Positions 1 through 53,754 of a stretch of 53,754 nt of DNA are shown piece by piece. Each line of letters opens with the position of its first letter. Within the stretch, counting starts at the first letter, position 1. The stretch covers positions 1 to 53,754 of the forward strand of contig NZ_JAHLYS010000043.1 of assembly GCF_025128055.1 (NCBI RefSeq). The letters run 5' to 3'. A program made the translations under genes and the position numbers. Below the pieces are notes generated by a model. It was given only the letters and a program-made list of their open reading frames with translations. It did no database searches and was not told the origin of the DNA. Source of the DNA: Synechococcus sp. CS-1329 (GTDB taxonomy: Bacteria > Cyanobacteriota > Cyanobacteriia > PCC-6307 > Cyanobiaceae).

Positions 1-73
1 AACTTTCGGCTGAGCCTGGCTCTTGGCCAAGTTCCCAGCCGCGCAAGCAGTTTGATCCGAAAAAAAGCTGGCA

Positions 74-107
74 ACTGAATGGGTCGCCTGACTGAATGGG
101 TCGCCTG
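74..107. repeat. Perfect 17-bp tandem duplication at the tRNA-Lys 3' end
   Basis: The unit ACTGAATGGGTCGCCTG occurs at 74-90 and again, directly abutting, at 91-107. The right copy contains the 3' acceptor strand and part of the T stem of the tRNA gene; the left copy is a detached copy just beyond the tRNA. Replication slippage could make this, but tRNA 3' ends are also the usual attachment sites of integrative elements. No integrase is in the window. Confidence 0.9.
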
Positions 108-168
108 AGATTCGAACTCAGGACCAATCGGTTAAAAGCCGAGTGCTCTACCGCTGAGCTAGCGACCC
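97..168 (-). tRNA. trnK-UUU: tRNA-Lys (anticodon UUU)
   Basis: Read on the minus strand, the 72-nt gene starts GGGTCGC and ends GCGACCC plus an A discriminator, giving a perfect 7-bp acceptor stem. The D arm reads GCTCAGCGGTAGAGC, the anticodon loop CTTTTAA carries TTT, and the T loop is TTCGAAT. CCA is not encoded. The adjacent downstream sequence repeats the 3' end of the gene in tandem. Identity follows from the anticodon; no mismatch is seen in the stems. Confidence 0.97.
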
Positions 169-287
169 GCCCTGATGGGCTGCCCTTGCGGACACCCTTG
201 GAACGTATCACCCAGGGGGCACCTCCTCCAAGGGAGCATGGTCGGGTCATCAGGGGGCGCTGATCCCCCGGTTGCCCCCACGCCGCC

Positions 288-791
288 ATGTCCTCCGCAC
301 CCTGGCCCGAACCCAGCGTTCACCCCGAGGCCTGGGTGTCCCCCTCGGCGGTGGTGATCGGCGATGTGAGCCTCGGCGCCGGCGCAAGCCTCTGGCCGAT
401 GGCAGTCGCCCGGGGCGACCTCTGCAGCATCCGCATCGGGGCCAACAGCAACGTCCAGGACGGCGCCGTGCTGCACGGCGATCCCGGCCAGCCGGTGCTG
501 ATCGGCGAGGGGGTGACCATCGGCCATCGGGCCGTGGTCCATGGCGCCACCCTGGGTGACGGCTGCCTGATCGGCATCGGCGCCATCGTTCTCAATGGGG
601 TGCGGGTCGGTGAGGGGGCTTTGGTGGCCGCTGGGGCGGTGGTGACCCGCGATGTGCCCCCTCGCACCCTGGTGGCGGGCATCCCGGCACAGGCCCGGCG
701 CAGCCTGAGCGCAGAGGAGGCCGCCGAGCAGTTCCAGCACGCCCTGCGCTACAGCCAGCTGGCCGCCGTCCATGCCGGTCGCGCCGCCTGA
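288..791 (+). CDS. Gamma-class carbonic anhydrase-like hexapeptide protein
   Basis: The 167-residue protein is a left-handed beta-helix built from hexapeptide repeats ([30 protein letters not shown] and so on), about the length of YrdA/PaaY-type gamma carbonic anhydrases. The residues that bind metal in this family are visible: His in AVLHGD and two His in IGHRAVVHG. So are RGD and NVQD, which match the conserved Arg, Asp and Gln. Zinc-dependent CO2 hydration is therefore possible, but many homologues have no measurable activity and some are acyltransferase-like. The start at 288 precedes the conserved first turn. It lies upstream of psbY on the same strand, separated by 86 nt. Confidence 0.85.
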
Positions 792-877
792 TTGCTGCGA
801 TTTGGATCAACAGCCCAGCTGCCCTTCGGGAGCGGCGGCTGCGGTCCGTAAGATCTGGATACCAAGACTCCCTGACG

Positions 878-1000
878 ATGGACGCACGGCTGCTGCTGGT
901 TACCGCCCCGATCCTGCTGGCCGTGGCCTGGGCTGTGTTCAACATCGGCCGTGCGGCTGTCGGTCAGCTGCAACTGATGCTCAAGCGTTCCCGCGCCTGA
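878..1000 (+). CDS. psbY: Photosystem II protein PsbY
   Basis: This is a 40-residue single-span membrane protein. It starts [15 protein letters not shown], has one hydrophobic helix (about residues 4-25) with the [10 protein letters not shown] signature, and ends in a basic tail KRSRA. Length and signature match cyanobacterial PsbY, a peripheral low-mass subunit of photosystem II near cytochrome b559. It is hidden by a longer open frame that extends trmFO upstream in another phase. Its TGA stop shares one base with the trmFO ATG, so the two are probably translationally coupled. A TAAGAT element at 849-854 could be a -10 box. Recognition rests on the sequence signature. Confidence 0.9.
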
Positions 1001-2376
1001 TGGTGCTGGTGATCGGTGCCGGCCTCGCCGGCACTGAAGCGGCCTGGCAGATCGCCCAGGCGGGCCTGCCGGTGCGGCTGGTGGAGATGCGCCCCGTGCG
1101 GCGCTCCCCCGCCCACCACAGCGCCGAATTCGCTGAGCTGGTGTGCAGCAACAGCTTCGGTGCCCTCTCCAGTGATCGGGCCGCTGGATTGCTGCAGGAG
1201 GAATTGCGCCAGCTGGGTTCACTGGTGATCGGCACCGCCGACGGCCACGCCGTTCCAGCCGGTGGTGCACTGGCTGTGGATCGCGGTCGCTTCAGTGCCG
1301 ATCTCACCCGCATCCTTGAAACCCATCCCCTGATCCAGGTGGAGCGTGCCGAGCAGTTGCAGCTGCCGGGGCCGGAAGAGATCACCGTGCTGGCCACCGG
1401 CCCGCTCACCAGCGATGACCTGGCCGAGGATCTGCGCCGTTTCACCGGCCGCGGCGACTGTCATTTCTTCGACGCCGCCAGCCCGATCGTGGCGGGCGAG
1501 AGCATCGATCTGGAGGTGGCCTTCCGCGCCAGCCGCTACGACAAGGGCGATGCCGACTACATCAACTGCCCGATGGACCGGGAGCAGTACGAGCGGTTCC
1601 GGCAGGCCCTGCTGGAGGCCGAGCAGGCCGAACTCAAGGATTTCGAGCAGGAGAGCGCCAGCTTCTTCGAGGGCTGCCTGCCGATCGAAGAGCTGGCCCG
1701 CCGTGGCGAGGAAACCATGCGCTACGGCCCGCTCAAACCGATCGGCCTCTGGGATCCACGCTGGGGCGACCTCCACGACCGCGAGCTGCGTCGCGCCAAG
1801 CGGGCCCATGCCGTGGTGCAGCTGCGTCAGGAAGACCGCGACGGTCGCCTCTGGAACCTGGTGGGCTTCCAGACCAACCTGAAGTGGGGCGAACAGAAAC
1901 GGGTGCTGCGGCTGATTCCAGGCCTGGAAAACGCCGAGTTCGTGCGCTTCGGGGTGATGCACCGCAACACCTTCCTTGAATCTCCCCAGCTGCTGGATCC
2001 CACCCTGCAGTTCCGGCAGCGGCCCACCCTGCTGGCAGCCGGACAGATCACCGGCACCGAGGGCTATGCCGCTGCGGTGGCCGGCGGCTGGCTGGCGGGC
2101 ACCAACGCCGCCCGCCTCGCCCATGGCCAGAGCCCGATCGCCCTGCCACCCACCACCATGATCGGCGCCCTCACCCATTTCATCGCCGAGGCCCCCAGCG
2201 CCAGGTTCCAGCCGATGCCCCCCAACTTCGGCCTGATGCCCGAGCTCAGCGTGCGGGTGCGCGAGAAGCGGGCCCGCTATGGCGCCTACCGCGACCGGGC
2301 CCTGGCTGATCTCAGGCCCTTCTGCACCCAATCTGAGCTGGAGTCACAACAGCAACGCCGATTGCAGATGGCCTGA
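1000..2376 (+). CDS. trmFO: tRNA (uracil-5-)-methyltransferase TrmFO, folate/FAD dependent
   Basis: The 458-residue protein opens with an FAD-binding dinucleotide fold ([15 protein letters not shown], residues 2-16). It carries the TrmFO signatures [14 protein letters not shown] and [12 protein letters not shown]. The family uses methylenetetrahydrofolate and FAD to make 5-methyluridine at position 54 of tRNAs in the cytosol. The start at 1000 was chosen because the preceding open frame overlaps psbY, encodes nothing conserved, and the dinucleotide fold normally begins at residue 1-3. The length is normal for the family. Start and psbY stop overlap by one base. Confidence 0.95.
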
Positions 2377-2428
2377 TATTGAGGCCTGTGGCTTTTCACT
2401 TAGGCTTTGATTTCGCCACCAAATCTCT

Positions 2429-3559
2429 ATGATCAGCCTTCAATCCACTTTCGTAGTTGCACTCTCGGGCACGGCACTGCTCTCCCTGAGCATGGGGCAA
2501 CTGGCCAAAGCCTGCACCGGGGGAGCACTGACGGCCGCTGACGGAAGCGTGGTTGTGGGGCGCACGCTCGAGTTCGGCAAACCGCTCGACTCCCAGATTG
2601 CCGTGTGGCCAGCCGGCAGCAAGTTCGTCGGATCCAGCAATCGCGGCCAGGGATTGAGCTATCGCTCACGCCACGGATTCGTGGGAGCAACAGTAGCTCA
2701 ATACTCCGACATGATCCTCGATGGTCTCAACGAGAAGGGGCTGAATGTTGGCCTGTTTTATTTCCCTGGCTTTGCCCAGTACACAACTGATGCCAAAGCA
2801 AGGCCAGCCCGGACCCTGGCACCGGCCCAGCTGGGCACTTGGCTGCTGGCCAACTTCGCCACGGTGGAGGAGGTCAGAGCCGGTCTCAACAATGTCGATG
2901 TCACCGCCCAGGTGATCAGCTTGCTGGGTGAGGTCCCCGATGTGCATTTCAAGGTGCAGGATGCCAGCGGCAAGAGCATCGTGATCGAACCCCGCGAGGG
3001 TCGTCTGCTTGTGCACGACAATCCCTCTCGGGTCCTGACCAATTCCCCCACCTTCCCCTGGCACATCACCAATCTCACCAACTATCTGACGACCAGCAGC
3101 GCCTACCCGGCGCCACTGACACTCGGGGCACCCGGTGCGGGCCAGACCAAACTGACCCCCTTCGGTATGGGTGCCGGTGGCTTTGGACTGCCCGGTGATT
3201 TCAGCCCGCCTTCCCGCTTCGTTCGGATGGTGTTCCTCACTCACAATGCCAAGCAGACACCAAACTCCAGAGCAGCGGTGTCCAGCTTGTTTCACATCCT
3301 CAACAACTTCGACATCCCGCTGGGAGCAGCCCAACCACCTGCTGGCACTGCAGAATCGAATCCCGATTTCACCACCTGGACATCTGTTTCCAACCTCAGA
3401 GATCTCACCTTCAACTGGAAAACCTTTGGTGATCAGCAGGTCAAAACCCTGAGCCTGCGTCAGGCCCTCGATGCCGCCAATGGTCAGCTGAAGCTGCTGC
3501 CGATGGGACCCCAGCAGCCGGATGCCGTCAGTCCCACACTGGAGGTTCGCGTGAACTGA
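2429..3559 (+). CDS. Secreted choloylglycine hydrolase / penicillin acylase-type Ntn amidase
   Basis: The 376-residue precursor has a signal peptide (about residues 1-28) ending AKA, immediately before Cys29 of ACTGGAL. That Cys would become the N-terminal nucleophile after processing. The other residues of the linear-amide Ntn hydrolases are visible: Arg of GRTLEF, Asn of LNEKGLNVG, Asn of VLTNSPTFPWH and Arg of PPSRFVRMVF. The enzyme should cleave a linear amide such as a bile-salt-like conjugate, penicillin V or an N-acyl homoserine lactone; the substrate cannot be read from the sequence. GLPGDFSPPSRF is typical of the family. Codon use looks less GC-biased than in trmFO and crtH, which fits acquisition by transfer, though this was judged by eye. 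Confidence 0.88.
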   Translation: MISLQSTFVVALSGTALLSLSMGQLAKACTGGALTAADGSVVVGRTLEFGKPLDSQIAVWPAGSKFVGSSNRGQGLSYRSRHGFVGATVAQYSDMILDGLNEKGLNVGLFYFPGFAQYTTDAKARPARTLAPAQLGTWLLANFATVEEVRAGLNNVDVTAQVISLLGEVPDVHFKVQDASGKSIVIEPREGRLLVHDNPSRVLTNSPTFPWHITNLTNYLTTSSAYPAPLTLGAPGAGQTKLTPFGMGAGGFGLPGDFSPPSRFVRMVFLTHNAKQTPNSRAAVSSLFHILNNFDIPLGAAQPPAGTAESNPDFTTWTSVSNLRDLTFNWKTFGDQQVKTLSLRQALDAANGQLKLLPMGPQQPDAVSPTLEVRVN

Positions 3560-3632
3560 GGGCGGCGCTGAGCGGGCGGGCACCAACGCTGGGCCCGGTC
3601 CTAGGGTCGCGCCCAACGGCTTCAGGTGAACG

Positions 3633-5153
3633 GTGGAAAGTCTGGCCTGGGACGCCGTGGTGATCGGCTCCGGCATCGGCGGCCTGGTGACGGCCACCCA
3701 GTTGGCGGCCAAGGGCGCCCGGGTGCTGGTGCTGGAGCGCTATTTGATTCCGGGCGGCAGCGGCGGCAGCTTCGAGCGGCAGGGCTACACCTTCGATGTG
3801 GGTGCCTCGATGATCTTCGGCTTCGGCGAGAAGGGGCACACCAACCTGCTCACCCGCGCCCTGGCGGATGTGGGCGAACGCCAGGAGACCATCCCCGATC
3901 CGGCCCAGCTTGACTACCACCTGCCCGGTGGGCTGAACGTGGCGGTGGATCGCGACTACGACAGCTTCATCCAGCGGCTCTCGGCCCTGTTTCCCCACGA
4001 GGCCAGCGGCATCCGCCGCTTCTACGACGCCTGCTGGAGCGTGTTCCGCTGCCTCGATGCGATGCCGCTGCTCTCGCTGGAGGATCCGGCCTACCTGGCG
4101 AAGGTGTTCGTGCGGGCGCCGCTGGCCTGCCTTGGCCTCGCCCGCTGGCTGCCGGTGAATGTGGGCGATGTGGCCCGCCGGCACATCAAGGATCCGGCGC
4201 TGCTGAAGTTCATCGACGTGGAGTGCTTCTGCTGGTCGGTGATGCCGGCGGATCGCACGCCGATGATCAATGCCGGCATGGTCTTCTCCGACCGCCATGC
4301 CGGTGGGATCAACTACCCCCGCGGCGGTGTGGGCTCGATTGCCCGCCACCTGGTGCAGGGCCTTGAGCACCATGGCGGCGCGATCCGCTACCGCTCCCGC
4401 GTCACCCGCGTGCTGATCGAGGACGGCAAGGCCGTGGGGGTGGAGCTGGCGGGCGGTGAAACGATCCGGGCCCGGCGGGTGATCTCCAACGCCACCCGCT
4501 GGGACACCTTCGGGGGTCTGGTGAAGGAGGCCCAGGTGCCGGCCGCCGAGCACACCTGGCGGCGGCGCTACAAGGCTTCGCCCTCGTTCCTCTCCCTGCA
4601 TCTTGGGGTGAAGGCTGAGGTGATTCCCGCCGGCAGCCACTGTCACCACCTCGTGCTGGAGGAGTGGAGCGCCATGGAGGCGGAACAGGGCACGATCTTC
4701 GTCTCGATCCCCACCCTGCTGGATCCGGCCCTGGCGCCGCAGGGAAAGCACATCGTCCATGCCTTCACCCCCTCCAGCCTGGAGGCCTGGCAGGGGCTCT
4801 CCCCTGGCGACTACCGCGCCGAGAAGCAAGCGGCAGCGGATCGGCTGATCCAGCGCCTGGAGGCGATCCTGCCGGGCCTGGGGGCCGCCATCAGCCATCG
4901 GGAGGTGGGCACCCCCCGCAGTCACCGCCGTTTCCTCGGCCGCCACCAAGGCAGCTACGGACCGGTGCCGGCCCTGCGCCTGCCGGGGCTGCTGCCGATG
5001 CCCTTCAACCGCAGCGGCATCCCCGGCCTCTATCTGGTGGGTGATTCCTGCTTCCCCGGCCAGGGGCTCAATGCAGTGGCCTTCAGCGGGTTCGCCTGCG
5101 CCCACCGCGTCGGCGCCGACCTGGGCCTCAACCCCTGGGCGCTGCCTGAGTGA
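3633..5153 (+). CDS. crtH: Carotenoid cis-trans isomerase CrtH (prolycopene isomerase)
   Basis: The 506-residue flavoprotein of the CrtI/CrtISO family starts (GTG) just before the dinucleotide fold VVIGSGIGGLVTA. It has the CrtISO-like GGSGGSFERQGYTFDVGASM stretch and ends with LYLVGDSCFPGQGLNAV, the C-terminal FAD motif of the family. CrtH converts poly-cis-lycopene to all-trans-lycopene in the carotenoid pathway at the membrane. Length and signatures favour CrtH over phytoene desaturase CrtI, but related CrtISO-like paralogues occur in cyanobacteria. No other carotenoid gene is adjacent. Confidence 0.87.
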   Translation: MESLAWDAVVIGSGIGGLVTATQLAAKGARVLVLERYLIPGGSGGSFERQGYTFDVGASMIFGFGEKGHTNLLTRALADVGERQETIPDPAQLDYHLPGGLNVAVDRDYDSFIQRLSALFPHEASGIRRFYDACWSVFRCLDAMPLLSLEDPAYLAKVFVRAPLACLGLARWLPVNVGDVARRHIKDPALLKFIDVECFCWSVMPADRTPMINAGMVFSDRHAGGINYPRGGVGSIARHLVQGLEHHGGAIRYRSRVTRVLIEDGKAVGVELAGGETIRARRVISNATRWDTFGGLVKEAQVPAAEHTWRRRYKASPSFLSLHLGVKAEVIPAGSHCHHLVLEEWSAMEAEQGTIFVSIPTLLDPALAPQGKHIVHAFTPSSLEAWQGLSPGDYRAEKQAAADRLIQRLEAILPGLGAAISHREVGTPRSHRRFLGRHQGSYGPVPALRLPGLLPMPFNRSGIPGLYLVGDSCFPGQGLNAVAFSGFACAHRVGADLGLNPWALPE

Positions 5154-5233
5154 GCGGCCATCACGGCCAGGCCAGGCTCGCGCCCATCGTTCCCGCTCCA
5201 TAGGCTGAGCTCCCTTTTGATGGTTCTCTCCCC

Positions 5234-5467
5234 ATGGGCTCCGCTCCCGCTCCCAACCACGAGGATCTCGCCCGCTACCTGGAGCAGAACGACGCCCTCA
5301 CCAAGCCCTGGCTGATGCTGCAACTGCGCCTGAGTCGGCTCAAAGAGGAGAAGGATTCCATGGGTGCCGACGAATACCTGCGCCGGGTGCAGGATGCCCA
5401 CAGCGATCTGATGCGGCTGGGCAGCTTCTGGCGCGGCCGTGAAGCCGAACTGTTCGGCCACAGCTGA
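5234..5467 (+). CDS. Small conserved-looking hypothetical protein, 77 aa
   Basis: The soluble, charged 77-residue protein is mostly alpha-helical (LARYLEQNDAL, RLSRLKEEKDS, YLRRVQDAHSDLMRL), with a tryptophan-containing GSFWRGREAELFG end. No family is assigned with certainty. It is followed after 5 nt by the membrane-protein gene at 5473, so the two are probably cotranscribed. Codon use matches the high-GC neighbours and no competing frame is convincing, which supports it being a real gene. Confidence 0.72.
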   Translation: MGSAPAPNHEDLARYLEQNDALTKPWLMLQLRLSRLKEEKDSMGADEYLRRVQDAHSDLMRLGSFWRGREAELFGHS

Positions 5468-5472
5468 GCGCC

Positions 5473-6021
5473 ATGGCCTCGAACCCACCAGGAGCCCCAC
5501 CGGATCAGCCCCAGACCTACCCGGTGGCTCCGCTGATTCGCTTCACCCTGCTGGGGTTGTATCTGGCCCTGGTGTTGCCCCTGCCGCTGCTGGCCACCCC
5601 CAGCCTGAGGCCCTGGCTCACGGCCGCCCTGCCGCTGGGACTGGTGCTGGTGGCCGCCCTGCTCAGCGAGCGGGTGAGGCTGGATCAGGAGGGCATCACG
5701 GTGGGCCATCCCCGCTGGTGCGCCTGGCTGCTGCGCCGGGGCTGGCAGCTGCCCTGGCAGCAGCTGGAGGATGTCACCAGCGTCGGCACCAGCCAGGGTG
5801 GACGGGTCTATTACCTGCGGGCCCAGGATGGCCGCCGGCTGCTATTGCCCCAGCGGGTGGCCCGCTTCCCAGCCTTCCTGCTGCAGGTGCAACGCACCAG
5901 TGGCCTCGACCTCTCAGCTGTGGGCCGCATCTCACCCCCCTGGACCTACTGGGCCCTGGCGGGTCTTACTGGGGCCATGCTGCTGGGGGAACTGGCGGCT
6001 CAGTTGCTACTGGCGGCCTGA
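5473..6021 (+). CDS. Membrane protein with PH-like middle domain, unknown function
   Basis: The 182-residue protein has a Pro-rich N-terminus, two closely spaced membrane spans (about residues 22-62), a soluble middle part and a third span near the C-terminus (about 157-180). The middle part (VRLDQEGITVG ... LPWQQLEDVTSV ... RVYYLRAQDGRRLLLP) has the beta-rich feel of bacterial PH/YdbT-like domains; that is only a resemblance. It shares an operon with the small gene upstream. Its last 22 bases overlap the 3' end of the convergent response-regulator gene. Confidence 0.72.
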   Translation: MASNPPGAPPDQPQTYPVAPLIRFTLLGLYLALVLPLPLLATPSLRPWLTAALPLGLVLVAALLSERVRLDQEGITVGHPRWCAWLLRRGWQLPWQQLEDVTSVGTSQGGRVYYLRAQDGRRLLLPQRVARFPAFLLQVQRTSGLDLSAVGRISPPWTYWALAGLTGAMLLGELAAQLLLAA

Positions 6022-6737
6022 GACCGCACGCTGCCGGCCGGACTGAGCGAAGGCTCAGGCGCTTCAGGGAGGGTTTCAAGGCTGAAGCGATAGCCCTGCT
6101 GGCGCACGGTTTCGATGCCGCCACCTTCGCCAAGGCCGGCCAGCTCCAGCTTGCGGCGCAGGGTGAGCACCTGGGTGTCAACGGAGCGGGGACCGCCACT
6201 GAAGGGGGGCCAGGCCATGCGCAGCAGCTCCTGACGGCTGCGGACCATGCCCGGCGGCATCAGCAGGGCACAGAGCAGGGCAAATTCCCGCGGACTCAGC
6301 TCCACCGGTTGATCGCGCAGGGTGACCTGACGCAGCAGCAGATGCACCTCCAGCGGTCCAACGCAGACCCGCTCCTGCAGGCCGGTGCCACTGCGGCGCA
6401 ACAGGCTGCGGCAGCGGGCCGCCAGCTCCTCGAGGCCGAAGGGTTTGCGCAGCACGTCGTCGGCACCGGCATCCAGCAGGGTCACCACCGGATCCGCGCC
6501 GCTGCGGGCCGTGAGCACCATCACCGGCGAGCGCAGATGGGCCGCCAGGCGCAGGGCTGAACTCTCTTCGAGCAGTTCAGCGCTCACCAGCAGATCGGGA
6601 GTCTGGTCGTCGCAGAGCTGCAGGGCTTCGGCCGCCGTGGCCACAGCCGCCGCCAGATAGCCATCCTGACGCAGCCGCTGGGCCAGCACCGTGCGCAAGG
6701 TGGGATGGGGATCAACCACCAGCACCCGCTTCAACAT
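6000..6737 (-). CDS. OmpR-type response regulator without the phospho-acceptor Asp
   Basis: The 245-residue protein combines a receiver domain (residues 3-115) and an OmpR/PhoB winged-helix domain (about 125-225; LSPREFALL, RSVDTQVLTLRRKL, TVRQQGYRF). ATG at 6737 was chosen because MLKRVLVVD is the usual receiver start. In the receiver the second acidic residue of the pocket is Pro10 (VVDPHP), and the phospho-acceptor position in PDLLVSAELL is Ala53 instead of Asp. Thr76 and Lys98 (LRKP) are kept. It therefore cannot be phosphorylated in the normal way and probably acts constitutively or through another signal, like other atypical receivers. No histidine kinase is adjacent. The DNA target is unknown. 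Confidence 0.9.
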   Translation of the reverse strand: MLKRVLVVDPHPTLRTVLAQRLRQDGYLAAAVATAAEALQLCDDQTPDLLVSAELLEESSALRLAAHLRSPVMVLTARSGADPVVTLLDAGADDVLRKPFGLEELAARCRSLLRRSGTGLQERVCVGPLEVHLLLRQVTLRDQPVELSPREFALLCALLMPPGMVRSRQELLRMAWPPFSGGPRSVDTQVLTLRRKLELAGLGEGGGIETVRQQGYRFSLETLPEAPEPSLSPAGSVRSQAASSN

Positions 6738-6912
6738 CGCAGCACCACCGGAACGGGGTTCCAGCGTCAGCTTGACGGGCGTGGGATCTCTGGAATCAGG
6801 CGTTGGTGTGAGCTCCACACGCGGCCACGGGTGAGTCCCTAGGCTACCCGATACACCCCGGGAGCAGTCGGTATCCATCGATGCCACCCCCGTCCAGACA
6901 GCCTGTGCCCCA

Positions 6913-7179
6913 ATGACCGCGCTGCAGAATCCCGACTCCATTCGTCACTTTCAGTCGCTCTGTGACGCCTGCCAGGATCTGGCCAGCCGTTACCACAGCC
7001 CCTCCGAACTCAGGCTCTACGCGGATGGCTATCTGCATGCCCTGCGCCGCGGTTCAGTGCTGCAACCGCTGGATCAGCGCCGCCTCGAAGACCTGATCGA
7101 GCGCTGGATCATGGATCCCTCCAGCTTCATCGGCCCCGACGGCAACATCAGCACCCTGTTTGAAGCCAGTCGCCATTGA
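6913..7179 (+). CDS. Small cyanobacterial protein, possibly DUF6761
   Basis: The 88-residue soluble protein has IRHFQSLCDACQDLA, ELRLYADGYLHALRR and a C-terminal LIERWIMDPSSF. This order resembles a short cyanobacterial family I recall as DUF6761 (IRHYQSL ... LRLYLDGYL ... FLYDPSNFE); the assignment is from memory. Function unknown. It is divergent from the response-regulator gene, with 175 nt between the starts, so the regulator might control it, which is untested. Confidence 0.8.
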   Translation: MTALQNPDSIRHFQSLCDACQDLASRYHSPSELRLYADGYLHALRRGSVLQPLDQRRLEDLIERWIMDPSSFIGPDGNISTLFEASRH

Positions 7180-7180
7180 A

Positions 7181-7200
7181 GGCCCACCGATCGATGGGCC
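7181..7200. terminator. Hairpin between convergent genes
   Basis: GGCCCA(7181-7186) and TGGGCC(7195-7200) flank an almost self-complementary centre, forming a 20-bp near-palindrome directly after the stop at 7179 and 36 nt before the end of the convergent glutaredoxin gene. There is no T-run, so factor-independent termination is only a guess from position. Confidence 0.4.
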
Positions 7201-7235
7201 CCGGAAGGCGATGGAACTGCCGCTTGCTGGGATCT

Positions 7236-7559
7236 TCAGCTGGCCAGAGCCACCGAAAGCGTTTCGCGCAGCTCTCCGGAGTTGTACATCTCGATCAGGA
7301 TATCTGAGCCACCGATGAACTCACCGTTCACATACACCTGGGGGATGGTGGGCCATTCCGAATACTCTTTGATGCCCTGACGCACTTCAGGATCAGAGAG
7401 CACATCGAAGGTTTCAAATGGCAGGCCCAGGGAGTTGAGGATCTGAACCACATTGTTGGAGAACCCGCACTGGGGCATCAGCTTCGAGCCCTTCATGAAC
7501 ACCACGATCGGGCTGCTGCTCAGGAGGCTGTCGATGCGTTGCTTGACGGCGCTGTCCAT
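7236..7559 (-). CDS. grxD: Monothiol glutaredoxin, Grx4/CGFS type
   Basis: The 107-residue protein contains FMKGSKLMPQCGFSN with the CGFS active site that defines class II monothiol glutaredoxins, and the glutathione-binding WPTIPQVYVNGEFIGGSDI. Such proteins bind a glutathione-coordinated [2Fe-2S] cluster as homodimers or as heterodimers with BolA and take part in cluster delivery or iron sensing in the cytosol. The upstream gene at 7844 encodes a BolA protein, so both partners come from one operon (42 nt gap). Length is normal. Confidence 0.95.
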   Translation of the reverse strand: MDSAVKQRIDSLLSSSPIVVFMKGSKLMPQCGFSNNVVQILNSLGLPFETFDVLSDPEVRQGIKEYSEWPTIPQVYVNGEFIGGSDILIEMYNSGELRETLSVALAS

Positions 7560-7601
7560 GGATGCCAGGGGTGAAAAAGTTGGAAGAATGAGGGGGGCGG
7601 A

Positions 7602-7844
7602 TCAGCCCACGCTTAAGGGTGTGGTGGTCTGCAGGGCGAGGGCATGGATGGCCTCGCTGGCCAGCTCCCGGCGCAGGGCGGCATACACCAGCTGGTGCTG
7701 CTTGATCCTCGAGAGACCGGCGAAGGCGGTAGAGACCACTTTCACCTGAAGGTGATCGCCACCACCGGTGAGATCCTCCACCTCCACCTCGGCATCGGGG
7801 AGGCTGGCGCAGATCGCTTCTTTCACCTGCTCCGATTGCACCAT
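7602..7844 (-). CDS. bolA: BolA family protein
   Basis: The 80-residue protein shows the class II KH-like fold of Bol[20 protein letters not shown], then [30 protein letters not shown], with the conserved His in the DHLQ position and IKQHQLVY. BolA proteins pair with CGFS glutaredoxins through a shared [2Fe-2S] cluster. The grxD gene follows directly on the same strand, which supports that partnership here. It could also have DNA-binding activity as in enterobacteria, but that is not indicated by anything in the sequence. Confidence 0.93.
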
Positions 7845-7899
7845 GACCAGGAATCCATCCGCACAAACGCGAATCTAGAAGCCAGAGCGCTGGCCTGCC

Positions 7900-8436
7900 T
7901 TACGGGGTGGCCGGGACGTCACCGCCGCCGGTGTAGGGGATGGTGACGAAGCCCAGTTCCACCAGGGTCTGATAGGCGCGGCGCCCCTCCTCACGGGTGG
8001 GGGTCATCACCTTCACCACTTCCACCAACAGGGGCACAGCCACCTCCGGCTGGTTCTGGCGACGCAGCAGGGCCGCCAGGCGCAGGTTCGACTGGGCGAG
8101 CAGCTCCAGCGACTCCCGGCCCTTCTGGTCCATCTCGCGGGGGATGCGCGCATCGAGGCCCCGGAAGGAGCCGCTCAGGTCGCGGTAGAAACCCAGCAGA
8201 CGCAGGCTGGCATCTCGGGCCTGGTCGTAGTCCTTGCGGGCAGAGGCCAGATCACCCCGGGCCACGGCCGCATCCCCGCGGCTGAGCAGATCCTTGACGG
8301 CCTGGAGGTTGAAGGTGCCCGTGGGACCCTCGAGCACCTTCGGGGGCTCACCCTGGGCCTGGACGGGAAGGGCCGGGGCGAGGGGGAGCAGAGCTGCCGC
8401 CAGGACAAGCCCGAGGGCAACGTGGGGCCTGCGCAC
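7900..8436 (-). CDS. Secreted helical-repeat hypothetical protein
   Basis: From the GTG at 8436 the protein has 178 residues with a signal peptide (RRPHVALGLVLAAALLPLAPA ... VQAQ). A TPR-like helical mature part follows (LQAVKDLLSRGDAAVARGDLASA ... YDQARDASLRLLGFYRDL ... YQTLVELGFV). The longer frame reaching 8544 overlaps the upstream acyltransferase gene and adds nothing conserved, so GTG was preferred. Likely periplasmic or thylakoid-lumen located; function unknown. The acyltransferase gene ends 28 nt upstream, so they may be cotranscribed. Confidence 0.78.
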   Translation of the reverse strand: MRRPHVALGLVLAAALLPLAPALPVQAQGEPPKVLEGPTGTFNLQAVKDLLSRGDAAVARGDLASARKDYDQARDASLRLLGFYRDLSGSFRGLDARIPREMDQKGRESLELLAQSNLRLAALLRRQNQPEVAVPLLVEVVKVMTPTREEGRRAYQTLVELGFVTIPYTGGGDVPATP

Positions 8437-8464
8437 GGAGTCAACACCGAATGTCGGTGGGACT

Positions 8465-9235
8465 CTACGGGGAACCGAAGGGACGGCCCACGGCAACGCG
8501 GGCCGCTTCCTCAGCTGATTGCATCGCCAGTGCCAGCCGCTCATTGAGGGCGCGAACCGCGGCGCGACCGCCTTCTCCTCCCACCCTCAAGGCAGGAGCA
8601 AAAGCCAGCGCGGCCCGGCCCCGGCAGCGCGGGGGGGCATGGCTGTAGCCGAGTCCCACCGGAACGACCCGCACGTCCACCCCCTGGCTGGCGGCCAGCA
8701 CCGCCAGCCGCCCCAGGCCCTGGTGCAGGCGGATCGCTTCGTCCTGGCGGCGGATCTGACCTTCGGGAAACACGACCAACTGCTGCGAGGCGGCCAGCAG
8801 ATCAACGGCGTAGCGCAGGGAGCTGGTGCCCGGCCGGCCCTGATCAATCGGGAAGCAGCCCAGGCGATCAAGGAACCAGCCCTGCAGTCCCCTCATCTCC
8901 GTGACGGTCACCATGAAGCGGCAATCGCGGCCACTGACCCGGCGGCCGGCGGCATGGGGCAGCAGCAGCGCATCCCAGCGAGCCCGATGGGTGGGGGCCA
9001 GCAGCACCGGACCCTCCAGGGGCAGGTGCTCGGATCCCAGCACCTCAATCGAGCTGAAGAATCCCTGCAGGGCGATGTCCTGGGTCACCAGCATCGCCAG
9101 CGGCGACAGCAACGGACTGATGCCCCGGCAGACGCTGCTCTCCCGGGCCACCAGGCTGGAGCCGCGCTTCGGATCAGGGCGCCTGGGCTCGGTCTTCGCT
9201 GGTCCCTCGATCACTTCCGTCGTCTCGGCCGTCAC
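8465..9235 (-). CDS. PlsC-like 1-acyl-sn-glycerol-3-phosphate acyltransferase
   Basis: The 256-residue protein has the acyltransferase HX4D box (THRARWD) and the glycerophosphate-binding FPEGQIRRQDEAIRL block, then VPVGLGYS. The family transfers an acyl chain to lysophosphatidate at the membrane in phospholipid and glycolipid synthesis. The first 30 residues are charged and variable and could be partly outside the true start. A second PlsC paralogue usually exists in cyanobacteria, so the exact substrate is left open. Confidence 0.88.
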   Translation of the reverse strand: MTAETTEVIEGPAKTEPRRPDPKRGSSLVARESSVCRGISPLLSPLAMLVTQDIALQGFFSSIEVLGSEHLPLEGPVLLAPTHRARWDALLLPHAAGRRVSGRDCRFMVTVTEMRGLQGWFLDRLGCFPIDQGRPGTSSLRYAVDLLAASQQLVVFPEGQIRRQDEAIRLHQGLGRLAVLAASQGVDVRVVPVGLGYSHAPPRCRGRAALAFAPALRVGGEGGRAAVRALNERLALAMQSAEEAARVAVGRPFGSP

Positions 9236-9397
9236 CTGAAGCCGCTGTCACCAATCGCTGCAAGTTAGAGGGCGCCGCCCTGCTTCGTTTCGGGCCACGG
9301 GCAGTTGCCTCTGCGGTCGAGCCAGCCCCCGCCGGGGCCCCTGAAGCCTCAGGACCGATCCATAGGATTAAAGACTCATCAAGCCCCAGAGCGAGCC

Positions 9398-10147
9398 ATG
9401 GCCAGCCTTGGCGTGAACATCGATCACATCGCCAACGTGCGTCAGGCTCGCCGGGCCCTGGAACCGGATCCAGTCACCCTGGCCCTGCTGGCGGAGCTGG
9501 GCGGCGCCGATGGCATCACCGTGCACCTGCGCGAAGACCGGCGCCACATCCAGGAGCGCGACGTGGAGTTGCTGCGAGCCACGGTGCGCAGCCGCCTCAA
9601 CCTGGAGATGGCCGCCACCCCTGAAATGGAGGCCATCGCCCTGCGGATTCGCCCGGACATGGTGACCCTGGTGCCGGAACAGCGTCAGGAGGTGACCACC
9701 GAAGGCGGCCTGGATGTGGTGAGCCAGCTCGGCAGCCTCCAGGCCCTGGTGAGCCGCCTGCAGGCTTCAGCCATTCCCGTGAGCCTGTTTGTGGATCCCG
9801 ACGGCCATCAGCTGGAGGCCTGCCAGGCCAGCGGCGCCCGCTGGGTGGAGCTGCACACCGGCGCCTACGCCGAGGCCGCCTGGGCTGAGCAGCCGCGACA
9901 ACTGGCGCGGCTGGAAGAGGGCAGTTTCGTGGCCCGCTCCCTGGGCCTGCGGGTCAACGCCGGCCATGGGCTCACGTATCAGAACGTGGAGCCGATCGCC
10001 GCGATCGAGGGCATGGAGGAGCTGAACATCGGCCACACGATCGTGGCTCGGGCCCTGGCAGTGGGGTTGCAGAGCGCCGTCAGGGAGATGCGCGCTCTGA
10101 TTCAGAATCCCCGTCGCGACCCCCTGTTCAGCGGCAGCACCCCATGA
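9398..10147 (+). CDS. pdxJ: Pyridoxine 5'-phosphate synthase PdxJ
   Basis: The 249-residue TIM-barrel protein starts [19 protein letters not shown], the conserved PdxJ N-terminus, so ATG 9398 is favoured over an in-frame start at 9305. Further signatures are [25 protein letters not shown] and [14 protein letters not shown]. PdxJ condenses 3-amino-2-oxopropyl phosphate with 1-deoxyxylulose 5-phosphate to form pyridoxine phosphate in the DXP-dependent vitamin B6 pathway. TAGGAT about 34 nt upstream may be a -10 box. The stop overlaps the ycf54 start (ATGA). Confidence 0.96.
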
Positions 10148-10482
10148 GCGCCTCCCCAGCCACCACCTATCACTTCATCGCCGCCAGTGAGCAATTCCTG
10201 ACGGTGGAGGAACCCCTGGAGGAGGTGCTGCGCGAGCGGGTGCGCAACTACGGCGAAGTGGGCAAGGAGATTGATTTCTGGCTGCTCAAGCGGCCCGCCT
10301 TCCTGAGTGCACCCGAGCTCTCAGCGCTGGCCACCACCGTGCCTAGCCCTGCGGCGGCCGTGGTTTCCACCGACCCCAAGTTCATCGAATTTCTCAAGCT
10401 ACGACTGGAATTCGTGGCCAAGGGCAGCTTCCAGGCCCCCAGCTCCAGCATTGAAGATCCCCTGGCCCAACAGGCGATCTGA
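10144..10482 (+). CDS. ycf54: Ycf54-type subunit of Mg-protoporphyrin ester cyclase
   Basis: The 112-residue protein matches the Ycf54/DUF2488 pattern: [38 protein letters not shown] and [24 protein letters not shown]. Ycf54 is needed for assembly or activity of the oxidative cyclase (AcsF) that forms ring E of chlorophyll. It starts within the pdxJ stop (ATGA overlap), so it is translationally coupled to B6 synthesis, a pairing without obvious metabolic logic. Identification is by recalled family pattern. Confidence 0.92.
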
Positions 10483-10488
10483 GCGGCC

Positions 10489-10644
10489 TCAGGCCAGCTG
10501 CTTCTGCTTGTTGATCACCCAGCCATCCAGCAGCTGGATCTGCATCGGATTGAGAGCGGCATCGGCGAGAAGCCGCTCCCTCAGACGCGCAAGATCGTCG
10601 GGATGCAGCTCTCCATTTTTTTGCCAGTGGAGATCCGTGGTCAT
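10489..10644 (-). CDS. Short hypothetical protein, 51 aa
   Basis: An ATG at 10644 opens a 51-codon frame ending TGA at 10489-10491. The product (MTTDLHWQKNGELHPDDLAR ... LNPMQIQLLDGWVINKQKQLA) is soluble and helical, with a tidy mix of charged and hydrophobic residues unlike a random high-GC frame. It is convergent with ycf54, with 6 nt between the stops. Too short for most gene callers. No family recognised; comparison with other picocyanobacteria would decide. Confidence 0.62.
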   Translation of the reverse strand: MTTDLHWQKNGELHPDDLARLRERLLADAALNPMQIQLLDGWVINKQKQLA

Positions 10645-10780
10645 CAAGGTGTTGAGCTGCTGACGTGCTGATCAATCCATCGTGTCAGCTCACCCCCACA
10701 CAAACCGGACTCAAATCCGATGATTTCCTTGAGCTCTTGAAATCCTGAAGTGATCAGCTCAAACCGGGAGCCACACCCGC

Positions 10781-11122
10781 TCAGAACAGGCCAAGGAAGC
10801 GGCGACGGGGTTCCGGCTCAGCCCCACCGGTTTTGGGGGCACGGCCCTGGCCCCCGTCCTGCTGGTAGCGGGGAAGGTTGTCGCCGATGGTGAGCAGCGC
10901 CTCTTTGTTCTTCCACCAGATCCAGTCTCGGATCGGCGGGGTCCTGAGCAGATCCTGGCGGCTGAGCCCCAGGCCCAGCTTGCGGGAGGCGTCCACCAGC
11001 ACCTCAATCATCTCGTCACCGTCTCGGCAGCGAGCCAGGGCCTCGTTGGTGCGTTTCGCTCCGTTCAGAGCCTTCACCAGAGCCTGCACTTTCTGGGACA
11101 CCGGCAGAGAAGCAGGATTCAT
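10781..11122 (-). CDS. Nif11-like domain protein
   Basis: From ATG at 11122 the protein has 113 residues. The first 60 (SQKVQALVKALNGAKRTNEAL ... GDEMIEVLVDASRKLGLGLS) follow the helical pattern of Nif11 domains: a short capping helix, a residue-count 'ADP'-like turn and a VxxA-x-GxxLS segment. After it comes an unusual DWIWWKN motif and a basic Pro/Gly tail ending FLGLF. No Gly-Gly leader cleavage site or Cys-rich core is present, so it is not an obvious RiPP precursor. The frame upstream of 11122 is not conserved-looking. A second Nif11-like gene lies at 49542. Confidence 0.72.
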   Translation of the reverse strand: MNPASLPVSQKVQALVKALNGAKRTNEALARCRDGDEMIEVLVDASRKLGLGLSRQDLLRTPPIRDWIWWKNKEALLTIGDNLPRYQQDGGQGRAPKTGGAEPEPRRRFLGLF

Positions 11123-11224
11123 CGGACCCCAGCGGCATGGTCTGGACCGTACCAGTTGCTGACAGAAGTTGGGATCAGAGGTCACACTGGAGGGAGCGCA
11201 CTTCAACTCCGGCGCATCCCTTGC

Positions 11225-11905
11225 ATGGCGTCTCCACCGCAGTCCCCCCGTCACTGGGTGATCGGTGACGTCCATGGCTGCGCCACCGCTCTTCAGGATC
11301 TGATCAGCCGATTGCCCCCCAGCGACCGCCTGATCTTCTGCGGCGATCTGATCAACCGAGGCCCGCAGATCGAGCGCTCGATGATCCTGGCCTGGGATCT
11401 GGTGGCACAGGGGCGAGCCAGCTGGTTACGGGGCAACCACGAGCAGAACCTGCTCAAGGCCCTCAGCAAGCAACGCGGCTCCAGCCACCAGGCCCTGGCG
11501 GGTTGCGACACCTACCGGCAGCTGGGCAGTCGTCAGTGCCGCCTCTGGCGGGAGCGGCTGGAGAGCCTTCCCCTGGCCCACTGGGGCCAGGGCTGGGTGG
11601 CCACCCATGCCGGCTTCGATCCCGGCACCTGGCTGCCCCACCTCTCGATCCGCCAGCCCTTCTGGAAGAAGTACGACGGCAGATTCGGAGACGTGATCAT
11701 CGGCCACACCCCCGTGGTCCGGGTGGAGCGCAGTGCCAACGGCATCGTCAAGATCGACACCGGTGCCTGCTACGGCGGTCGGCTCAGTGCCTACTGCCCT
11801 GAAACCGGCGAGGGGATCAGCGTGCCGGGCCTGCGCAGCATCGGCTCCCAGCTGCCGGCCCCGGGGCGCCGCCGCACTGTCCAATCGGCGGCCGGCTCCC
11901 CCTGA
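11225..11905 (+). CDS. PPP-type metallophosphatase (serine/threonine or bis-tetraphosphatase-like)
   Basis: The 226-residue protein has the calcineurin-like metal motifs GDVHG (about residue 14), GDLINRG and GNHE, then THAGFD and IGHTPV. These supply the two-metal site. Size and motif order fit bacterial PPP phosphatases acting on phospho-Ser/Thr or on diadenosine tetraphosphate; the sequence does not separate these. ATG 11225 directly precedes the conserved HWVIGDVHG and was taken over the upstream start at 11156. Its stop is 10 nt before recC, suggesting cotranscription with the RecBCD genes. Confidence 0.88.
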   Translation: MASPPQSPRHWVIGDVHGCATALQDLISRLPPSDRLIFCGDLINRGPQIERSMILAWDLVAQGRASWLRGNHEQNLLKALSKQRGSSHQALAGCDTYRQLGSRQCRLWRERLESLPLAHWGQGWVATHAGFDPGTWLPHLSIRQPFWKKYDGRFGDVIIGHTPVVRVERSANGIVKIDTGACYGGRLSAYCPETGEGISVPGLRSIGSQLPAPGRRRTVQSAAGSP

Positions 11906-11915
11906 CGACGAGCCG

Positions 11916-14900
11916 ATGCTGACGGTGTATCGCAGCAACCGGGCCGATCTGCTGGCCCAGCTGCTGGGCCAGCACCTGCGTCTGGTCCCCCCAGACCCGT
12001 TCGAGACGGTGTCGGTGGTGGTGAACACCTGGCCCACCAGCCGCTGGCTGGGGGAGCAGTTGGCCCTGGAGCTGGGCGGCATCGCCGCCAACATCCGCTT
12101 CCCCTTTCCCGGCAGCCAGCTGCGCGCCATCGTCGAACAACTCCTGGGCGAGAGCGCCGAGGGCCCCGAGGTCAGCGGCGATCCCTGGCGGGCGGGCGAC
12201 CTGGTCTGGCCGGTGCTGGAGTTGCTGCCCCAGCTGGTGGAAGCCCCGGAAGCGGCGCCACTGCGCCGCTGGCTGGAGCAGCGCAACAACAGCGGTGAGC
12301 TGGATGAGACCCTCTGGCAGCTGGCCCGGGCCATCGCCGATGGCCTCGATGACCTCAGCCTTTACCGGCCCGCCCTGGCTGCGGCCTGGTGGCAGGGCGG
12401 CTGTGGCGACAGTCGTGGCCATCCCCTGCCGGAGTCGCTGGCCTGGCAGCCCCTGCTGGTTCAGCGCCTGCGGGAGCGGCTGGGGCGGAAACCCTTCGGG
12501 CTCAGGACCCTGGACTTGATCGAGCGCCTGCGCCAGGGCCAGATCAGCGCCGAGGGGATCCCCTCCCCCCTGCGCCTGTTCGGCCTCAGCAGCGCGCCGC
12601 CGGTGCAGGTGCAGCTGCTCCAGGCCCTGGCCCTGGTGCTGCCCGTCGACATGTATCTGCTCACCCCCTGCGCCGACCTCTGGCAGCGCTGCGTGGAGCG
12701 CCGCCGTGAGCTCCAGGATGCCCTGGCCCTGGAGCAGCCCTTCGGCCTCGATTGGTTGCTGCAGACCCCAGGACTGGAGGCCCGCTTCGGTCGCCTCGGG
12801 GGCGAATTCCAGCAGCTGCTGGAGGGCACCGGCGAGTCGCAGCTGGGCAGTTCCCAGGAGCTGGATCTGTTCCTGCTGCCGGCCACAGCGGCGGCCGTCT
12901 CCGGCCGCCGGCCCAGCCTGCTGGAGCAGCTCCAGGAGCACCTGGCCCAGCCCTCGGACGCCGCTCCCCTGCAACGCTCCATCAACGACCACTCCCTGGA
13001 GTTCCACCCCTGTCCCGGTGGGCTGCGCCAGGTGCAGATCGTGCGTGATCGCCTGCTGCAGCTGCTGGCCGCTGACCCCAGCCTCGAGCCGCGCCACATC
13101 CTGGTGATGACTCCCCAGGTGGATCAGCTGGCGCCGCTGCTGGCCTCGGTCTTCTCCGACAGCGAGGCCACGGGGGTGGAGCTGCCCTGGCGGCTCACCG
13201 ACCGCAGCCAGCTCGATGACGCCGGCATCGCCCAGTCGCTGCTGCAGCTGCTGCGCCTGGCGGGGGAGCGACTGACCGCCTCGGGCCTGGAGGGCCTGCT
13301 GGAGGGCGCCGCCCTGCAGGAGCACCATCAGCTGGAGCCCCGGGAGGCCGCCGCCATCACCCGGGCGCTGCAGGCCTGTGGCTTCCGCTGGGGCCTGGAC
13401 GGGGCTGAGCGGGGTGGGGGTGGTGAGCGGGCCGGCGCCGAGCAGCACAGCCTGAGCTGGGCGATCGATCGACTGCTGCTGGGCCTGGTGCTCCCGAATG
13501 AACCAGGCCTGGCCATCGGCGACTGCGCCCCCCACCCGCTGGCCGGCACGCCCGAGAGCCAGGGCCGCTGGATCCTGTTGCTCAGCCGACTGCGGCGGGC
13601 GATCACCGAGCTGCGCCGCAGCCGCCGCGCCGAGGAGTGGGGGCCCTGCCTCAGGGCGCTGCTGGAGGAGCTCTTCGGCGACGGCGGCGAGCGGGCCTGG
13701 GAGCTGGCAACGATCCATCAGGCCATCGCCGAGTGGACCACCGGCGCCGCCGGCTGCCAGCTGACGATCCCGGCCACGGTGGTGGCGGCGGTGCTGCAGG
13801 AGCGGCTGAGCGCCGACAGCGGCCGCTTCGGCCACCGCAGCGGCGCCCTGACGATCAGCGCCCTGGAGCCGATGCGGGCCATCCCCTACCGGGTGATCGT
13901 GCTGATGGGCCTCGATGCGGAGGTGTTCCCGCGCCGTCGTCAGCGGCCCAGCTTCCATCCGATGGAGCACCAGCGCCTGCTGGGTGACCCCAATCCCGCC
14001 GACCAGGACCGCTATGTGCTGCTGGAGGCGCTGCTCTCGGCCCGCGATCACCTGCTGATCAGCTGGAGCAGCCGCGACGAGCGCCGGGGGGACCCCCTGC
14101 CACCGCCGGCGCCGGTGCGCCAGTGGCTGGATCAGCTGCGGGCCGAGCTGGGAGCCGAGGGCTTCGAGGGACTGGTGGTGGATCACGCCGTGAATCCGCT
14201 CGATCGCCGCAATTTTCTGCCGTCGGGCCTGAGGCCCCCCTCCAGCTGCGACCAGCGCCTGCGCCAGGCCCGCCAGCGCCTCGAAGATCCGTCCATGGCT
14301 GCCCAGCCGCTGCAACCCCTGGCCCTACGCCAGTCGCCCGAGCCGGCGGCCGCCCCCGGCGGCAGCACTGGGCCCCGGCCGGATCCAGGGGTTGATGCTT
14401 TTGAAGACCTGCGCCGCTGGCTGATGGCGCCCCAGGAGAGCTGGCTGCAGCAGCTGGGGCTGCGGCCGCGGGAGTGGGCCGATCCTGTGGAGGACCTCGA
14501 AGCCCTCAGCCTCGATGAGCTGCGCCGCTCACGGCTGCTGCGCGATCAGCTCGCCAGCGGCAGTGATGACCCCGCCCCTCCCAACTGGCTGCGGCTGTGG
14601 CGGGGCCGCGGCCTGGCCCCTCCCCTGACGGCGGGGGAGCTGGAGGGCGAGGCCCTCAGCCAGCGCTGGTCGTCATTGCAGCTGCTGCTGGAGCAGCTGG
14701 GGGAAGCCAGCCGGCGGCGGCATCAGTGGCAAGACCTGCAGGAGCGGCCGAACCAGCCGCTGGGCGTGAGCCTGGAGGCGGAGCTCGAATGGCGCCAGGA
14801 TCAGCTGGTGCTGGTGCACACCGCCCGGGCCCGCCCGCCCCACCAGCTCGATCTCTGGCTGCGCCTGCTGCTGGCCTGCGCCAGTGGCCAGGCTCCGCGC

Positions 14901-15290
14901 CAGGCCGTGCTGATCGCCCGCGACCAGGATCGTTTCGTAGTGGTGCAGCGCCTGCAGGCCCTGGAGGCGCAAGCCGCGGCCGAGCTGCTGGAGCAGCTGC
15001 TCAGTTGGCGCCACAGCCATCACCAGTGCTGCTGGCCGGTGCCACCGGAAACCGGCTGGGCCTACGCCCGGGCCGAGCACAGCCGCCCCGGCAGCGGCTC
15101 CGCCAAGGCGCTGCAGTGCTGGGAAGGGACGCCCCCCTGGAGCGAGGGCGAACGGCAGCAGGACGCGATGGCCCTCTGCTTCGGCCGCGACTGCCCGGCG
15201 GACTCGCTCCTCCAGGGCGAGTTCGGACCGTTCGAGTCCCTGGCCATGGCCCTGCATGAACCGCTGCTGAAGCAGCAGCTGAAGCCATGA
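11916..15290 (+). CDS. recC: RecBCD subunit RecC
   Basis: The 1124-residue protein starts MLTVYRSNRADLLAQLL, as RecC proteins do. It shows VVNTWPTSRWLGEQLA, LFGLSSAPPVQVQLLQAL, HILVMTPQVDQLAPLL and the ALEPMRAIPYRVIVLMGLDAEVFPRR block. RecC is the nuclease/helicase-fold subunit, catalytically dead, that recognises Chi and splits the strands. Order recC-recB-recD with ATGA overlaps shows one operon. ATG 11916 was chosen because upstream in-frame sequence lies inside the phosphatase gene. The Chi-equivalent of this organism cannot be inferred from this window. Confidence 0.93.
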   Translation: MLTVYRSNRADLLAQLLGQHLRLVPPDPFETVSVVVNTWPTSRWLGEQLALELGGIAANIRFPFPGSQLRAIVEQLLGESAEGPEVSGDPWRAGDLVWPVLELLPQLVEAPEAAPLRRWLEQRNNSGELDETLWQLARAIADGLDDLSLYRPALAAAWWQGGCGDSRGHPLPESLAWQPLLVQRLRERLGRKPFGLRTLDLIERLRQGQISAEGIPSPLRLFGLSSAPPVQVQLLQALALVLPVDMYLLTPCADLWQRCVERRRELQDALALEQPFGLDWLLQTPGLEARFGRLGGEFQQLLEGTGESQLGSSQELDLFLLPATAAAVSGRRPSLLEQLQEHLAQPSDAAPLQRSINDHSLEFHPCPGGLRQVQIVRDRLLQLLAADPSLEPRHILVMTPQVDQLAPLLASVFSDSEATGVELPWRLTDRSQLDDAGIAQSLLQLLRLAGERLTASGLEGLLEGAALQEHHQLEPREAAAITRALQACGFRWGLDGAERGGGGERAGAEQHSLSWAIDRLLLGLVLPNEPGLAIGDCAPHPLAGTPESQGRWILLLSRLRRAITELRRSRRAEEWGPCLRALLEELFGDGGERAWELATIHQAIAEWTTGAAGCQLTIPATVVAAVLQERLSADSGRFGHRSGALTISALEPMRAIPYRVIVLMGLDAEVFPRRRQRPSFHPMEHQRLLGDPNPADQDRYVLLEALLSARDHLLISWSSRDERRGDPLPPPAPVRQWLDQLRAELGAEGFEGLVVDHAVNPLDRRNFLPSGLRPPSSCDQRLRQARQRLEDPSMAAQPLQPLALRQSPEPAAAPGGSTGPRPDPGVDAFEDLRRWLMAPQESWLQQLGLRPREWADPVEDLEALSLDELRRSRLLRDQLASGSDDPAPPNWLRLWRGRGLAPPLTAGELEGEALSQRWSSLQLLLEQLGEASRRRHQWQDLQERPNQPLGVSLEAELEWRQDQLVLVHTARARPPHQLDLWLRLLLACASGQAPRQAVLIARDQDRFVVVQRLQALEAQAAAELLEQLLSWRHSHHQCCWPVPPETGWAYARAEHSRPGSGSAKALQCWEGTPPWSEGERQQDAMALCFGRDCPADSLLQGEFGPFESLAMALHEPLLKQQLKP

Positions 15291-18200
15291 ACAGCGCCCG
15301 AGCCCAGGCGCCGGTGGCGGCGGAGCTGGCGGCCAACGGCTTGTCCCTCGACCCTGGGGTACACCTGATCGAGGCCAGTGCCGGTACCGGCAAGACCTTC
15401 ACCCTCGCCCACCTGGTACTGCGGCTCGTGGGCGAGCGGCAGTTGTCACTGGGGGCCTTGCTGGTGGTCACCTTCACCAAAGCCGCCGCCGCCGAACTGC
15501 GGGACCGGATCGGCCAGCGCCTGCAGCAGGCCCAGCAGCTGCTGCAGAGCCCTGATCCCGCGGGCCAGGAAGGTCTGGATCAGGAACTGCGGGAGTGGCT
15601 GGGGAGCCTCCCCACCGAGCACCACGAGCGAGTGCGCGCCCAGCTGCTGCTGGCCCTCGAAGAGCTCGATGCCGCCGACATCACCACGATCCACGGGTTC
15701 TGCCACCGCAGCCTGCAACGCCAGGCCCTGGAAGCCGGCCTGGCACCGGAGGTGGAGCTGGAGAACGACGGGGCGCTGCTGCAGGAACAGGTGGTGCACG
15801 ACTACTGGCAGCAGCAGGTGCTGGCCCTGCCGGCCCATGCCCTGCGTGGACTGATCAGCCGGGGGGTCCAGATCGAGGCGCTGCAGAGTCTGCTGGCCGC
15901 CCTGGAGGGGGATCCGACCCTGGCCAGCCCGGAGCTGCCGCCGCACTGGGATCCTGAGCGGCCCCTCGCCCCCCAGTGGCTCGAGCAATGGGCCGCCGAC
16001 TGGAATCGCTTCGAGGCCCTCTTTGAGCAGCAGGGGGAAGCCCTGGAGCAGGCGATCTGCGCTGCAGCGGCGGAGCGCAAGCAGGCCGGCCTCAAGAGCA
16101 AGGCGCCGTACAGCGCCAACCCCCGGCACAAACGCGTCCAATTGCTGGGTGCCTGGCTGCAGGCGCAGCCCCGCCCGGGCTCCTACGCCGAGCTGCTGAA
16201 CGACAAAACCAGCTGGATTCCCGACTACTTCCACCCGGGGCCCATCAGCCAGGCCTTGGCCGCCCTGGAGGGCCCACGGCCGCAGCTGCCCCAGCCCCAG
16301 CTGCTGGCGGCGGCGGCGGCACTGGTGGACGGTCCGGCCGAAACGCTGCTCAGCCATTTCTGCCACTGGGCCCGCCTGGAGCTGGCACGACGGCGGCAGC
16401 GGGGGGGGCGGATGAGCTTCGGCGACCTGCTCACTGGCCTCGATCCCGGCAGTGCTGGCAGCCAGCGGGCGGCACTGATCGAGGCCCTCTCCCAGCGCTA
16501 CGGGGCAGCGCTGATCGATGAGTTCCAGGACACCGATCCCCTGCAGTGGCGCATCCTGCAGCGGGCCTTCGCGCCGCCTGGAGCCCAGCCGCGCCAACTG
16601 CTGGTGCTGGTGGGTGATCCCAAGCAGGCGATCTACCGCTTCCGCGGCGGCGATCTCGACACCTACAGAGCCGCCAGCCGGGCCGCCAGCGCCAACCACC
16701 GGCTGGCACGCAACTTCCGCTCCTCACCGGCGCTGCTGGAGGCTCTCAACCAGCTGATGGCCCCGGGCCTGCCGCGCTCACAGCTGCCGGTAACCCCGCT
16801 GCGGCCCGCCCGAGCGGATGGGGGCGAGCCCCTGCTGCTGCCGGCGGATCAGCACCCCCTGCAACTGCTCTGGCTGGGAGACAAGAGCGGCGGCGCTGAT
16901 GAACTCCCCAGCCGCAGCGAGCTGGAGGCTCGGGTGGGGGATCGGGTGGCGGCCCTGGTGCTGGATCTGCTGCTGCGGGGATGGCGCATGGGCGCTGGGC
17001 AGACGAGCCGGCCGCTGCAACCCTCCGACCTCTGCCTGCTGGTGGACCGACACCAGCAAGCCGAAGATCTGCGCGCGGCCCTGGAGCGCCGGGGAATCCC
17101 CAGCCGCCTGCTCAGCCAGGGGGATGTGTTCGCCGGCGAAGGAGCAGTCCTGCTGCAGCGCTTGCTCGATGCCCTGGCGGAGCCCGGCAGCGGCGACCGC
17201 CTGCGGCTGCTGGCCGCCTCCCCCCTGCTGGGCTGGAGCCCGCAACGCTTGGCGACCGCCGGCAGCCACGACTGGGATCGCCTCTCCGGCCAGTTGGCCC
17301 GCCTGGCAGAGCGGCTCCCCAACGATGGTCTGCTGGCCACCCTGGGACGGCTGCTGCGCAGTGAGGAGCTGGCTCGGCTCTCCCTGCACGGCCGCTGGCT
17401 GGCCGATCTGCAGCAGTGCGCCGAGCTGGTGCAGGAGCGGCTGCATCAGCAGCGGCTCGGGGCGGCCGCCGCCGCCGACTGGTTGCGACGACGGCGGCTG
17501 CATCCGCCCGAAACCGTGCCGGACCATCAGCAGCCCCACAGCGATGCGGTCAGCTCAGCGGTGGGAGTGGTGACGGTGCACCGCAGCAAGGGCCTGGAAT
17601 TCCCCGTGGTGATCTGCCCCTACTTCTGGCAGGGGGTGGGCAGCCCCACCCGCCGGAGGGGCAGGAGCCTCGGGCGCCGCTGGAGCCCGACCAAGGCCAG
17701 CGGGCCCCAGCTGGATGTGCATCTCGATCCGCGCTGGGGTCTGGCTCAGGAGGCGGCGGAGCAGGAGCAGGCCGCCCTGGCGGCGGAGCGGGAACGGCTG
17801 GCCTACGTGGCCCTCACCCGGGCCAGGGAGCTGCTGGTGCTCGGTTACGCCCCAGCCCAGGGCCAGACCAGCAATCCCCTGCTGCCCTGGCTGTTCAGCG
17901 ACGAGCCCCTGGCTGCGCTCGAGGCCGGCGACGAGACCTGCAGCGATCGCTCCGATCGCGACTGGCTGGAGCATCTGGACGCAGAGATCCAGCGGCGCTC
18001 CCTGCCGATCACCCTGATCAGCGGTGATCCCGAGCAGCCGGCCGCGCGGCGCTGGCAGGCGCCGGCGGCGGCCGGAGACCTGGGCACCGGACCGGTGCCC
18101 CGCTGGTCGCTGTTCTCAGGCTGGGGGCGCAGCAGCTATTCCAGCTGGACCCAGGGGGCCCACGCGGCCCCCCTGGCGCCGGAGGCGATCGAGGAAGGCC

Positions 18201-19174
18201 GCGAAACCGATGGCCTTGATCGCAGGGCCAGCGATGGGGAGAACCCGGTCCGTCCAGGCCCTCAGCACAACGGCCCCGCCGGCACGGAGTGGCAGCCCGA
18301 GGCCACGGCCCCGCGCAGCGGCCCCCTGGCGCTGTTTCCCCGCGGCGCCGCCGCCGGAGATGCCCTGCACCGCATCCTGGAGCGGGTCGATCACCGCCTG
18401 AGCGGTCATGACCCGCTGCATCGGGAGCTGGTGGAGCGGGAGCTGGAGCGCTCCGGACTCGACCTGGAGCACGTCCCGGCCACCCTGGAGTTCCTGGAGC
18501 AGCTGCGGCACACGCCGATGGGTGGGGCCCTGGGGGCGCTGGGCCTGGCCCAGCTGGATCCGCGGCGGCAGCTGCGCGAGATGCCCTTCGATCTGCCCCT
18601 GGCCCTGGGCACGGAGTGCTCAGCGCAGCACGCCCTGGTGCGGGCCCAGGGCTTGGCTGAGGTGTTCAGCGGCCACCCCGAAGGCAGCTTCCGCGAGGAC
18701 TACGCCCAGCGGCTGGCGGAGCTGTCGGTGGCCAGCCGCGGCTTCCTCACCGGCTCGATCGATCTGGTGTTCATGGCGCCGGGACCCGACGGGCACGAGC
18801 GCTGGTGGGTGGCCGACTGGAAGAGCAACTGGCTGGGCCAGCGCGATCCCCAGGGCCAGCCGATCGCCTGCGGCCCCCTCGACTACGGCCGCGCCCAGAT
18901 GGCCGCCGTGATGGAAAGCCACCACTACCCGCTCCAGGCCCACCTCTATCTGGTGGCCCTGCACCGCTACCTGGGCTGGCGCCTGCCGGGCTATAGCCCC
19001 GAGCGTGATCTCGGCGGCTACATCTATCTGTTTCTGCGGGGCGTCCCCGGAGCGATCCACCCACCAGCCGGCCTGACGATGGCGGAGCTTTCGGTGCCCG
19101 GCATGTTCGTGGAGCCAGCCCCACTGCAGCGGCTTGAGGCCCTCGATGCGCTGCTGCGGGAGGGCCAGCGATGA
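15287..19174 (+). CDS. recB: RecBCD subunit RecB, helicase-nuclease
   Basis: The 1295-residue protein contains the SF1 helicase motifs in order: EASAGTGKTFTLAH (Walker A), VTFTKAAAAELRDRI, IDEFQDTDPLQW, LVGDPKQAIYRFRGGD, NFRSSPALL, TVHRSKGLEFPVV and YVALTRARELL. The C-terminal RecB nuclease is intact: GDALHRIL, GSIDLVF, VADWKSN and YPLQAHLYLVAL supply the metal-binding His/Asp and catalytic Lys/Gln/Tyr. It unwinds and degrades from double-strand ends, then loads RecA. Start ATG overlaps the recC stop (ATGA). Nothing is missing. Confidence 0.96.
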   Translation: MNSARAQAPVAAELAANGLSLDPGVHLIEASAGTGKTFTLAHLVLRLVGERQLSLGALLVVTFTKAAAAELRDRIGQRLQQAQQLLQSPDPAGQEGLDQELREWLGSLPTEHHERVRAQLLLALEELDAADITTIHGFCHRSLQRQALEAGLAPEVELENDGALLQEQVVHDYWQQQVLALPAHALRGLISRGVQIEALQSLLAALEGDPTLASPELPPHWDPERPLAPQWLEQWAADWNRFEALFEQQGEALEQAICAAAAERKQAGLKSKAPYSANPRHKRVQLLGAWLQAQPRPGSYAELLNDKTSWIPDYFHPGPISQALAALEGPRPQLPQPQLLAAAAALVDGPAETLLSHFCHWARLELARRRQRGGRMSFGDLLTGLDPGSAGSQRAALIEALSQRYGAALIDEFQDTDPLQWRILQRAFAPPGAQPRQLLVLVGDPKQAIYRFRGGDLDTYRAASRAASANHRLARNFRSSPALLEALNQLMAPGLPRSQLPVTPLRPARADGGEPLLLPADQHPLQLLWLGDKSGGADELPSRSELEARVGDRVAALVLDLLLRGWRMGAGQTSRPLQPSDLCLLVDRHQQAEDLRAALERRGIPSRLLSQGDVFAGEGAVLLQRLLDALAEPGSGDRLRLLAASPLLGWSPQRLATAGSHDWDRLSGQLARLAERLPNDGLLATLGRLLRSEELARLSLHGRWLADLQQCAELVQERLHQQRLGAAAAADWLRRRRLHPPETVPDHQQPHSDAVSSAVGVVTVHRSKGLEFPVVICPYFWQGVGSPTRRRGRSLGRRWSPTKASGPQLDVHLDPRWGLAQEAAEQEQAALAAERERLAYVALTRARELLVLGYAPAQGQTSNPLLPWLFSDEPLAALEAGDETCSDRSDRDWLEHLDAEIQRRSLPITLISGDPEQPAARRWQAPAAAGDLGTGPVPRWSLFSGWGRSSYSSWTQGAHAAPLAPEAIEEGRETDGLDRRASDGENPVRPGPQHNGPAGTEWQPEATAPRSGPLALFPRGAAAGDALHRILERVDHRLSGHDPLHRELVERELERSGLDLEHVPATLEFLEQLRHTPMGGALGALGLAQLDPRRQLREMPFDLPLALGTECSAQHALVRAQGLAEVFSGHPEGSFREDYAQRLAELSVASRGFLTGSIDLVFMAPGPDGHERWWVADWKSNWLGQRDPQGQPIACGPLDYGRAQMAAVMESHHYPLQAHLYLVALHRYLGWRLPGYSPERDLGGYIYLFLRGVPGAIHPPAGLTMAELSVPGMFVEPAPLQRLEALDALLREGQR

Positions 19175-20874
19175 ACCCACAGCCGCCCCTGACTCCCCTG
19201 GGCCCCGCCCTGGCCGAAGCCCTGCCCAGGCTCTACGGGATCGGAAGCGATCCGTTGCTCAGCGAGCTGATCGGCGCCCTGAGTGCGGCCCTGGTACGCG
19301 GTGAATTGCATCTGCCCCTGGAGGGGCCTGCCCCCGAGGGCATCGTCAGCGTTGAGCACTGGCCTGAGGGCCACCGCCAGGCCCTGGTGCGCTGCGGCTG
19401 GGCGCCCAGTGGCGATTGCGATTCCCCACCCCCCGTGATGCTGAGCGAGCGGGGTCTGGGCTGGCGGCGCTGGCTGCTGCAGCTGGAGGCCACGATGACC
19501 GAACTGCAGCGGCGGGCCGAGGCCAGCGTGCAGCCGCCCCTCAGTGCCGCCCGCCGGCAGGCCGCCGCCGAGCGGGCCCAGGGGCGGGGCGGGCTGGATT
19601 GCCGCCAGCAGGCGGCGGTGGTGGCCCTGCTGAGCCAGGGCCTGGTGCTGCTCGGGGGCGGACCCGGCACCGGCAAGACCAGCACGATCGTGCAGATGCT
19701 GGCGGCGGTGCTGGAGGAACGTCCCGGCTGGAGGCTGCACCTGGCGGCACCCACCGGCAAGGCCGCCGCCCGCCTGCGCCAGGCCATCGCCGCCGGGGGC
19801 TCCACCCTCCCTTCGCCGCTGGCCGCGCAGCTGGCGGCCAGCCCCTGCACCACCCTGCACCGGCTGCTGGAAAGCCGCGGCGACGGCTTCGGACGCCACC
19901 GCCATCGGCCCCTGGCCCTGGATCTGCTGGTGGTGGATGAGGTGTCAATGCTGGATCTGCCGCTGATGGCCGCCCTGCTGGAGGCCATGCCGGCCGAAGC
20001 CCAGCTCGTGCTGGTGGGCGATCCCGATCAACTGGCCCCGGTGGGCCCCGGGGCGGTGCTGCAGGAACTGCAGGTCCCAGCCAGGCGCCAGGCCCTGGGG
20101 GATGCGGCGATCGAGCTGATCACCACTTACCGCAATGACGGGGCGCTGGCCCTGGCGGCGGGCCACCTGCGGCGGGGTGACACCCCCGGGTTCCTGGAGC
20201 ACCTGAGCGAGCTGAGCAGCTCAGACAACCTCAGCTGGTGGCGTTCTCCGGCGGGCCGGCTACCCGCCGAGTTGCTGCAGCGGCTCAGGGCCCATCAGCG
20301 GCAACTGGCTGAGCTGGCCACCCGCTGGAGCGTGGATCCTGAGGGCTGCAGCCGGGAGCTGCTGGAGGAGCTGGAGCACTGCGTGGTGCTGGCCCCCACC
20401 CGTCGCGGGAGCTGGGGGGTGGAGGCGCTGAACCAGCGGCTGCTGGGCGACGACTGGGGCCGGGGACCGGCGTTCTGGCCCCCCGGCACTCCGGTGCTGT
20501 GCCAGCGCAACCTGCCGGAGCAGGGGCTCGCCAATGGCGATGTGGGCGTGGTGGTGGACGCCGACGGCCAGCGCCGGCTGCTGTTCTGGGGAAGCCAGGA
20601 CCCCGGCGTCGCCGGGGAGGAAACCAGGCTGGTCCACCCCAGCCGTATGGCCGCCGCAGAAGCGGCTTTCGCAATCACGATCCATAAATCACAGGGCAGC
20701 CAGTACCAGCAGGTGCTGGTACTGATGCCGGAGGCAGAGGGCCGCTGGGACCGGCGCCTCCTCTACACAGCCCTGACCCGGGCCCGGCAGCAGGCGATGC
20801 TGATCACTCCCCAAGGCCAGGGATGGCTGCCCGATGGAACCAAGGGCAGCCAGACGCTCAGGTTCAGCGGATGA
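19171..20874 (+). CDS. recD: RecBCD subunit RecD, 5'-3' helicase
   Basis: The 567-residue SF1B helicase shows [75 protein letters not shown] and [10 protein letters not shown]. In the complex it drives the 5'-ended strand. The start overlaps the recB stop (ATGA), and the 3' end overlaps the convergent glnN end by 11 nt. Length is a little shorter than the E. coli protein, as in many cyanobacteria. Confidence 0.95.
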
Positions 20875-23032
20875 ACAGCATCTCCTGGTAGGTGGGCAGC
20901 GGCCAGGTGTTGTCGTCGACCAGGGTTTCAAGCCCATCGACGGCCTCACGGATCTTGTGCATCAGCGGCAGCAGGGTGTCGGCGCAGTGACGCATGTGGG
21001 CCACAGGTCCGTGGGGAGGATTCGGCAGGGCTGACTCCAAGGCTGTGCAGTTGGCCAGGAGCTCCTGGTTGAGGCTGGCGATGCGGCCGGCCATGGCGCG
21101 ATCGGGGGGAAGGCCCAGATCTTCCTGGTAGCGCAGGGAATTGGCCAGGTTGCCGAGATACTCCATCACCGCGGGGTAGACCTGGGTGCGGGCGATCTGC
21201 AGGGCCAGCTTGGCCTCCACTTCCACCGCCAGCACGTACTGCTCGGCATAGACCTCGAAACGGCTCTGCAGCTCCACCGGGGTGAGCACTCCGGTGCGGG
21301 CGAACAGGTCCTTGATGGAATCGCGCTCGAGCACCATCAAGGCATCAGCCGTGGTGGGCAGGTTCTCCAGACCCCGCTCGTTGACAGCCATTTGGTGCCA
21401 GTTGCTGGAGTAGCCGTCGCCGCCGAAGACGACGTTGCCATGCAGCTCCATGATCGTCTTGAGCACGGCCGCAGCGGCCGCTTCAAGGCTGTCGCCGGAG
21501 GCCATCTTGGCCTCCATCTCGTCGCAGATGTACTGAAGCGAATCAGCCAGCATCGTGTTCATGGCCACCAGCGGACCCGCCACCGACTGGTTGGAGCCCA
21601 CCGCCCTGAACTCGAAGCGGTTGCCGGTGAAGGCGAAGGGTGAGGTGCGGTTGCGGTCGCCGGGATCCTTGGGGAATTCCGGCAGGGTGTCGACACCCAG
21701 CTGCATCAGGCCGCCGTGGTCGGTGCTGCCGAGGTTGCCGTTCTTGATCATCGTGTACACCTCCTCCAGCTGGCTGCCGAGGTACACCGAGATGATCGCT
21801 GGAGGGGCTTCATTGGCACCGAGGCGGTGATCATTGCCCGCCGTGGCCACCACGGCACGCAGCAGTGGTCCGTAGAGATGAACACCACGGATCACCGCTC
21901 CGCAGAACAGCAGGAACTGCATGTTCTCCTCGGGGCTGCTGCCGGGATCCAGCAGGTTGCCATGGGTGGCATTGCCCACCGACCAGTTCACGTGCTTGCC
22001 GGAGCCGTTGATGCCCTCGAAGGGCTTCTCGTGCAGCAGGCAGTTCATGCCGTGCTTGCGCGCCGTGTTCTTGAGCAGCGTCATGGTCAGCTGCTGGTGG
22101 TCGGTGGCCACGTTGGCCGCCTCGAAGAAGGGGGCCAGCTCGAACTGACCGGGTGCCACTTCGTTGTGGCGGGTCTTGGCGGGAATGCCCAGCCGGTACA
22201 TCTGATGCTCCACGTCCTGCATGAAGACCTGGACCCGCTGGGGGATGGCACCGAAGTAGTGATCGTCGAATTGCTGACCCTTGGGAGACGGGGCACCGAA
22301 AAGGGTGCGGCCGGAGAGCAGCAGGTCGGGGCGCAGGCTCACGAAGGCACTGTCCACCAGGAAATACTCCTGCTCAGCGCCGCAGCTGGAGTTCACCGGG
22401 GCCACTTCGGTGTTGCCCAGCAGCTTGAGCAGACGCTGGGCCTGCTTGTTCATGGCCGCATTGGAGCGCAGCAGCGGCGTTTTCTTGTCGAGGGCCTCGC
22501 CCGTCCATGACACGAAGACGGTGGGGATGCAGAGGGTGACGCCGTTGGGCGTCGCCATCAGGAAGGCCGGGCTGGTGATGTCCCAGGCGGTGTAGCCGCG
22601 TGCCTCAAAGGTGGTGCGGATGCCGCCGTTGGGGAAGGAGGAGCCGTCGGGTTCACCCTGCACCAGCACCTTGCCGGTGAATTCACAGATGGCGGAGCCA
22701 TCGCTCTGGGTGGAGATGAAACCGTCGTGTTTTTCGGCGGTGGAGTTGGTGAGCGGATAGAAAACGTGGGCGTAGTAGAGAGCGCCGCGGCTCACAGCCC
22801 AGTCCTTCATCGCCTGGGCCACCACGTTGGCGACGGTGACGTCGAGTTTGCCGCCTTCCTTGACGGTCTTCTGAACCGACTTGAAGATGTCCTTGGGCAA
22901 GGACGATTTCATCTTCGAGAGGTTGAAGACGTCTGCAGCCCAGATCTCATCAAGAGAGGCGATGGGGGCGGTGACCGCCGCCGGACGTTCCTGGGTGCGC
23001 TGAATGGCAGCTAGGCGCTTGAGGCTGGGCAT
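20864..23032 (-). CDS. glnN: Type III glutamine synthetase GlnN
   Basis: The 722-residue protein is far longer than GSI and has the GSIII pattern. An N-terminal extension [23 protein letters not shown] is followed by [13 protein letters not shown] (metal-binding Glu region), [34 protein letters not shown] and [15 protein letters not shown]. It makes glutamine from glutamate, ammonium and ATP; cyanobacterial GlnN is typically a nitrogen-stress enzyme under NtcA. The ATG at 23032 is preferred; an in-frame GTG at 23053 would add 7 residues. It is convergent with recD. Confidence 0.94.
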
Positions 23033-23083
23033 GTAAGACCATGTGTCTGGCACACATCCAAGTAGGCCGCCACCCCCTGAGGT

Positions 23084-23097
23084 GAATCCGTTGTTAC
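23084..23097 (-). promoter_or_regulatory. Near-match NtcA-like box upstream of glnN
   Basis: On the minus strand the sequence GTAACAACGGATTC has the GTA-N8-TAC form with one mismatch in the second half-site (TTC for TAC), 52 nt upstream of the preferred glnN ATG. TACTTG 19 nt further downstream is a poor -10 candidate at slightly short spacing. NtcA control is expected for this gene from family knowledge; this site is only a suggestion. Confidence 0.3.
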
Positions 23098-23199
23098 AGA
23101 GGCGTCAGGCCCGCATGGTGAGCACAGGCTCCAGACCACAGCCGCGCTGACGTCTCTGCGGCCATGGGACAGACTGGTGTCATTCCCAGCCCGGTCCCC

Positions 23200-23421
23200 A
23201 TGATCCGCTACTACCTGTTGCTGCCGGGACCCCAGGGAGGGGAGCCAACACTGGGCCGGATGCTGGATGACCGCAGCGAAGCCTGCTTCGACGCCAGCAC
23301 CACACCCCCCACCTGGCAGGGATGCAGCAATCAGATTCAGCGTCGCCTGCACGCGCACGACAAAATCGCCGAAATCAGCCAGACCAGGGCCCAGGCCTGG
23401 AAACCTGCCGCCTTCGGCTGA
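23200..23421 (+). CDS. Small hypothetical protein, 73 aa
   Basis: From ATG 23200 the protein starts MIRYYLLLPGPQGGEPTLGRML and has CFDASTTPPTWQGC and a basic C-terminus. A start at 23164 would add 12 residues of no obvious character. It is divergent from glnN and 6 nt ahead of the cupin gene, so the two probably share a transcript. No family recognised. Confidence 0.6.
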   Translation: MIRYYLLLPGPQGGEPTLGRMLDDRSEACFDASTTPPTWQGCSNQIQRRLHAHDKIAEISQTRAQAWKPAAFG

Positions 23422-23427
23422 TCAGCC

Positions 23428-23793
23428 GTGACTGAACCTGGCGGGGGAGCCGCGCTCCGCAGCGAACGCCCCTGGGGCTGGTTCGAGACGCTCTCCCGCG
23501 GTGAGGGCTACCTGATCAAACGTCTGTGGCTCCAGCCCTCCAGCCGCATCAGCCTTCAACGCCACCATCACCGCAGCGAGCATTGGCTGGTGGTTGCCGG
23601 TGAAGGGGTTCTGGACTGTGCGGGTCAGCAGGTGATCGCCTCTTCAGGGGTCGCGCTGACCATCCCCAGCCACGCCGTTCACCGGGCGAGCGCAGGAGCC
23701 TCCGGGCTGATGATCGTGGAGGTGCAGCGGGGCAAGATCCTCAGCGACGACGACATTGAGCGCTTCGCTGACGACTACGGACGTCTGGGCTGA
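23428..23793 (+). CDS. Cupin protein, mannose-6-phosphate isomerase type II C-terminal-like
   Basis: The 121-residue single cupin opens with RSERPWGWFETLSRGEGYLIKRLWLQPSSRISLQRHHHRSEHW and continues with VVAGEGVLDC and VHRASAGASGLMIVEVQRG. This is the arrangement of the C-terminal domain of bifunctional mannose-1-phosphate guanylyltransferase/mannose-6-phosphate isomerase. The metal-binding His cluster is intact. As a stand-alone domain it may act as a phosphomannose isomerase for GDP-mannose and polysaccharide synthesis. GTG start at 23428. Confidence 0.85.
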   Translation: MTEPGGGAALRSERPWGWFETLSRGEGYLIKRLWLQPSSRISLQRHHHRSEHWLVVAGEGVLDCAGQQVIASSGVALTIPSHAVHRASAGASGLMIVEVQRGKILSDDDIERFADDYGRLG

Positions 23794-23842
23794 GCTTCAG
23801 TCTCCGGAAAGCCCTCCAGGCCGGTGGTTCGAGGCGGGGTGT

Positions 23843-23872
23843 TACGATACATACTCACCCTTTAATAAAGGG
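23843..23872 (+). promoter_or_regulatory. Putative promoter with a perfect palindrome, RNA-helicase leader
   Basis: TACGAT (23843-23848) fits a -10 element. Ten bases further, CCCTTTA-A-TAAAGGG (23858-23872) is a perfect 7-1-7 palindrome lying about where the first transcribed bases would be, followed by a T6 run at 23883-23888. The layout fits an operator or an early-transcript hairpin ahead of the helicase gene at 23969. No -35 element is convincing. Confidence 0.4.
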
Positions 23873-23968
23873 CAAGGCAGTCTTTTTTCAGGCCCTGTGG
23901 CCGTGAGATACGGGTACCTGCCGGCCTGCGTTGAAGGAACTCCCAGGCCAAGGCCCCATCAACTCATC

Positions 23969-25942
23969 GTGACCCAGTTCAACGCAAGCGAGAGCTTTGC
24001 GTGCTCCATCAACCTGAGCGCCCATCCCGCCCGAAACCCCATCCAACCCATCGCGAGCGATTCCATCACCACCACTCCTTCCATCCAGCCCGGCACCATC
24101 TCCAGCAGCGTCGACCTGAGCGCCCTTGAAGGGCAGCCCGCAACAGAAGTCATCGCAGCCACCGCCGTTGAATCAACCCTGATCGGTCCCATCGATCAAC
24201 CCGAAGAAACGGCACAGCCTGCGCAAACAGCCCAAGCGGCCCAAGAGGTGCCAGCCGCTGGATTTGCGGGATTTGGTCTGGGGGCTGAGATCCTCGCCGC
24301 CGTGGTTGATTGCGGCTACAGCGATCCTTCTCCGATTCAAAAGGCCGCCATTCCCGAGCTGATGCTCGGCCGCGACCTGGTGGGTCAGGCCCAGACCGGC
24401 ACCGGCAAAACCGCCGCCTTCGCCCTGCCCCTGCTGGCGCGCCTGGATCCCCAGCAGCGCACTCCCCAGGTGCTGGTGCTCACCCCCACCCGTGAACTGG
24501 CCCTTCAGGTGGCAGAGGCCTTCAGCGGCTACGCCGCCAAACTGCCCCAGGTGCGCGTGCTGCCGATCTACGGCGGTGCCGATTTCCGCGACCAGATCGT
24601 TCGCCTCAAGCGAGGCGTGCAGATCGTGGTGGGCACCCCAGGCCGGGTGATGGACCACATGCGCCAGGGAACCCTCGATCTCTCCGGCCTGCGCTGCCTC
24701 GTGCTCGATGAAGCCGACGAGATGCTGCGCATGGGCTTCATCGACGATGTCGAGTGGGTGCTGGAGCAACTGCCCGAGCAGCGCCAGGTGGTGCTCTTCT
24801 CGGCCACCATGCCCTCGGAGATCCGTCGGCTCTCGCGCAAATACCTGCAGAACCCGGCTGAAGTCACCATCCAACAGAAGGGTGCCGGCAACAGCACGAT
24901 TCGCCAGCGCCACCTGGTGGTGCATGGCGCCCAGAAACTGGAGGCTCTCACCCGCGTGCTCGAGGCCGAGACCAGCGGCGGTGTGATCATCTTTGCCCGC
25001 ACCAAGGCGATCACCCTCAACGTTTCCGAAGCGCTGGAACAACAGGGTTATGACGTGGCTGTGCTCAACGGCGACGTGCCCCAGAACCAACGGGAACGCA
25101 CGGTGGAGCGGCTGCGCAGCGGCCAGGTGAACGTGCTCGTGGCCACCGATGTGGCCGCCCGGGGACTGGACGTGGACCGGATCACGCTGGTGATCAACTA
25201 CGACATCCCCTTTGACAGCGAGGCCTATGTGCACCGCATCGGCCGCACCGGCCGGGCAGGTCGCCAGGGCGACGCGATCCTCTTCCTCACCCCCCGTGAA
25301 CGCCGCTTCCTTGGGGGCCTGGAGCGGGCTGTGGGCAAACCCATCACACCGATGGACGTGCCCAGCAACGCCGACATCAACCAGAGCCGGCTCGACCGCC
25401 TGCGCGAGCGCCTCACCGCCCTGGTGGGAACCCCCCGCTCCGACGATCAGGAACTGGCCCTGCTCAGCGAAATTCTGCAGCGGGTGGGCAGCGAAATCAC
25501 CGCCAGCCCTGAGCAGCTGGCCCTGGCCGCCCTGCAACTGGCCGTGGGTGAGCGCCCCTTGCTGATGCAGGGCACCGAAACCTGGCGCCAACCGGCCCCC
25601 AGCCGCGAGCGTCAGCGCAGCGGCGACGACGATCGCCGCGGTGAGCGTCGCTCCTCATCCCGTGCTGGCGGCAGCCGGCTGGAAGCCTCCACTCCTCCGG
25701 ACGCCGACATGGAGCGTTTCCGGATTGAGGTGGGCTGGCAGGACCGGGTCAAGCCTGGCAATATTGTCGGCGCCATTGCCAACGAAGCCGGCCTGAACGG
25801 CCGCAGCATCGGCCGCATCCAGATCTTCGACACCCACAGCACTGTGGATCTTCCCAGCGGAATGCCTGAAGATGTCTTCGACGCCCTGCGGCGTTTGCGG
25901 GTGATGAACAAAGAGCTTCAGATCACCCGGCACAGCTCCTGA
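23969..25942 (+). CDS. deaD: DEAD-box ATP-dependent RNA helicase, DeaD/CsdA type
   Basis: The 657-residue protein has, after a low-complexity N-terminal extension of about 95 residues (Pro, Ala, Thr and Gln rich), a Q motif (YSDPSPIQ), AQTGTGKT, PTRELALQ, VLDEADEML, LFSATMP, ARGLDVDR and HRIGRTGRAGR. It ends in a DbpA-type RNA-binding domain (ERFRIEVGWQDRVKPGNIVGAI ... IQIFDTHSTVDLP). It should unwind structured RNA, for example in ribosome assembly or cold adaptation. The start is uncertain: the GTG at 23969 is proposed because upstream sequence includes promoter-like elements and part of the cupin gene. A Ser/Arg-rich linker joins helicase core and RNA-binding domain. Confidence 0.92.
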   Translation: MTQFNASESFACSINLSAHPARNPIQPIASDSITTTPSIQPGTISSSVDLSALEGQPATEVIAATAVESTLIGPIDQPEETAQPAQTAQAAQEVPAAGFAGFGLGAEILAAVVDCGYSDPSPIQKAAIPELMLGRDLVGQAQTGTGKTAAFALPLLARLDPQQRTPQVLVLTPTRELALQVAEAFSGYAAKLPQVRVLPIYGGADFRDQIVRLKRGVQIVVGTPGRVMDHMRQGTLDLSGLRCLVLDEADEMLRMGFIDDVEWVLEQLPEQRQVVLFSATMPSEIRRLSRKYLQNPAEVTIQQKGAGNSTIRQRHLVVHGAQKLEALTRVLEAETSGGVIIFARTKAITLNVSEALEQQGYDVAVLNGDVPQNQRERTVERLRSGQVNVLVATDVAARGLDVDRITLVINYDIPFDSEAYVHRIGRTGRAGRQGDAILFLTPRERRFLGGLERAVGKPITPMDVPSNADINQSRLDRLRERLTALVGTPRSDDQELALLSEILQRVGSEITASPEQLALAALQLAVGERPLLMQGTETWRQPAPSRERQRSGDDDRRGERRSSSRAGGSRLEASTPPDADMERFRIEVGWQDRVKPGNIVGAIANEAGLNGRSIGRIQIFDTHSTVDLPSGMPEDVFDALRRLRVMNKELQITRHSS

Positions 25943-25983
25943 GTCAGCCCCGCACGTCGATCCGGCGTTCCTACTGCCCCTCC

Positions 25984-26346
25984 ATGTCAATCCTCTCCAG
26001 CCTTGTCGAGGCCAGCGGCCAGCGCACTCTCCAGACCCCAAGGTCTGTGACACTGCGCCTGGCCACGGTGGCCCTGGCGGGCCTGGTGGATCTGACCATG
26101 GCCGGGGCCGTGGAGGCGGAGGTTCTGCTCAAGGCCTCCGCCAGCGGCAACCAGAAGGATGAGCAGGTCAGCAAATTCTGTCTCGCCACCGTCAGTGCGG
26201 CCTTCCAGGCTGCACGCAAGGTTCAGCCGCCAGGCCTGGGCTCCTACGCCTGCTCCTGTTTCGTGGATCAGGTGAATCGGGGGGCTGGTCTGGATGTGGC
26301 TCAGACCACCTGCCGCCAGCGCACCATGGCCCGCTACAGCCTCTGA
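25984..26346 (+). CDS. Cys-containing secreted hypothetical protein
   Basis: The 120-residue product has a hydrophobic segment (about residues 24-46, VTLRLATVALAGLVDLTMAGAVEA) that could be a signal peptide with AEA-type cleavage. A mature part follows with FCLATV, YACSCFVDQV and TTCRQR; four Cys suggest disulfides. The start at 25984 is not certain; a later start would give a more typical signal peptide. Family unknown. It follows deaD by 41 nt on the same strand. Confidence 0.62.
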   Translation: MSILSSLVEASGQRTLQTPRSVTLRLATVALAGLVDLTMAGAVEAEVLLKASASGNQKDEQVSKFCLATVSAAFQAARKVQPPGLGSYACSCFVDQVNRGAGLDVAQTTCRQRTMARYSL

Positions 26347-26410
26347 GCCCTCCTGCTGGGGCCTTGGCCTGAGATCAGGATCTAGAGGAGGGGGAGAGTG
26401 GGGTTGGGCG

Positions 26411-26641
26411 TCAGGCGCACATCCCCGTGACATCGTCGGTGTGCAACACACTCACCTGCCGCAGGCAGAGTGTTTCCAGGGCGGAGATCATGTTGACCTG
26501 GACCTCAGAGGTCTCGCAGAGCACCAGGGTCTGCAGGAGATCAAAGCGATCCTGGGGGGCGAGTTCGCCGTCCTCACACCAGTCGAGGCTCCAGGGGACA
26601 GGGGCAGCCATGGCTTCGGGATCAATGCGTCTTGGTTTCAT
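26411..26641 (-). CDS. Small hypothetical protein, 76 aa
   Basis: From ATG 26641 (MKPRRIDPEAMAAPVPW) the protein contains WCEDGELAPQDRFDLLQTLVLCETSEVQVNMISALETL, a regular amphipathic pattern that looks like a genuine protein, and ends in DDVTGMCA. An in-frame start at 26788 would give 125 residues, but the extra part (Ala-rich, uneven) looks less like coding sequence. Convergent with the gene ending at 26346. Family unknown. Confidence 0.65.
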   Translation of the reverse strand: MKPRRIDPEAMAAPVPWSLDWCEDGELAPQDRFDLLQTLVLCETSEVQVNMISALETLCLRQVSVLHTDDVTGMCA

Positions 26642-26952
26642 GACATTGGAGCATCCCGCGGCGGCGGCGTCCATTCCTTGGATTTGCTTCCAATCTGCTT
26701 CACGCTTCGTCATCAAAGCTCGCGAGGCTTCCCGCCAGGCCAGAAGAGCTGCAGCGCAAGCCCCTGGCTCCATCTCAGCAGCCAGCAAGGCTGGCAGAAA
26801 CGCTCAGCTGGGCTTTTCACCCTGTATTATCTCGGCCATTTTGGGCGGCCTTCCCTGCCGATCGATTGCTCTCGACTGAACTCGCTCCCACGGCAGCTGG
26901 CCCCTTTTAATGACCTCTGGCCTTTCCGGCCAATGCCCAGACGCCTGATTTC
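26642..26952. other. 311-bp divergent gap upstream of the ABC exporter
   Basis: The part nearest the minus-strand gene stays open in that gene's frame to 26788. A short hairpin, GCCAGC-AAG-GCTGGC, sits at 26781-26795. TATTAT at 26825-26830 is a good -10-like hexamer on the plus strand, about 125 nt before the ABC gene, but no clear -35 is seen. This gap is AT-richer than the flanking genes. No RNA gene is recognised. Confidence 0.5.
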
Positions 26953-28749
26953 ATGGCCCACCCGAGCGCGCGTACACCGATCAGCCGGTTGCTGGGGGCC
27001 CTGAGGCCCCACCGCCGGCTGGTCTGGCTGGCCTCGATCTGCTCGGTGCTGAACAAGCTGTTCGATCTGGCCCCACCGGTGCTGATCGGTCTGGCCGTCG
27101 ATGTGGTGGTGCGTCAGCAGACGTCCTGGCTGGCGAACCTGGGGCTGAGCAGCGTCCCCTCCCAGCTCACGGCCCTGGCGGTGGCCTCCTTTGTGATCTG
27201 GAGCGCCGAATCCCTGTTCGAGTACCTCTACGGAGTGCTCTGGCGCAACCTCGCGCAGACCATGCAACACGAGCTCCGGCTGGAGGCCTACGGCCACCTG
27301 CAGCAGCTGGAGATGGCCTTCTTCGAAGCCGGCAGCAGCGGCCGGCTGATGGCGATCCTCAACGACGACATCAATCAACTCGAGCGTTTTCTCGACCACG
27401 GCGCCAACGAGCTGCTGCAGCTGGCAACCACCGTGCTGGCCGTCGGAGCCGTGATGGCGGCCATCTCCCCCGGCGTGGCCGGGGTGGCTTTTCTGCCCAT
27501 CCCAGTGATCCTCTGGGGCTCGATCCGGTTCCAGAAACGACTGGCTCCTCGCTACCGCGACGTGCGTGATCGGGCCAGCGATCTCAACAGCAGCCTCTCC
27601 AACAATCTCGGTGGGATGCTCACGATCAAGAGCTATGCCGCCGAGGCCTGGGAACTCGAACGCATCAGCGAACAGAGCGAGTCGTACCGACGCAGCAATC
27701 GGCGCGCGATTCGCCTCTCGGCTGCGTTCATTCCCCTGATTCGCTTTGCCATTCTCTTCGCCTTCCTGGCGATCCTGGTGATCGGTGGGCTGCAGGCCTG
27801 GCAGGGCACGATCGCTGTGGGCTCCTACAGCTTCCTGGTGTTCATCACCCAGCGGCTGCTGTGGCCGCTCACCACCCTGGGCCGCACCCTCGACGACTAC
27901 CAGCGGGCCATGGCCTCAAGCAACCGGGTGCTGGATCTGCTCGACACTCCGATCGCGATCCCTGGCGGGGAGCGGGCCCTGCCCCTGGGCGGCGTGCGTG
28001 GGGCCATCGAATTCCGTTCAGTCAGCTTCGGCTACGCCGGCAGGGAGCCCCTGCTGGTCGACTTCTCCCTGGCGGTTCCAGCCGGGCACACGGTGGGCAT
28101 CGTGGGGGCCACAGGCTCCGGCAAAAGCACCCTGGTGAAACTGCTGCTGCGGCTCTATGCCGTGGATCGCGGCGAGATCCTGCTCGACGACCAGCCGATT
28201 CAGGACCTGCAACTGGGCGACCTGCGCCATGCCATCGGTCTGGTGAGCCAGGAGGTGTTTCTCTTCCACGGCAGCGTGGGCGAGAACATCGCCTACGGAA
28301 CTTTTGACGCCAGCCCCACCGCGATCCAGCGGGCGGCGACCCTGGCCGAAGCCAGTGGCTTCATCGAAGAGCTTCCCGAGGGATACGACACCGTGGTGGG
28401 GGAGCGGGGTCAGCGTCTCTCGGGCGGCCAGCGCCAGCGCATCGCCCTGGCCCGGGCGATTCTCAAGAATCCGCCGGTGCTGATCCTCGATGAGGCCACA
28501 GCGGCTGTCGACAACGAAACGGAGGCTGCGATCCAGCGCTCACTGGAGCTGATCACCGCCGAGCGCACCACCCTGGTGATTGCCCATCGGCTCAGCACCG
28601 TGCGCCATGCCGATCGGATCGTGGTGCTGGAGCAGGGCCAGATCGTCGAGCAGGGCCGCCACGACGACCTGCTCCGCCGTGGTGGGGCCTACGCCAGGCT
28701 CTGGCGGGTGCAGGCCGGCCTGCGCGCAGACGAAGCACTTCTGGCCTGA
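26953..28749 (+). CDS. ABC half-exporter, fused permease and ATPase
   Basis: The 598-residue protein has a six-span ABC transporter transmembrane domain (about residues 20-310) and a nucleotide-binding domain with [19 protein letters not shown] (Walker A), LVSQEVFLF (Q loop), [15 protein letters not shown] (signature), [14 protein letters not shown] (Walker B) and VIAHRLSTV (H loop). It should dimerise and export a lipid, peptide or drug across the inner membrane. The substrate is unknown. It resembles MsbA/MDR-like exporters; no partner half-transporter gene lies next to it. Confidence 0.93.
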
Positions 28750-28807
28750 ATGCAGCAGCATGGGAGGCATCTGATTCCAGGTCCCCAGCGGCGGTGGGCC
28801 CTCGCCC

Positions 28808-29449
28808 ATGGCCCAGACATCCGGTCCTTTTGAGCTGCCTCCCCTGGGCCAACAGGACCTGCTGGAGTTGCCCATCAGCCGTCTGCAACCCACCCAGCTC
28901 TGCCTGGGGCTGGCGGAGGTGCGCTCCCGGGCCAGAGACTTCTCCCTGGAAACCGCGGCAGAGAGGCGACGCTATCTGCGCACCAGGCCGGTGCCGGTGG
29001 CGGTGAGCAGCGCCGGGGAGCACTGGATGATCGACCGCCACCACCGGCTGCGGGCCCTGATGGAAGTGGACGCAGAGGCCACAGCCTTCTGCTCGGTCGT
29101 GTTGCTGCTGGTGGGAGCCAGCCGTGCCCACTGCCTGGAGGAACTGAACCGCCGAGGTTGGCTCTACCTGCGCGACAGCGAAGGCCGGGGGCCGCTGCCG
29201 CCGGAGCGGCTGCCGATGAATCTGGGCAGCCTGGGCGACGACCCCTTCCGCAGCCTGGTCTGGAAGCTGAAGCAGGAAGGACTGATCCGCGCCCAGCCCC
29301 AGGTGCCCTTCCTGGAGTTCCATTGGGCCAGCTGGTTGCGTCGCCGCAAGCTGCCCGCCTTTGACTCGATGGACCTCAGCCCCGCCTTGCCCGAAGCCAG
29401 GAGGCTCCTGCGCGGTCCGCTGGGCCATGGCGCTCCGCCCGCCACCTGA
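28808..29449 (+). CDS. ParB/Srx-fold protein (ParBc_2-like)
   Basis: The 213-residue protein has LPISRLQPTQLCLGLAEVRSR, then YLRTRPVPVAVSSAGEHWMIDRHHRLRALM, the pattern of the ParB-like 'putative nuclease' family, with the HH pair in the position of the phosphate-handling ParB box. Members are not chromosome partition proteins proper; function is unknown. The C-terminal half (PFRSLVWKLKQEGLI ... FLEFHWASWLRRR) is conserved-looking. It follows the ABC exporter by 58 nt on the same strand. Confidence 0.8.
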   Translation: MAQTSGPFELPPLGQQDLLELPISRLQPTQLCLGLAEVRSRARDFSLETAAERRRYLRTRPVPVAVSSAGEHWMIDRHHRLRALMEVDAEATAFCSVVLLLVGASRAHCLEELNRRGWLYLRDSEGRGPLPPERLPMNLGSLGDDPFRSLVWKLKQEGLIRAQPQVPFLEFHWASWLRRRKLPAFDSMDLSPALPEARRLLRGPLGHGAPPAT

Positions 29450-29507
29450 GCAGTCCAGCCAGGGAACTGGAACAGATCCGTCTGGGGCGGGGGGAGCTGA
29501 ATCAGCC

Positions 29508-29530
29508 TTGATGAAATAAGGTTTCATCAA
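29508..29530. promoter_or_regulatory. Perfect 9-bp dyad TTGATGAAA-N5-TTTCATCAA
   Basis: TTGATGAAA (29508-29516) and TTTCATCAA (29522-29530) are exact inverted repeats around TAAGG. The element lies 58 nt past the ParB-like stop and about 115 nt before the LCP gene. No T-run follows, so an operator is more likely than a factor-independent terminator. AT-rich in a GC-rich setting. Confidence 0.55.
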
Positions 29531-29644
29531 CGTGACAAAGGGACAGATTCCCTCTCACCGCTCCTCAATGCTCATCTCCAGCGCTTCAGGCCCAGAGGTC
29601 AACCTGCTCCCCGTCGCCGCCATGACCTTGGCGATGTTCGGATT

Positions 29645-30586
29645 TTGAAGCGCCAACGCCCCCCAGCGCCGCTGCCCCCCAGCCATCGATCCCGCCCGCT
29701 GCCCATCGTGCTGGCGATGCTGATGGGGCTGGCCGGCGGGCTCGCCCTCTCCGGCCCCCTGGCTTCATTGATGCCTCCTGAGCTGGCCTCCCAGACCGCC
29801 AGGATCACCGGCCAGCTCAGCAATCCCTTTTCAGCCTGGGGTGCCAATGGCCGCGATGTGCTGGTCCTGGGCACTGACGTGGGCGGCGGCAACACCGATG
29901 TGATGTTCTCGATTCGCATCGAGGATGGTGTCACCCGTGTCACCCAGGTGCCCAGGGACACCTACATCGATTCCGCCCGCTACGGCGGCATCAAGGCCAA
30001 CGCGCTCTATGCCTACGGCGGAGCCGACGCCGTCAAGCAGGAGCTCTCCGAACGGCTGGGCCGTCCGATCGACCATCACCTGCTGGTGAACCTCGGGGCC
30101 ATCCGTCGCATGGGTGACGTGCTCGGTGGTGTCGAGGTGAACGTGCCCAAGCGCATGTATTACGTCGACAACAGCCAGGGCCTCTACATCGACCTGCAGC
30201 CCGGCCTACAGACGCTCAAGGGCCGCGACCTGGAGGGGTTCCTGCGCTGGCGCCACGATGAGGAGGGCGACATCGGCCGGATCGATCGCCAGAAGCTGGT
30301 GCTCACGGCCCTGTTCAGCAAACTGACCCGACCGGAGAATCTGGTGCGGCTGCCCAGCCTGATCGCAGCGGCCGGCCAGGACCTCAACACGGATCTGGGG
30401 CCGATGGAAATCGGCGGACTGATCACAGCGATGGCCACCACCCGTTTTGATGCGGAGCGCCTCAGCGGCCGTCCCTTTGATCTCAACGGCATCAGCTACT
30501 GGGAGGCCGACTGGCCCCTGCGCGATGTGGAAGCCAACAACGCCACCACGGTGGAGACCAACGGCCGCGAACGCTTCCTCTTCTGA
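29645..30586 (+). CDS. LytR-CpsA-Psr family protein
   Basis: The 313-residue protein has a basic N-terminus, one transmembrane segment (about residues 20-42) and an LCP domain: RDVLVLGTDVGGGNTDVMFSIRI, VTQVPRDTYID, KANALYAYGG, LVNLGAIRRMGDVLGGVEVNVP and FLRWRHDEEGDIGRIDRQK. The conserved Arg and Asp residues that bind polyprenyl pyrophosphate are present. The family attaches polysaccharide or other polymers to the cell wall at the outer face of the inner membrane. The start is a TTG at 29645; later GTG or ATG codons would remove the basic N-terminus. Confidence 0.9.
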   Translation: MKRQRPPAPLPPSHRSRPLPIVLAMLMGLAGGLALSGPLASLMPPELASQTARITGQLSNPFSAWGANGRDVLVLGTDVGGGNTDVMFSIRIEDGVTRVTQVPRDTYIDSARYGGIKANALYAYGGADAVKQELSERLGRPIDHHLLVNLGAIRRMGDVLGGVEVNVPKRMYYVDNSQGLYIDLQPGLQTLKGRDLEGFLRWRHDEEGDIGRIDRQKLVLTALFSKLTRPENLVRLPSLIAAAGQDLNTDLGPMEIGGLITAMATTRFDAERLSGRPFDLNGISYWEADWPLRDVEANNATTVETNGRERFLF

Positions 30587-30589
30587 GGC

Positions 30590-31732
30590 TCAGCTCCAGC
30601 CGGCGCTGGCCTGCGCCCTGGCCCCCGGCAGCCGCTCCAGGGCCCACGGCTCACCGCCGATGGCTGCCGCCAGGATCGCGGCCAGGGCGGGGGCCAGGGC
30701 AAAGGGGCTGCTCAGACCCGCCAACAGCCAGAGGCCCGGAGCTTCTGCCACCGGACCCACCAGCGGCGGACCACTGCTGCAGAAGCTCACAGGCACCTGC
30801 ACAAGACTGCCGGGCACCTGCCCGAGGCGGGGATCGATCCGCTCCAGGGCCTGGCGCAACTCCAGCTCCAGGGACGGAGCCTCGGGTGGAGTACCGCAGC
30901 AGCTGCCCGGCCTGACCAGGCTGCTCTGGCCCAGCAGCAGGCCCTCGCCCCAGGGGGCCAGGCCGGCATCAACGATCCACTGCGGTCGCTGCAGCTGATC
31001 TGCCCGTTGCTCCAGAGCCTGGCGCCGAGCCATCAGCGGCATGAGGATGTCATTGGGCTCACTGAGGGCAACGCCGCTCAGCAACTCGTGGCTGAGCGGG
31101 CCAGCGTCGAGGCGCAGCAGCCCGGCCCAGCTCACCCGCAGGCGATCGGGCAGTGCCGGCCAGAGGGCCCGGCAGCCGGCTCCTGCGGCCAGCACCACCT
31201 GCCGGGCCGGCAGGGCTTCGGCCTGCAGGGGGCCGCAGTGACCCCGGCGGCGGCGCACCCCGGCGCGCTCCAGGGCCAGCGGCAGAGCCAGGGCCAGCTG
31301 GCGACTGTCGACGCGCCCATAGCCCAGCCGCAGCAGCCGCCGCCCCCCTGAGGCCGGCGTGGGATCGAGCCGCTCCACCTGATCAGCACCCAGATGGCGC
31401 CGCGCCAGAGTCTCCACCTGAGCGAGGGTCTGCTCCAGGGCTGAGCTGCCGTCAGCGTCGGCATCGCTCCAGTGCAGGCGCAGGCTGCAGGGGCTCCAGC
31501 CCAGCGGCCCGTGGCGCTGCTCCAGCTCCCGCCAGGCCAGCGGAGCTGAGGCCATCAGCTCATTCATCGGGCCGGGAGCCCCCGCCCACCAGGGCACACC
31601 GCCGTAGCTCACAGCGGTGGCGCCATCGCCCTGGCCGGCATCCAGCAGCTCCACCGCAGCGCCGCGCCGGGCCAGCTCCAGGGCCACCAGGGAGCCGGCC
31701 AGACCGGCGCCGATCACCAGCACATCGGCCAA
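30590..31732 (-). CDS. FAD-dependent oxidoreductase, DAO/glycine-oxidase type
   Basis: The 380-residue protein begins [24 protein letters not shown], a dinucleotide-binding fold, and continues with GVPWWAGAPG, VDSRQLALALPLAL, VVLAAGAGC and a C-terminal LWLLAGLSSPFALAPALA. This matches the DadA/ThiO-like amino-acid or amine oxidase family; the substrate is undetermined. Its end abuts the LCP gene end (convergent, 3-nt gap), and its start lies 3 nt from the end of the PsbP gene, so it is in one operon with it. Confidence 0.85.
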   Translation of the reverse strand: MADVLVIGAGLAGSLVALELARRGAAVELLDAGQGDGATAVSYGGVPWWAGAPGPMNELMASAPLAWRELEQRHGPLGWSPCSLRLHWSDADADGSSALEQTLAQVETLARRHLGADQVERLDPTPASGGRRLLRLGYGRVDSRQLALALPLALERAGVRRRRGHCGPLQAEALPARQVVLAAGAGCRALWPALPDRLRVSWAGLLRLDAGPLSHELLSGVALSEPNDILMPLMARRQALEQRADQLQRPQWIVDAGLAPWGEGLLLGQSSLVRPGSCCGTPPEAPSLELELRQALERIDPRLGQVPGSLVQVPVSFCSSGPPLVGPVAEAPGLWLLAGLSSPFALAPALAAILAAAIGGEPWALERLPGARAQASAGWS

Positions 31733-31735
31733 GTC

Positions 31736-32320
31736 TCAGATCTGCAGGGTGAAGGAGGTGATCACGTTGCGGAACAGATCCCTGACCTTCGGCCAGCGCA
31801 GTTCATTGGTGCTGGCCGCCAGGGTGTAGAGGCGGCCGCGGTCGACCACCACGGTGGCCAGCTCATGGCGGTCACGGTCGGAGAGATGCACCGCATACTC
31901 CAGGTCGTAGAAGGTGTGGCCGCCGTCCTGACGCTCACGGGCCTCCACCAGTTCGGCCTCGCGGCCACTGCCCTCCGGAGCAATCACGATGCGGCCCAGC
32001 TTTTCACCCACCGCCACGGCACTCCCCAGGGACTCCAGGTCGTTGGTGGGGTTCACCTCCGTGATCACCAGGCTGAGGGTTTCATCGCTGTTGATCAGAT
32101 CGTGGAAGACCACCTGGGGCCCATTGCTCACCGCCACCCGACTCCAGCCGGTGGGATAGAGAAAGGCATAGCGCCCGTCAGGGCTCTGGAAGGAATTCAG
32201 CCCGGCGGCCGCCGCGCTGCAACCGCTGAGGCCCCCCAGCAGCAGCAGGCTGCCCAGCAGCAGGCCGAGCACGCCCCGGCACAGGGAGACAAGCCAGGGA
32301 AACGAAGGGCGCTGCGCCAT
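31736..32320 (-). CDS. psbP: Photosystem II lipoprotein CyanoP (PsbP family)
   Basis: The 194-residue precursor has a lipoprotein signal with lipobox LSGCSA (Cys34). A PsbP domain follows: FQSPDGRYAFLYPTGWSRVAV, VVFHDLINSDETLSLVITEV, HTFYDLEYAVH and TLAASTNELRW. CyanoP is a thylakoid-lumen lipoprotein that associates with photosystem II during assembly. The FAD oxidoreductase gene follows at 3 nt in the same direction. Length and motif order match cyanobacterial PsbP. Confidence 0.93.
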   Translation of the reverse strand: MAQRPSFPWLVSLCRGVLGLLLGSLLLLGGLSGCSAAAAGLNSFQSPDGRYAFLYPTGWSRVAVSNGPQVVFHDLINSDETLSLVITEVNPTNDLESLGSAVAVGEKLGRIVIAPEGSGREAELVEARERQDGGHTFYDLEYAVHLSDRDRHELATVVVDRGRLYTLAASTNELRWPKVRDLFRNVITSFTLQI

Positions 32321-32414
32321 GGGGTATCGAGCAAGCGGGAGGGGTGGGAGATCACACCGTCACCATTGTTGCCGGTGGCCTCACTCCTAGATTGACGCCA
32401 GTTGCGGCGGATTT

Positions 32415-33014
32415 CTGAGCGGCTTCACCAGGCCCCTGGCGCGGCTGATCGACCAGTTCGAGCGCCTGCCTGGGATCGGTCCGCGCACCGCCCAGCGCCT
32501 GGCCCTGCACCTGCTGCGCCAGCCCGAGGGACAGGTGCAGGCCTTCGCCGATGCCCTGCTCGCCGCCCGCCGCCAGGTGGGTCAGTGCAGGCGCTGCTTC
32601 CACCTTTCGGCCGATCCGCTCTGCGACATCTGCCGGAATGAGGATCGGCGCAATGGCCAGCTCTGCGTGGTCTCTGATTCCCGCGACCTGCTGGCCCTGG
32701 AGCGCACCCGCGAATACAAAGGGAGCTACCACGTGCTGGGCGGACTGATCTCACCCATGGATGGCATCGGACCTGAACTGCTGCAGATCCAGCCCCTGGT
32801 GAACCGGGTGGATCAGGAGGCGATGACGGAGGTGATCCTGGCCCTGCCACCCAGCGTGGAAGGGGACACCACCAGCCTCTACCTGGCCCGGCTGCTGCGG
32901 CCGTTCTGTCTGGTGAGCCGCATCGCCTACGGACTGCCGGTGGGCAGTGAGCTGGAGTATGCCGATGAGGTGACCCTGGCGAGGGCCCTTGAAGGTCGCC
33001 GCCGGATGGAGTGA
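32415..33014 (+). CDS. recR: Recombination mediator RecR, probable CTG start
   Basis: The 199-residue protein has the N-terminal helix-hairpin-helix ([19 protein letters not shown]), a C4 zinc finger ([16 protein letters not shown]) and a TOPRIM domain ([21 protein letters not shown]). RecR joins RecF/RecO in loading RecA on gapped DNA. Between the in-frame TAG at 32388 and the GTG at 32535, which lies after the helix-hairpin-helix, there is no ATG, GTG or TTG. CTG at 32415 ([18 protein letters not shown]) gives the normal length and is proposed; an upstream ATT at 32391 is the alternative. The stop overlaps the lipA GTG. Confidence 0.9.
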
Positions 33015-33934
33015 GCAGCGTGGTTCGTTTGATCAGCCGATACAGCTCCATGGCTCCCACCGAGCGGTTGCCCGCCTGGTTGCGCCGCCCGATCGGCAGC
33101 GCCTCGGCCCTGGAAACCGTGCAGACCGTGGTCAAGGGGCAGCGGCTTCACACCATCTGCGAGGAGGGTCGCTGTCCCAACCGAGGGGAGTGCTACGCCG
33201 CCGGCACCGCCACCTTCCTGCTGGGTGGGCCGATCTGCACCCGCAGCTGCGCCTTCTGCCAGGTGGAGAAGGGTCGTGCGCCTGTGCCCTTTGATGCCGG
33301 GGAAGCCGAGCGGGTGGCGGAAGCGGTGGAGCAGCTGGGCCTGCGCTACGTGGTGCTCACCGCGGTGGCCCGCGATGATCTGGCCGACCACGGCGCCGGG
33401 CTGTTCACCGGCACCATGGCTGCGATCCGGCGCCGCAACCCCCTGGTGGCCATGGAGGTGCTCACCCCTGATTTCTGGGGGGGGCATGCCCTCCGCCCTG
33501 AGGGAGAAGCCGCCCAGCGGCAGCGGCTGGCGACCGTGCTGGCCGCAGGCCCGGTCTGCTTCAACCACAACCTCGAAACGGTGCAGCGGCTGCAGGGGGA
33601 GGTGCGTCGCGGCGCCACCTACGAACGCTCGCTGGCCTTGCTGGCGGCGGCCCGGGAGCAGGCCCCGCAGATCCCGACGAAATCAGGGCTGATGCTGGGG
33701 CTGGGCGAAACCCTCGAGGAGGTGGTGGCCGCCCTGGAGGATCTGCGCCGGGCCGACTGCCAGCGCCTCACCCTGGGTCAGTACATGCGTCCGTCCCTCG
33801 CCCACCTGCCGGTGGCTCGCTACTGGCACCCCGACGACTTCGAGCGCCTCGGGATGATCGCCCGTGAGCTCGGCTTCCAGCAGGTGCGCAGTGGCCCCCT
33901 GGTGCGCAGCAGCTATCACGCCGCAGACGCGTGA
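33011..33934 (+). CDS. lipA: Lipoyl synthase LipA
   Basis: The 307-residue radical-SAM enzyme has both iron-sulfur motifs: an N-terminal [12 protein letters not shown] auxiliary-cluster motif and CTRSCAFC of the radical-SAM cluster. [19 protein letters not shown] and the C-terminal RSSYHA Ser complete the family pattern. It inserts sulfur into octanoyl side chains of lipoyl-dependent enzymes. Start GTG at 33011 overlaps the recR stop as GTGA, so translation is probably coupled. Cyanobacteria often have two lipA copies; this one looks complete. Confidence 0.95.
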
Positions 33935-34231
33935 TCACCAGGCGATCGAATCCAGCACCGTGGAGCAGAGCCGGTACAGACGCTCCCCACCCACGGATTC
34001 CTTGCCTTTGGCTTTGAAGCCGGGCAGCACCGTCTGAATCGAGCGGATCACGACACTGGGTTTCTCGCCAGAGGCATAGAGCAGGCAACTCCAGTGCAAC
34101 CTGTGCTCAGCTGTGCGGATCCAGAGCTGAGCCCCAGCGCTCAGGGCAATCACCACCAGGCTGGACGCCACCGTGATCTGGCATGGCCTGGAGAGCATCA
34201 GCAGCGGAAAACGGCGCCACCACAATGCCAT
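33935..34231 (-). CDS. Small membrane-anchored hypothetical protein
   Basis: The 98-residue product starts MALWWRRFPLLMLSRPCQI and has one hydrophobic span (about residues 18-36, TVASSLVVIALSAGAQLWI). A soluble tail follows with WSCLLYASGEKP and RLYRLCSTVLDSIAW, two Cys and a hydrophobic end. It is tail-to-tail with lipA with no gap. The frame is AT-richer than neighbours; it could be a real small gene or partly spurious. No family recognised. Confidence 0.5.
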   Translation of the reverse strand: MALWWRRFPLLMLSRPCQITVASSLVVIALSAGAQLWIRTAEHRLHWSCLLYASGEKPSVVIRSIQTVLPGFKAKGKESVGGERLYRLCSTVLDSIAW

Positions 34232-34261
34232 GGGCGAACCGAAAGCCAGTTTCTAACGGCA

Positions 34262-34300
34262 AAAATCGTGGGTCTTGAATACGCATCAACCCATGATTTT
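34262..34300. repeat. 12-bp inverted repeat, A-run/T-run flanked hairpin
   Basis: AAAATCGTGGGT (34262-34273) pairs with ACCCATGATTTT (34289-34300) with a single G-U position, around a 15-nt loop. A-run on one side and T-run on the other make it look like a bidirectional terminator, yet neither neighbouring gene ends here. This suggests an unannotated transcript or an operator. Confidence 0.6.
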
Positions 34301-34342
34301 ACATTTATATTCAGGCTGCTCGCTCCAGCGAAAATCCAACAA

Positions 34343-34372
34343 GAATTGGACGGAAATTCAATTCAATATCAT
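34343..34372 (+). promoter_or_regulatory. Candidate linker promoter overlapped by a 6-10-6 dyad
   Basis: TTGGAC (34346-34351) and TATCAT (34367-34372), 15 nt apart, form a sigma-70-like promoter with slightly short spacing. GAATTG (34343-34348) and CAATTC (34359-34364) are exact inverted repeats spaced by 10 nt, covering the -35 and the spacer. A regulator bound there would block or remodel the promoter. Confidence 0.4.
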
Positions 34373-34556
34373 GAAGAGATCTTGCGTTGATTGAAGGCTT
34401 GTGCAGAAATGCGCGGAAACGCTCACTCAGCCTAGAGTCTGGCTGGCACCAAGAGCTATTGGCTCGTCATCAGGCCTCGATTCTCAGCACCTCTTCTGGT
34501 TTCGATCTCTTCCGGTCGCCCCTCTTCTCCCTCCCGTCCCATCTGAATTCCTACCC

Positions 34557-35492
34557 ATGGCACTGGTCCAAGCGCCCGCTTTAGGCATTGATCGCTTTGC
34601 CAATGATCGCAACCGGGAAAGCTGGTCGAACAGCACCGAACAGGACACCAAGAAGATCATTCGGGCCGTTTATCAACAGGTGCTCGGCCAGCAGTATGTG
34701 ATGGCCAGTGAGCGTCTCAATGGGGCTGAGTCCCTGTTCCGCAACGGTGTTCTGAACGTGCGGGAGCTGGTGCGCACCGTGGCCAAGAGTGGTCTCTATC
34801 GCTCCAGATTCTTCGAAAACTGCAATCCCTATCGCTTCATTGAGCTGAACCACAAGCATCTGCTGGGGCGGGCCCCTCAGAACAAGGCGGAGATGCTGCA
34901 TCACTTCACGATCCTGCAGGAGCAGGGTTTCGATGCAGAGATCGATTCCTACATCGACAGCGACGAATACCAGGAACGCTTCGGCCTGGACAGCGTGCCC
35001 TACCTGCACGGCTGGGATTACTCCAAAGGCCATGAGGGACGTCAGTTCTCCTGGCTGATGCAACTCGCCCGCGGAGCTGCGGCTTCCGTGAAGGGAGACG
35101 CCAGCGGCACCCAGTTCCGCTTGGGCAAGGCCCTGCACCAGAACAAGGCGATGCCGGTGCGCGGTGCCGGTGGCCGGGTGGTGATCGTTTCCACCGAAGG
35201 ACCCTTCAAGGTGCTGGTGAGCACCGAGTCGGGGATCTCCTCCGAGTTCGCCCATCAAGCGCCACTGCGGGCCCCGTCGCAGGAGCACCGGGTGGAAGCC
35301 CTGCGGGTGACGGCCGGCGAGAGCAGCAGCGGCAGCGGCCGGATGGTCACCATCTCCGCCACGGGCCTGGTCAATAACGACTACGTGCGCAGCGGCGCCT
35401 ACGTGATGCGTGTGCCCTTCAGCCGCATGAACGAGGCCCTGCAACGGGTCAACCGTCTCGGCGGACGGGTGACCAACGTGGTGGTGAGCTGA
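34557..35492 (+). CDS. Phycobilisome rod linker polypeptide with CpcD domain
   Basis: The 311-residue protein has an N-terminal PBS-linker domain (about residues 20-160; IIRAVYQQVLGQQYVMASERL, FIELNHKHLLGRAP, DAEIDSYIDSDEYQERFG) and a C-terminal CpcD domain (about 205-310; VVIVSTEGPFKVLVSTESG ... VPFSRMNEALQRVNRLGG). Rod linkers join biliprotein hexamers and modulate their absorbance. The sequence between the two domains (FSWLMQLARGAAASVKGD) resembles phycoerythrin linkers of the CpeC/CpeD class more than CpcC, so the partner biliprotein is left open. It lies alone, away from any cpc or cpe gene. ATG 34557 gives the usual linker N-terminus. Confidence 0.9.
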   Translation: MALVQAPALGIDRFANDRNRESWSNSTEQDTKKIIRAVYQQVLGQQYVMASERLNGAESLFRNGVLNVRELVRTVAKSGLYRSRFFENCNPYRFIELNHKHLLGRAPQNKAEMLHHFTILQEQGFDAEIDSYIDSDEYQERFGLDSVPYLHGWDYSKGHEGRQFSWLMQLARGAAASVKGDASGTQFRLGKALHQNKAMPVRGAGGRVVIVSTEGPFKVLVSTESGISSEFAHQAPLRAPSQEHRVEALRVTAGESSSGSGRMVTISATGLVNNDYVRSGAYVMRVPFSRMNEALQRVNRLGGRVTNVVVS

Positions 35493-35503
35493 GGCTCGGC
35501 TTC

Positions 35504-35555
35504 GGGTTCCCCCAGGCCATCAATCTTCAGAAAGATGGAAATCCCGGGGGAACCT
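35504..35555 (+). terminator. Nested hairpin after the rod-linker gene
   Basis: GGTTCCCCC (35505-35513) pairs exactly with GGGGGAACC (35546-35554). Inside the loop ATCTT (35523-35527) and AAGAT (35532-35536) form a second small hairpin. It begins 12 nt past the linker stop. A long GC stem is consistent with terminator or mRNA-stability function; a T-run is absent. Confidence 0.55.
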
Positions 35556-35643
35556 CCGCACGCCCATCCCATAGTCGGGATGAGGCGCCCAGATCAATGG
35601 AGTGGTGTATCGCCTGCCGGTTGGCTGCTGAACAAGGACGTCC

Positions 35644-35994
35644 ATGGCTGTGAGGATCGATCGTGAAACCTTCCTGCAGAGGGCGCTGGAACGCTTTGGC
35701 CATCGCTACAGCTACGAGGAGATCGATTACCGCAGCTATCGCTCTCCGGTGAAGATCCGCTGTCTGGATCATCCCGTGCGCCTGATCGTGATCACGCCGG
35801 AACGTCACCTGCAGACCACCGGTGGCTGTAAATACTGCCTGCGCCGCTATCGCCAGCAGGCCATGGAAGCCTCGGTGACCGTGGCGGCGATCACCGAGGC
35901 CCCGGCCACCGAACTGGATCGCGTCACCGAGCTGGATCGCTCGCAGCCGCAGGAGTCTGGTAGTAGAAGCCGCCCCCCGGGTGCTGCTGGCTGA
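35644..35994 (+). CDS. Small protein with DUF723-like Zn-binding module
   Basis: The 116-residue protein begins AVRIDRETFLQRALERFGHRYSYEEIDYRSYRSPVKIRCLDH. It then has PERHLQTTGGCKYCLRRYR, giving one Cys-x-x-His-like pair and CKYC. This layout resembles the short treble-clef modules (DUF723-type) often linked to homing endonucleases and phage proteins, where an FxxKAxxxHGxxYxY pattern precedes C-H and CxxC. Here no nuclease domain follows; the tail is Thr/Glu/Arg rich. Its last 71 nt overlap the convergent desA end. A solo copy could be a DNA-binding remnant or a domesticated gene. Confidence 0.7.
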   Translation: MAVRIDRETFLQRALERFGHRYSYEEIDYRSYRSPVKIRCLDHPVRLIVITPERHLQTTGGCKYCLRRYRQQAMEASVTVAAITEAPATELDRVTELDRSQPQESGSRSRPPGAAG

Positions 35995-37096
35995 CCACGG
36001 CACAGCGGGTGGCAATGCGCCACAACGCCCTGTGGATGGGCGTGGGATCAAAGCGCACCAACTCGGGGTAGCGGGCGCGCAGCAGCTCGTTGCCGCGCCA
36101 GGCGTTGTAGTGGGGAATCCTGGGATTCACGTGGTGGCAGACGTGGGTGGAGCCAATGCCGTGGTGCAGCAGGTTGAGCAGGGGTCCGTAGGGCCGATCA
36201 ACCGTCTGCAGAGCCCCTTTGGCCCAGGTCCAATCGGCCGTGGCGAAGTGGGGAATCGAGGTGTCGGTGTGCTGCAGCCAGGTGTATCCCACCAGCCAGG
36301 CGTTGATCACCAGATAGGGCAGGCCGTAGACAGCCAGCACCCGTGCCAGGGAGGTGGAAGAGGCCGCCAGGATCAGGGCCAGCAGCATCAGCACCAGGCC
36401 GACATTGGAGCGCAGCATCAAGCGACGCGTGGAGTCGGGGAAGAGGGGGCGACGGCCGTTGCGGAAGGGGGCGCCATGCCAGAAATGGGAGGTGAGAGCG
36501 CCGTGGTCTTCACCGCCGGCCACACCGAAGAAGAGATAGAGCGGCCAGCCCAGCAGCAGATGGCTCACCGTCGAGAACAGCCCATAGGCCACGGGGCCCA
36601 CGCCGCTGACCAGACGCTGCACCGACTGCCCGGCGGCTGAGCTCGCCCGGGGCGGCACATGGGTTTCACCCCCCTCGAGGTGGTTGCAGTTGGCATGGTG
36701 CACGGCGTGGCTGTGCTGCCAGCTGAAGTACGGCACCAGCAGCAGGCTGTGCAGAACGAATCCCACCGTTGCCTCCACCCGGCGATTGGGGTGGAAAGCG
36801 TGGTGCCCGCATTCGTGGGCAATCACCCAGCAGCCGCCGGCCACCGTGCCGGTGACGAGGGCATAGAGCAGCCAAAGCGGTGCTGCGATCGGCTGAAGAG
36901 GGATCTGGGTTCCCACGCCGTAGGCCAGAACAGAAAGCCCGAGGGAGAGGGCGAGGCTGCCCCAGGCTTTGGTGGTGTCGATCTTGAGCAGGTCAGCCGG
37001 CAGGCAGGCCAGCAGCTCGGATTTGGAGGGATAGTTCGGCTCTTGCGGGGAGACCGTCTCCTGGGGACGGGGCCGGAGGGGAGTGGAACGAATCAA
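35924..37096 (-). CDS. desA: Delta-12 fatty acid desaturase DesA
   Basis: The 390-residue membrane di-iron enzyme has the three His boxes: HECGHH, HSHAVHH and HVCHH. It has hydrophobic spans around each (LSVLAYGVG, LLYALVTGTVAGGCWVIAHE, LVLMLLALILAA). It places the delta-12 double bond in membrane lipid acyl chains, and in cyanobacteria desA is cold-responsive. The box spacing (HECGHH, then HxxxxHH, then HxxHH) fits delta-12 rather than the delta-9 group. Start at 37096 gives the normal N-terminus. Confidence 0.9.
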   Translation of the reverse strand: MIRSTPLRPRPQETVSPQEPNYPSKSELLACLPADLLKIDTTKAWGSLALSLGLSVLAYGVGTQIPLQPIAAPLWLLYALVTGTVAGGCWVIAHECGHHAFHPNRRVEATVGFVLHSLLLVPYFSWQHSHAVHHANCNHLEGGETHVPPRASSAAGQSVQRLVSGVGPVAYGLFSTVSHLLLGWPLYLFFGVAGGEDHGALTSHFWHGAPFRNGRRPLFPDSTRRLMLRSNVGLVLMLLALILAASSTSLARVLAVYGLPYLVINAWLVGYTWLQHTDTSIPHFATADWTWAKGALQTVDRPYGPLLNLLHHGIGSTHVCHHVNPRIPHYNAWRGNELLRARYPELVRFDPTPIHRALWRIATRCAVVSQQHPGGGFYYQTPAAASDPAR

Positions 37097-37203
37097 GGAC
37101 GCTGACGCATGAGAGGTGAGAACGATCCGTGGAGGCTGGAATCGGCGCGACCCTAACCAGATCGGCCCTGTCCACCGGCCGACGAGCGGGCGGGCACAGG
37201 AGA

Positions 37204-37452
37204 ATGACGATGATGCTCCGCAACGCGGCGATGACCGGCAACCTTCAGGCCATTGGCTTCATGATCAGCTGGGTGCTGGGTTGGGGGATCGGCGGTTCGC
37301 TGATCGACGCCGGCTTCATCCAGGCCGGGGTGTACTCGATCGAGACCAACCAGCTGGGCACCCTGGCCACCTTCACGGTCTGGACATTGCTGTGGGGCGG
37401 GCTGGGCTTTCGGCTCTACCAGCGCTTCACCAGCTCCAACCAGGAGAGCTGA
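37204..37452 (+). CDS. Small membrane protein, 82 aa
   Basis: AGGAG precedes the ATG at 37204. The protein has two hydrophobic stretches (about residues 14-42 and 56-72): NLQAIGFMISWVLGWGIGGSLIDAGFI and LATFTVWTLLWGGLGF. It ends in RLYQRFTSSNQES. A start at 37129 would add basic sequence that lies in the desA upstream region. Function unknown; divergent from desA. Confidence 0.72.
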   Translation: MTMMLRNAAMTGNLQAIGFMISWVLGWGIGGSLIDAGFIQAGVYSIETNQLGTLATFTVWTLLWGGLGFRLYQRFTSSNQES

Positions 37453-37461
37453 GGGCCAGAC

Positions 37462-37477
37462 CTGAGCCTTCGCTCAG
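37462..37477. terminator. CTGAGC-CTTC-GCTCAG hairpin between convergent genes
   Basis: CTGAGC (37462-37467) and GCTCAG (37472-37477) form a perfect 6-bp stem with a CTTC loop, 10 nt past the stop at 37452 and overlapping the HAD gene stop. The position suits a bidirectional terminator; no T-run is present. Confidence 0.45.
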
Positions 37478-38124
37478 AGCTCGAGCTCAGTCAGGGAATG
37501 CAGGCAGAGCACCTGCTGGGGGTAGTGGTCTCGCCCGAGGCCCTCGGGGAGCAGCACATGCACCAGGGCTCCCGAGGCCAGGGCGGCTTCGGCGCCGGCA
37601 CGGGAATCCTCAAAGGCCCAGCAGTCGCTGGCGGCCACCCCCAGCCGCCGGGCCGCCAGCACAAAGATGTCGGGAGCGGGCTTGCCTTCCCCCAGCTCGG
37701 GGTCATCCCCGCAGACAATCAGCTCGATCAGCTCCAGCCAGGGGTGGGGGGCGCACTTGATCCCCACGGAGTCGTGGCTGCTGCTGGTGGCCAGGGCCAT
37801 CGGAATCGCCAGCTCCCGGCAGCGCCGCACCAGCTCAGGTGCTCCAGGCATCGCCCGCGCCCCGGGCAGCAGCGCTCGAGCGATCGGCTGCCGCACCGCC
37901 AGCAACTGCTCGGCGCTGGGGGGCTGGTGGCCCGCCGCTGCGATCCAGGCGATCACACGGCTGGCATTGTCCGGCCGCCGGCGACCGCGCAGCTTCAACA
38001 GCTGCTGATCACTGAGTTCAAGGCCGAACTCCCGGGCCGCCTGCCGCCAGGCCTGGCCGTGCAGGGGCTCAGTGTCGAGCAGCAGACCATCAAGGTCGAA
38101 CAGACAGGCCGCGGGGCTGTTCAT
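37474..38124 (-). CDS. HAD-family phosphatase (beta-phosphoglucomutase-like)
   Basis: The 216-residue protein has the HAD motifs FDLDGLLLDTEP (motif I, nucleophile Asp), LATSSSHD (motif II), the Lys of EGKPAPDIFV (motif III) and FEDSRAGAEAAL (motif IV). The cap between residues 17 and 85 is helical, as in subclass I. It should dephosphorylate or isomerise a small phosphometabolite; the substrate is unknown. Its 5' end faces the acs gene (47-nt gap, divergent). Confidence 0.88.
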   Translation of the reverse strand: MNSPAACLFDLDGLLLDTEPLHGQAWRQAAREFGLELSDQQLLKLRGRRRPDNASRVIAWIAAAGHQPPSAEQLLAVRQPIARALLPGARAMPGAPELVRRCRELAIPMALATSSSHDSVGIKCAPHPWLELIELIVCGDDPELGEGKPAPDIFVLAARRLGVAASDCWAFEDSRAGAEAALASGALVHVLLPEGLGRDHYPQQVLCLHSLTELEL

Positions 38125-38171
38125 TCCCGCATCCTCTCAGTCCACAATGACCGGGTGTCGCTCCCGACCCG

Positions 38172-40139
38172 ATGAGCCAGGTCACGATCGAATCGGTGCT
38201 GCAGGAGGGCCGGGTGTTCGAGCCGCCGGCGGAGCTGGCGGCGGGGGCCCGCATCGGCAGCATGGACGCCTACCGGGAACTGGTGGCGCGCGTCGAGGCC
38301 GATCCCGACGCCTTCTGGGGCCAGCAGGCCCGGGAGCAGCTGCACTGGTTCGAGCCCTTCCACACCGTGCTCGATTGGAGCAATCCGCCCTTCGCCCGCT
38401 GGTTCGAGGGCGGCAGCACCAACCTGGCCTACAACTGCCTCGACCGCCATCTGCAGGGCCCCAGGGCCGAGAAGACCGCCCTGATCTGGGAAGGGGAGCC
38501 CGGCGATAGCCGTCGCTTCAGCTACCGCGACCTGCACACTCAGGTCTGCAAGGCCGCCAATGCCCTCAAGGCCCTCGGCATCGGCAAGGGGGATCTGGTG
38601 GCCCTGTACATGCCGATGGTGCCGGAAGCGGCCATCGCCATGCTGGCCTGCGCCCGCATCGGCGCCCCCCACTCGGTGGTGTTCGGCGGCTTCTCCGCCG
38701 AGGCCCTGCGCGACCGCTTGATCGATGGGGGCGTCAAGGCCGTGATCACCGCCGATGGCGGCTTCCGCAAGGACAAGGCGGTGGCGCTCAAACCCGCGGT
38801 GGATCAGGCCCTCGCCGATGGCGCCTGCCCCACGGTGGAGCAGGTGCTGGTGGTGCGCCGCACCGAGCAGCCCACGGCGATGCTGGAGGGCCGCGACCGC
38901 TGGTGGCATGAGCTGGTGGAGGCCCAGAGCGCCGATTGCCCGGCGGAGCCGATGGCCAGCGAAGACCGTCTGTTCGTGCTCTACACCTCAGGCTCCACTG
39001 GCAAACCCAAGGGGGTGGTGCACACCACCGCCGGCTACAACCTCTGGGCCCACCTCACCTTCCAGTGGATCTTCGACATCCGCGACGATGACGTGCACTG
39101 GTGCACCGCCGATGTGGGCTGGATCACCGGCCACAGCTACATCGTCTATGGCCCGCTCTCCAATGGCGCCACCACGGTGATGTACGAGGGGGCGCCGCGG
39201 CCGTCGAAACCCGGTGCTTTCTGGGAGGTGATTGAGAAGCACAAGGTGAGCCTGTTCTATACCGCACCCACGGCAATCCGGGCCTTCATGAAGAGCGGCC
39301 GCGAGGTGCCCGATCAGTACGACATGAGCAGCCTGCGCATCCTGGGCACGGTGGGGGAGCCCATCAATCCCGAAGCCTGGATGTGGTACAGGCAGGTGAT
39401 CGGTCACGACCGCTGCCCGGTGATCGACACCTGGTGGCAGACCGAAACCGGCGGCGTGATGATCAGCCCCCTGCCCGGGGCCACCCCCACCAAGCCGGGA
39501 TCGGCCACCCTGCCTCTGCCCGGCATCGCCGCCGACATCGTCGACAACGAAGGCCGCAGCGTCGGGATCGACGAGGGCGGATACTTGGCGGTGCGGCGGC
39601 CCTGGCCGGGGATGATGCGCACAGTGCACGGAGATCCTGAGCGCTTCCGCAAGAGCTACTGGGAGCACATCATTGGCGCCGATGGCAGGCCCCTCTACTT
39701 CGCCGGCGATGGTGCCCGCCGCGATGCCGACGGCTACTACTGGGTGATGGGCCGCGTCGATGACGTGATCAGCGTGTCGGGCCACCGGCTGGGCTCCATG
39801 GAGATCGAATCGGCGCTGGTGAGCCATCCGGCGGTGGCCGAAGCCGCCGTGGTGGGCCGGCCTGATCCGCTCAAGGGCGAGGGCATCGTCGCCTTCGTGA
39901 CCCTGCAGGCGGGCCTAAGCGGCGACGACACCCTGGGCAGCGAACTGCGCCGGCATGTGGGCAGCGAGATCGGTCCGATCGCCAGGCCCGATGAGATCCG
40001 CTTCAGCGATGCCCTGCCCAAAACCCGCAGCGGCAAGATCATGCGGCGCATCCTGCGGGCACTGGCGGCCGGCGAGGAAGTGAGCGGTGATACCAGCACC
40101 CTCGAAGACCGCTCGGTCCTCGACGCCCTGCGGGGCTGA
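38172..40139 (+). CDS. acs: Acetyl-CoA synthetase Acs
   Basis: The 655-residue AMP-forming enzyme shows [21 protein letters not shown] (P loop), [33 protein letters not shown] and the C-terminal [14 protein letters not shown], where the Lys is the residue acetylated in homologues. It activates acetate to acetyl-CoA, feeding lipid and carbon metabolism. Length and motif order are typical. It is divergent from the HAD phosphatase and convergent with the DUF805 gene. Confidence 0.96.
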
Positions 40140-40169
40140 CGGCGGATGGCGACAGCTGCTTGCCCTGGA

Positions 40170-40487
40170 TCAACCAGGCACAGACGGCATCACCAGCAGC
40201 ACGATCAACCAGATCGCGCCGATGATCGGCACCAGACCGATGAAGATCCAGGGCCAGTTCTTACCGGCATCGCGGAGGCGGCGCACGCAGAGGGGGATGC
40301 CTGGAACGATCGCCGCGATGGCATAGAGGTTCTGCAGCACGCTCAGCTGACTGATCAGCTTGGCAAGCAGTCCCAGCACAAGAGCCACGATGATGTTGGC
40401 CAGGAAAAACCACCAGTAGTCGCCACGCTTGGATCGACCGCTGTAATCAAAGGCCCGTGTCCAGCCGGACATGTAGGCATCGAGCAT
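40170..40487 (-). CDS. DUF805 membrane protein
   Basis: From ATG at 40487 (upstream AGGAGG at suitable distance) the protein has 105 residues with the DUF805 opening WTRAFDYSGRSKRGDYWWFFL. Hydrophobic spans follow (IIVALVLGLLAKLI, LYAIAAIVPGIPLCV, WIFIGLVPIIGAIWLIVLLV), with RRLRDAGKNWPW between. The family is of unknown function and small. The longer open frame to 40553 is not conserved-looking. Confidence 0.85.
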   Translation of the reverse strand: MLDAYMSGWTRAFDYSGRSKRGDYWWFFLANIIVALVLGLLAKLISQLSVLQNLYAIAAIVPGIPLCVRRLRDAGKNWPWIFIGLVPIIGAIWLIVLLVMPSVPG

Positions 40488-40553
40488 GATCTGGCCCTCC
40501 TGATTGAGTGATTCGATCGCACAAAGAGTGTCTGTAATTTGCGGCGGTGTCAA

Positions 40554-41327
40554 TCAAATGGCGGGAACCGTTGCCTTTCCCGTTTCACGATTTCCGGGTT
40601 CTCCCAGGCGCCACCAACCGTCGATCGCGGCGGCCAGGCGATCGATCTGGCGCTGGCGTTGGGGGTCATCCGCCCAGGCCCCCAGCAGGTTCTGGCGCAG
40701 GCCGGCGCTGGCGGGGGTGAGGTGGTCGCCGCCCAGCTGCAGCAGGGAGCTGTCGTCACCCGGGCGCTGCTGCAGCGTCGCCAGCAGGGGGGGGCTCTGG
40801 TCGAGGGCATCGCTGCCGAAGCGGATCAGCAGGTTCCGGGGAATGCCGTAGAGCTGGCCCACCAGGCGCAGGGTTTCCTGTGGTGACGGGCTGAATTCCG
40901 TGCGCACCCCCAGCCGGGGGGCCAGGTCGGCCAGCAGGGGGATCGAGCGATCGGCGGAGAAGTTGTTGAAGCTCATGGCCGCCAGGGCCGTGCTGCCCCG
41001 GCCCCCATCCGGGGCCAGCAGATGCAGCTTGCAGCCGAGGCTATGGCCCAGGCGCAGCACCGGCAGCGCCGAGGCTCCGGCCGCTGAGCCCTGCCGCGCC
41101 CCGCGAAAGGCGCGCCAGGCCTCGGTGGCCTGGGCCTGATGGTCGAACCCCGGCACATAACTCCAGGCCCGCAGGCTGAGCCCACGCCGGCACAGGGCCT
41201 CCAGCAGCCTGCGGTAGCTGATCTGTGGGGTGGCGGCCAGCACACTGCCACCGATGAACTCGATCACACCCGATGACTCGGGCGGATCCAGACACCAGAG
41301 AGTCCCCTGCTGACGCCAGCGACTCAC
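40554..41327 (-). CDS. DUF1350 alpha/beta-hydrolase-like protein
   Basis: The 257-residue protein has GVIEFIGGSVLAATPQISYRRLLEALCRRG and VLRLGHSLGCKLHLL, with a nucleophile-elbow-like GHSLG, and AAMSFNNFSADRSIPL. This is the DUF1350 family of cyanobacteria and plastids, with unknown substrate. The peroxiredoxin gene lies just upstream (5 nt), so they are probably in one operon. Confidence 0.85.
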   Translation of the reverse strand: MSRWRQQGTLWCLDPPESSGVIEFIGGSVLAATPQISYRRLLEALCRRGLSLRAWSYVPGFDHQAQATEAWRAFRGARQGSAAGASALPVLRLGHSLGCKLHLLAPDGGRGSTALAAMSFNNFSADRSIPLLADLAPRLGVRTEFSPSPQETLRLVGQLYGIPRNLLIRFGSDALDQSPPLLATLQQRPGDDSSLLQLGGDHLTPASAGLRQNLLGAWADDPQRQRQIDRLAAAIDGWWRLGEPGNRETGKATVPAI

Positions 41328-41332
41328 GGCGC

Positions 41333-41803
41333 TCAGGCCTGGGGAGCCAGCCGCTGCAGGGCGGCCATGGCCTCACGGGCATGGGCCGGCCCATCCAGCA
41401 GGTTGCTGAAGACGTGGCGCACCACGCCCTCGCCATCGATGACATAGGTGACACGGCCCGGCAGCAGGTTGAGCAGGGCGCCAGGCACGCCGAAGGCCTG
41501 GCGCAGGCTGTTGCCCTGGTCCACCAGCAGCGGATAAGGAAGCTGGTGCCGCTGGGAGAAGCGCCCGTGGCTGGCACCGTCATCGCCGCTCACGCCCCAG
41601 ACCTCAGCGCCGAGGGCCTGCAGTGCGGCGTAATTGTCGCGGAAGGCGCAGGCCTCCATCGTGCAGCCGGGGGTGTCGTCTTTGGGATAGAAGAACAGCA
41701 CCAGGGGGTGGCCGGCGAGCTGATCACTGCGGCGGGCGCTGCCGTTCTGATCCTTCAGATCGATCAGGGGAGCCTTCTCACCAACCTGGATGGCCTTGCC
41801 CAC
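41333..41803 (-). CDS. prxQ: Peroxiredoxin Bcp/PrxQ
   Basis: The 156-residue protein has LVLFFYPKDDTPGCTMEACAFRD, with peroxidatic Cys47 and a resolving Cys five positions later, the PrxQ layout, and GVSGDDGASHGRFSQRHQLPYPLLVD. It reduces hydrogen peroxide and alkyl peroxides with thioredoxin, protecting photosynthesis. Length is normal. The gene precedes the DUF1350 gene on the same strand. Confidence 0.94.
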   Translation of the reverse strand: MGKAIQVGEKAPLIDLKDQNGSARRSDQLAGHPLVLFFYPKDDTPGCTMEACAFRDNYAALQALGAEVWGVSGDDGASHGRFSQRHQLPYPLLVDQGNSLRQAFGVPGALLNLLPGRVTYVIDGEGVVRHVFSNLLDGPAHAREAMAALQRLAPQA

Positions 41804-41832
41804 AGGTGCATCAAATCAACGGTGCAGGCACC

Positions 41833-43485
41833 CTAGGAGTTTGTTCCCAGGCCCCGTTCCGGCTCAGCTCCACACCAGGCGATGCCGGCCAGCTGCGCCA
41901 GGTCTCGATGCCAGCTGGTCAGGTCGTTTCTGTTGAAGCCCTGGAGCGTGGTGTGGCCGCAGGCACGGGCCATGACCTGCATCAGCGCCACCGTGGCCTC
42001 GAAGAAACGGGCCAGGCGATCGGCGGCATGGTCGATGTTCAGTTTCCGCCGAAGCTCCGCATCCTGGGTGGCGATACCGGCCGGACAGTTGTTCGTGTGA
42101 CAGAGGCGGGCACCGACGCAGCCGATCGCCTGGATCGAGGCATTCGCCAGGGCGATCCCATCGGCGCCCAGGGCCATGGCCTTGATGCAATCGGCGGGGG
42201 TGCGAAGACCACCCGTGATGATCAGGGTCACCCGGCCGCTGGCCTCGCGGCGGTCCAGGTGGCGGCGTGCCCGTGCCAGGGCAGGAATGGTGGGAACCGA
42301 GATGTGATCGCGGAACAGCAGGGGCGCCGCCCCCGTGCCGCCACCCCGTCCATCGAGAATGATGTAATCGGCTCCGGCGTCGATGGCGAAATCCAGATCA
42401 GCTTCGATGTGCTGGGCGCTGATCTTGAAGCCCACGGGGATCCCGCCACTGATCTCCCGCACGTGGTCTGCGAACCGCCGGAAATCATCAACCGTGCTCA
42501 AGTCCGTGAAGGTGGACGGCGAGATCACGGGCTCGCCCACAGAAACACCGCGCAACGCCGCAATCCGAGCCGTGGTCTTGATGCCGGGGAAGTGACCCCC
42601 GGCTCCGGTCTTAGCCGCCTGCCCACCCTTGAAGTGGAACGCCTGAACCTGCTGGAGCAGCTCGGGGCGGTAGCCGAATCGCCCGGGGGCCAGCTCATAG
42701 AGATAGCGGCTGTTGGCCGCCTGCTCCTCGGGCAGCAGGCCCCCCTCCCCGGAGCAGATGCCGGTTCCGGCCTGTTCGGCCCCGCGGGCCAGGGCCAGCT
42801 TCGCTTCTTCAGAGAGGGCTCCGAAACTCATGTCGGACACGAAGATCGGAATCCGCAGGCGGAGGGGCCTGGCCGCCTGCGGGCCCAGCACCAGTTCCGT
42901 GGCCACCGCTGCATCGTCCGGGAGGGGTTGGCGGGCCAGCTGGGCCACCAGAATCTGGAGATGATCCCAGCTGGGCAATTCGCTGCGCGGAACTCCCATC
43001 GCCGCGATGGGTCCATGGGGGCCCAGCTGATCCAGCCCATGCTCAGCGAGTTCATGGATGAGGCTGAGCGTGGGCTCTTCCGCCGTGGGACGCGGTTCCG
43101 GCATCGGTGCCCGCTCAGGCTCCTGTTGTTGCTCAGGCCCCGTCGGGCCTGGTTCCTCAGGTTCGTCTGAAACCTCTGAATCATCTGAATCCTGAGGCGA
43201 TTCGGACTCCCGGGCGAGTGAAAAGCTTTGCCCCACCCGCTCACCTGGAACCTGGGCATGGCTGCCATCGCAATAAGGGGGAGTCCCCGTCTGCTTGCAG
43301 CGGCAGAGCCAGGCTTCCCCATCGGAGTCGGCCGTGAAGGTCTGGGGCGTGAACCCACTGCCCCGGTGGGAGCCGTCGCAGAAGGGTTGATCCTTGGAGC
43401 GGCCGCAGCTGCAATAGAGGTAGGCCTTTCCCTGCTTCAGTTCAACGGCAATGGGTTCGTTGGCGGCCACGATCGGCTTGTCCAT
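41833..43485 (-). CDS. Double CDGSH iron-sulfur module fused to a glutamate-synthase FMN domain
   Basis: The 550-residue protein carries two CDGSH-type [2Fe-2S] motifs: C25-S-C27 with C36DGSH40, and C61-R-C63 with C72DGSH76. An acidic Ser/Glu/Pro linker (about residues 90-145) follows, then the synthase domain of glutamate synthase. That domain shows SDMSFGALSEEAKLAL, GIKTTARIAAL, DYIILDGRGGGTGAAP, IITGGLRTPADCIKAM and GARLCHTNNCPAG, with Cys for a 3Fe-4S cluster. The glutaminase and GXGXG domains of full GOGAT are absent, so it cannot use glutamine alone. The CDGSH part could deliver electrons. ATG 43485 is preferred; GTG at 43518 would add 11 residues. Confidence 0.9.
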   Translation of the reverse strand: MDKPIVAANEPIAVELKQGKAYLYCSCGRSKDQPFCDGSHRGSGFTPQTFTADSDGEAWLCRCKQTGTPPYCDGSHAQVPGERVGQSFSLARESESPQDSDDSEVSDEPEEPGPTGPEQQQEPERAPMPEPRPTAEEPTLSLIHELAEHGLDQLGPHGPIAAMGVPRSELPSWDHLQILVAQLARQPLPDDAAVATELVLGPQAARPLRLRIPIFVSDMSFGALSEEAKLALARGAEQAGTGICSGEGGLLPEEQAANSRYLYELAPGRFGYRPELLQQVQAFHFKGGQAAKTGAGGHFPGIKTTARIAALRGVSVGEPVISPSTFTDLSTVDDFRRFADHVREISGGIPVGFKISAQHIEADLDFAIDAGADYIILDGRGGGTGAAPLLFRDHISVPTIPALARARRHLDRREASGRVTLIITGGLRTPADCIKAMALGADGIALANASIQAIGCVGARLCHTNNCPAGIATQDAELRRKLNIDHAADRLARFFEATVALMQVMARACGHTTLQGFNRNDLTSWHRDLAQLAGIAWCGAEPERGLGTNS

Positions 43486-43572
43486 CAAAAGCCTCTGCAG
43501 GGGGGGACGGGGGACCACTCTGATCGCAGGATGAAGATTTCAAACGTGGAGAGTGGAGATTGCGGGGCTGAT

Positions 43573-44250
43573 TCAGCCTTGCCCTGAGGAGCATTGGGTT
43601 GGCGGTGCGGCAGCCAGGAGTAACTGTTTAGCGAGAAGATCTGGGTCGGCAATCGCATCGATCCCTGGTCCGGCATTCCCCAGCAACTGGGGATGGGAGC
43701 ACAGCCTGTCGAGCAATCGGACCAGAAAGGTGTCGTTGTCTTCCAGCAGTCCGGGATTCATCCTTCCCTTGCGGCCACCGATGCTCCACTGCAGGCCGCC
43801 GGCTGGACCGGCCACCAGCACGGCCGGCAGCTGCGGCAGGCGCTGTTGAATCACGGCCGGATCAGCCGTGGAGAAGAAGGCTTCCGCCTCATCGACATCG
43901 CAACGGATCAGTTGGGCGGCCTCGGCCAAGGGGCGGAATCGGCGCAGCACCTCTGGGGTCGGCGCAGCAGTGGCTGGCAGCCCCCAGCGCTCAGGTGTCC
44001 AGCTCACCTCAAGGGCCATGGAGACACCACTGGGAAGAGCACGCTCAAGGATCATGTTCAAAACCCGGGCATCACTGGCCTGGATCAGAGCATTGCTATT
44101 GACGAGCAACCAGAACGACTCAGTGATACCGGGTAGAAGTGCTTCTATGCATCCGGCAGTGTTCGAAGACTCTGTTTCACTCAGGGCCTGAGAAAAGTCC
44201 ACCAGGGTGGTGTTTGCACCTTGGGTTTGATCAGTGCTTGTGGAAGTCAT
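43573..44250 (-). CDS. Degenerate PfkB/fructokinase-like protein
   Basis: The 225-residue protein is unlike any complete enzyme but follows the C-terminal half of PfkB sugar kinases. EVSWTPERW (residues 81-89) matches the DVNxRPxxW strand, RCDVDEAEAFF (117-126) matches NxxEA, VLVAGPAGGLQW (144-155) matches VTxGxxGxxW, and LEDNDTFLVRLLDRL (169-183) sits where GAGDAFxAGLL should be. The catalytic GAGD motif is lost and the substrate-binding N-terminal half is missing or unrecognisable. It should not phosphorylate sugars; it may bind one. Codons are AT-richer near the start. Confidence 0.7.
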   Translation of the reverse strand: MTSTSTDQTQGANTTLVDFSQALSETESSNTAGCIEALLPGITESFWLLVNSNALIQASDARVLNMILERALPSGVSMALEVSWTPERWGLPATAAPTPEVLRRFRPLAEAAQLIRCDVDEAEAFFSTADPAVIQQRLPQLPAVLVAGPAGGLQWSIGGRKGRMNPGLLEDNDTFLVRLLDRLCSHPQLLGNAGPGIDAIADPDLLAKQLLLAAAPPTQCSSGQG

Positions 44251-44320
44251 TGTTATACTAAGTTAAATACAAGTGAATCGATTAGATAGAGCCGATGAAC
44301 TGCCCAAGGAAGCGGCCAGC

Positions 44321-44656
44321 TCAGCTCTGAGCGTCGGCGAAGGCATGGAAGCGCGCAGCCAGGTCCTGGAACAACTCATCGCTTTGTTGGAGGATAGAAG
44401 CCCAGGTTTCCTGAGTGGAGCTCTGAAGTCGAACCAGCTGCTCGCTGGCTTGATCGCGGGCCTCGGTGAGATCAGCCACACGTTTTTCAGTTTCGTTGCG
44501 CACCGTGGCAGCCGCATCCTGCAGGCCCGCCCGCAACGTCTCGATTTGCTTTGACCAGGCCTCAACCTGGGCTTGCTTCTTATCAAGGATCGCGGCCCTG
44601 AGTTGTTCGTTCACCTGGCTTTGGTCAACGTCACTCCTGGTATTAGTCGTGTTCAT
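44321..44656 (-). CDS. Small coiled-coil protein
   Basis: From ATG 44656 (GGAG 9 nt upstream) the protein has 111 residues: a Thr/Asn/Ser head, then a long amphipathic helix (QVNEQLRAAILDKKQAQVEAWSKQIETLRAGL ... EKRVADLTEARDQASEQLVRLQSSTQETW). It resembles phasin-like or structural coiled-coil proteins, but no family is certain. The downstream degenerate PfkB-like gene is 70 nt away on the same strand. Confidence 0.72.
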   Translation of the reverse strand: MNTTNTRSDVDQSQVNEQLRAAILDKKQAQVEAWSKQIETLRAGLQDAAATVRNETEKRVADLTEARDQASEQLVRLQSSTQETWASILQQSDELFQDLAARFHAFADAQS

Positions 44657-45163
44657 GGATTTCATCTCCAATATATCAACAACGGAAGCACTCACTCGCA
44701 CAGCGCAGAGACGTCTCTGTGAACCACAAAGTGGTCACCACTCAGACCATGTAGGTCAGTGGAGTTGCTTGTCTAAGCAAAACTTGAGCCAGTCAGATTT
44801 GCGCGACATCGAGCGGCGAAGCAGAAAAAACAAACGAAGGGCAAGCGCGCCATCAGTTTGAATAATCCGCCGAAGCGATGTGCAACCGATATCTGGATCT
44901 TATCACGAAGCTCACTCCTGTCAACATCTTGTTGCTGCATCTGCCACGGTTCGAGCCTCTTCATTCTGCGCAGATCCCTTGATCTCACTGACATCCGAGC
45001 GACTGAGGCCAATTCTTTGCCAACCAGGCATCAACTGACTGGTTCAGCGACTGTCTGAGCCTCTGAATCCCATCCTGAGGGACCCCTCAAAGGTGATCAT
45101 CGATCTGGCGAAGAAAACGCACGCCCACCACCCCACCCCCATCCGCTCCCCGGAGCTGGGATC
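44657..45163. other. 507-bp gap without a credible gene
   Basis: This stretch is AT-richer than the flanks. Short frames at 44773-45012 (minus) and 44858-45058 (plus) have no protein-like composition. It contains a 14-bp palindrome and tandem ACCAC/GTGGT half-sites (44706-44741) about 50 nt upstream of the coiled-coil gene. No RNA gene is recognised. Confidence 0.6.
44706..44741. promoter_or_regulatory. Palindrome cluster upstream of the coiled-coil gene
   Basis: CAGAGACGTCTCTG (44706-44719) is a perfect 14-bp palindrome. Then ACCAC (44723-44727), GTGGT (44731-44735) and ACCAC (44737-44741) form two alternative dyads. This density of dyads, 50 to 85 nt ahead of the ATG at 44656, suggests an operator. 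The binding protein is unknown. Confidence 0.45.
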
Positions 45164-46117
45164 ATGGGACGCAACCACGCTGGGGGGAGCCGGCCCATGG
45201 CAGCACCGTCGGGATCCGCGCAGCCCCTCGATCCAGCCGGCCGGGAGGCCAGCCGCTGGCAGCAGACCAGCCTGCTCAGCCTCGTGCCAGCCGCAGCTGA
45301 AGAGTGCCCAGCCCAAGCCGATCCGGCTGAGCCGGTGGCTCTGGCCCCCATGCCCCTGCGGACTCCTGTGCAGACTGCTCCAGCCCAGGCCGCCGTCTCC
45401 GAACCGGCCTGCCCCCAGCGGCTGCTGATTCTCGACACCGAGACCACCGGCCTGGATCCCGAGCGCGACCACTGCATCGAAGTGGGGGCGGTGCTGTTTC
45501 ATGTGGCCAGCCGCGCTGTGCTCAGCCAGCTGTCGCTGCTGCTGCCCTGCCAGAGCAACGCTGCCGAGGAGATCAACGGCATCGATGCCAGCGTGAGCCG
45601 ATTGGAGCAGCCCTGGCAGGCGGGGCTGCACTATTTCCAGGAGCTGGTGGCCAGCGCGGATGTGATCGTGGCCCACAACGTTGCCTTTGACCGGCCCTGG
45701 TTCGGCCGGGGTCCGCTGCCTGTGATCGAGAAACCCTGGCTCTGCAGCATGGAGGACCTGCGCTGGCCCAGCGAGCGCCGCCTCAAGGCCACCCCATCAG
45801 TGCGGGACCTGGCCCTGGCCTACGGCATCCCGGTCTGGGCCGCCCACCGGGCCCTCACCGACTGCATTTACCTGGCCCAGGTCTTTGAGCGCTGCGAAGC
45901 CCTGGACTCCCTGTTGCTGGCGGGACTGGAGCCGCGGCGGCTCTACCGGGCCGAGCTGCCCTACGACCAGCGCCACCGGGCCCGGGCTGCGGGATTCCGC
46001 TGGAACGAGCCGGTGGCCAAGGCCTGGAGCCGGCGCCTGAGCGAGCGGGAAGCGCGGGAGCTGGATTTCTGCGTGAAACCGGTGGAGCAGGAGCCAGACG
46101 CTCGAGAGGCCGCCTGA
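45164..46117 (+). CDS. DnaQ-like DEDDh 3'-5' exonuclease
   Basis: The 317-residue protein has a variable N-terminal part of about 85 residues, then an exonuclease domain with LILDTETTGLDP (Asp, Glu), EINGID, VIVAHNVAFDRPW and AAHRALTDC (His, Asp) supplying all DEDDh residues. A short basic C-terminal domain follows (LPYDQRHRARAAGFRWNEPVAKAWSRRLSEREARELDF). It may edit or degrade DNA or RNA ends. It is more likely a stand-alone paralogue than the replicative epsilon subunit. Start ATG 45164 has a GGAG-like element 12 nt upstream. Confidence 0.88.
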   Translation: MGRNHAGGSRPMAAPSGSAQPLDPAGREASRWQQTSLLSLVPAAAEECPAQADPAEPVALAPMPLRTPVQTAPAQAAVSEPACPQRLLILDTETTGLDPERDHCIEVGAVLFHVASRAVLSQLSLLLPCQSNAAEEINGIDASVSRLEQPWQAGLHYFQELVASADVIVAHNVAFDRPWFGRGPLPVIEKPWLCSMEDLRWPSERRLKATPSVRDLALAYGIPVWAAHRALTDCIYLAQVFERCEALDSLLLAGLEPRRLYRAELPYDQRHRARAAGFRWNEPVAKAWSRRLSEREARELDFCVKPVEQEPDAREAA

Positions 46118-46228
46118 GGCCCGTCAGGGCTCGATTGCATCCATTCACGACTTGATTGTTGAGACGGGCTGTCAAGTGCGGCCTCCAGACACAAGCTGTG
46201 GTCAATAGCGCAAGTTTTGAGGTCAGCC

Positions 46229-46486
46229 ATGGCGATGGAGCAGCGGGCAGAACAGGCCCCGCCCCAGAGGCGCCGCCATCAGCAGCAGTTGCGTCGCTGG
46301 CAGAAAGCACGCACCTGGGCACGCCTGATCCGCGAAGCGGAGGCGCTCTGGCGGGTGAACGTGCGCGATCTGCGCCGGCTGGGAGCCCTTGAGCTCGACC
46401 AGTTGCTGCAGGAGGTCCCCCCCTCGATCCGCCCTCGGGTGAACCGCTGGCTGGCGGGGTACGGAGCGCTCACCAGGTTGGCCTGA
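46229..46486 (+). CDS. Basic helical small protein, 85 aa
   Basis: From ATG 46229 (MAMEQRAEQAPPQRRRHQQQ) the protein has 85 residues with many Arg/Gln. A helical part WARLIREAEALWRVNVRDLRRLGALELDQLLQEVP and a GALTRLA end follow. A start at 46217 (TTG) is an alternative. It ends 2 nt before the Na/Pi cotransporter gene, implying coupling. Function unknown. Confidence 0.7.
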   Translation: MAMEQRAEQAPPQRRRHQQQLRRWQKARTWARLIREAEALWRVNVRDLRRLGALELDQLLQEVPPSIRPRVNRWLAGYGALTRLA

Positions 46487-46488
46487 GC

Positions 46489-48117
46489 ATGGGTGGCGGT
46501 GCCGCCATCAGCGCCCTCGGGGGGCTCGGTCTGTTCCTGATGGGCATGACCGTGATGAGCGAAGCCCTGCGTGAGCTGGCCGGCAGCCGCCTGCGGGCCT
46601 GGTTGCTGCGCTTCACGCGCACCCCGTGGTCGGGCGCCCTGATCGGTGCCGCCACCACGGCGGCCCTGCAGTCGTCGTCGGCCACCACCGTGGCCACGGT
46701 GGGATTCGTTCAGGCCGGGCTGATCAGCTTCCCCAGCTCCCTGGGGATCATCTTCGGGGCGAACGTGGGCAGCACCGGCCTGGGCTGGCTGGTGGCGGTG
46801 CTGGGTCTGAAGCTGAACCTGGCTGCACTGATGCCGCCTCTGATCGCCGCCGGCACCTGCCTGCGGCTGCTGGGGCGCGGGCGGTGGGCCCAGGTCGGTT
46901 TCGCCCTGGCGGGCTTCGGCGTGCTGTTCCTCGGGATCAGCACCCTGCAGGAGGCCATGGCCGGCCATGGGCTGCTGCTGCAACCGCAGCGCTTCGATGG
47001 AGCCAGCGTGGGCGGACGCTTTCAGCTGCTGCTGCTGGGCCTGCTGACCACCGTGATCACCCAGTCGTCAGGGGCGGGGGTGGCCACAGCACTCACAGCA
47101 CTCACCGCCGGAGCGATCGATCTGAGCCAGGCCGCCGCCCTGGTGATCGGCATGGACGTGGGCACCACGATCACCGCCCAGATCGCGGCCTTCGGAGCCA
47201 ACCTCAGTGCCCGCCGCACCGCCGCGGCCCATCTGGTCTTCAACCTGGCCACGGCGGTGATGGCCTTCCTGCTGCTGCCGGCCTACCTGAGCCTGGGCCA
47301 GCGCTGGCTGGCGGGGCCGATCGCCGCGGATCCCGAATTCGCCCTCACCGCCTTCCACACCGGCTTCAACCTGCTGGGCGTGGCCCTGCTGCTGCCCTTC
47401 ACCCAGCCGTTCGCACGCCTGATCCAGACCCTCCTGCCCGCTCCGGAGGGGCGAGCGGCCGATGATCTCGATGAGCCCCCCAGCGCCGACACCCGCCGGG
47501 CCCTGGACCTGGCCCAGGCCGCCCAGCAGCGGGCACTGCTGGAGCTGATGCGTCATCTGCGCCAGTCCCTGGGCGCCAGCAGCGACCGGCACCGGGCAAT
47601 GGCGCTCGACGAGCTGGAGGCCGATCTGGTCCGGATCGAGCAGTTCCTCGATCAGATCCACCTGCGCCGGCTGGAGGAACCCGACGCCCAGCGGCTCCTG
47701 CACCTGCTGCACAGCCTCGACCACCTGCAACGCCTGCAGGAACGCTGTGAGGAGGAGCCGGAGCGGGCCAGCACCGTGCGCCAGAGCGGCGCCCTGCAGA
47801 AGGAACGCCACGAGCTGCTGGTAACCCTTGAGCAGCTGGGGCCGCTGGTGGAGACGCGGCAGTGGCAAGAGGTGGCCCGGTGCAGCTTGGCCACCAGCCA
47901 GAGCCTGCACCGGCGGGTGAAGCCCCTGCGCCAGGGGGTGATGGCGCAGGTGGCCAGCGGCGAGGTGGAGGTGGAGGAGGCCAGCCAGCGGCTGGAGGCG
48001 ATCCGCTGGCTGCGGCGGGTGAGCCAGCACCTGGGTCGCATCAGCAGCCATCTCGAAGCCGCGGCCAGGGGCGGCGCCTCCGGTGTTCCCCCACGCCCCG
48101 TGATGTCGCCCGCTTAG
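46489..48117 (+). CDS. Na/Pi cotransporter family protein with PhoU-like tail
   Basis: The 542-residue protein has two repeated transporter halves with the QSSSATT and TQSSGAG motifs of the PNaS family (about residues 62-70 and 192-200). About eight membrane spans lie between residues 5 and 310. A soluble helical tail (about 335-530) resembles PhoU (RRALDLAQAAQQRALLELMRHL ... VKPLRQGVMAQVASGEV). It probably imports phosphate with sodium, the tail sensing or regulating. Coupled to the small gene upstream. Confidence 0.9.
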   Translation: MGGGAAISALGGLGLFLMGMTVMSEALRELAGSRLRAWLLRFTRTPWSGALIGAATTAALQSSSATTVATVGFVQAGLISFPSSLGIIFGANVGSTGLGWLVAVLGLKLNLAALMPPLIAAGTCLRLLGRGRWAQVGFALAGFGVLFLGISTLQEAMAGHGLLLQPQRFDGASVGGRFQLLLLGLLTTVITQSSGAGVATALTALTAGAIDLSQAAALVIGMDVGTTITAQIAAFGANLSARRTAAAHLVFNLATAVMAFLLLPAYLSLGQRWLAGPIAADPEFALTAFHTGFNLLGVALLLPFTQPFARLIQTLLPAPEGRAADDLDEPPSADTRRALDLAQAAQQRALLELMRHLRQSLGASSDRHRAMALDELEADLVRIEQFLDQIHLRRLEEPDAQRLLHLLHSLDHLQRLQERCEEEPERASTVRQSGALQKERHELLVTLEQLGPLVETRQWQEVARCSLATSQSLHRRVKPLRQGVMAQVASGEVEVEEASQRLEAIRWLRRVSQHLGRISSHLEAAARGGASGVPPRPVMSPA

Positions 48118-48169
48118 CAGCGGGGTGGGGGCAGGTGGTCTCAACTGCAGTGCCCCTTCCACTGATGTC

Positions 48170-48322
48170 ATGACGGGCCTGCTCTGGGAACGCCGCGCAC
48201 AGATCGGCTGCTGCCTGCTGCTGCAGGGCACCCTGCTGGCCTCGGGCCTGGCCCTGGAGCACCTGCTTCAGCGCAGCACCCCCTCCCCAGGGGGTGCAAA
48301 GGTCGCCACACTCCGTGGATGA
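48170..48322 (+). CDS. 50-aa membrane mini-protein overlapping corA
   Basis: ATG at 48170 opens a 50-residue frame (MTGLLWERRAQIGCCLLLQG ... LALEHLLQRSTPSPGG) with one hydrophobic segment (about residues 11-27). Its TGA at 48320-48322 overlaps the corA ATG at 48319 (ATGA), typical of coupled genes. A longer frame from 48125 also exists. No family known; it could be a CorA regulator or a leader peptide. Confidence 0.5.
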   Translation: MTGLLWERRAQIGCCLLLQGTLLASGLALEHLLQRSTPSPGGAKVATLRG

Positions 48323-49422
48323 GACGAATTGATCCGGGCAGCCTTCGCTCCAGGCGACTGACGGAGAGGCCCGGCGATCTCCCCAGCCAGCTGTTCATCC
48401 ATGGGGGCAGGGCGCCGACGCGGCTCTCGGTGCTCTGTTTTCAGCCCTCGGGAATCGAGGAACTGGAGCTGGCGGGCGCCCGGGATCTTGAGCCACTGCT
48501 CAGTGGTGGGCTTCCGCTCTGGGTGCGCCTGCAGGGTCTGGCCGACACGACTCTGATCCGCACGGTGCTCGACACCCTCGGGGTTCCGGCCCACATGCAG
48601 GCTCCTCTGCTAGAGCATCCCCAGCGCCCCCGGGTTGATTCGATCGGTGATGCGGTGCTGACTGTGCTGCACCGCCTCAGCTTCTCCGAAACACCCGACC
48701 GCCTGATCGCCGAGCAGGTGGGATTCCTGCTGATGCCCGACCTGCTGATCAGCCTCGAGGAGGTGCCCAGCGCCGGGTCTTTTCCGCAGCTCACCCAGTG
48801 GCTCTGGTGCCTGGATCCGGCCCCGACGCGGGACGATCTGGATGACATCCTCCACTTCCTGATCGACGAGCTGCTCGACGGTCTCTTTCCACTGCTGGAA
48901 CATCTGGCGGAGCTGCTGGAGCAGCTGGAGGAGGCGGCCCTGCTGCGGCCCAAACCTCGACTACTAAGCCGCACGTACCAGATCCGCAGCAGCCTGAGGG
49001 ACATCCGGGGCCAAGTGTGGCCGCTGCGCCATCAGCTGATGGTGCTGCTGCGCCAGACCCAACGGCTGCTAGGCCCCGACGCCCTGCATGGCTTCCAGGA
49101 CATGGAGCAGCGGGTGATCCTGATCTTTGAGGCCTGTGAACTCATCCGCCATCAGTGCGATTCAGTGACCGAGGCCTACATGGCCAGCATCAGCAACCGC
49201 ATGAACCAGGTGATGAAGACGCTCACGATCGTCTCTACCATCTTTGCGCCGCTCACCTTCATCGCCGGCATCTATGGCATGAATTTCTTGAACATGCCGG
49301 AACTGCACCTGAAGTATGGCTATGGCATCGTTCTGGTGTTCATGGTGCTGGTCGCCCTGGTTCAGAGTTACTGGCTGTGGCGCCGCGGCTGGTTCCAGGA
49401 CTGGACGGCGCCCCGGCACTGA
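48319..49422 (+). CDS. corA: CorA-type magnesium/cobalt transporter
   Basis: The 367-residue protein has a long soluble N-terminal domain, VTEAYMASISNRMNQVMKTLTIVSTIFAPLTFIAGIYGMNF with the GMN selectivity motif, and a second membrane helix (GIVLVFMVLVALVQSYWLWRRG). CorA pentamers admit Mg2+ (and Co2+) driven by membrane potential. The 3' end contains the complete core. The ATG overlaps the mini-ORF stop. N-terminal residues such as LFIHGGRAPTRL are less conserved. Confidence 0.94.
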   Translation: MRRIDPGSLRSRRLTERPGDLPSQLFIHGGRAPTRLSVLCFQPSGIEELELAGARDLEPLLSGGLPLWVRLQGLADTTLIRTVLDTLGVPAHMQAPLLEHPQRPRVDSIGDAVLTVLHRLSFSETPDRLIAEQVGFLLMPDLLISLEEVPSAGSFPQLTQWLWCLDPAPTRDDLDDILHFLIDELLDGLFPLLEHLAELLEQLEEAALLRPKPRLLSRTYQIRSSLRDIRGQVWPLRHQLMVLLRQTQRLLGPDALHGFQDMEQRVILIFEACELIRHQCDSVTEAYMASISNRMNQVMKTLTIVSTIFAPLTFIAGIYGMNFLNMPELHLKYGYGIVLVFMVLVALVQSYWLWRRGWFQDWTAPRH

Positions 49423-49541
49423 GGATCGCAAGGATCGCCCAGGTCAGTCTGCGACGGGCTGGTGTGATCGACTCGCCTGAGGGGGAAGTGGGCCAACAAA
49501 TGAGTTAGATTAAGCAGGTATTAACTGAGCACTCAGGAGCC

Positions 49542-49814
49542 ATGGCAGCAGACGATTCCATCCACCAGTTCGTGGAGTGCCTGCGCAGCGACGAAGATCT
49601 GCAACGCAGCATCAAATTGGCCACTAGTGCCGATGAGGTGGTTGAGGCGGCTGCCTCCAGGGGCATCGAGTTCTCGAGCGCTTCGCTGGTGAGGTGCTTC
49701 GCCCGCACTCTGATGGAAGGATCCGATGAGGCTGTGGTGAAGAAGTTCGACGAACTGGGCTGGGATGCCGGCGAAATCCTCTGGTTTCTCAAATCACTCG
49801 GATCAGGATCCTGA
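49542..49814 (+). CDS. Nif11-domain protein
   Basis: The 90-residue protein begins DSIHQFVECLRSDEDLQRSIKLATSADEVVEAAASRGIEFSSASL, a clear Nif11 pattern (FxxxxxxDxxLqxxL ... AxxxxVVxxAxxxGxxFS). It continues with a helical FARTLMEGSDEAVVKKFDELGWDAGEILWFLKSLGSGS. No Gly-Gly cleavage motif or Cys/Ser-rich core is present, so a RiPP precursor is unlikely; function unknown. AGGAG lies 5 nt before ATG, and TATTAA at 49519-49524 is -10-like. CTGAG-CA-CTCAG (49525-49536) abuts the ribosome-binding site. Confidence 0.82.
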   Translation: MAADDSIHQFVECLRSDEDLQRSIKLATSADEVVEAAASRGIEFSSASLVRCFARTLMEGSDEAVVKKFDELGWDAGEILWFLKSLGSGS

Positions 49815-49840
49815 CCTAGGCGTCGTCCTCAGCGCCGGCG

Positions 49841-52800
49841 TCAGTGTGCTCGGGCTGCGGCCCCAGGCTCGCTGACGCCTTCCCGCTGGTTGCTCCGGCG
49901 GATCCTTCGCGCCAACTCGCGAATCACCCCTCGGACGATCTCCGGTTGATCCGTCATCAGATCCAGCAGTGTTTCCTGCTCGATGCGGAACAGGCGGCTG
50001 GGCACAAGCGCGCTCACCGAGGCCGAGCGGGGCTCAGGATCCAGCGCCGCCAACTCGCCGACGATCTCCCGTTCGCCCAGCTCCACGATGGTCTGGTCGT
50101 CGATGTGAACGCGCATGCGTCCCTCCACGATCACGTACATCGCCGTGCCGATGTCGCCAAGGCTGAACAGGGTGTCCCCAGCCGCCAAGCACACCTCATC
50201 GATGGCCTGGGCCAGTTGCACGAGCACATCACTGGGCGTGGACGAGAAGATTCCTACCGACGTGAGCAGCAGCACCTTCTCGATCGTCAGAGATGTCTTG
50301 GTCATGACGGCAAAGCCTGAATTCGGGAGAAGGGATCGGGCGGTGTAGCGAGCGGTCTCCGCCACCACCGGATTGGCCGAAGTTTGCGCCACCGCGATGG
50401 CCTCTAGGACCCGATCATTGGAGTGGACCGCCTGCGGATGGAACGCCAGGCTGTAGAGGGCGCAGGTCAGCAACCAACCGTCGCCGGGGAGCCCATGGCC
50501 ACCTCCCATGATCGCCAGCAACCAGCCGCACGACTCCGGCGACACGGTGGGACGGTACTTCTCGTGCAGCAGGGCCAGGGCCTCCGCGGGTGAGTGCCGA
50601 TCCAGCAAGGGCATGGTGGGGTCCAGATGCTGTCGAGGGATCGTCGACTCCAGCAGTTCCAGGGCCAAGGCCTGCTCCCGCGTCGAGCCGGTCCAGTAGC
50701 GCAGTCTCACCTGGCGGAGGGCACGACCGGGATGCAGGAAGCTCAACAGCAGCAGCAACCTCTGGCGAACACGATCCAGCTCCTGGCCGAAGGCCGAGGA
50801 CAGCACTGGATGCAGCGGTCGCTCCTCGAGATCCGCCAGGGCCGCCAGCAACCAGGCGCCGAAGCGCACCTCCTCCTGCAGGCGACCCTCCACCAGCCGC
50901 CGCTCTGGCTGAGCGACCTGATAGCCCGAGGTGGCCAGGGCAGCCAGGGCCGCATGACGCAGCGCCGGATCCCGCTCCGCCATCCGTTGCACCAGCACCG
51001 ACCAGGCGCCGGGGTGGCGGAACCGCCCCAGCACCCCGAGGATCAGCTTCTCCGTCCCGCTTCCGGGGGGAAGGGTTTGGAGTTCCTCGATCAGCCGCGC
51101 TAACCCTTCCTCCCCGGCCGCCAGCAGGGCCCGGGTCGCGGCGCCACGGCATCCCGGATCGCCGAGCAGATCGATCACGTGGGGCAGCAGGCGGCGGTTG
51201 ATCAGCGTTGCCGCGGCCTCGAGCGCCGCCGTGCGCACCCTGCGGTCCGGATCGTTCAGCAGCGTGACCAGGGGGCGGTAGAGATTTCCGCCGCCCACGT
51301 CCGCCAGCACCCGCGCGGCCTGGACACGGCAGAGGGGATCGACGCTCTGCAGGAGGTCGTTGAGGGCTCGGGCCGCGAGCAGCAGCCCCTCCAGGCTTCC
51401 GTGTCGCAGCAGACCGACGATCATCCCCGTGCGCTCCGGAGCCGAACGGCCGGCCAGAATCGAGCCATAGACCTCGAGAATCCGCTCTTCGTCGTGGGCT
51501 GCCAGCACCCGCAGCGCCGCTCCGCGCACCTCGCCATCGGAATCCGAGTTGGCCAGACGCTCGATCAGCTCGATGGGGGCGTCATCGCTGGCTTCCTCCA
51601 GCCTCACAAGAACCGCATGGCGCACTTCCGCCGCCGGATGGAGCAGCAGGCTGTCGGCGCGCTCGATGATGAACTCCGGGTCCGAATGGCCCAGCTGCTC
51701 GATGGCCTGGAGCACCGAAGCAGCTGAGGGCCACTGGAGGGCCTTGATCAGCACATCCCGGCTGGCTGGCTCCTGGATCGACACCAAGCCCCCGGCCAGG
51801 CTGCGCCCCTGTAACGCCCCGGCCAGCACCAGCGGATACTGCTGGCGCAGCAGCTGGGCCAGCAGCAACCAGAGCAGCAGCAGGCCCAGCATCAGAGCTG
51901 GCAGAACCCCCAGCTGGTTCGGCCAGATCCGGCCGATGGCCAGCAGCAGCAAACCGGCCAGTCCAGCCCCCAGGGGACTGACGACCCCCTCCGCCAGGGT
52001 CTGGACCCGCACCCGTTGCAGCGCCCCGAGGGGTTGAAACAGCAGCAGGACTGCGGAGCGATCGATCGACAGGCGCAGGGAGCGATCGAAGAATTTCGTC
52101 CCCACGATCGCCGGGAACAGCAAGGCACCCGGAAGCGCCCCCAGGGCGGATCCGACAGCTACCAGTACTGCCGAGCCGAGGCTGGCCGGCAGGATCGTCA
52201 GGCCGCCCCCGAGGCCGAAGCGGGCGAGCCATGGAGCCGTGACTCCGCCGCGAAGCACCAGGGTGGCCACACCCGCGCAGGCGTAGAACACCCCGAGAAA
52301 GGCGGTGAGCTGATTGGCGCTGGTGAAGCGTGAGTGGGCCACCACGAGAAAGCTCTGATCCACGAGATAGCGCATCAGCACCGAGGCCAGAAAGAGGCCG
52401 AACACCAGCGGAACGAAGGGGCTCGGGGCCCGGGTCGCGGCGGATGGCAGGGGCGAATCCACCGAGGGGGTGGCGATGACGTCGGGCTCCGCCGATCGGG
52501 CCTGCCGCTGGATCCAGCCGAGAAGGGGGAGACAGAGGGCGCTGGCACCAGCGGCCAGCAGGATGATGTTGTCGCTGCCGATCCAGGACACCAGCAGCGG
52601 CAGGGTGAAGCCACCGACAACCAGGGCCACCACTTCCCCTGAGCCGATCAGGCCGTACAACCGTTTGGCCTGACGCACGTGGAGCAAGGAGGCCGCCAGG
52701 CCCCAGAACTCCAGATTGAGCAGGATCTCGGCCAGCCGGTACCAGACCAGCAGGGCAAAGGCCGCCGTGGCCTGATCCCCCCAGGCCAGAAGCCAGCGCA

Positions 52801-53098
52801 GCGCCAGCGGCACCAGGGTCACCACCAGAAGCTGCAGGCGCCAAGTACGGCGCTGGGAGAGCCGCCGCCCCAGACTCAGCACGGCGGCGCTGCTGAGCGG
52901 CCCGACCACCGCCACCGCCAAGTAGACGTAGGCGAGGCCGGAGGGGCCGACCGTGGAGACGAACAGGGCATTCGCCGCGGAGAGCGTGAAGATCAGCACC
53001 GCCCCCACCAGCAGGGAGTGCAGCAGAAGCCCAGCCACCAGGGCTCGCTCTCCCGGCCGCAGATCAAGCCTGGGCTGACCGTGATCCCGCGTCCCCAC
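49841..53098 (-). CDS. Nucleotide-transporter-like membrane protein fused to HEAT repeats and cNMP-binding domain
   Basis: The 1085-residue protein has three parts. Residues about 10-450 are a 10-12 span membrane domain like ADP/ATP translocases of the NTT family (LDLRPGERALVAGLLLHSLLVG, YVYLAVAVVGPL, FWGLAASLLHVRQAKRLYGLIGSGE, VGTKFFDRSLRLSIDR). Residues about 470-830 are HEAT-like repeats (PEFIIERADSLLLHPAAEVRHAVLVRLEEASDD and so on). Residues about 960-1075 are a cyclic-nucleotide-binding domain (GDTLFSLGDIGTAMYVIVEGRMRVH, GELAALDPEPRSASV with the phosphate-binding Glu/Arg). The start is GTG at 53098, or TTG at 53110; the longer frame to 53524 overlaps the zinc-finger gene in another phase and looks random. 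Transported substrate unknown. Confidence 0.88.
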   Translation of the reverse strand: MGTRDHGQPRLDLRPGERALVAGLLLHSLLVGAVLIFTLSAANALFVSTVGPSGLAYVYLAVAVVGPLSSAAVLSLGRRLSQRRTWRLQLLVVTLVPLALRWLLAWGDQATAAFALLVWYRLAEILLNLEFWGLAASLLHVRQAKRLYGLIGSGEVVALVVGGFTLPLLVSWIGSDNIILLAAGASALCLPLLGWIQRQARSAEPDVIATPSVDSPLPSAATRAPSPFVPLVFGLFLASVLMRYLVDQSFLVVAHSRFTSANQLTAFLGVFYACAGVATLVLRGGVTAPWLARFGLGGGLTILPASLGSAVLVAVGSALGALPGALLFPAIVGTKFFDRSLRLSIDRSAVLLLFQPLGALQRVRVQTLAEGVVSPLGAGLAGLLLLAIGRIWPNQLGVLPALMLGLLLLWLLLAQLLRQQYPLVLAGALQGRSLAGGLVSIQEPASRDVLIKALQWPSAASVLQAIEQLGHSDPEFIIERADSLLLHPAAEVRHAVLVRLEEASDDAPIELIERLANSDSDGEVRGAALRVLAAHDEERILEVYGSILAGRSAPERTGMIVGLLRHGSLEGLLLAARALNDLLQSVDPLCRVQAARVLADVGGGNLYRPLVTLLNDPDRRVRTAALEAAATLINRRLLPHVIDLLGDPGCRGAATRALLAAGEEGLARLIEELQTLPPGSGTEKLILGVLGRFRHPGAWSVLVQRMAERDPALRHAALAALATSGYQVAQPERRLVEGRLQEEVRFGAWLLAALADLEERPLHPVLSSAFGQELDRVRQRLLLLLSFLHPGRALRQVRLRYWTGSTREQALALELLESTIPRQHLDPTMPLLDRHSPAEALALLHEKYRPTVSPESCGWLLAIMGGGHGLPGDGWLLTCALYSLAFHPQAVHSNDRVLEAIAVAQTSANPVVAETARYTARSLLPNSGFAVMTKTSLTIEKVLLLTSVGIFSSTPSDVLVQLAQAIDEVCLAAGDTLFSLGDIGTAMYVIVEGRMRVHIDDQTIVELGEREIVGELAALDPEPRSASVSALVPSRLFRIEQETLLDLMTDQPEIVRGVIRELARRIRRSNQREGVSEPGAAARAH

Positions 53099-53123
53099 GA
53101 CCGACGTCAACAGCCGCCGGACC

Positions 53124-53540
53124 CTAGCACCGTCGCCGCTCCCGGCTGGCCCGCGCACGGCAGCGATTGGAGCAGTAGCGGGTATCCCTTCGCCTGGCCA
53201 GGAAGGACTGGCCGCAGCAGACGCAGGCCCGGGCCGACTGCCGCTGCCTTGGCTGGGATGGGAAGCCGCCCACCAGCAGCGACTCCAGCGATCGCACTCC
53301 CTCCGCCAGCACCAGATCAAGGCCATAGCCCTGCCGCAGCAGGCTTTCGCCGTCGGCATAGCCAAGGCCCTCGGCCAGTTCCGGCGCCTCCTGCAGGAAG
53401 CGCTGCAACATCCGCACCAGCGGGTAGCCCTCCCCCCAGAACCAGCGGCGCCGCTGACGCACCAGCTCAGCCCACTGCTCCGGCGGTTGATCACCCAGCC
53501 GGTCGTCGAAGGCGGGCTCGCCATTGCAGCCAGGATCCAT
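53124..53540 (-). CDS. Small protein with C-terminal treble-clef zinc finger
   Basis: From ATG at 53540 (MDPGCNGEPAFDDRL) the protein has 138 residues: helical LVRQRRRWFWGEGYPLVRMLQRFLQEAPELAEGL, then RACVCCGQSFLARRRDTRYCSNRCRARASRERR. The last part has CxxC ... CxxxC with Arg-rich surroundings, the type used by many DNA- or RNA-binding zinc fingers. It ends 25 nt before the GTG of the transporter-fusion gene and is probably cotranscribed with it. A TTG at 53549 is an alternative start. Not a transposase. Confidence 0.75.
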   Translation of the reverse strand: MDPGCNGEPAFDDRLGDQPPEQWAELVRQRRRWFWGEGYPLVRMLQRFLQEAPELAEGLGYADGESLLRQGYGLDLVLAEGVRSLESLLVGGFPSQPRQRQSARACVCCGQSFLARRRDTRYCSNRCRARASRERRRC

Positions 53541-53617
53541 TGGCCTCAACGTTCGAACGCCGTGGCAGGCAGCCTATGGGTTGTGGCGATCACAACCCAG
53601 CCCTAACCCCGCATTAA

Positions 53618-53754
53618 GAGTTTGCTGAAAAACGAGCCCACGAGCCAGTTTTCCACAGGCATCAGTGGATTTCCGGCTCAAAAAGTCGGATCGGCGGCTA
53701 TCAGAGCCGCAAACTGCCCGATTTCGGCATCGTTGGCCTCTCTGCAAGACATTG
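53618..53754 (-). mobile_element. Probable end of an insertion sequence, cut by the window edge
   Basis: On the minus strand a reading frame enters from the right edge (MSCREANDAEIGQFAALIA ... DPTF, stop at 53678-53680). About 40 nt on comes GGGCTCGTTTTTCAGCAAACTC, ending near 53618. TTTTTCAGCA-type termini are common in IS5/IS1182-like elements, so this looks like transposase C-terminus plus terminal inverted repeat. The partner end is outside the window, so neither element nor family is proven. The base composition is AT-richer than upstream. Confidence 0.42.

Follow-up and report, generated by a model that had tools for sequence, protein, structure and literature searches.

A candidate cAMP-responsive NTT-HEAT-cNBD membrane protein in Synechococcus sp. 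CS-1329

An NTT protein is taken as a sign of energy parasitism or of plastids. A 53,754-nt stretch of DNA from the free-living cyanobacterium Synechococcus sp. CS-1329 (contig NZ_JAHLYS010000043.1, positions 1 to 53,754, called the window below) carries a gene whose product joins an NTT-like membrane domain to HEAT repeats and a cyclic-nucleotide-binding domain (cNBD). What could such a protein do in a phototroph? Our best reading is a cAMP-responsive membrane transporter or transceptor.

One reading frame and its three domains

The features considered here are the following (coordinates are those of the window):

49841..53098, minus strand: NTT-HEAT-cNBD gene, 1085 amino acids plus stop (open frame, Pfam matches, same fused frame in five relatives)
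53098, minus strand: GTG start codon of this gene (TTG at 53110 possible)
51824..53065, minus strand: NTT/MFS-fold membrane domain, residues 12-425 (PF03219, profile match to AtNTT1, structure model)
50324..51781, minus strand: HEAT-repeat solenoid, about residues 440-925 (PF13646, helical repeats in the model)
49874..50296, minus strand: cNBD, about residues 935-1075 (PF00027; not resolved in the 6-sequence AlphaFold model)
50024..50059, minus strand: phosphate-binding cassette GELAALDPEPRS, with Glu1015 and Arg1024
53124..53549, minus strand: small zinc-finger-like ORF (CxxC...YCSNRCR), directly upstream
49542..49814, plus strand: Nif11-like ORF, convergent neighbour with near-cut-off matches (membership of the same unit is not implied)

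A single uninterrupted frame on the minus strand runs from the membrane domain through the HEAT repeats to the C-terminal cNBD. The three-domain polypeptide put forward in a preliminary description of this DNA was thus borne out: PF03219, PF13646 and PF00027 all match in one frame, each above its curated Pfam cut-off. A frameshift, or a set of separate genes, was rejected since the frame is open and the same fused frame is present in five relatives. The longest mechanical ORF (1227 amino acids) reaches position 53524. This start was discarded as well because the extension overlaps the zinc-finger-like ORF in another frame and because the frame is closed a few codons upstream in G006, a 96%-identical relative. 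Past the stop of the zinc-finger-like ORF, the in-frame starts are the GTG at 53098 and the TTG at 53110. Comparison with the 96% relative shows that the gene is under purifying selection, with an overall dN/dS of 0.23 (membrane domain, 0.23; HEAT, 0.31; cNBD, 0). The cNBD has undergone no amino-acid change over 141 codons, at a dS of 0.12. The GC content of the gene (0.683, versus 0.672 for the window) led us to reject a recent import on compositional grounds; an old transfer could still have occurred.

The match of the membrane domain to the TLC/NTT family (PF03219; 26.4 bits, cut-off 21) spans only the 55 residues from 115 to 169. When 14 NTT domains were scanned with Pfam, TLC matched seven and the generic MFS_1 matched five. 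More extensive likeness was found at the profile and structure levels. A membrane-domain profile matched AtNTT1 (9j3j) with an E value of 1.9e-19, and the model of the domain (pTM 0.74) had AtNTT1 as its best match in both Foldseek (9j3m; E 6.9e-9, TM 0.71) and VIA (Z 33.3 with 395 residues aligned, against 22.7 for the best non-NTT chain). Two other NTT structures, 9j3j and 9j3o, reached VIA Z scores of only 20.6 and 20.0, comparable to those of other MFS families. The best PDB matches were AtNTT1 and Chlamydia pneumoniae NTT1. The spans thus fit NTT above any other transporter fold, and a different fold, which the preliminary description had named beside a frameshift as a refuting outcome, was rejected. 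As modelled, the membrane domain keeps the NTT fold; the AlphaFold model was built on 6 sequences, is of low confidence in places and shows no folded cNBD. C-terminal to the membrane domain, HEAT_2 (PF13646) matches in four stretches with 59.6 bits. This part of the model consists of helical repeats, for which Foldseek returned alphaRep, importin-type and PP2A-A chains.

Two observations were made in a search of plasmids. An ordinary-looking Azotobacter MFS protein scored 60.6 bits with the NTT profile, so that a score of this order is no proof of NTT descent. A Persicobacter protein was similar just in the HEAT part and weakly in the cNBD part.

A known family and its link to cyclic nucleotides

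The window protein belongs to a known kind. The NTT-HEAT and NTT-HEAT-cNBD proteins of cyanobacteria are described in Major et al. 2017 (PMC5381601), and the architecture is common in this phylum. The membrane-domain profile gives hits in 163 of the 291 genomes sampled from the class, and in 57 of 244 from a differently drawn sample of the phylum. A unique or recent fusion was therefore rejected; the caution in the preliminary description that the architecture might not be unique was right, and its view that such a protein is unexpected in a free-living phototroph was not supported. Within the window's own family, Cyanobiaceae, the protein is rare (6/400), and a scan of genome contigs yielded only five picocyanobacterial relatives. 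Aligned with other NTT-HEAT proteins, the window protein shows 22-29% identity across most of residues 12-850.

In 43 of the 57 loci that could be assessed, the gene is closely followed by a separate cNBD gene on the same strand (in 37 of 51 if at least 1500 bases of downstream room are required); 14 of the 57 lack a nearby cNBD gene. The cNBD is fused in all six picocyanobacterial proteins, the window's included, and in six of eight loci from other classes of the phylum. It is this recurrent association that argues for coupling between the cNBD and the rest of the protein. In a tree of NTT-HEAT proteins, the six picocyanobacterial fused proteins form a clade of their own, distinct both from the clade with separate cNBDs and from a second fused group; being unrooted, without an outgroup, and containing one very long branch (L100), this tree does not tell a single cNBD fusion from two. 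Within the genus, stand-alone cNBDs appear to have arisen from the fused protein. In the cNBD tree, the L032 SpoIIE-type and downstream cNBDs sit on very long branches and their positions were given no weight. Compared with the fusions of Major et al. 2017, the window protein has the same three domains in the same order, likewise in cyanobacteria, where the cNBD is fused or encoded by the next gene; the difference is that the picocyanobacterial fused proteins make up a separate clade. In the main text of PMC5381601, words starting with residue, lysine or glutamate do not occur, and neither does Synechococcus. With respect to that text, the exchanger-residue losses, the partner-switching neighbours and the origin of stand-alone cNBDs described here appear to be additions. 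Our literature search found no functional work on NTT-HEAT(-cNBD) fusions, nor did searches for a contractile-injection link or for partner switching with a cNBD.

The cNBD itself scores 61.5 bits with PF00027 (residues 971-1049). As the preliminary description had noted, the phosphate-binding Glu and Arg are retained (Glu1015 and Arg1024), and both are kept in 25 of 25 cNBDs, whether fused in picocyanobacteria, stand-alone in picocyanobacteria or adjacent to NTT-HEAT genes. In the second fused group, Glu is present in two of three and Arg in three of three. Judged by its residues, the pocket is intact, which would fit cAMP, cGMP or absence of ligand alike. The domain resembles CRP/PKA-type cNMP-binding domains in its GELAALDPEPRSA cassette with Glu and Arg; here, however, it is joined to a HEAT solenoid and a transporter fold, and Pfam detects no DNA-binding, kinase or channel domain in the window protein. 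The same genome contains one class III cyclase gene (G000:C7, 74.7 bits), whose residues we take to be typical of adenylate cyclases. Among 60 genomes, the cyclase domain PF00211 was found in 19 of 19 with this NTT-HEAT type and in 18 of 41 others; the comparison is confounded by phylogeny and genome size, and the second fused type occurs in two of these 41.

Exchanger residues in the membrane domain

In ATP/ADP translocators, roles have been assigned to K155, E245 and K527 (PMC3306366), and to these three positions together with E385 (PMC4256464). We examined the corresponding positions in 74 aligned proteins, six picocyanobacterial and 68 others. Lysine is absent at the ATP-binding K527 position in every one (Ala378 in the window protein), and no acidic residue occurs at the translocation position E245, which holds R in 65, Q in two and W in one of the 68, and L in all six picocyanobacterial proteins (Leu117 in the window protein). 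The K155 (ADP-binding) position, which automatic pairwise alignment did not place, was mapped by hand to Ala61 and is K in none of the 74. A lysine occurs within residues 53-70 in one of six picocyanobacterial proteins and seven of the 68 others; between residues 20 and 47, none of the six has K or R. What is conserved is the acidic character of the E385 position (D/E in 74/74; Asp247 in the window protein), together with K/R335 and R146, each present in all 74. K335 is found in none of five members of the second fused group. Acidic residues also occur close to the E245 position, at residue 121, four positions further, in 66 of the 68 and at E124 in the window and other picocyanobacterial proteins. 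With the same profile, both solved exchangers, AtNTT1 and CpNTT1, show K at the K527 position and E at the E385 position.

Altogether, loss of the K527 lysine in 74/74 and the lack of any acid at the E245 position make ordinary ATP/ADP exchange by NTT-HEAT(-cNBD) proteins unlikely, and a reading as an ordinary ATP/ADP transporter is not supported. Relative to AtNTT1 (9j3j/9j3l/9j3m) and CpNTT1 (9j3n/9j3o), these proteins share the fold over nearly the whole membrane domain and the acidic E385 position. They differ in the K527 and E245 positions, changed throughout (with an acid four positions past E245 in 66 of the 68), in the added HEAT and cNBD parts, and in lying far below the cut-off of TIGR00769 (NTP/NDP exchange), for which the window protein scores 28.1 bits instead of 387.2.

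Neighbouring genes and the possible role

The zinc-finger-like ORF matches nothing in Pfam or NCBIfam and is weakly constrained (dN/dS 0.60). A homologue lies upstream in five of six loci; the ORF is probably cotranscribed with the NTT-HEAT-cNBD gene and a likely part of its unit, as the preliminary description had supposed. A homologue of the Nif11-like ORF is close in four of six loci. The ORF scores 23.7 bits with Nif11, where the cut-off is 23.8, and 29.4 bits with TIGR03798, where it is 32.3, and so falls slightly short in each case.

Serine partner-switching modules are of the RsbU/V/W or SpoIIAA/AB/E type. In Synechococcus sp. 1G10 and Cruz-7E5 (G002 and G003), the gene is directly followed, on the same strand, by genes for STAS, HATPase_c_2 and cNBD-SpoIIE proteins, under purifying selection (dN/dS of 0.03 for STAS and 0.30 for SpoIIE). 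In L032, the only copy that was scanned, STAS, HATPase_c_2 and SpoIIE each scored above a Pfam cut-off. The plasmid search added an NTT-HEAT gene of Runella rosea (Bacteroidota; 278 bits to the family profile), located in a gene run, all on one strand and about 22 kb long, that holds two STAS genes, an RsbW-like ATPase, a REC-SpoIIE phosphatase and histidine kinases, with other genes between. However, no STAS, RsbW-like or SpoIIE gene lies beside the window gene. Such genes are present in two of six picocyanobacterial loci, and the full module is absent from 79 other cyanobacterial loci and from eight loci of other classes; the link was observed in two lineages only.

Some isolated matches were also recorded. 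L152 has a weak STAS-like match (E 2e-4), L125 and L097 have weak SpoIIE matches, and in L046 a genuine MASE1-SpoIIE gene sits some 4 kb away from the NTT-HEAT gene, which we took as background. Most of the weak SpoIIE matches in other cyanobacterial loci traced to response regulators (six of the seven cyanobacterial ORFs scanned), picked up because the query included a REC domain.

How, then, might the protein work? We tentatively favour, at close to even chances, an MFS-fold membrane protein of the NTT-HEAT-cNBD kind that is regulated by a cyclic nucleotide, with cAMP the likeliest. The nucleotide would bind the C-terminal cNBD, and the HEAT solenoid would then relay the signal, either to the membrane domain or to a partner bound by the solenoid. 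What the membrane domain moves or senses is probably not exchanged ATP/ADP but a different solute, perhaps an anionic or phosphorylated one, since a different charged set (K/R335, R146 and the acidic residue 247) is conserved in place of the exchanger residues. A doubtful but arguable alternative is that the NTT domain no longer moves any solute; it would detect a ligand or a membrane state and signal through HEAT to a partner-switching module (STAS antagonist, RsbW-like kinase and SpoIIE phosphatase), and cAMP would provide a further input. The constrained module in 1G10 and Cruz-7E5, the Runella run and the lost K527 lysine are consistent with such a sensor. Yet the two Synechococcus cases count as one event because these strains are close relatives, the module is missing beside the window gene and from the other loci searched, the cNBD joined to SpoIIE has V in place of the pocket Arg, and the charges conserved inside the membrane domain point to a working pocket. 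A broader version, in which NTT-HEAT(-cNBD) proteins at large form a separate class of membrane receptors on the NTT fold, not energy exchangers, with solute and cAMP as inputs and HEAT output to serine partner-switching proteins, appears rather unlikely.

A genuine nucleotide transporter, carrying ATP/ADP, diphosphates, other nucleotides or NAD and switched by cAMP in line with the energy state, as proposed in PMC5381601, is in our judgement unlikely. It would be suited by the fold, for which AtNTT1 and CpNTT1 were the best matches, by the acidic E385 position and by the acid that most proteins have four positions past E245. Moreover, PMC4256464 reports that K527 matters for triphosphates, not for diphosphates, and describes NTTs with three of the four positions changed yet the right residue 3-4 positions away; such tolerance is what leaves room for nucleotide transport. 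It has to be set against the missing K527 lysine, the R, Q, W or L at the E245 position, the lack of K at the hand-mapped K155 position and the low TIGR00769 score. It is highly improbable that the protein is a carrier of Pi or organic phosphate, even though its gene lies among phosphate genes. PBP-superfamily (presumably PstS-like) and CHAD genes adjoin it in G001, G002, G003, G006 and G078, the neighbour that the window lacks is probably the PstS-like gene found where contig C38 ends, and a Na/Pi cotransporter gene lies 1.7 kb past its 3' end in the window. NTT1-type carriers, besides, are reported to exchange ADP plus Pi for ATP (PMC3306366). Nonetheless, a neighbourhood common to close relatives may be mere synteny, tblastn placed a PstS-like gene in only two of 79 other cyanobacterial loci, and of the loci searched the window alone has an intact Na/Pi gene (an 84-residue match lies beside the degraded copy in G006).

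PMC5381601 discusses the possibility that cyanobacterial NTT-HEAT proteins carry ATP for thylakoids, heterocysts or symbionts. If the ATP-binding lysine is indeed missing across the cyanobacterial family, such proposals would need another basis, and the label "ATP/ADP transporter" would mislead for these proteins. Should the receptor class be real, a large cyanobacterial family once discussed as possible ATP transporters would turn out to be a signalling system. A membrane domain that occurs in over half of the class sample, is linked to a cNMP sensor and lies near partner-switching genes in two lineages may offer a testable handle on cAMP control.

A three-domain gene, its neighbours and its distribution

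The window is an entire contig (C43) of the strain CS-1329 genome and carries, near the contig end, one uninterrupted frame of 1085 codons:

49841-53098, minus strand, NTT-HEAT-cNBD gene

In its product the Pfam domains TLC/NTT, HEAT_2 and cNMP_binding all score over their own cut-offs, bearing out the preliminary description, which had proposed a single polypeptide with three domains. A longer mechanical ORF, reaching 53524, is not the protein, since it overlaps, in a different frame, the zinc-finger-like ORF lying upstream, and since the corresponding frame in strain RedBA-s (96% identical) closes shortly upstream. The zinc-finger-like ORF lies upstream in five of six picocyanobacterial loci. 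Two further ORFs were observed in the window. A Nif11-like ORF (49542-49814, plus strand; GC 0.579 vs 0.672 for the window) is convergent with the fused gene and has a homologue near it in 4/6 loci. The other (41833-43518, minus strand, 561 aa) combines CDGSH iron-binding zinc-finger stretches with a Glutamate-synthase-type domain (PF01645) behind them.

The relatives with the gene are RedBA-s, 1G10, Cruz-7E5, J7-Johnson and Tobar12-5m-g (the last listed among freshwater strains in an excerpt of PMC9361551). Within the genus, five of nine genomes have it; within the family it occurs in 6/400 genomes and 2/59 genera. Wider counts are of membrane-domain profile matches, the HEAT part having been checked in some: 163 of 291 genomes and 77 of 131 genera in the class (E 1e-10 or better), and 57/244 in a sample of the phylum chosen by a different scheme (at 1e-20). 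We surveyed 60 loci, one from each of 60 genera among the class-profile matches listed, three being unassessable at a contig edge. A cNBD gene follows on the same strand in 43/57, a count biased to short loci with a cNBD in sight (37/51 when at least 1500 bases of room are required); there is none in 14/57, eight of them from one family. Eight of nine matching places were taken from other classes of the phylum: NTT, HEAT and cNBD share a single frame in six, one is cut by the contig end and one shows no clear cNBD. The architecture is real and conserved, and the lineage in which it was found is one where it is rare. It is also known. As the preliminary description had suspected, it is not unique: in PMC5381601 (Major, Embley and Williams 2017), excerpts report both NTT-HEAT and NTT-HEAT-cNBD proteins from cyanobacteria, chlamydiae and oomycetes and note the adjacent cNBD gene as well, and a 2019 paper restates the existence of such fusions (PMC6995639). 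It is therefore not a discovery.

Membrane-domain fold and transport residues

A profile of 14 NTT domains retrieved from the PDB AtNTT1 (9j3j, E 1.9e-19) and Chlamydia pneumoniae NTT1 (9j3n, E 5.3e-15), the sole further match being a protein of another kind (E 1.8). AlphaFold models built on six picocyanobacterial sequences reached pLDDT 63.8 and pTM 0.40 for the full protein, and 70.9 and 0.74 for the membrane domain, which shows 11 helical elements, one long enough for two spans. Structure comparison agreed with the NTT-like fold first proposed: NTT chains were the best matches (VIA Z 33.3 vs 22.7 for the next family), with two other NTT structures reaching just 20.6 and 20.0. We take the membrane domain as an NTT fold.

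Work on AtNTT1 connects K155 with the binding of ADP, K527 with that of ATP and E245 with translocation (excerpt of PMC3306366); these residues and E385 are described as strongly conserved in bacterial and most microsporidian NTTs (excerpt of PMC4256464). PDB chain numbering, with an offset of 84, gives K, E and K at the K155, E385 and K527 positions; E245, just before the printed AtNTT1 stretch, was placed via the CpNTT1 letters A-E-L-W. Of 74 proteins aligned, six are picocyanobacterial, among them that of the window; none of these six or of the 68 others has lysine at the K527 position. The E245 position is R in 65, Q in two and W in one of the 68 others, and L in all six picocyanobacterial proteins; an acid lies four residues further on in 66/68 others, and the six have E124. 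D or E occupies the E385 position in 74/74. The K155 position, mapped by hand and not confirmed by automatic alignment, is K in 0/74. K/R335 and R146 are retained throughout (74/74). In a second fused group of five proteins, apart from the picocyanobacterial clade, the K527 lysine and K335 are both absent, and all five carry E at the E385 position. In nine further proteins (one from Runella rosea, outside the phylum, and the eight from other classes), the K527 place holds five other letters and four gaps, and D/E stands at E385 in eight.

With the K527 and E245 positions changed and K/R335 and R146 kept, this pattern makes ordinary ATP/ADP exchange by NTT-HEAT proteins unlikely, and a working pocket for something else plausible. 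True nucleotide transport, the third-ranked reading, keeps some room because K527 is said, in an excerpt of PMC4256464, to be immaterial for diphosphates; we consider it improbable.

The putative cyclic-nucleotide sensor

The cassette Glu and Arg are present in 25/25 cNBDs, whether fused, stand-alone or adjacent. The window and RedBA-s domains differ by no amino acid over 141 codons at a dS of 0.12, and the domain is under selection. The CS-1329 genome has one class III cyclase, whose residues we take to be those of an adenylate cyclase. In a 60-genome sample, a cyclase accompanies this NTT-HEAT type in 19/19 genomes vs 18/41 others, a comparison confounded by phylogeny and genome size.

A stand-alone cNBD gene occurs in eight of nine genus genomes, some without NTT-HEAT; none was found in CS-1329. 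Examples, with equivalents elsewhere, are:

L036, 7465-8040, stand-alone cNBD gene
L037, 6934-7359, stand-alone cNBD gene
L038, 6329-6850, stand-alone cNBD gene

Their neighbourhood is conserved and includes a gene presumed to be DnaJ-like. Because stand-alone cNBDs nest within fused ones in the cNBD tree (support 89/79 to 95/98, moderate to good), the sequences suggest that the free-standing sensor split off from the fused protein. Cruz-7E5 has a shortened paralogue, an NTT fragment plus cNBD. Besides an intact copy on a different contig, RedBA-s has, next to CorA, what is left of a second NTT-HEAT-cNBD copy (L039, about 8490-8873).

Partner-switching genes and possible mechanisms

In 1G10 and Cruz-7E5, STAS, HATPase_c_2 and cNBD-SpoIIE genes (Pfam, on the Cruz-7E5 copy) come after the fused gene on its own strand and together form a full partner-switching set. 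The set was found in 0/79 other cyanobacterial loci, which gave lone or weak matches only, and in 0/8 loci from other classes. In Runella rosea a two-domain NTT-HEAT gene (278 bits against the family profile; only PDB match of its membrane part, C. pneumoniae NTT1) belongs to a stretch of ~22 kb in which the genes share one strand. Scattered among other genes there are two STAS genes, histidine kinases, an RsbW-like ATPase and a REC-SpoIIE phosphatase. A link in two lineages is enough for a hypothesis and short of proof.

Other observations concern these surroundings. One other cyanobacterium has a MASE1-SpoIIE phosphatase ~4 kb from its NTT-HEAT gene (L046, 14217-16001). The hypothetical protein adjoining the Runella RsbW-like gene (NZ_CP030852.1; L169, 15731-18922) belongs to the nSTAND1-WD40 kind and shares 38% identity over 421 residues with one beside a membrane-HEAT-cNBD-like protein of Persicobacter sp. 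JZB09 (plasmid CP012860.1; L171, 6300-9518). The HEAT part of the latter matches the NTT-HEAT family (E 8.5e-32), its membrane part is not recognisably NTT, and a contractile injection system locus surrounds its gene (966-15649; sheath, tube, Pvc16_N, AAA and nSTAND1-WD40 genes).

The likeliest reading, at close to even chances, is a cAMP-switched NTT-fold carrier whose substrate is probably not ATP/ADP. Binding of cAMP to the C-terminal domain would be relayed by the HEAT solenoid, switching the carrier. The analysis establishes the fold, the order of the domains, the loss of K527, the pocket and selection; ligand, substrate, direction and partner are all inferred here. Ranked second, with perhaps half that likelihood, the protein would be a receptor reporting to partner-switching proteins, as the 1G10, Cruz-7E5 and Runella loci might suggest. 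Least probable, and distinctly so, is a phosphate-linked carrier; the next neighbour of the window locus is probably a PstS-like gene found at one end of the CS-1329 contig C38 (35,997 bases), because relatives show the zinc-finger ORF and then PstS. Cyclic AMP-adjusted ATP uptake appears as an untested proposal in excerpts of Major et al. 2017 (PMC5381601). What the present analysis contributes beyond the known architecture is the argument from residues and the link to partner switching.
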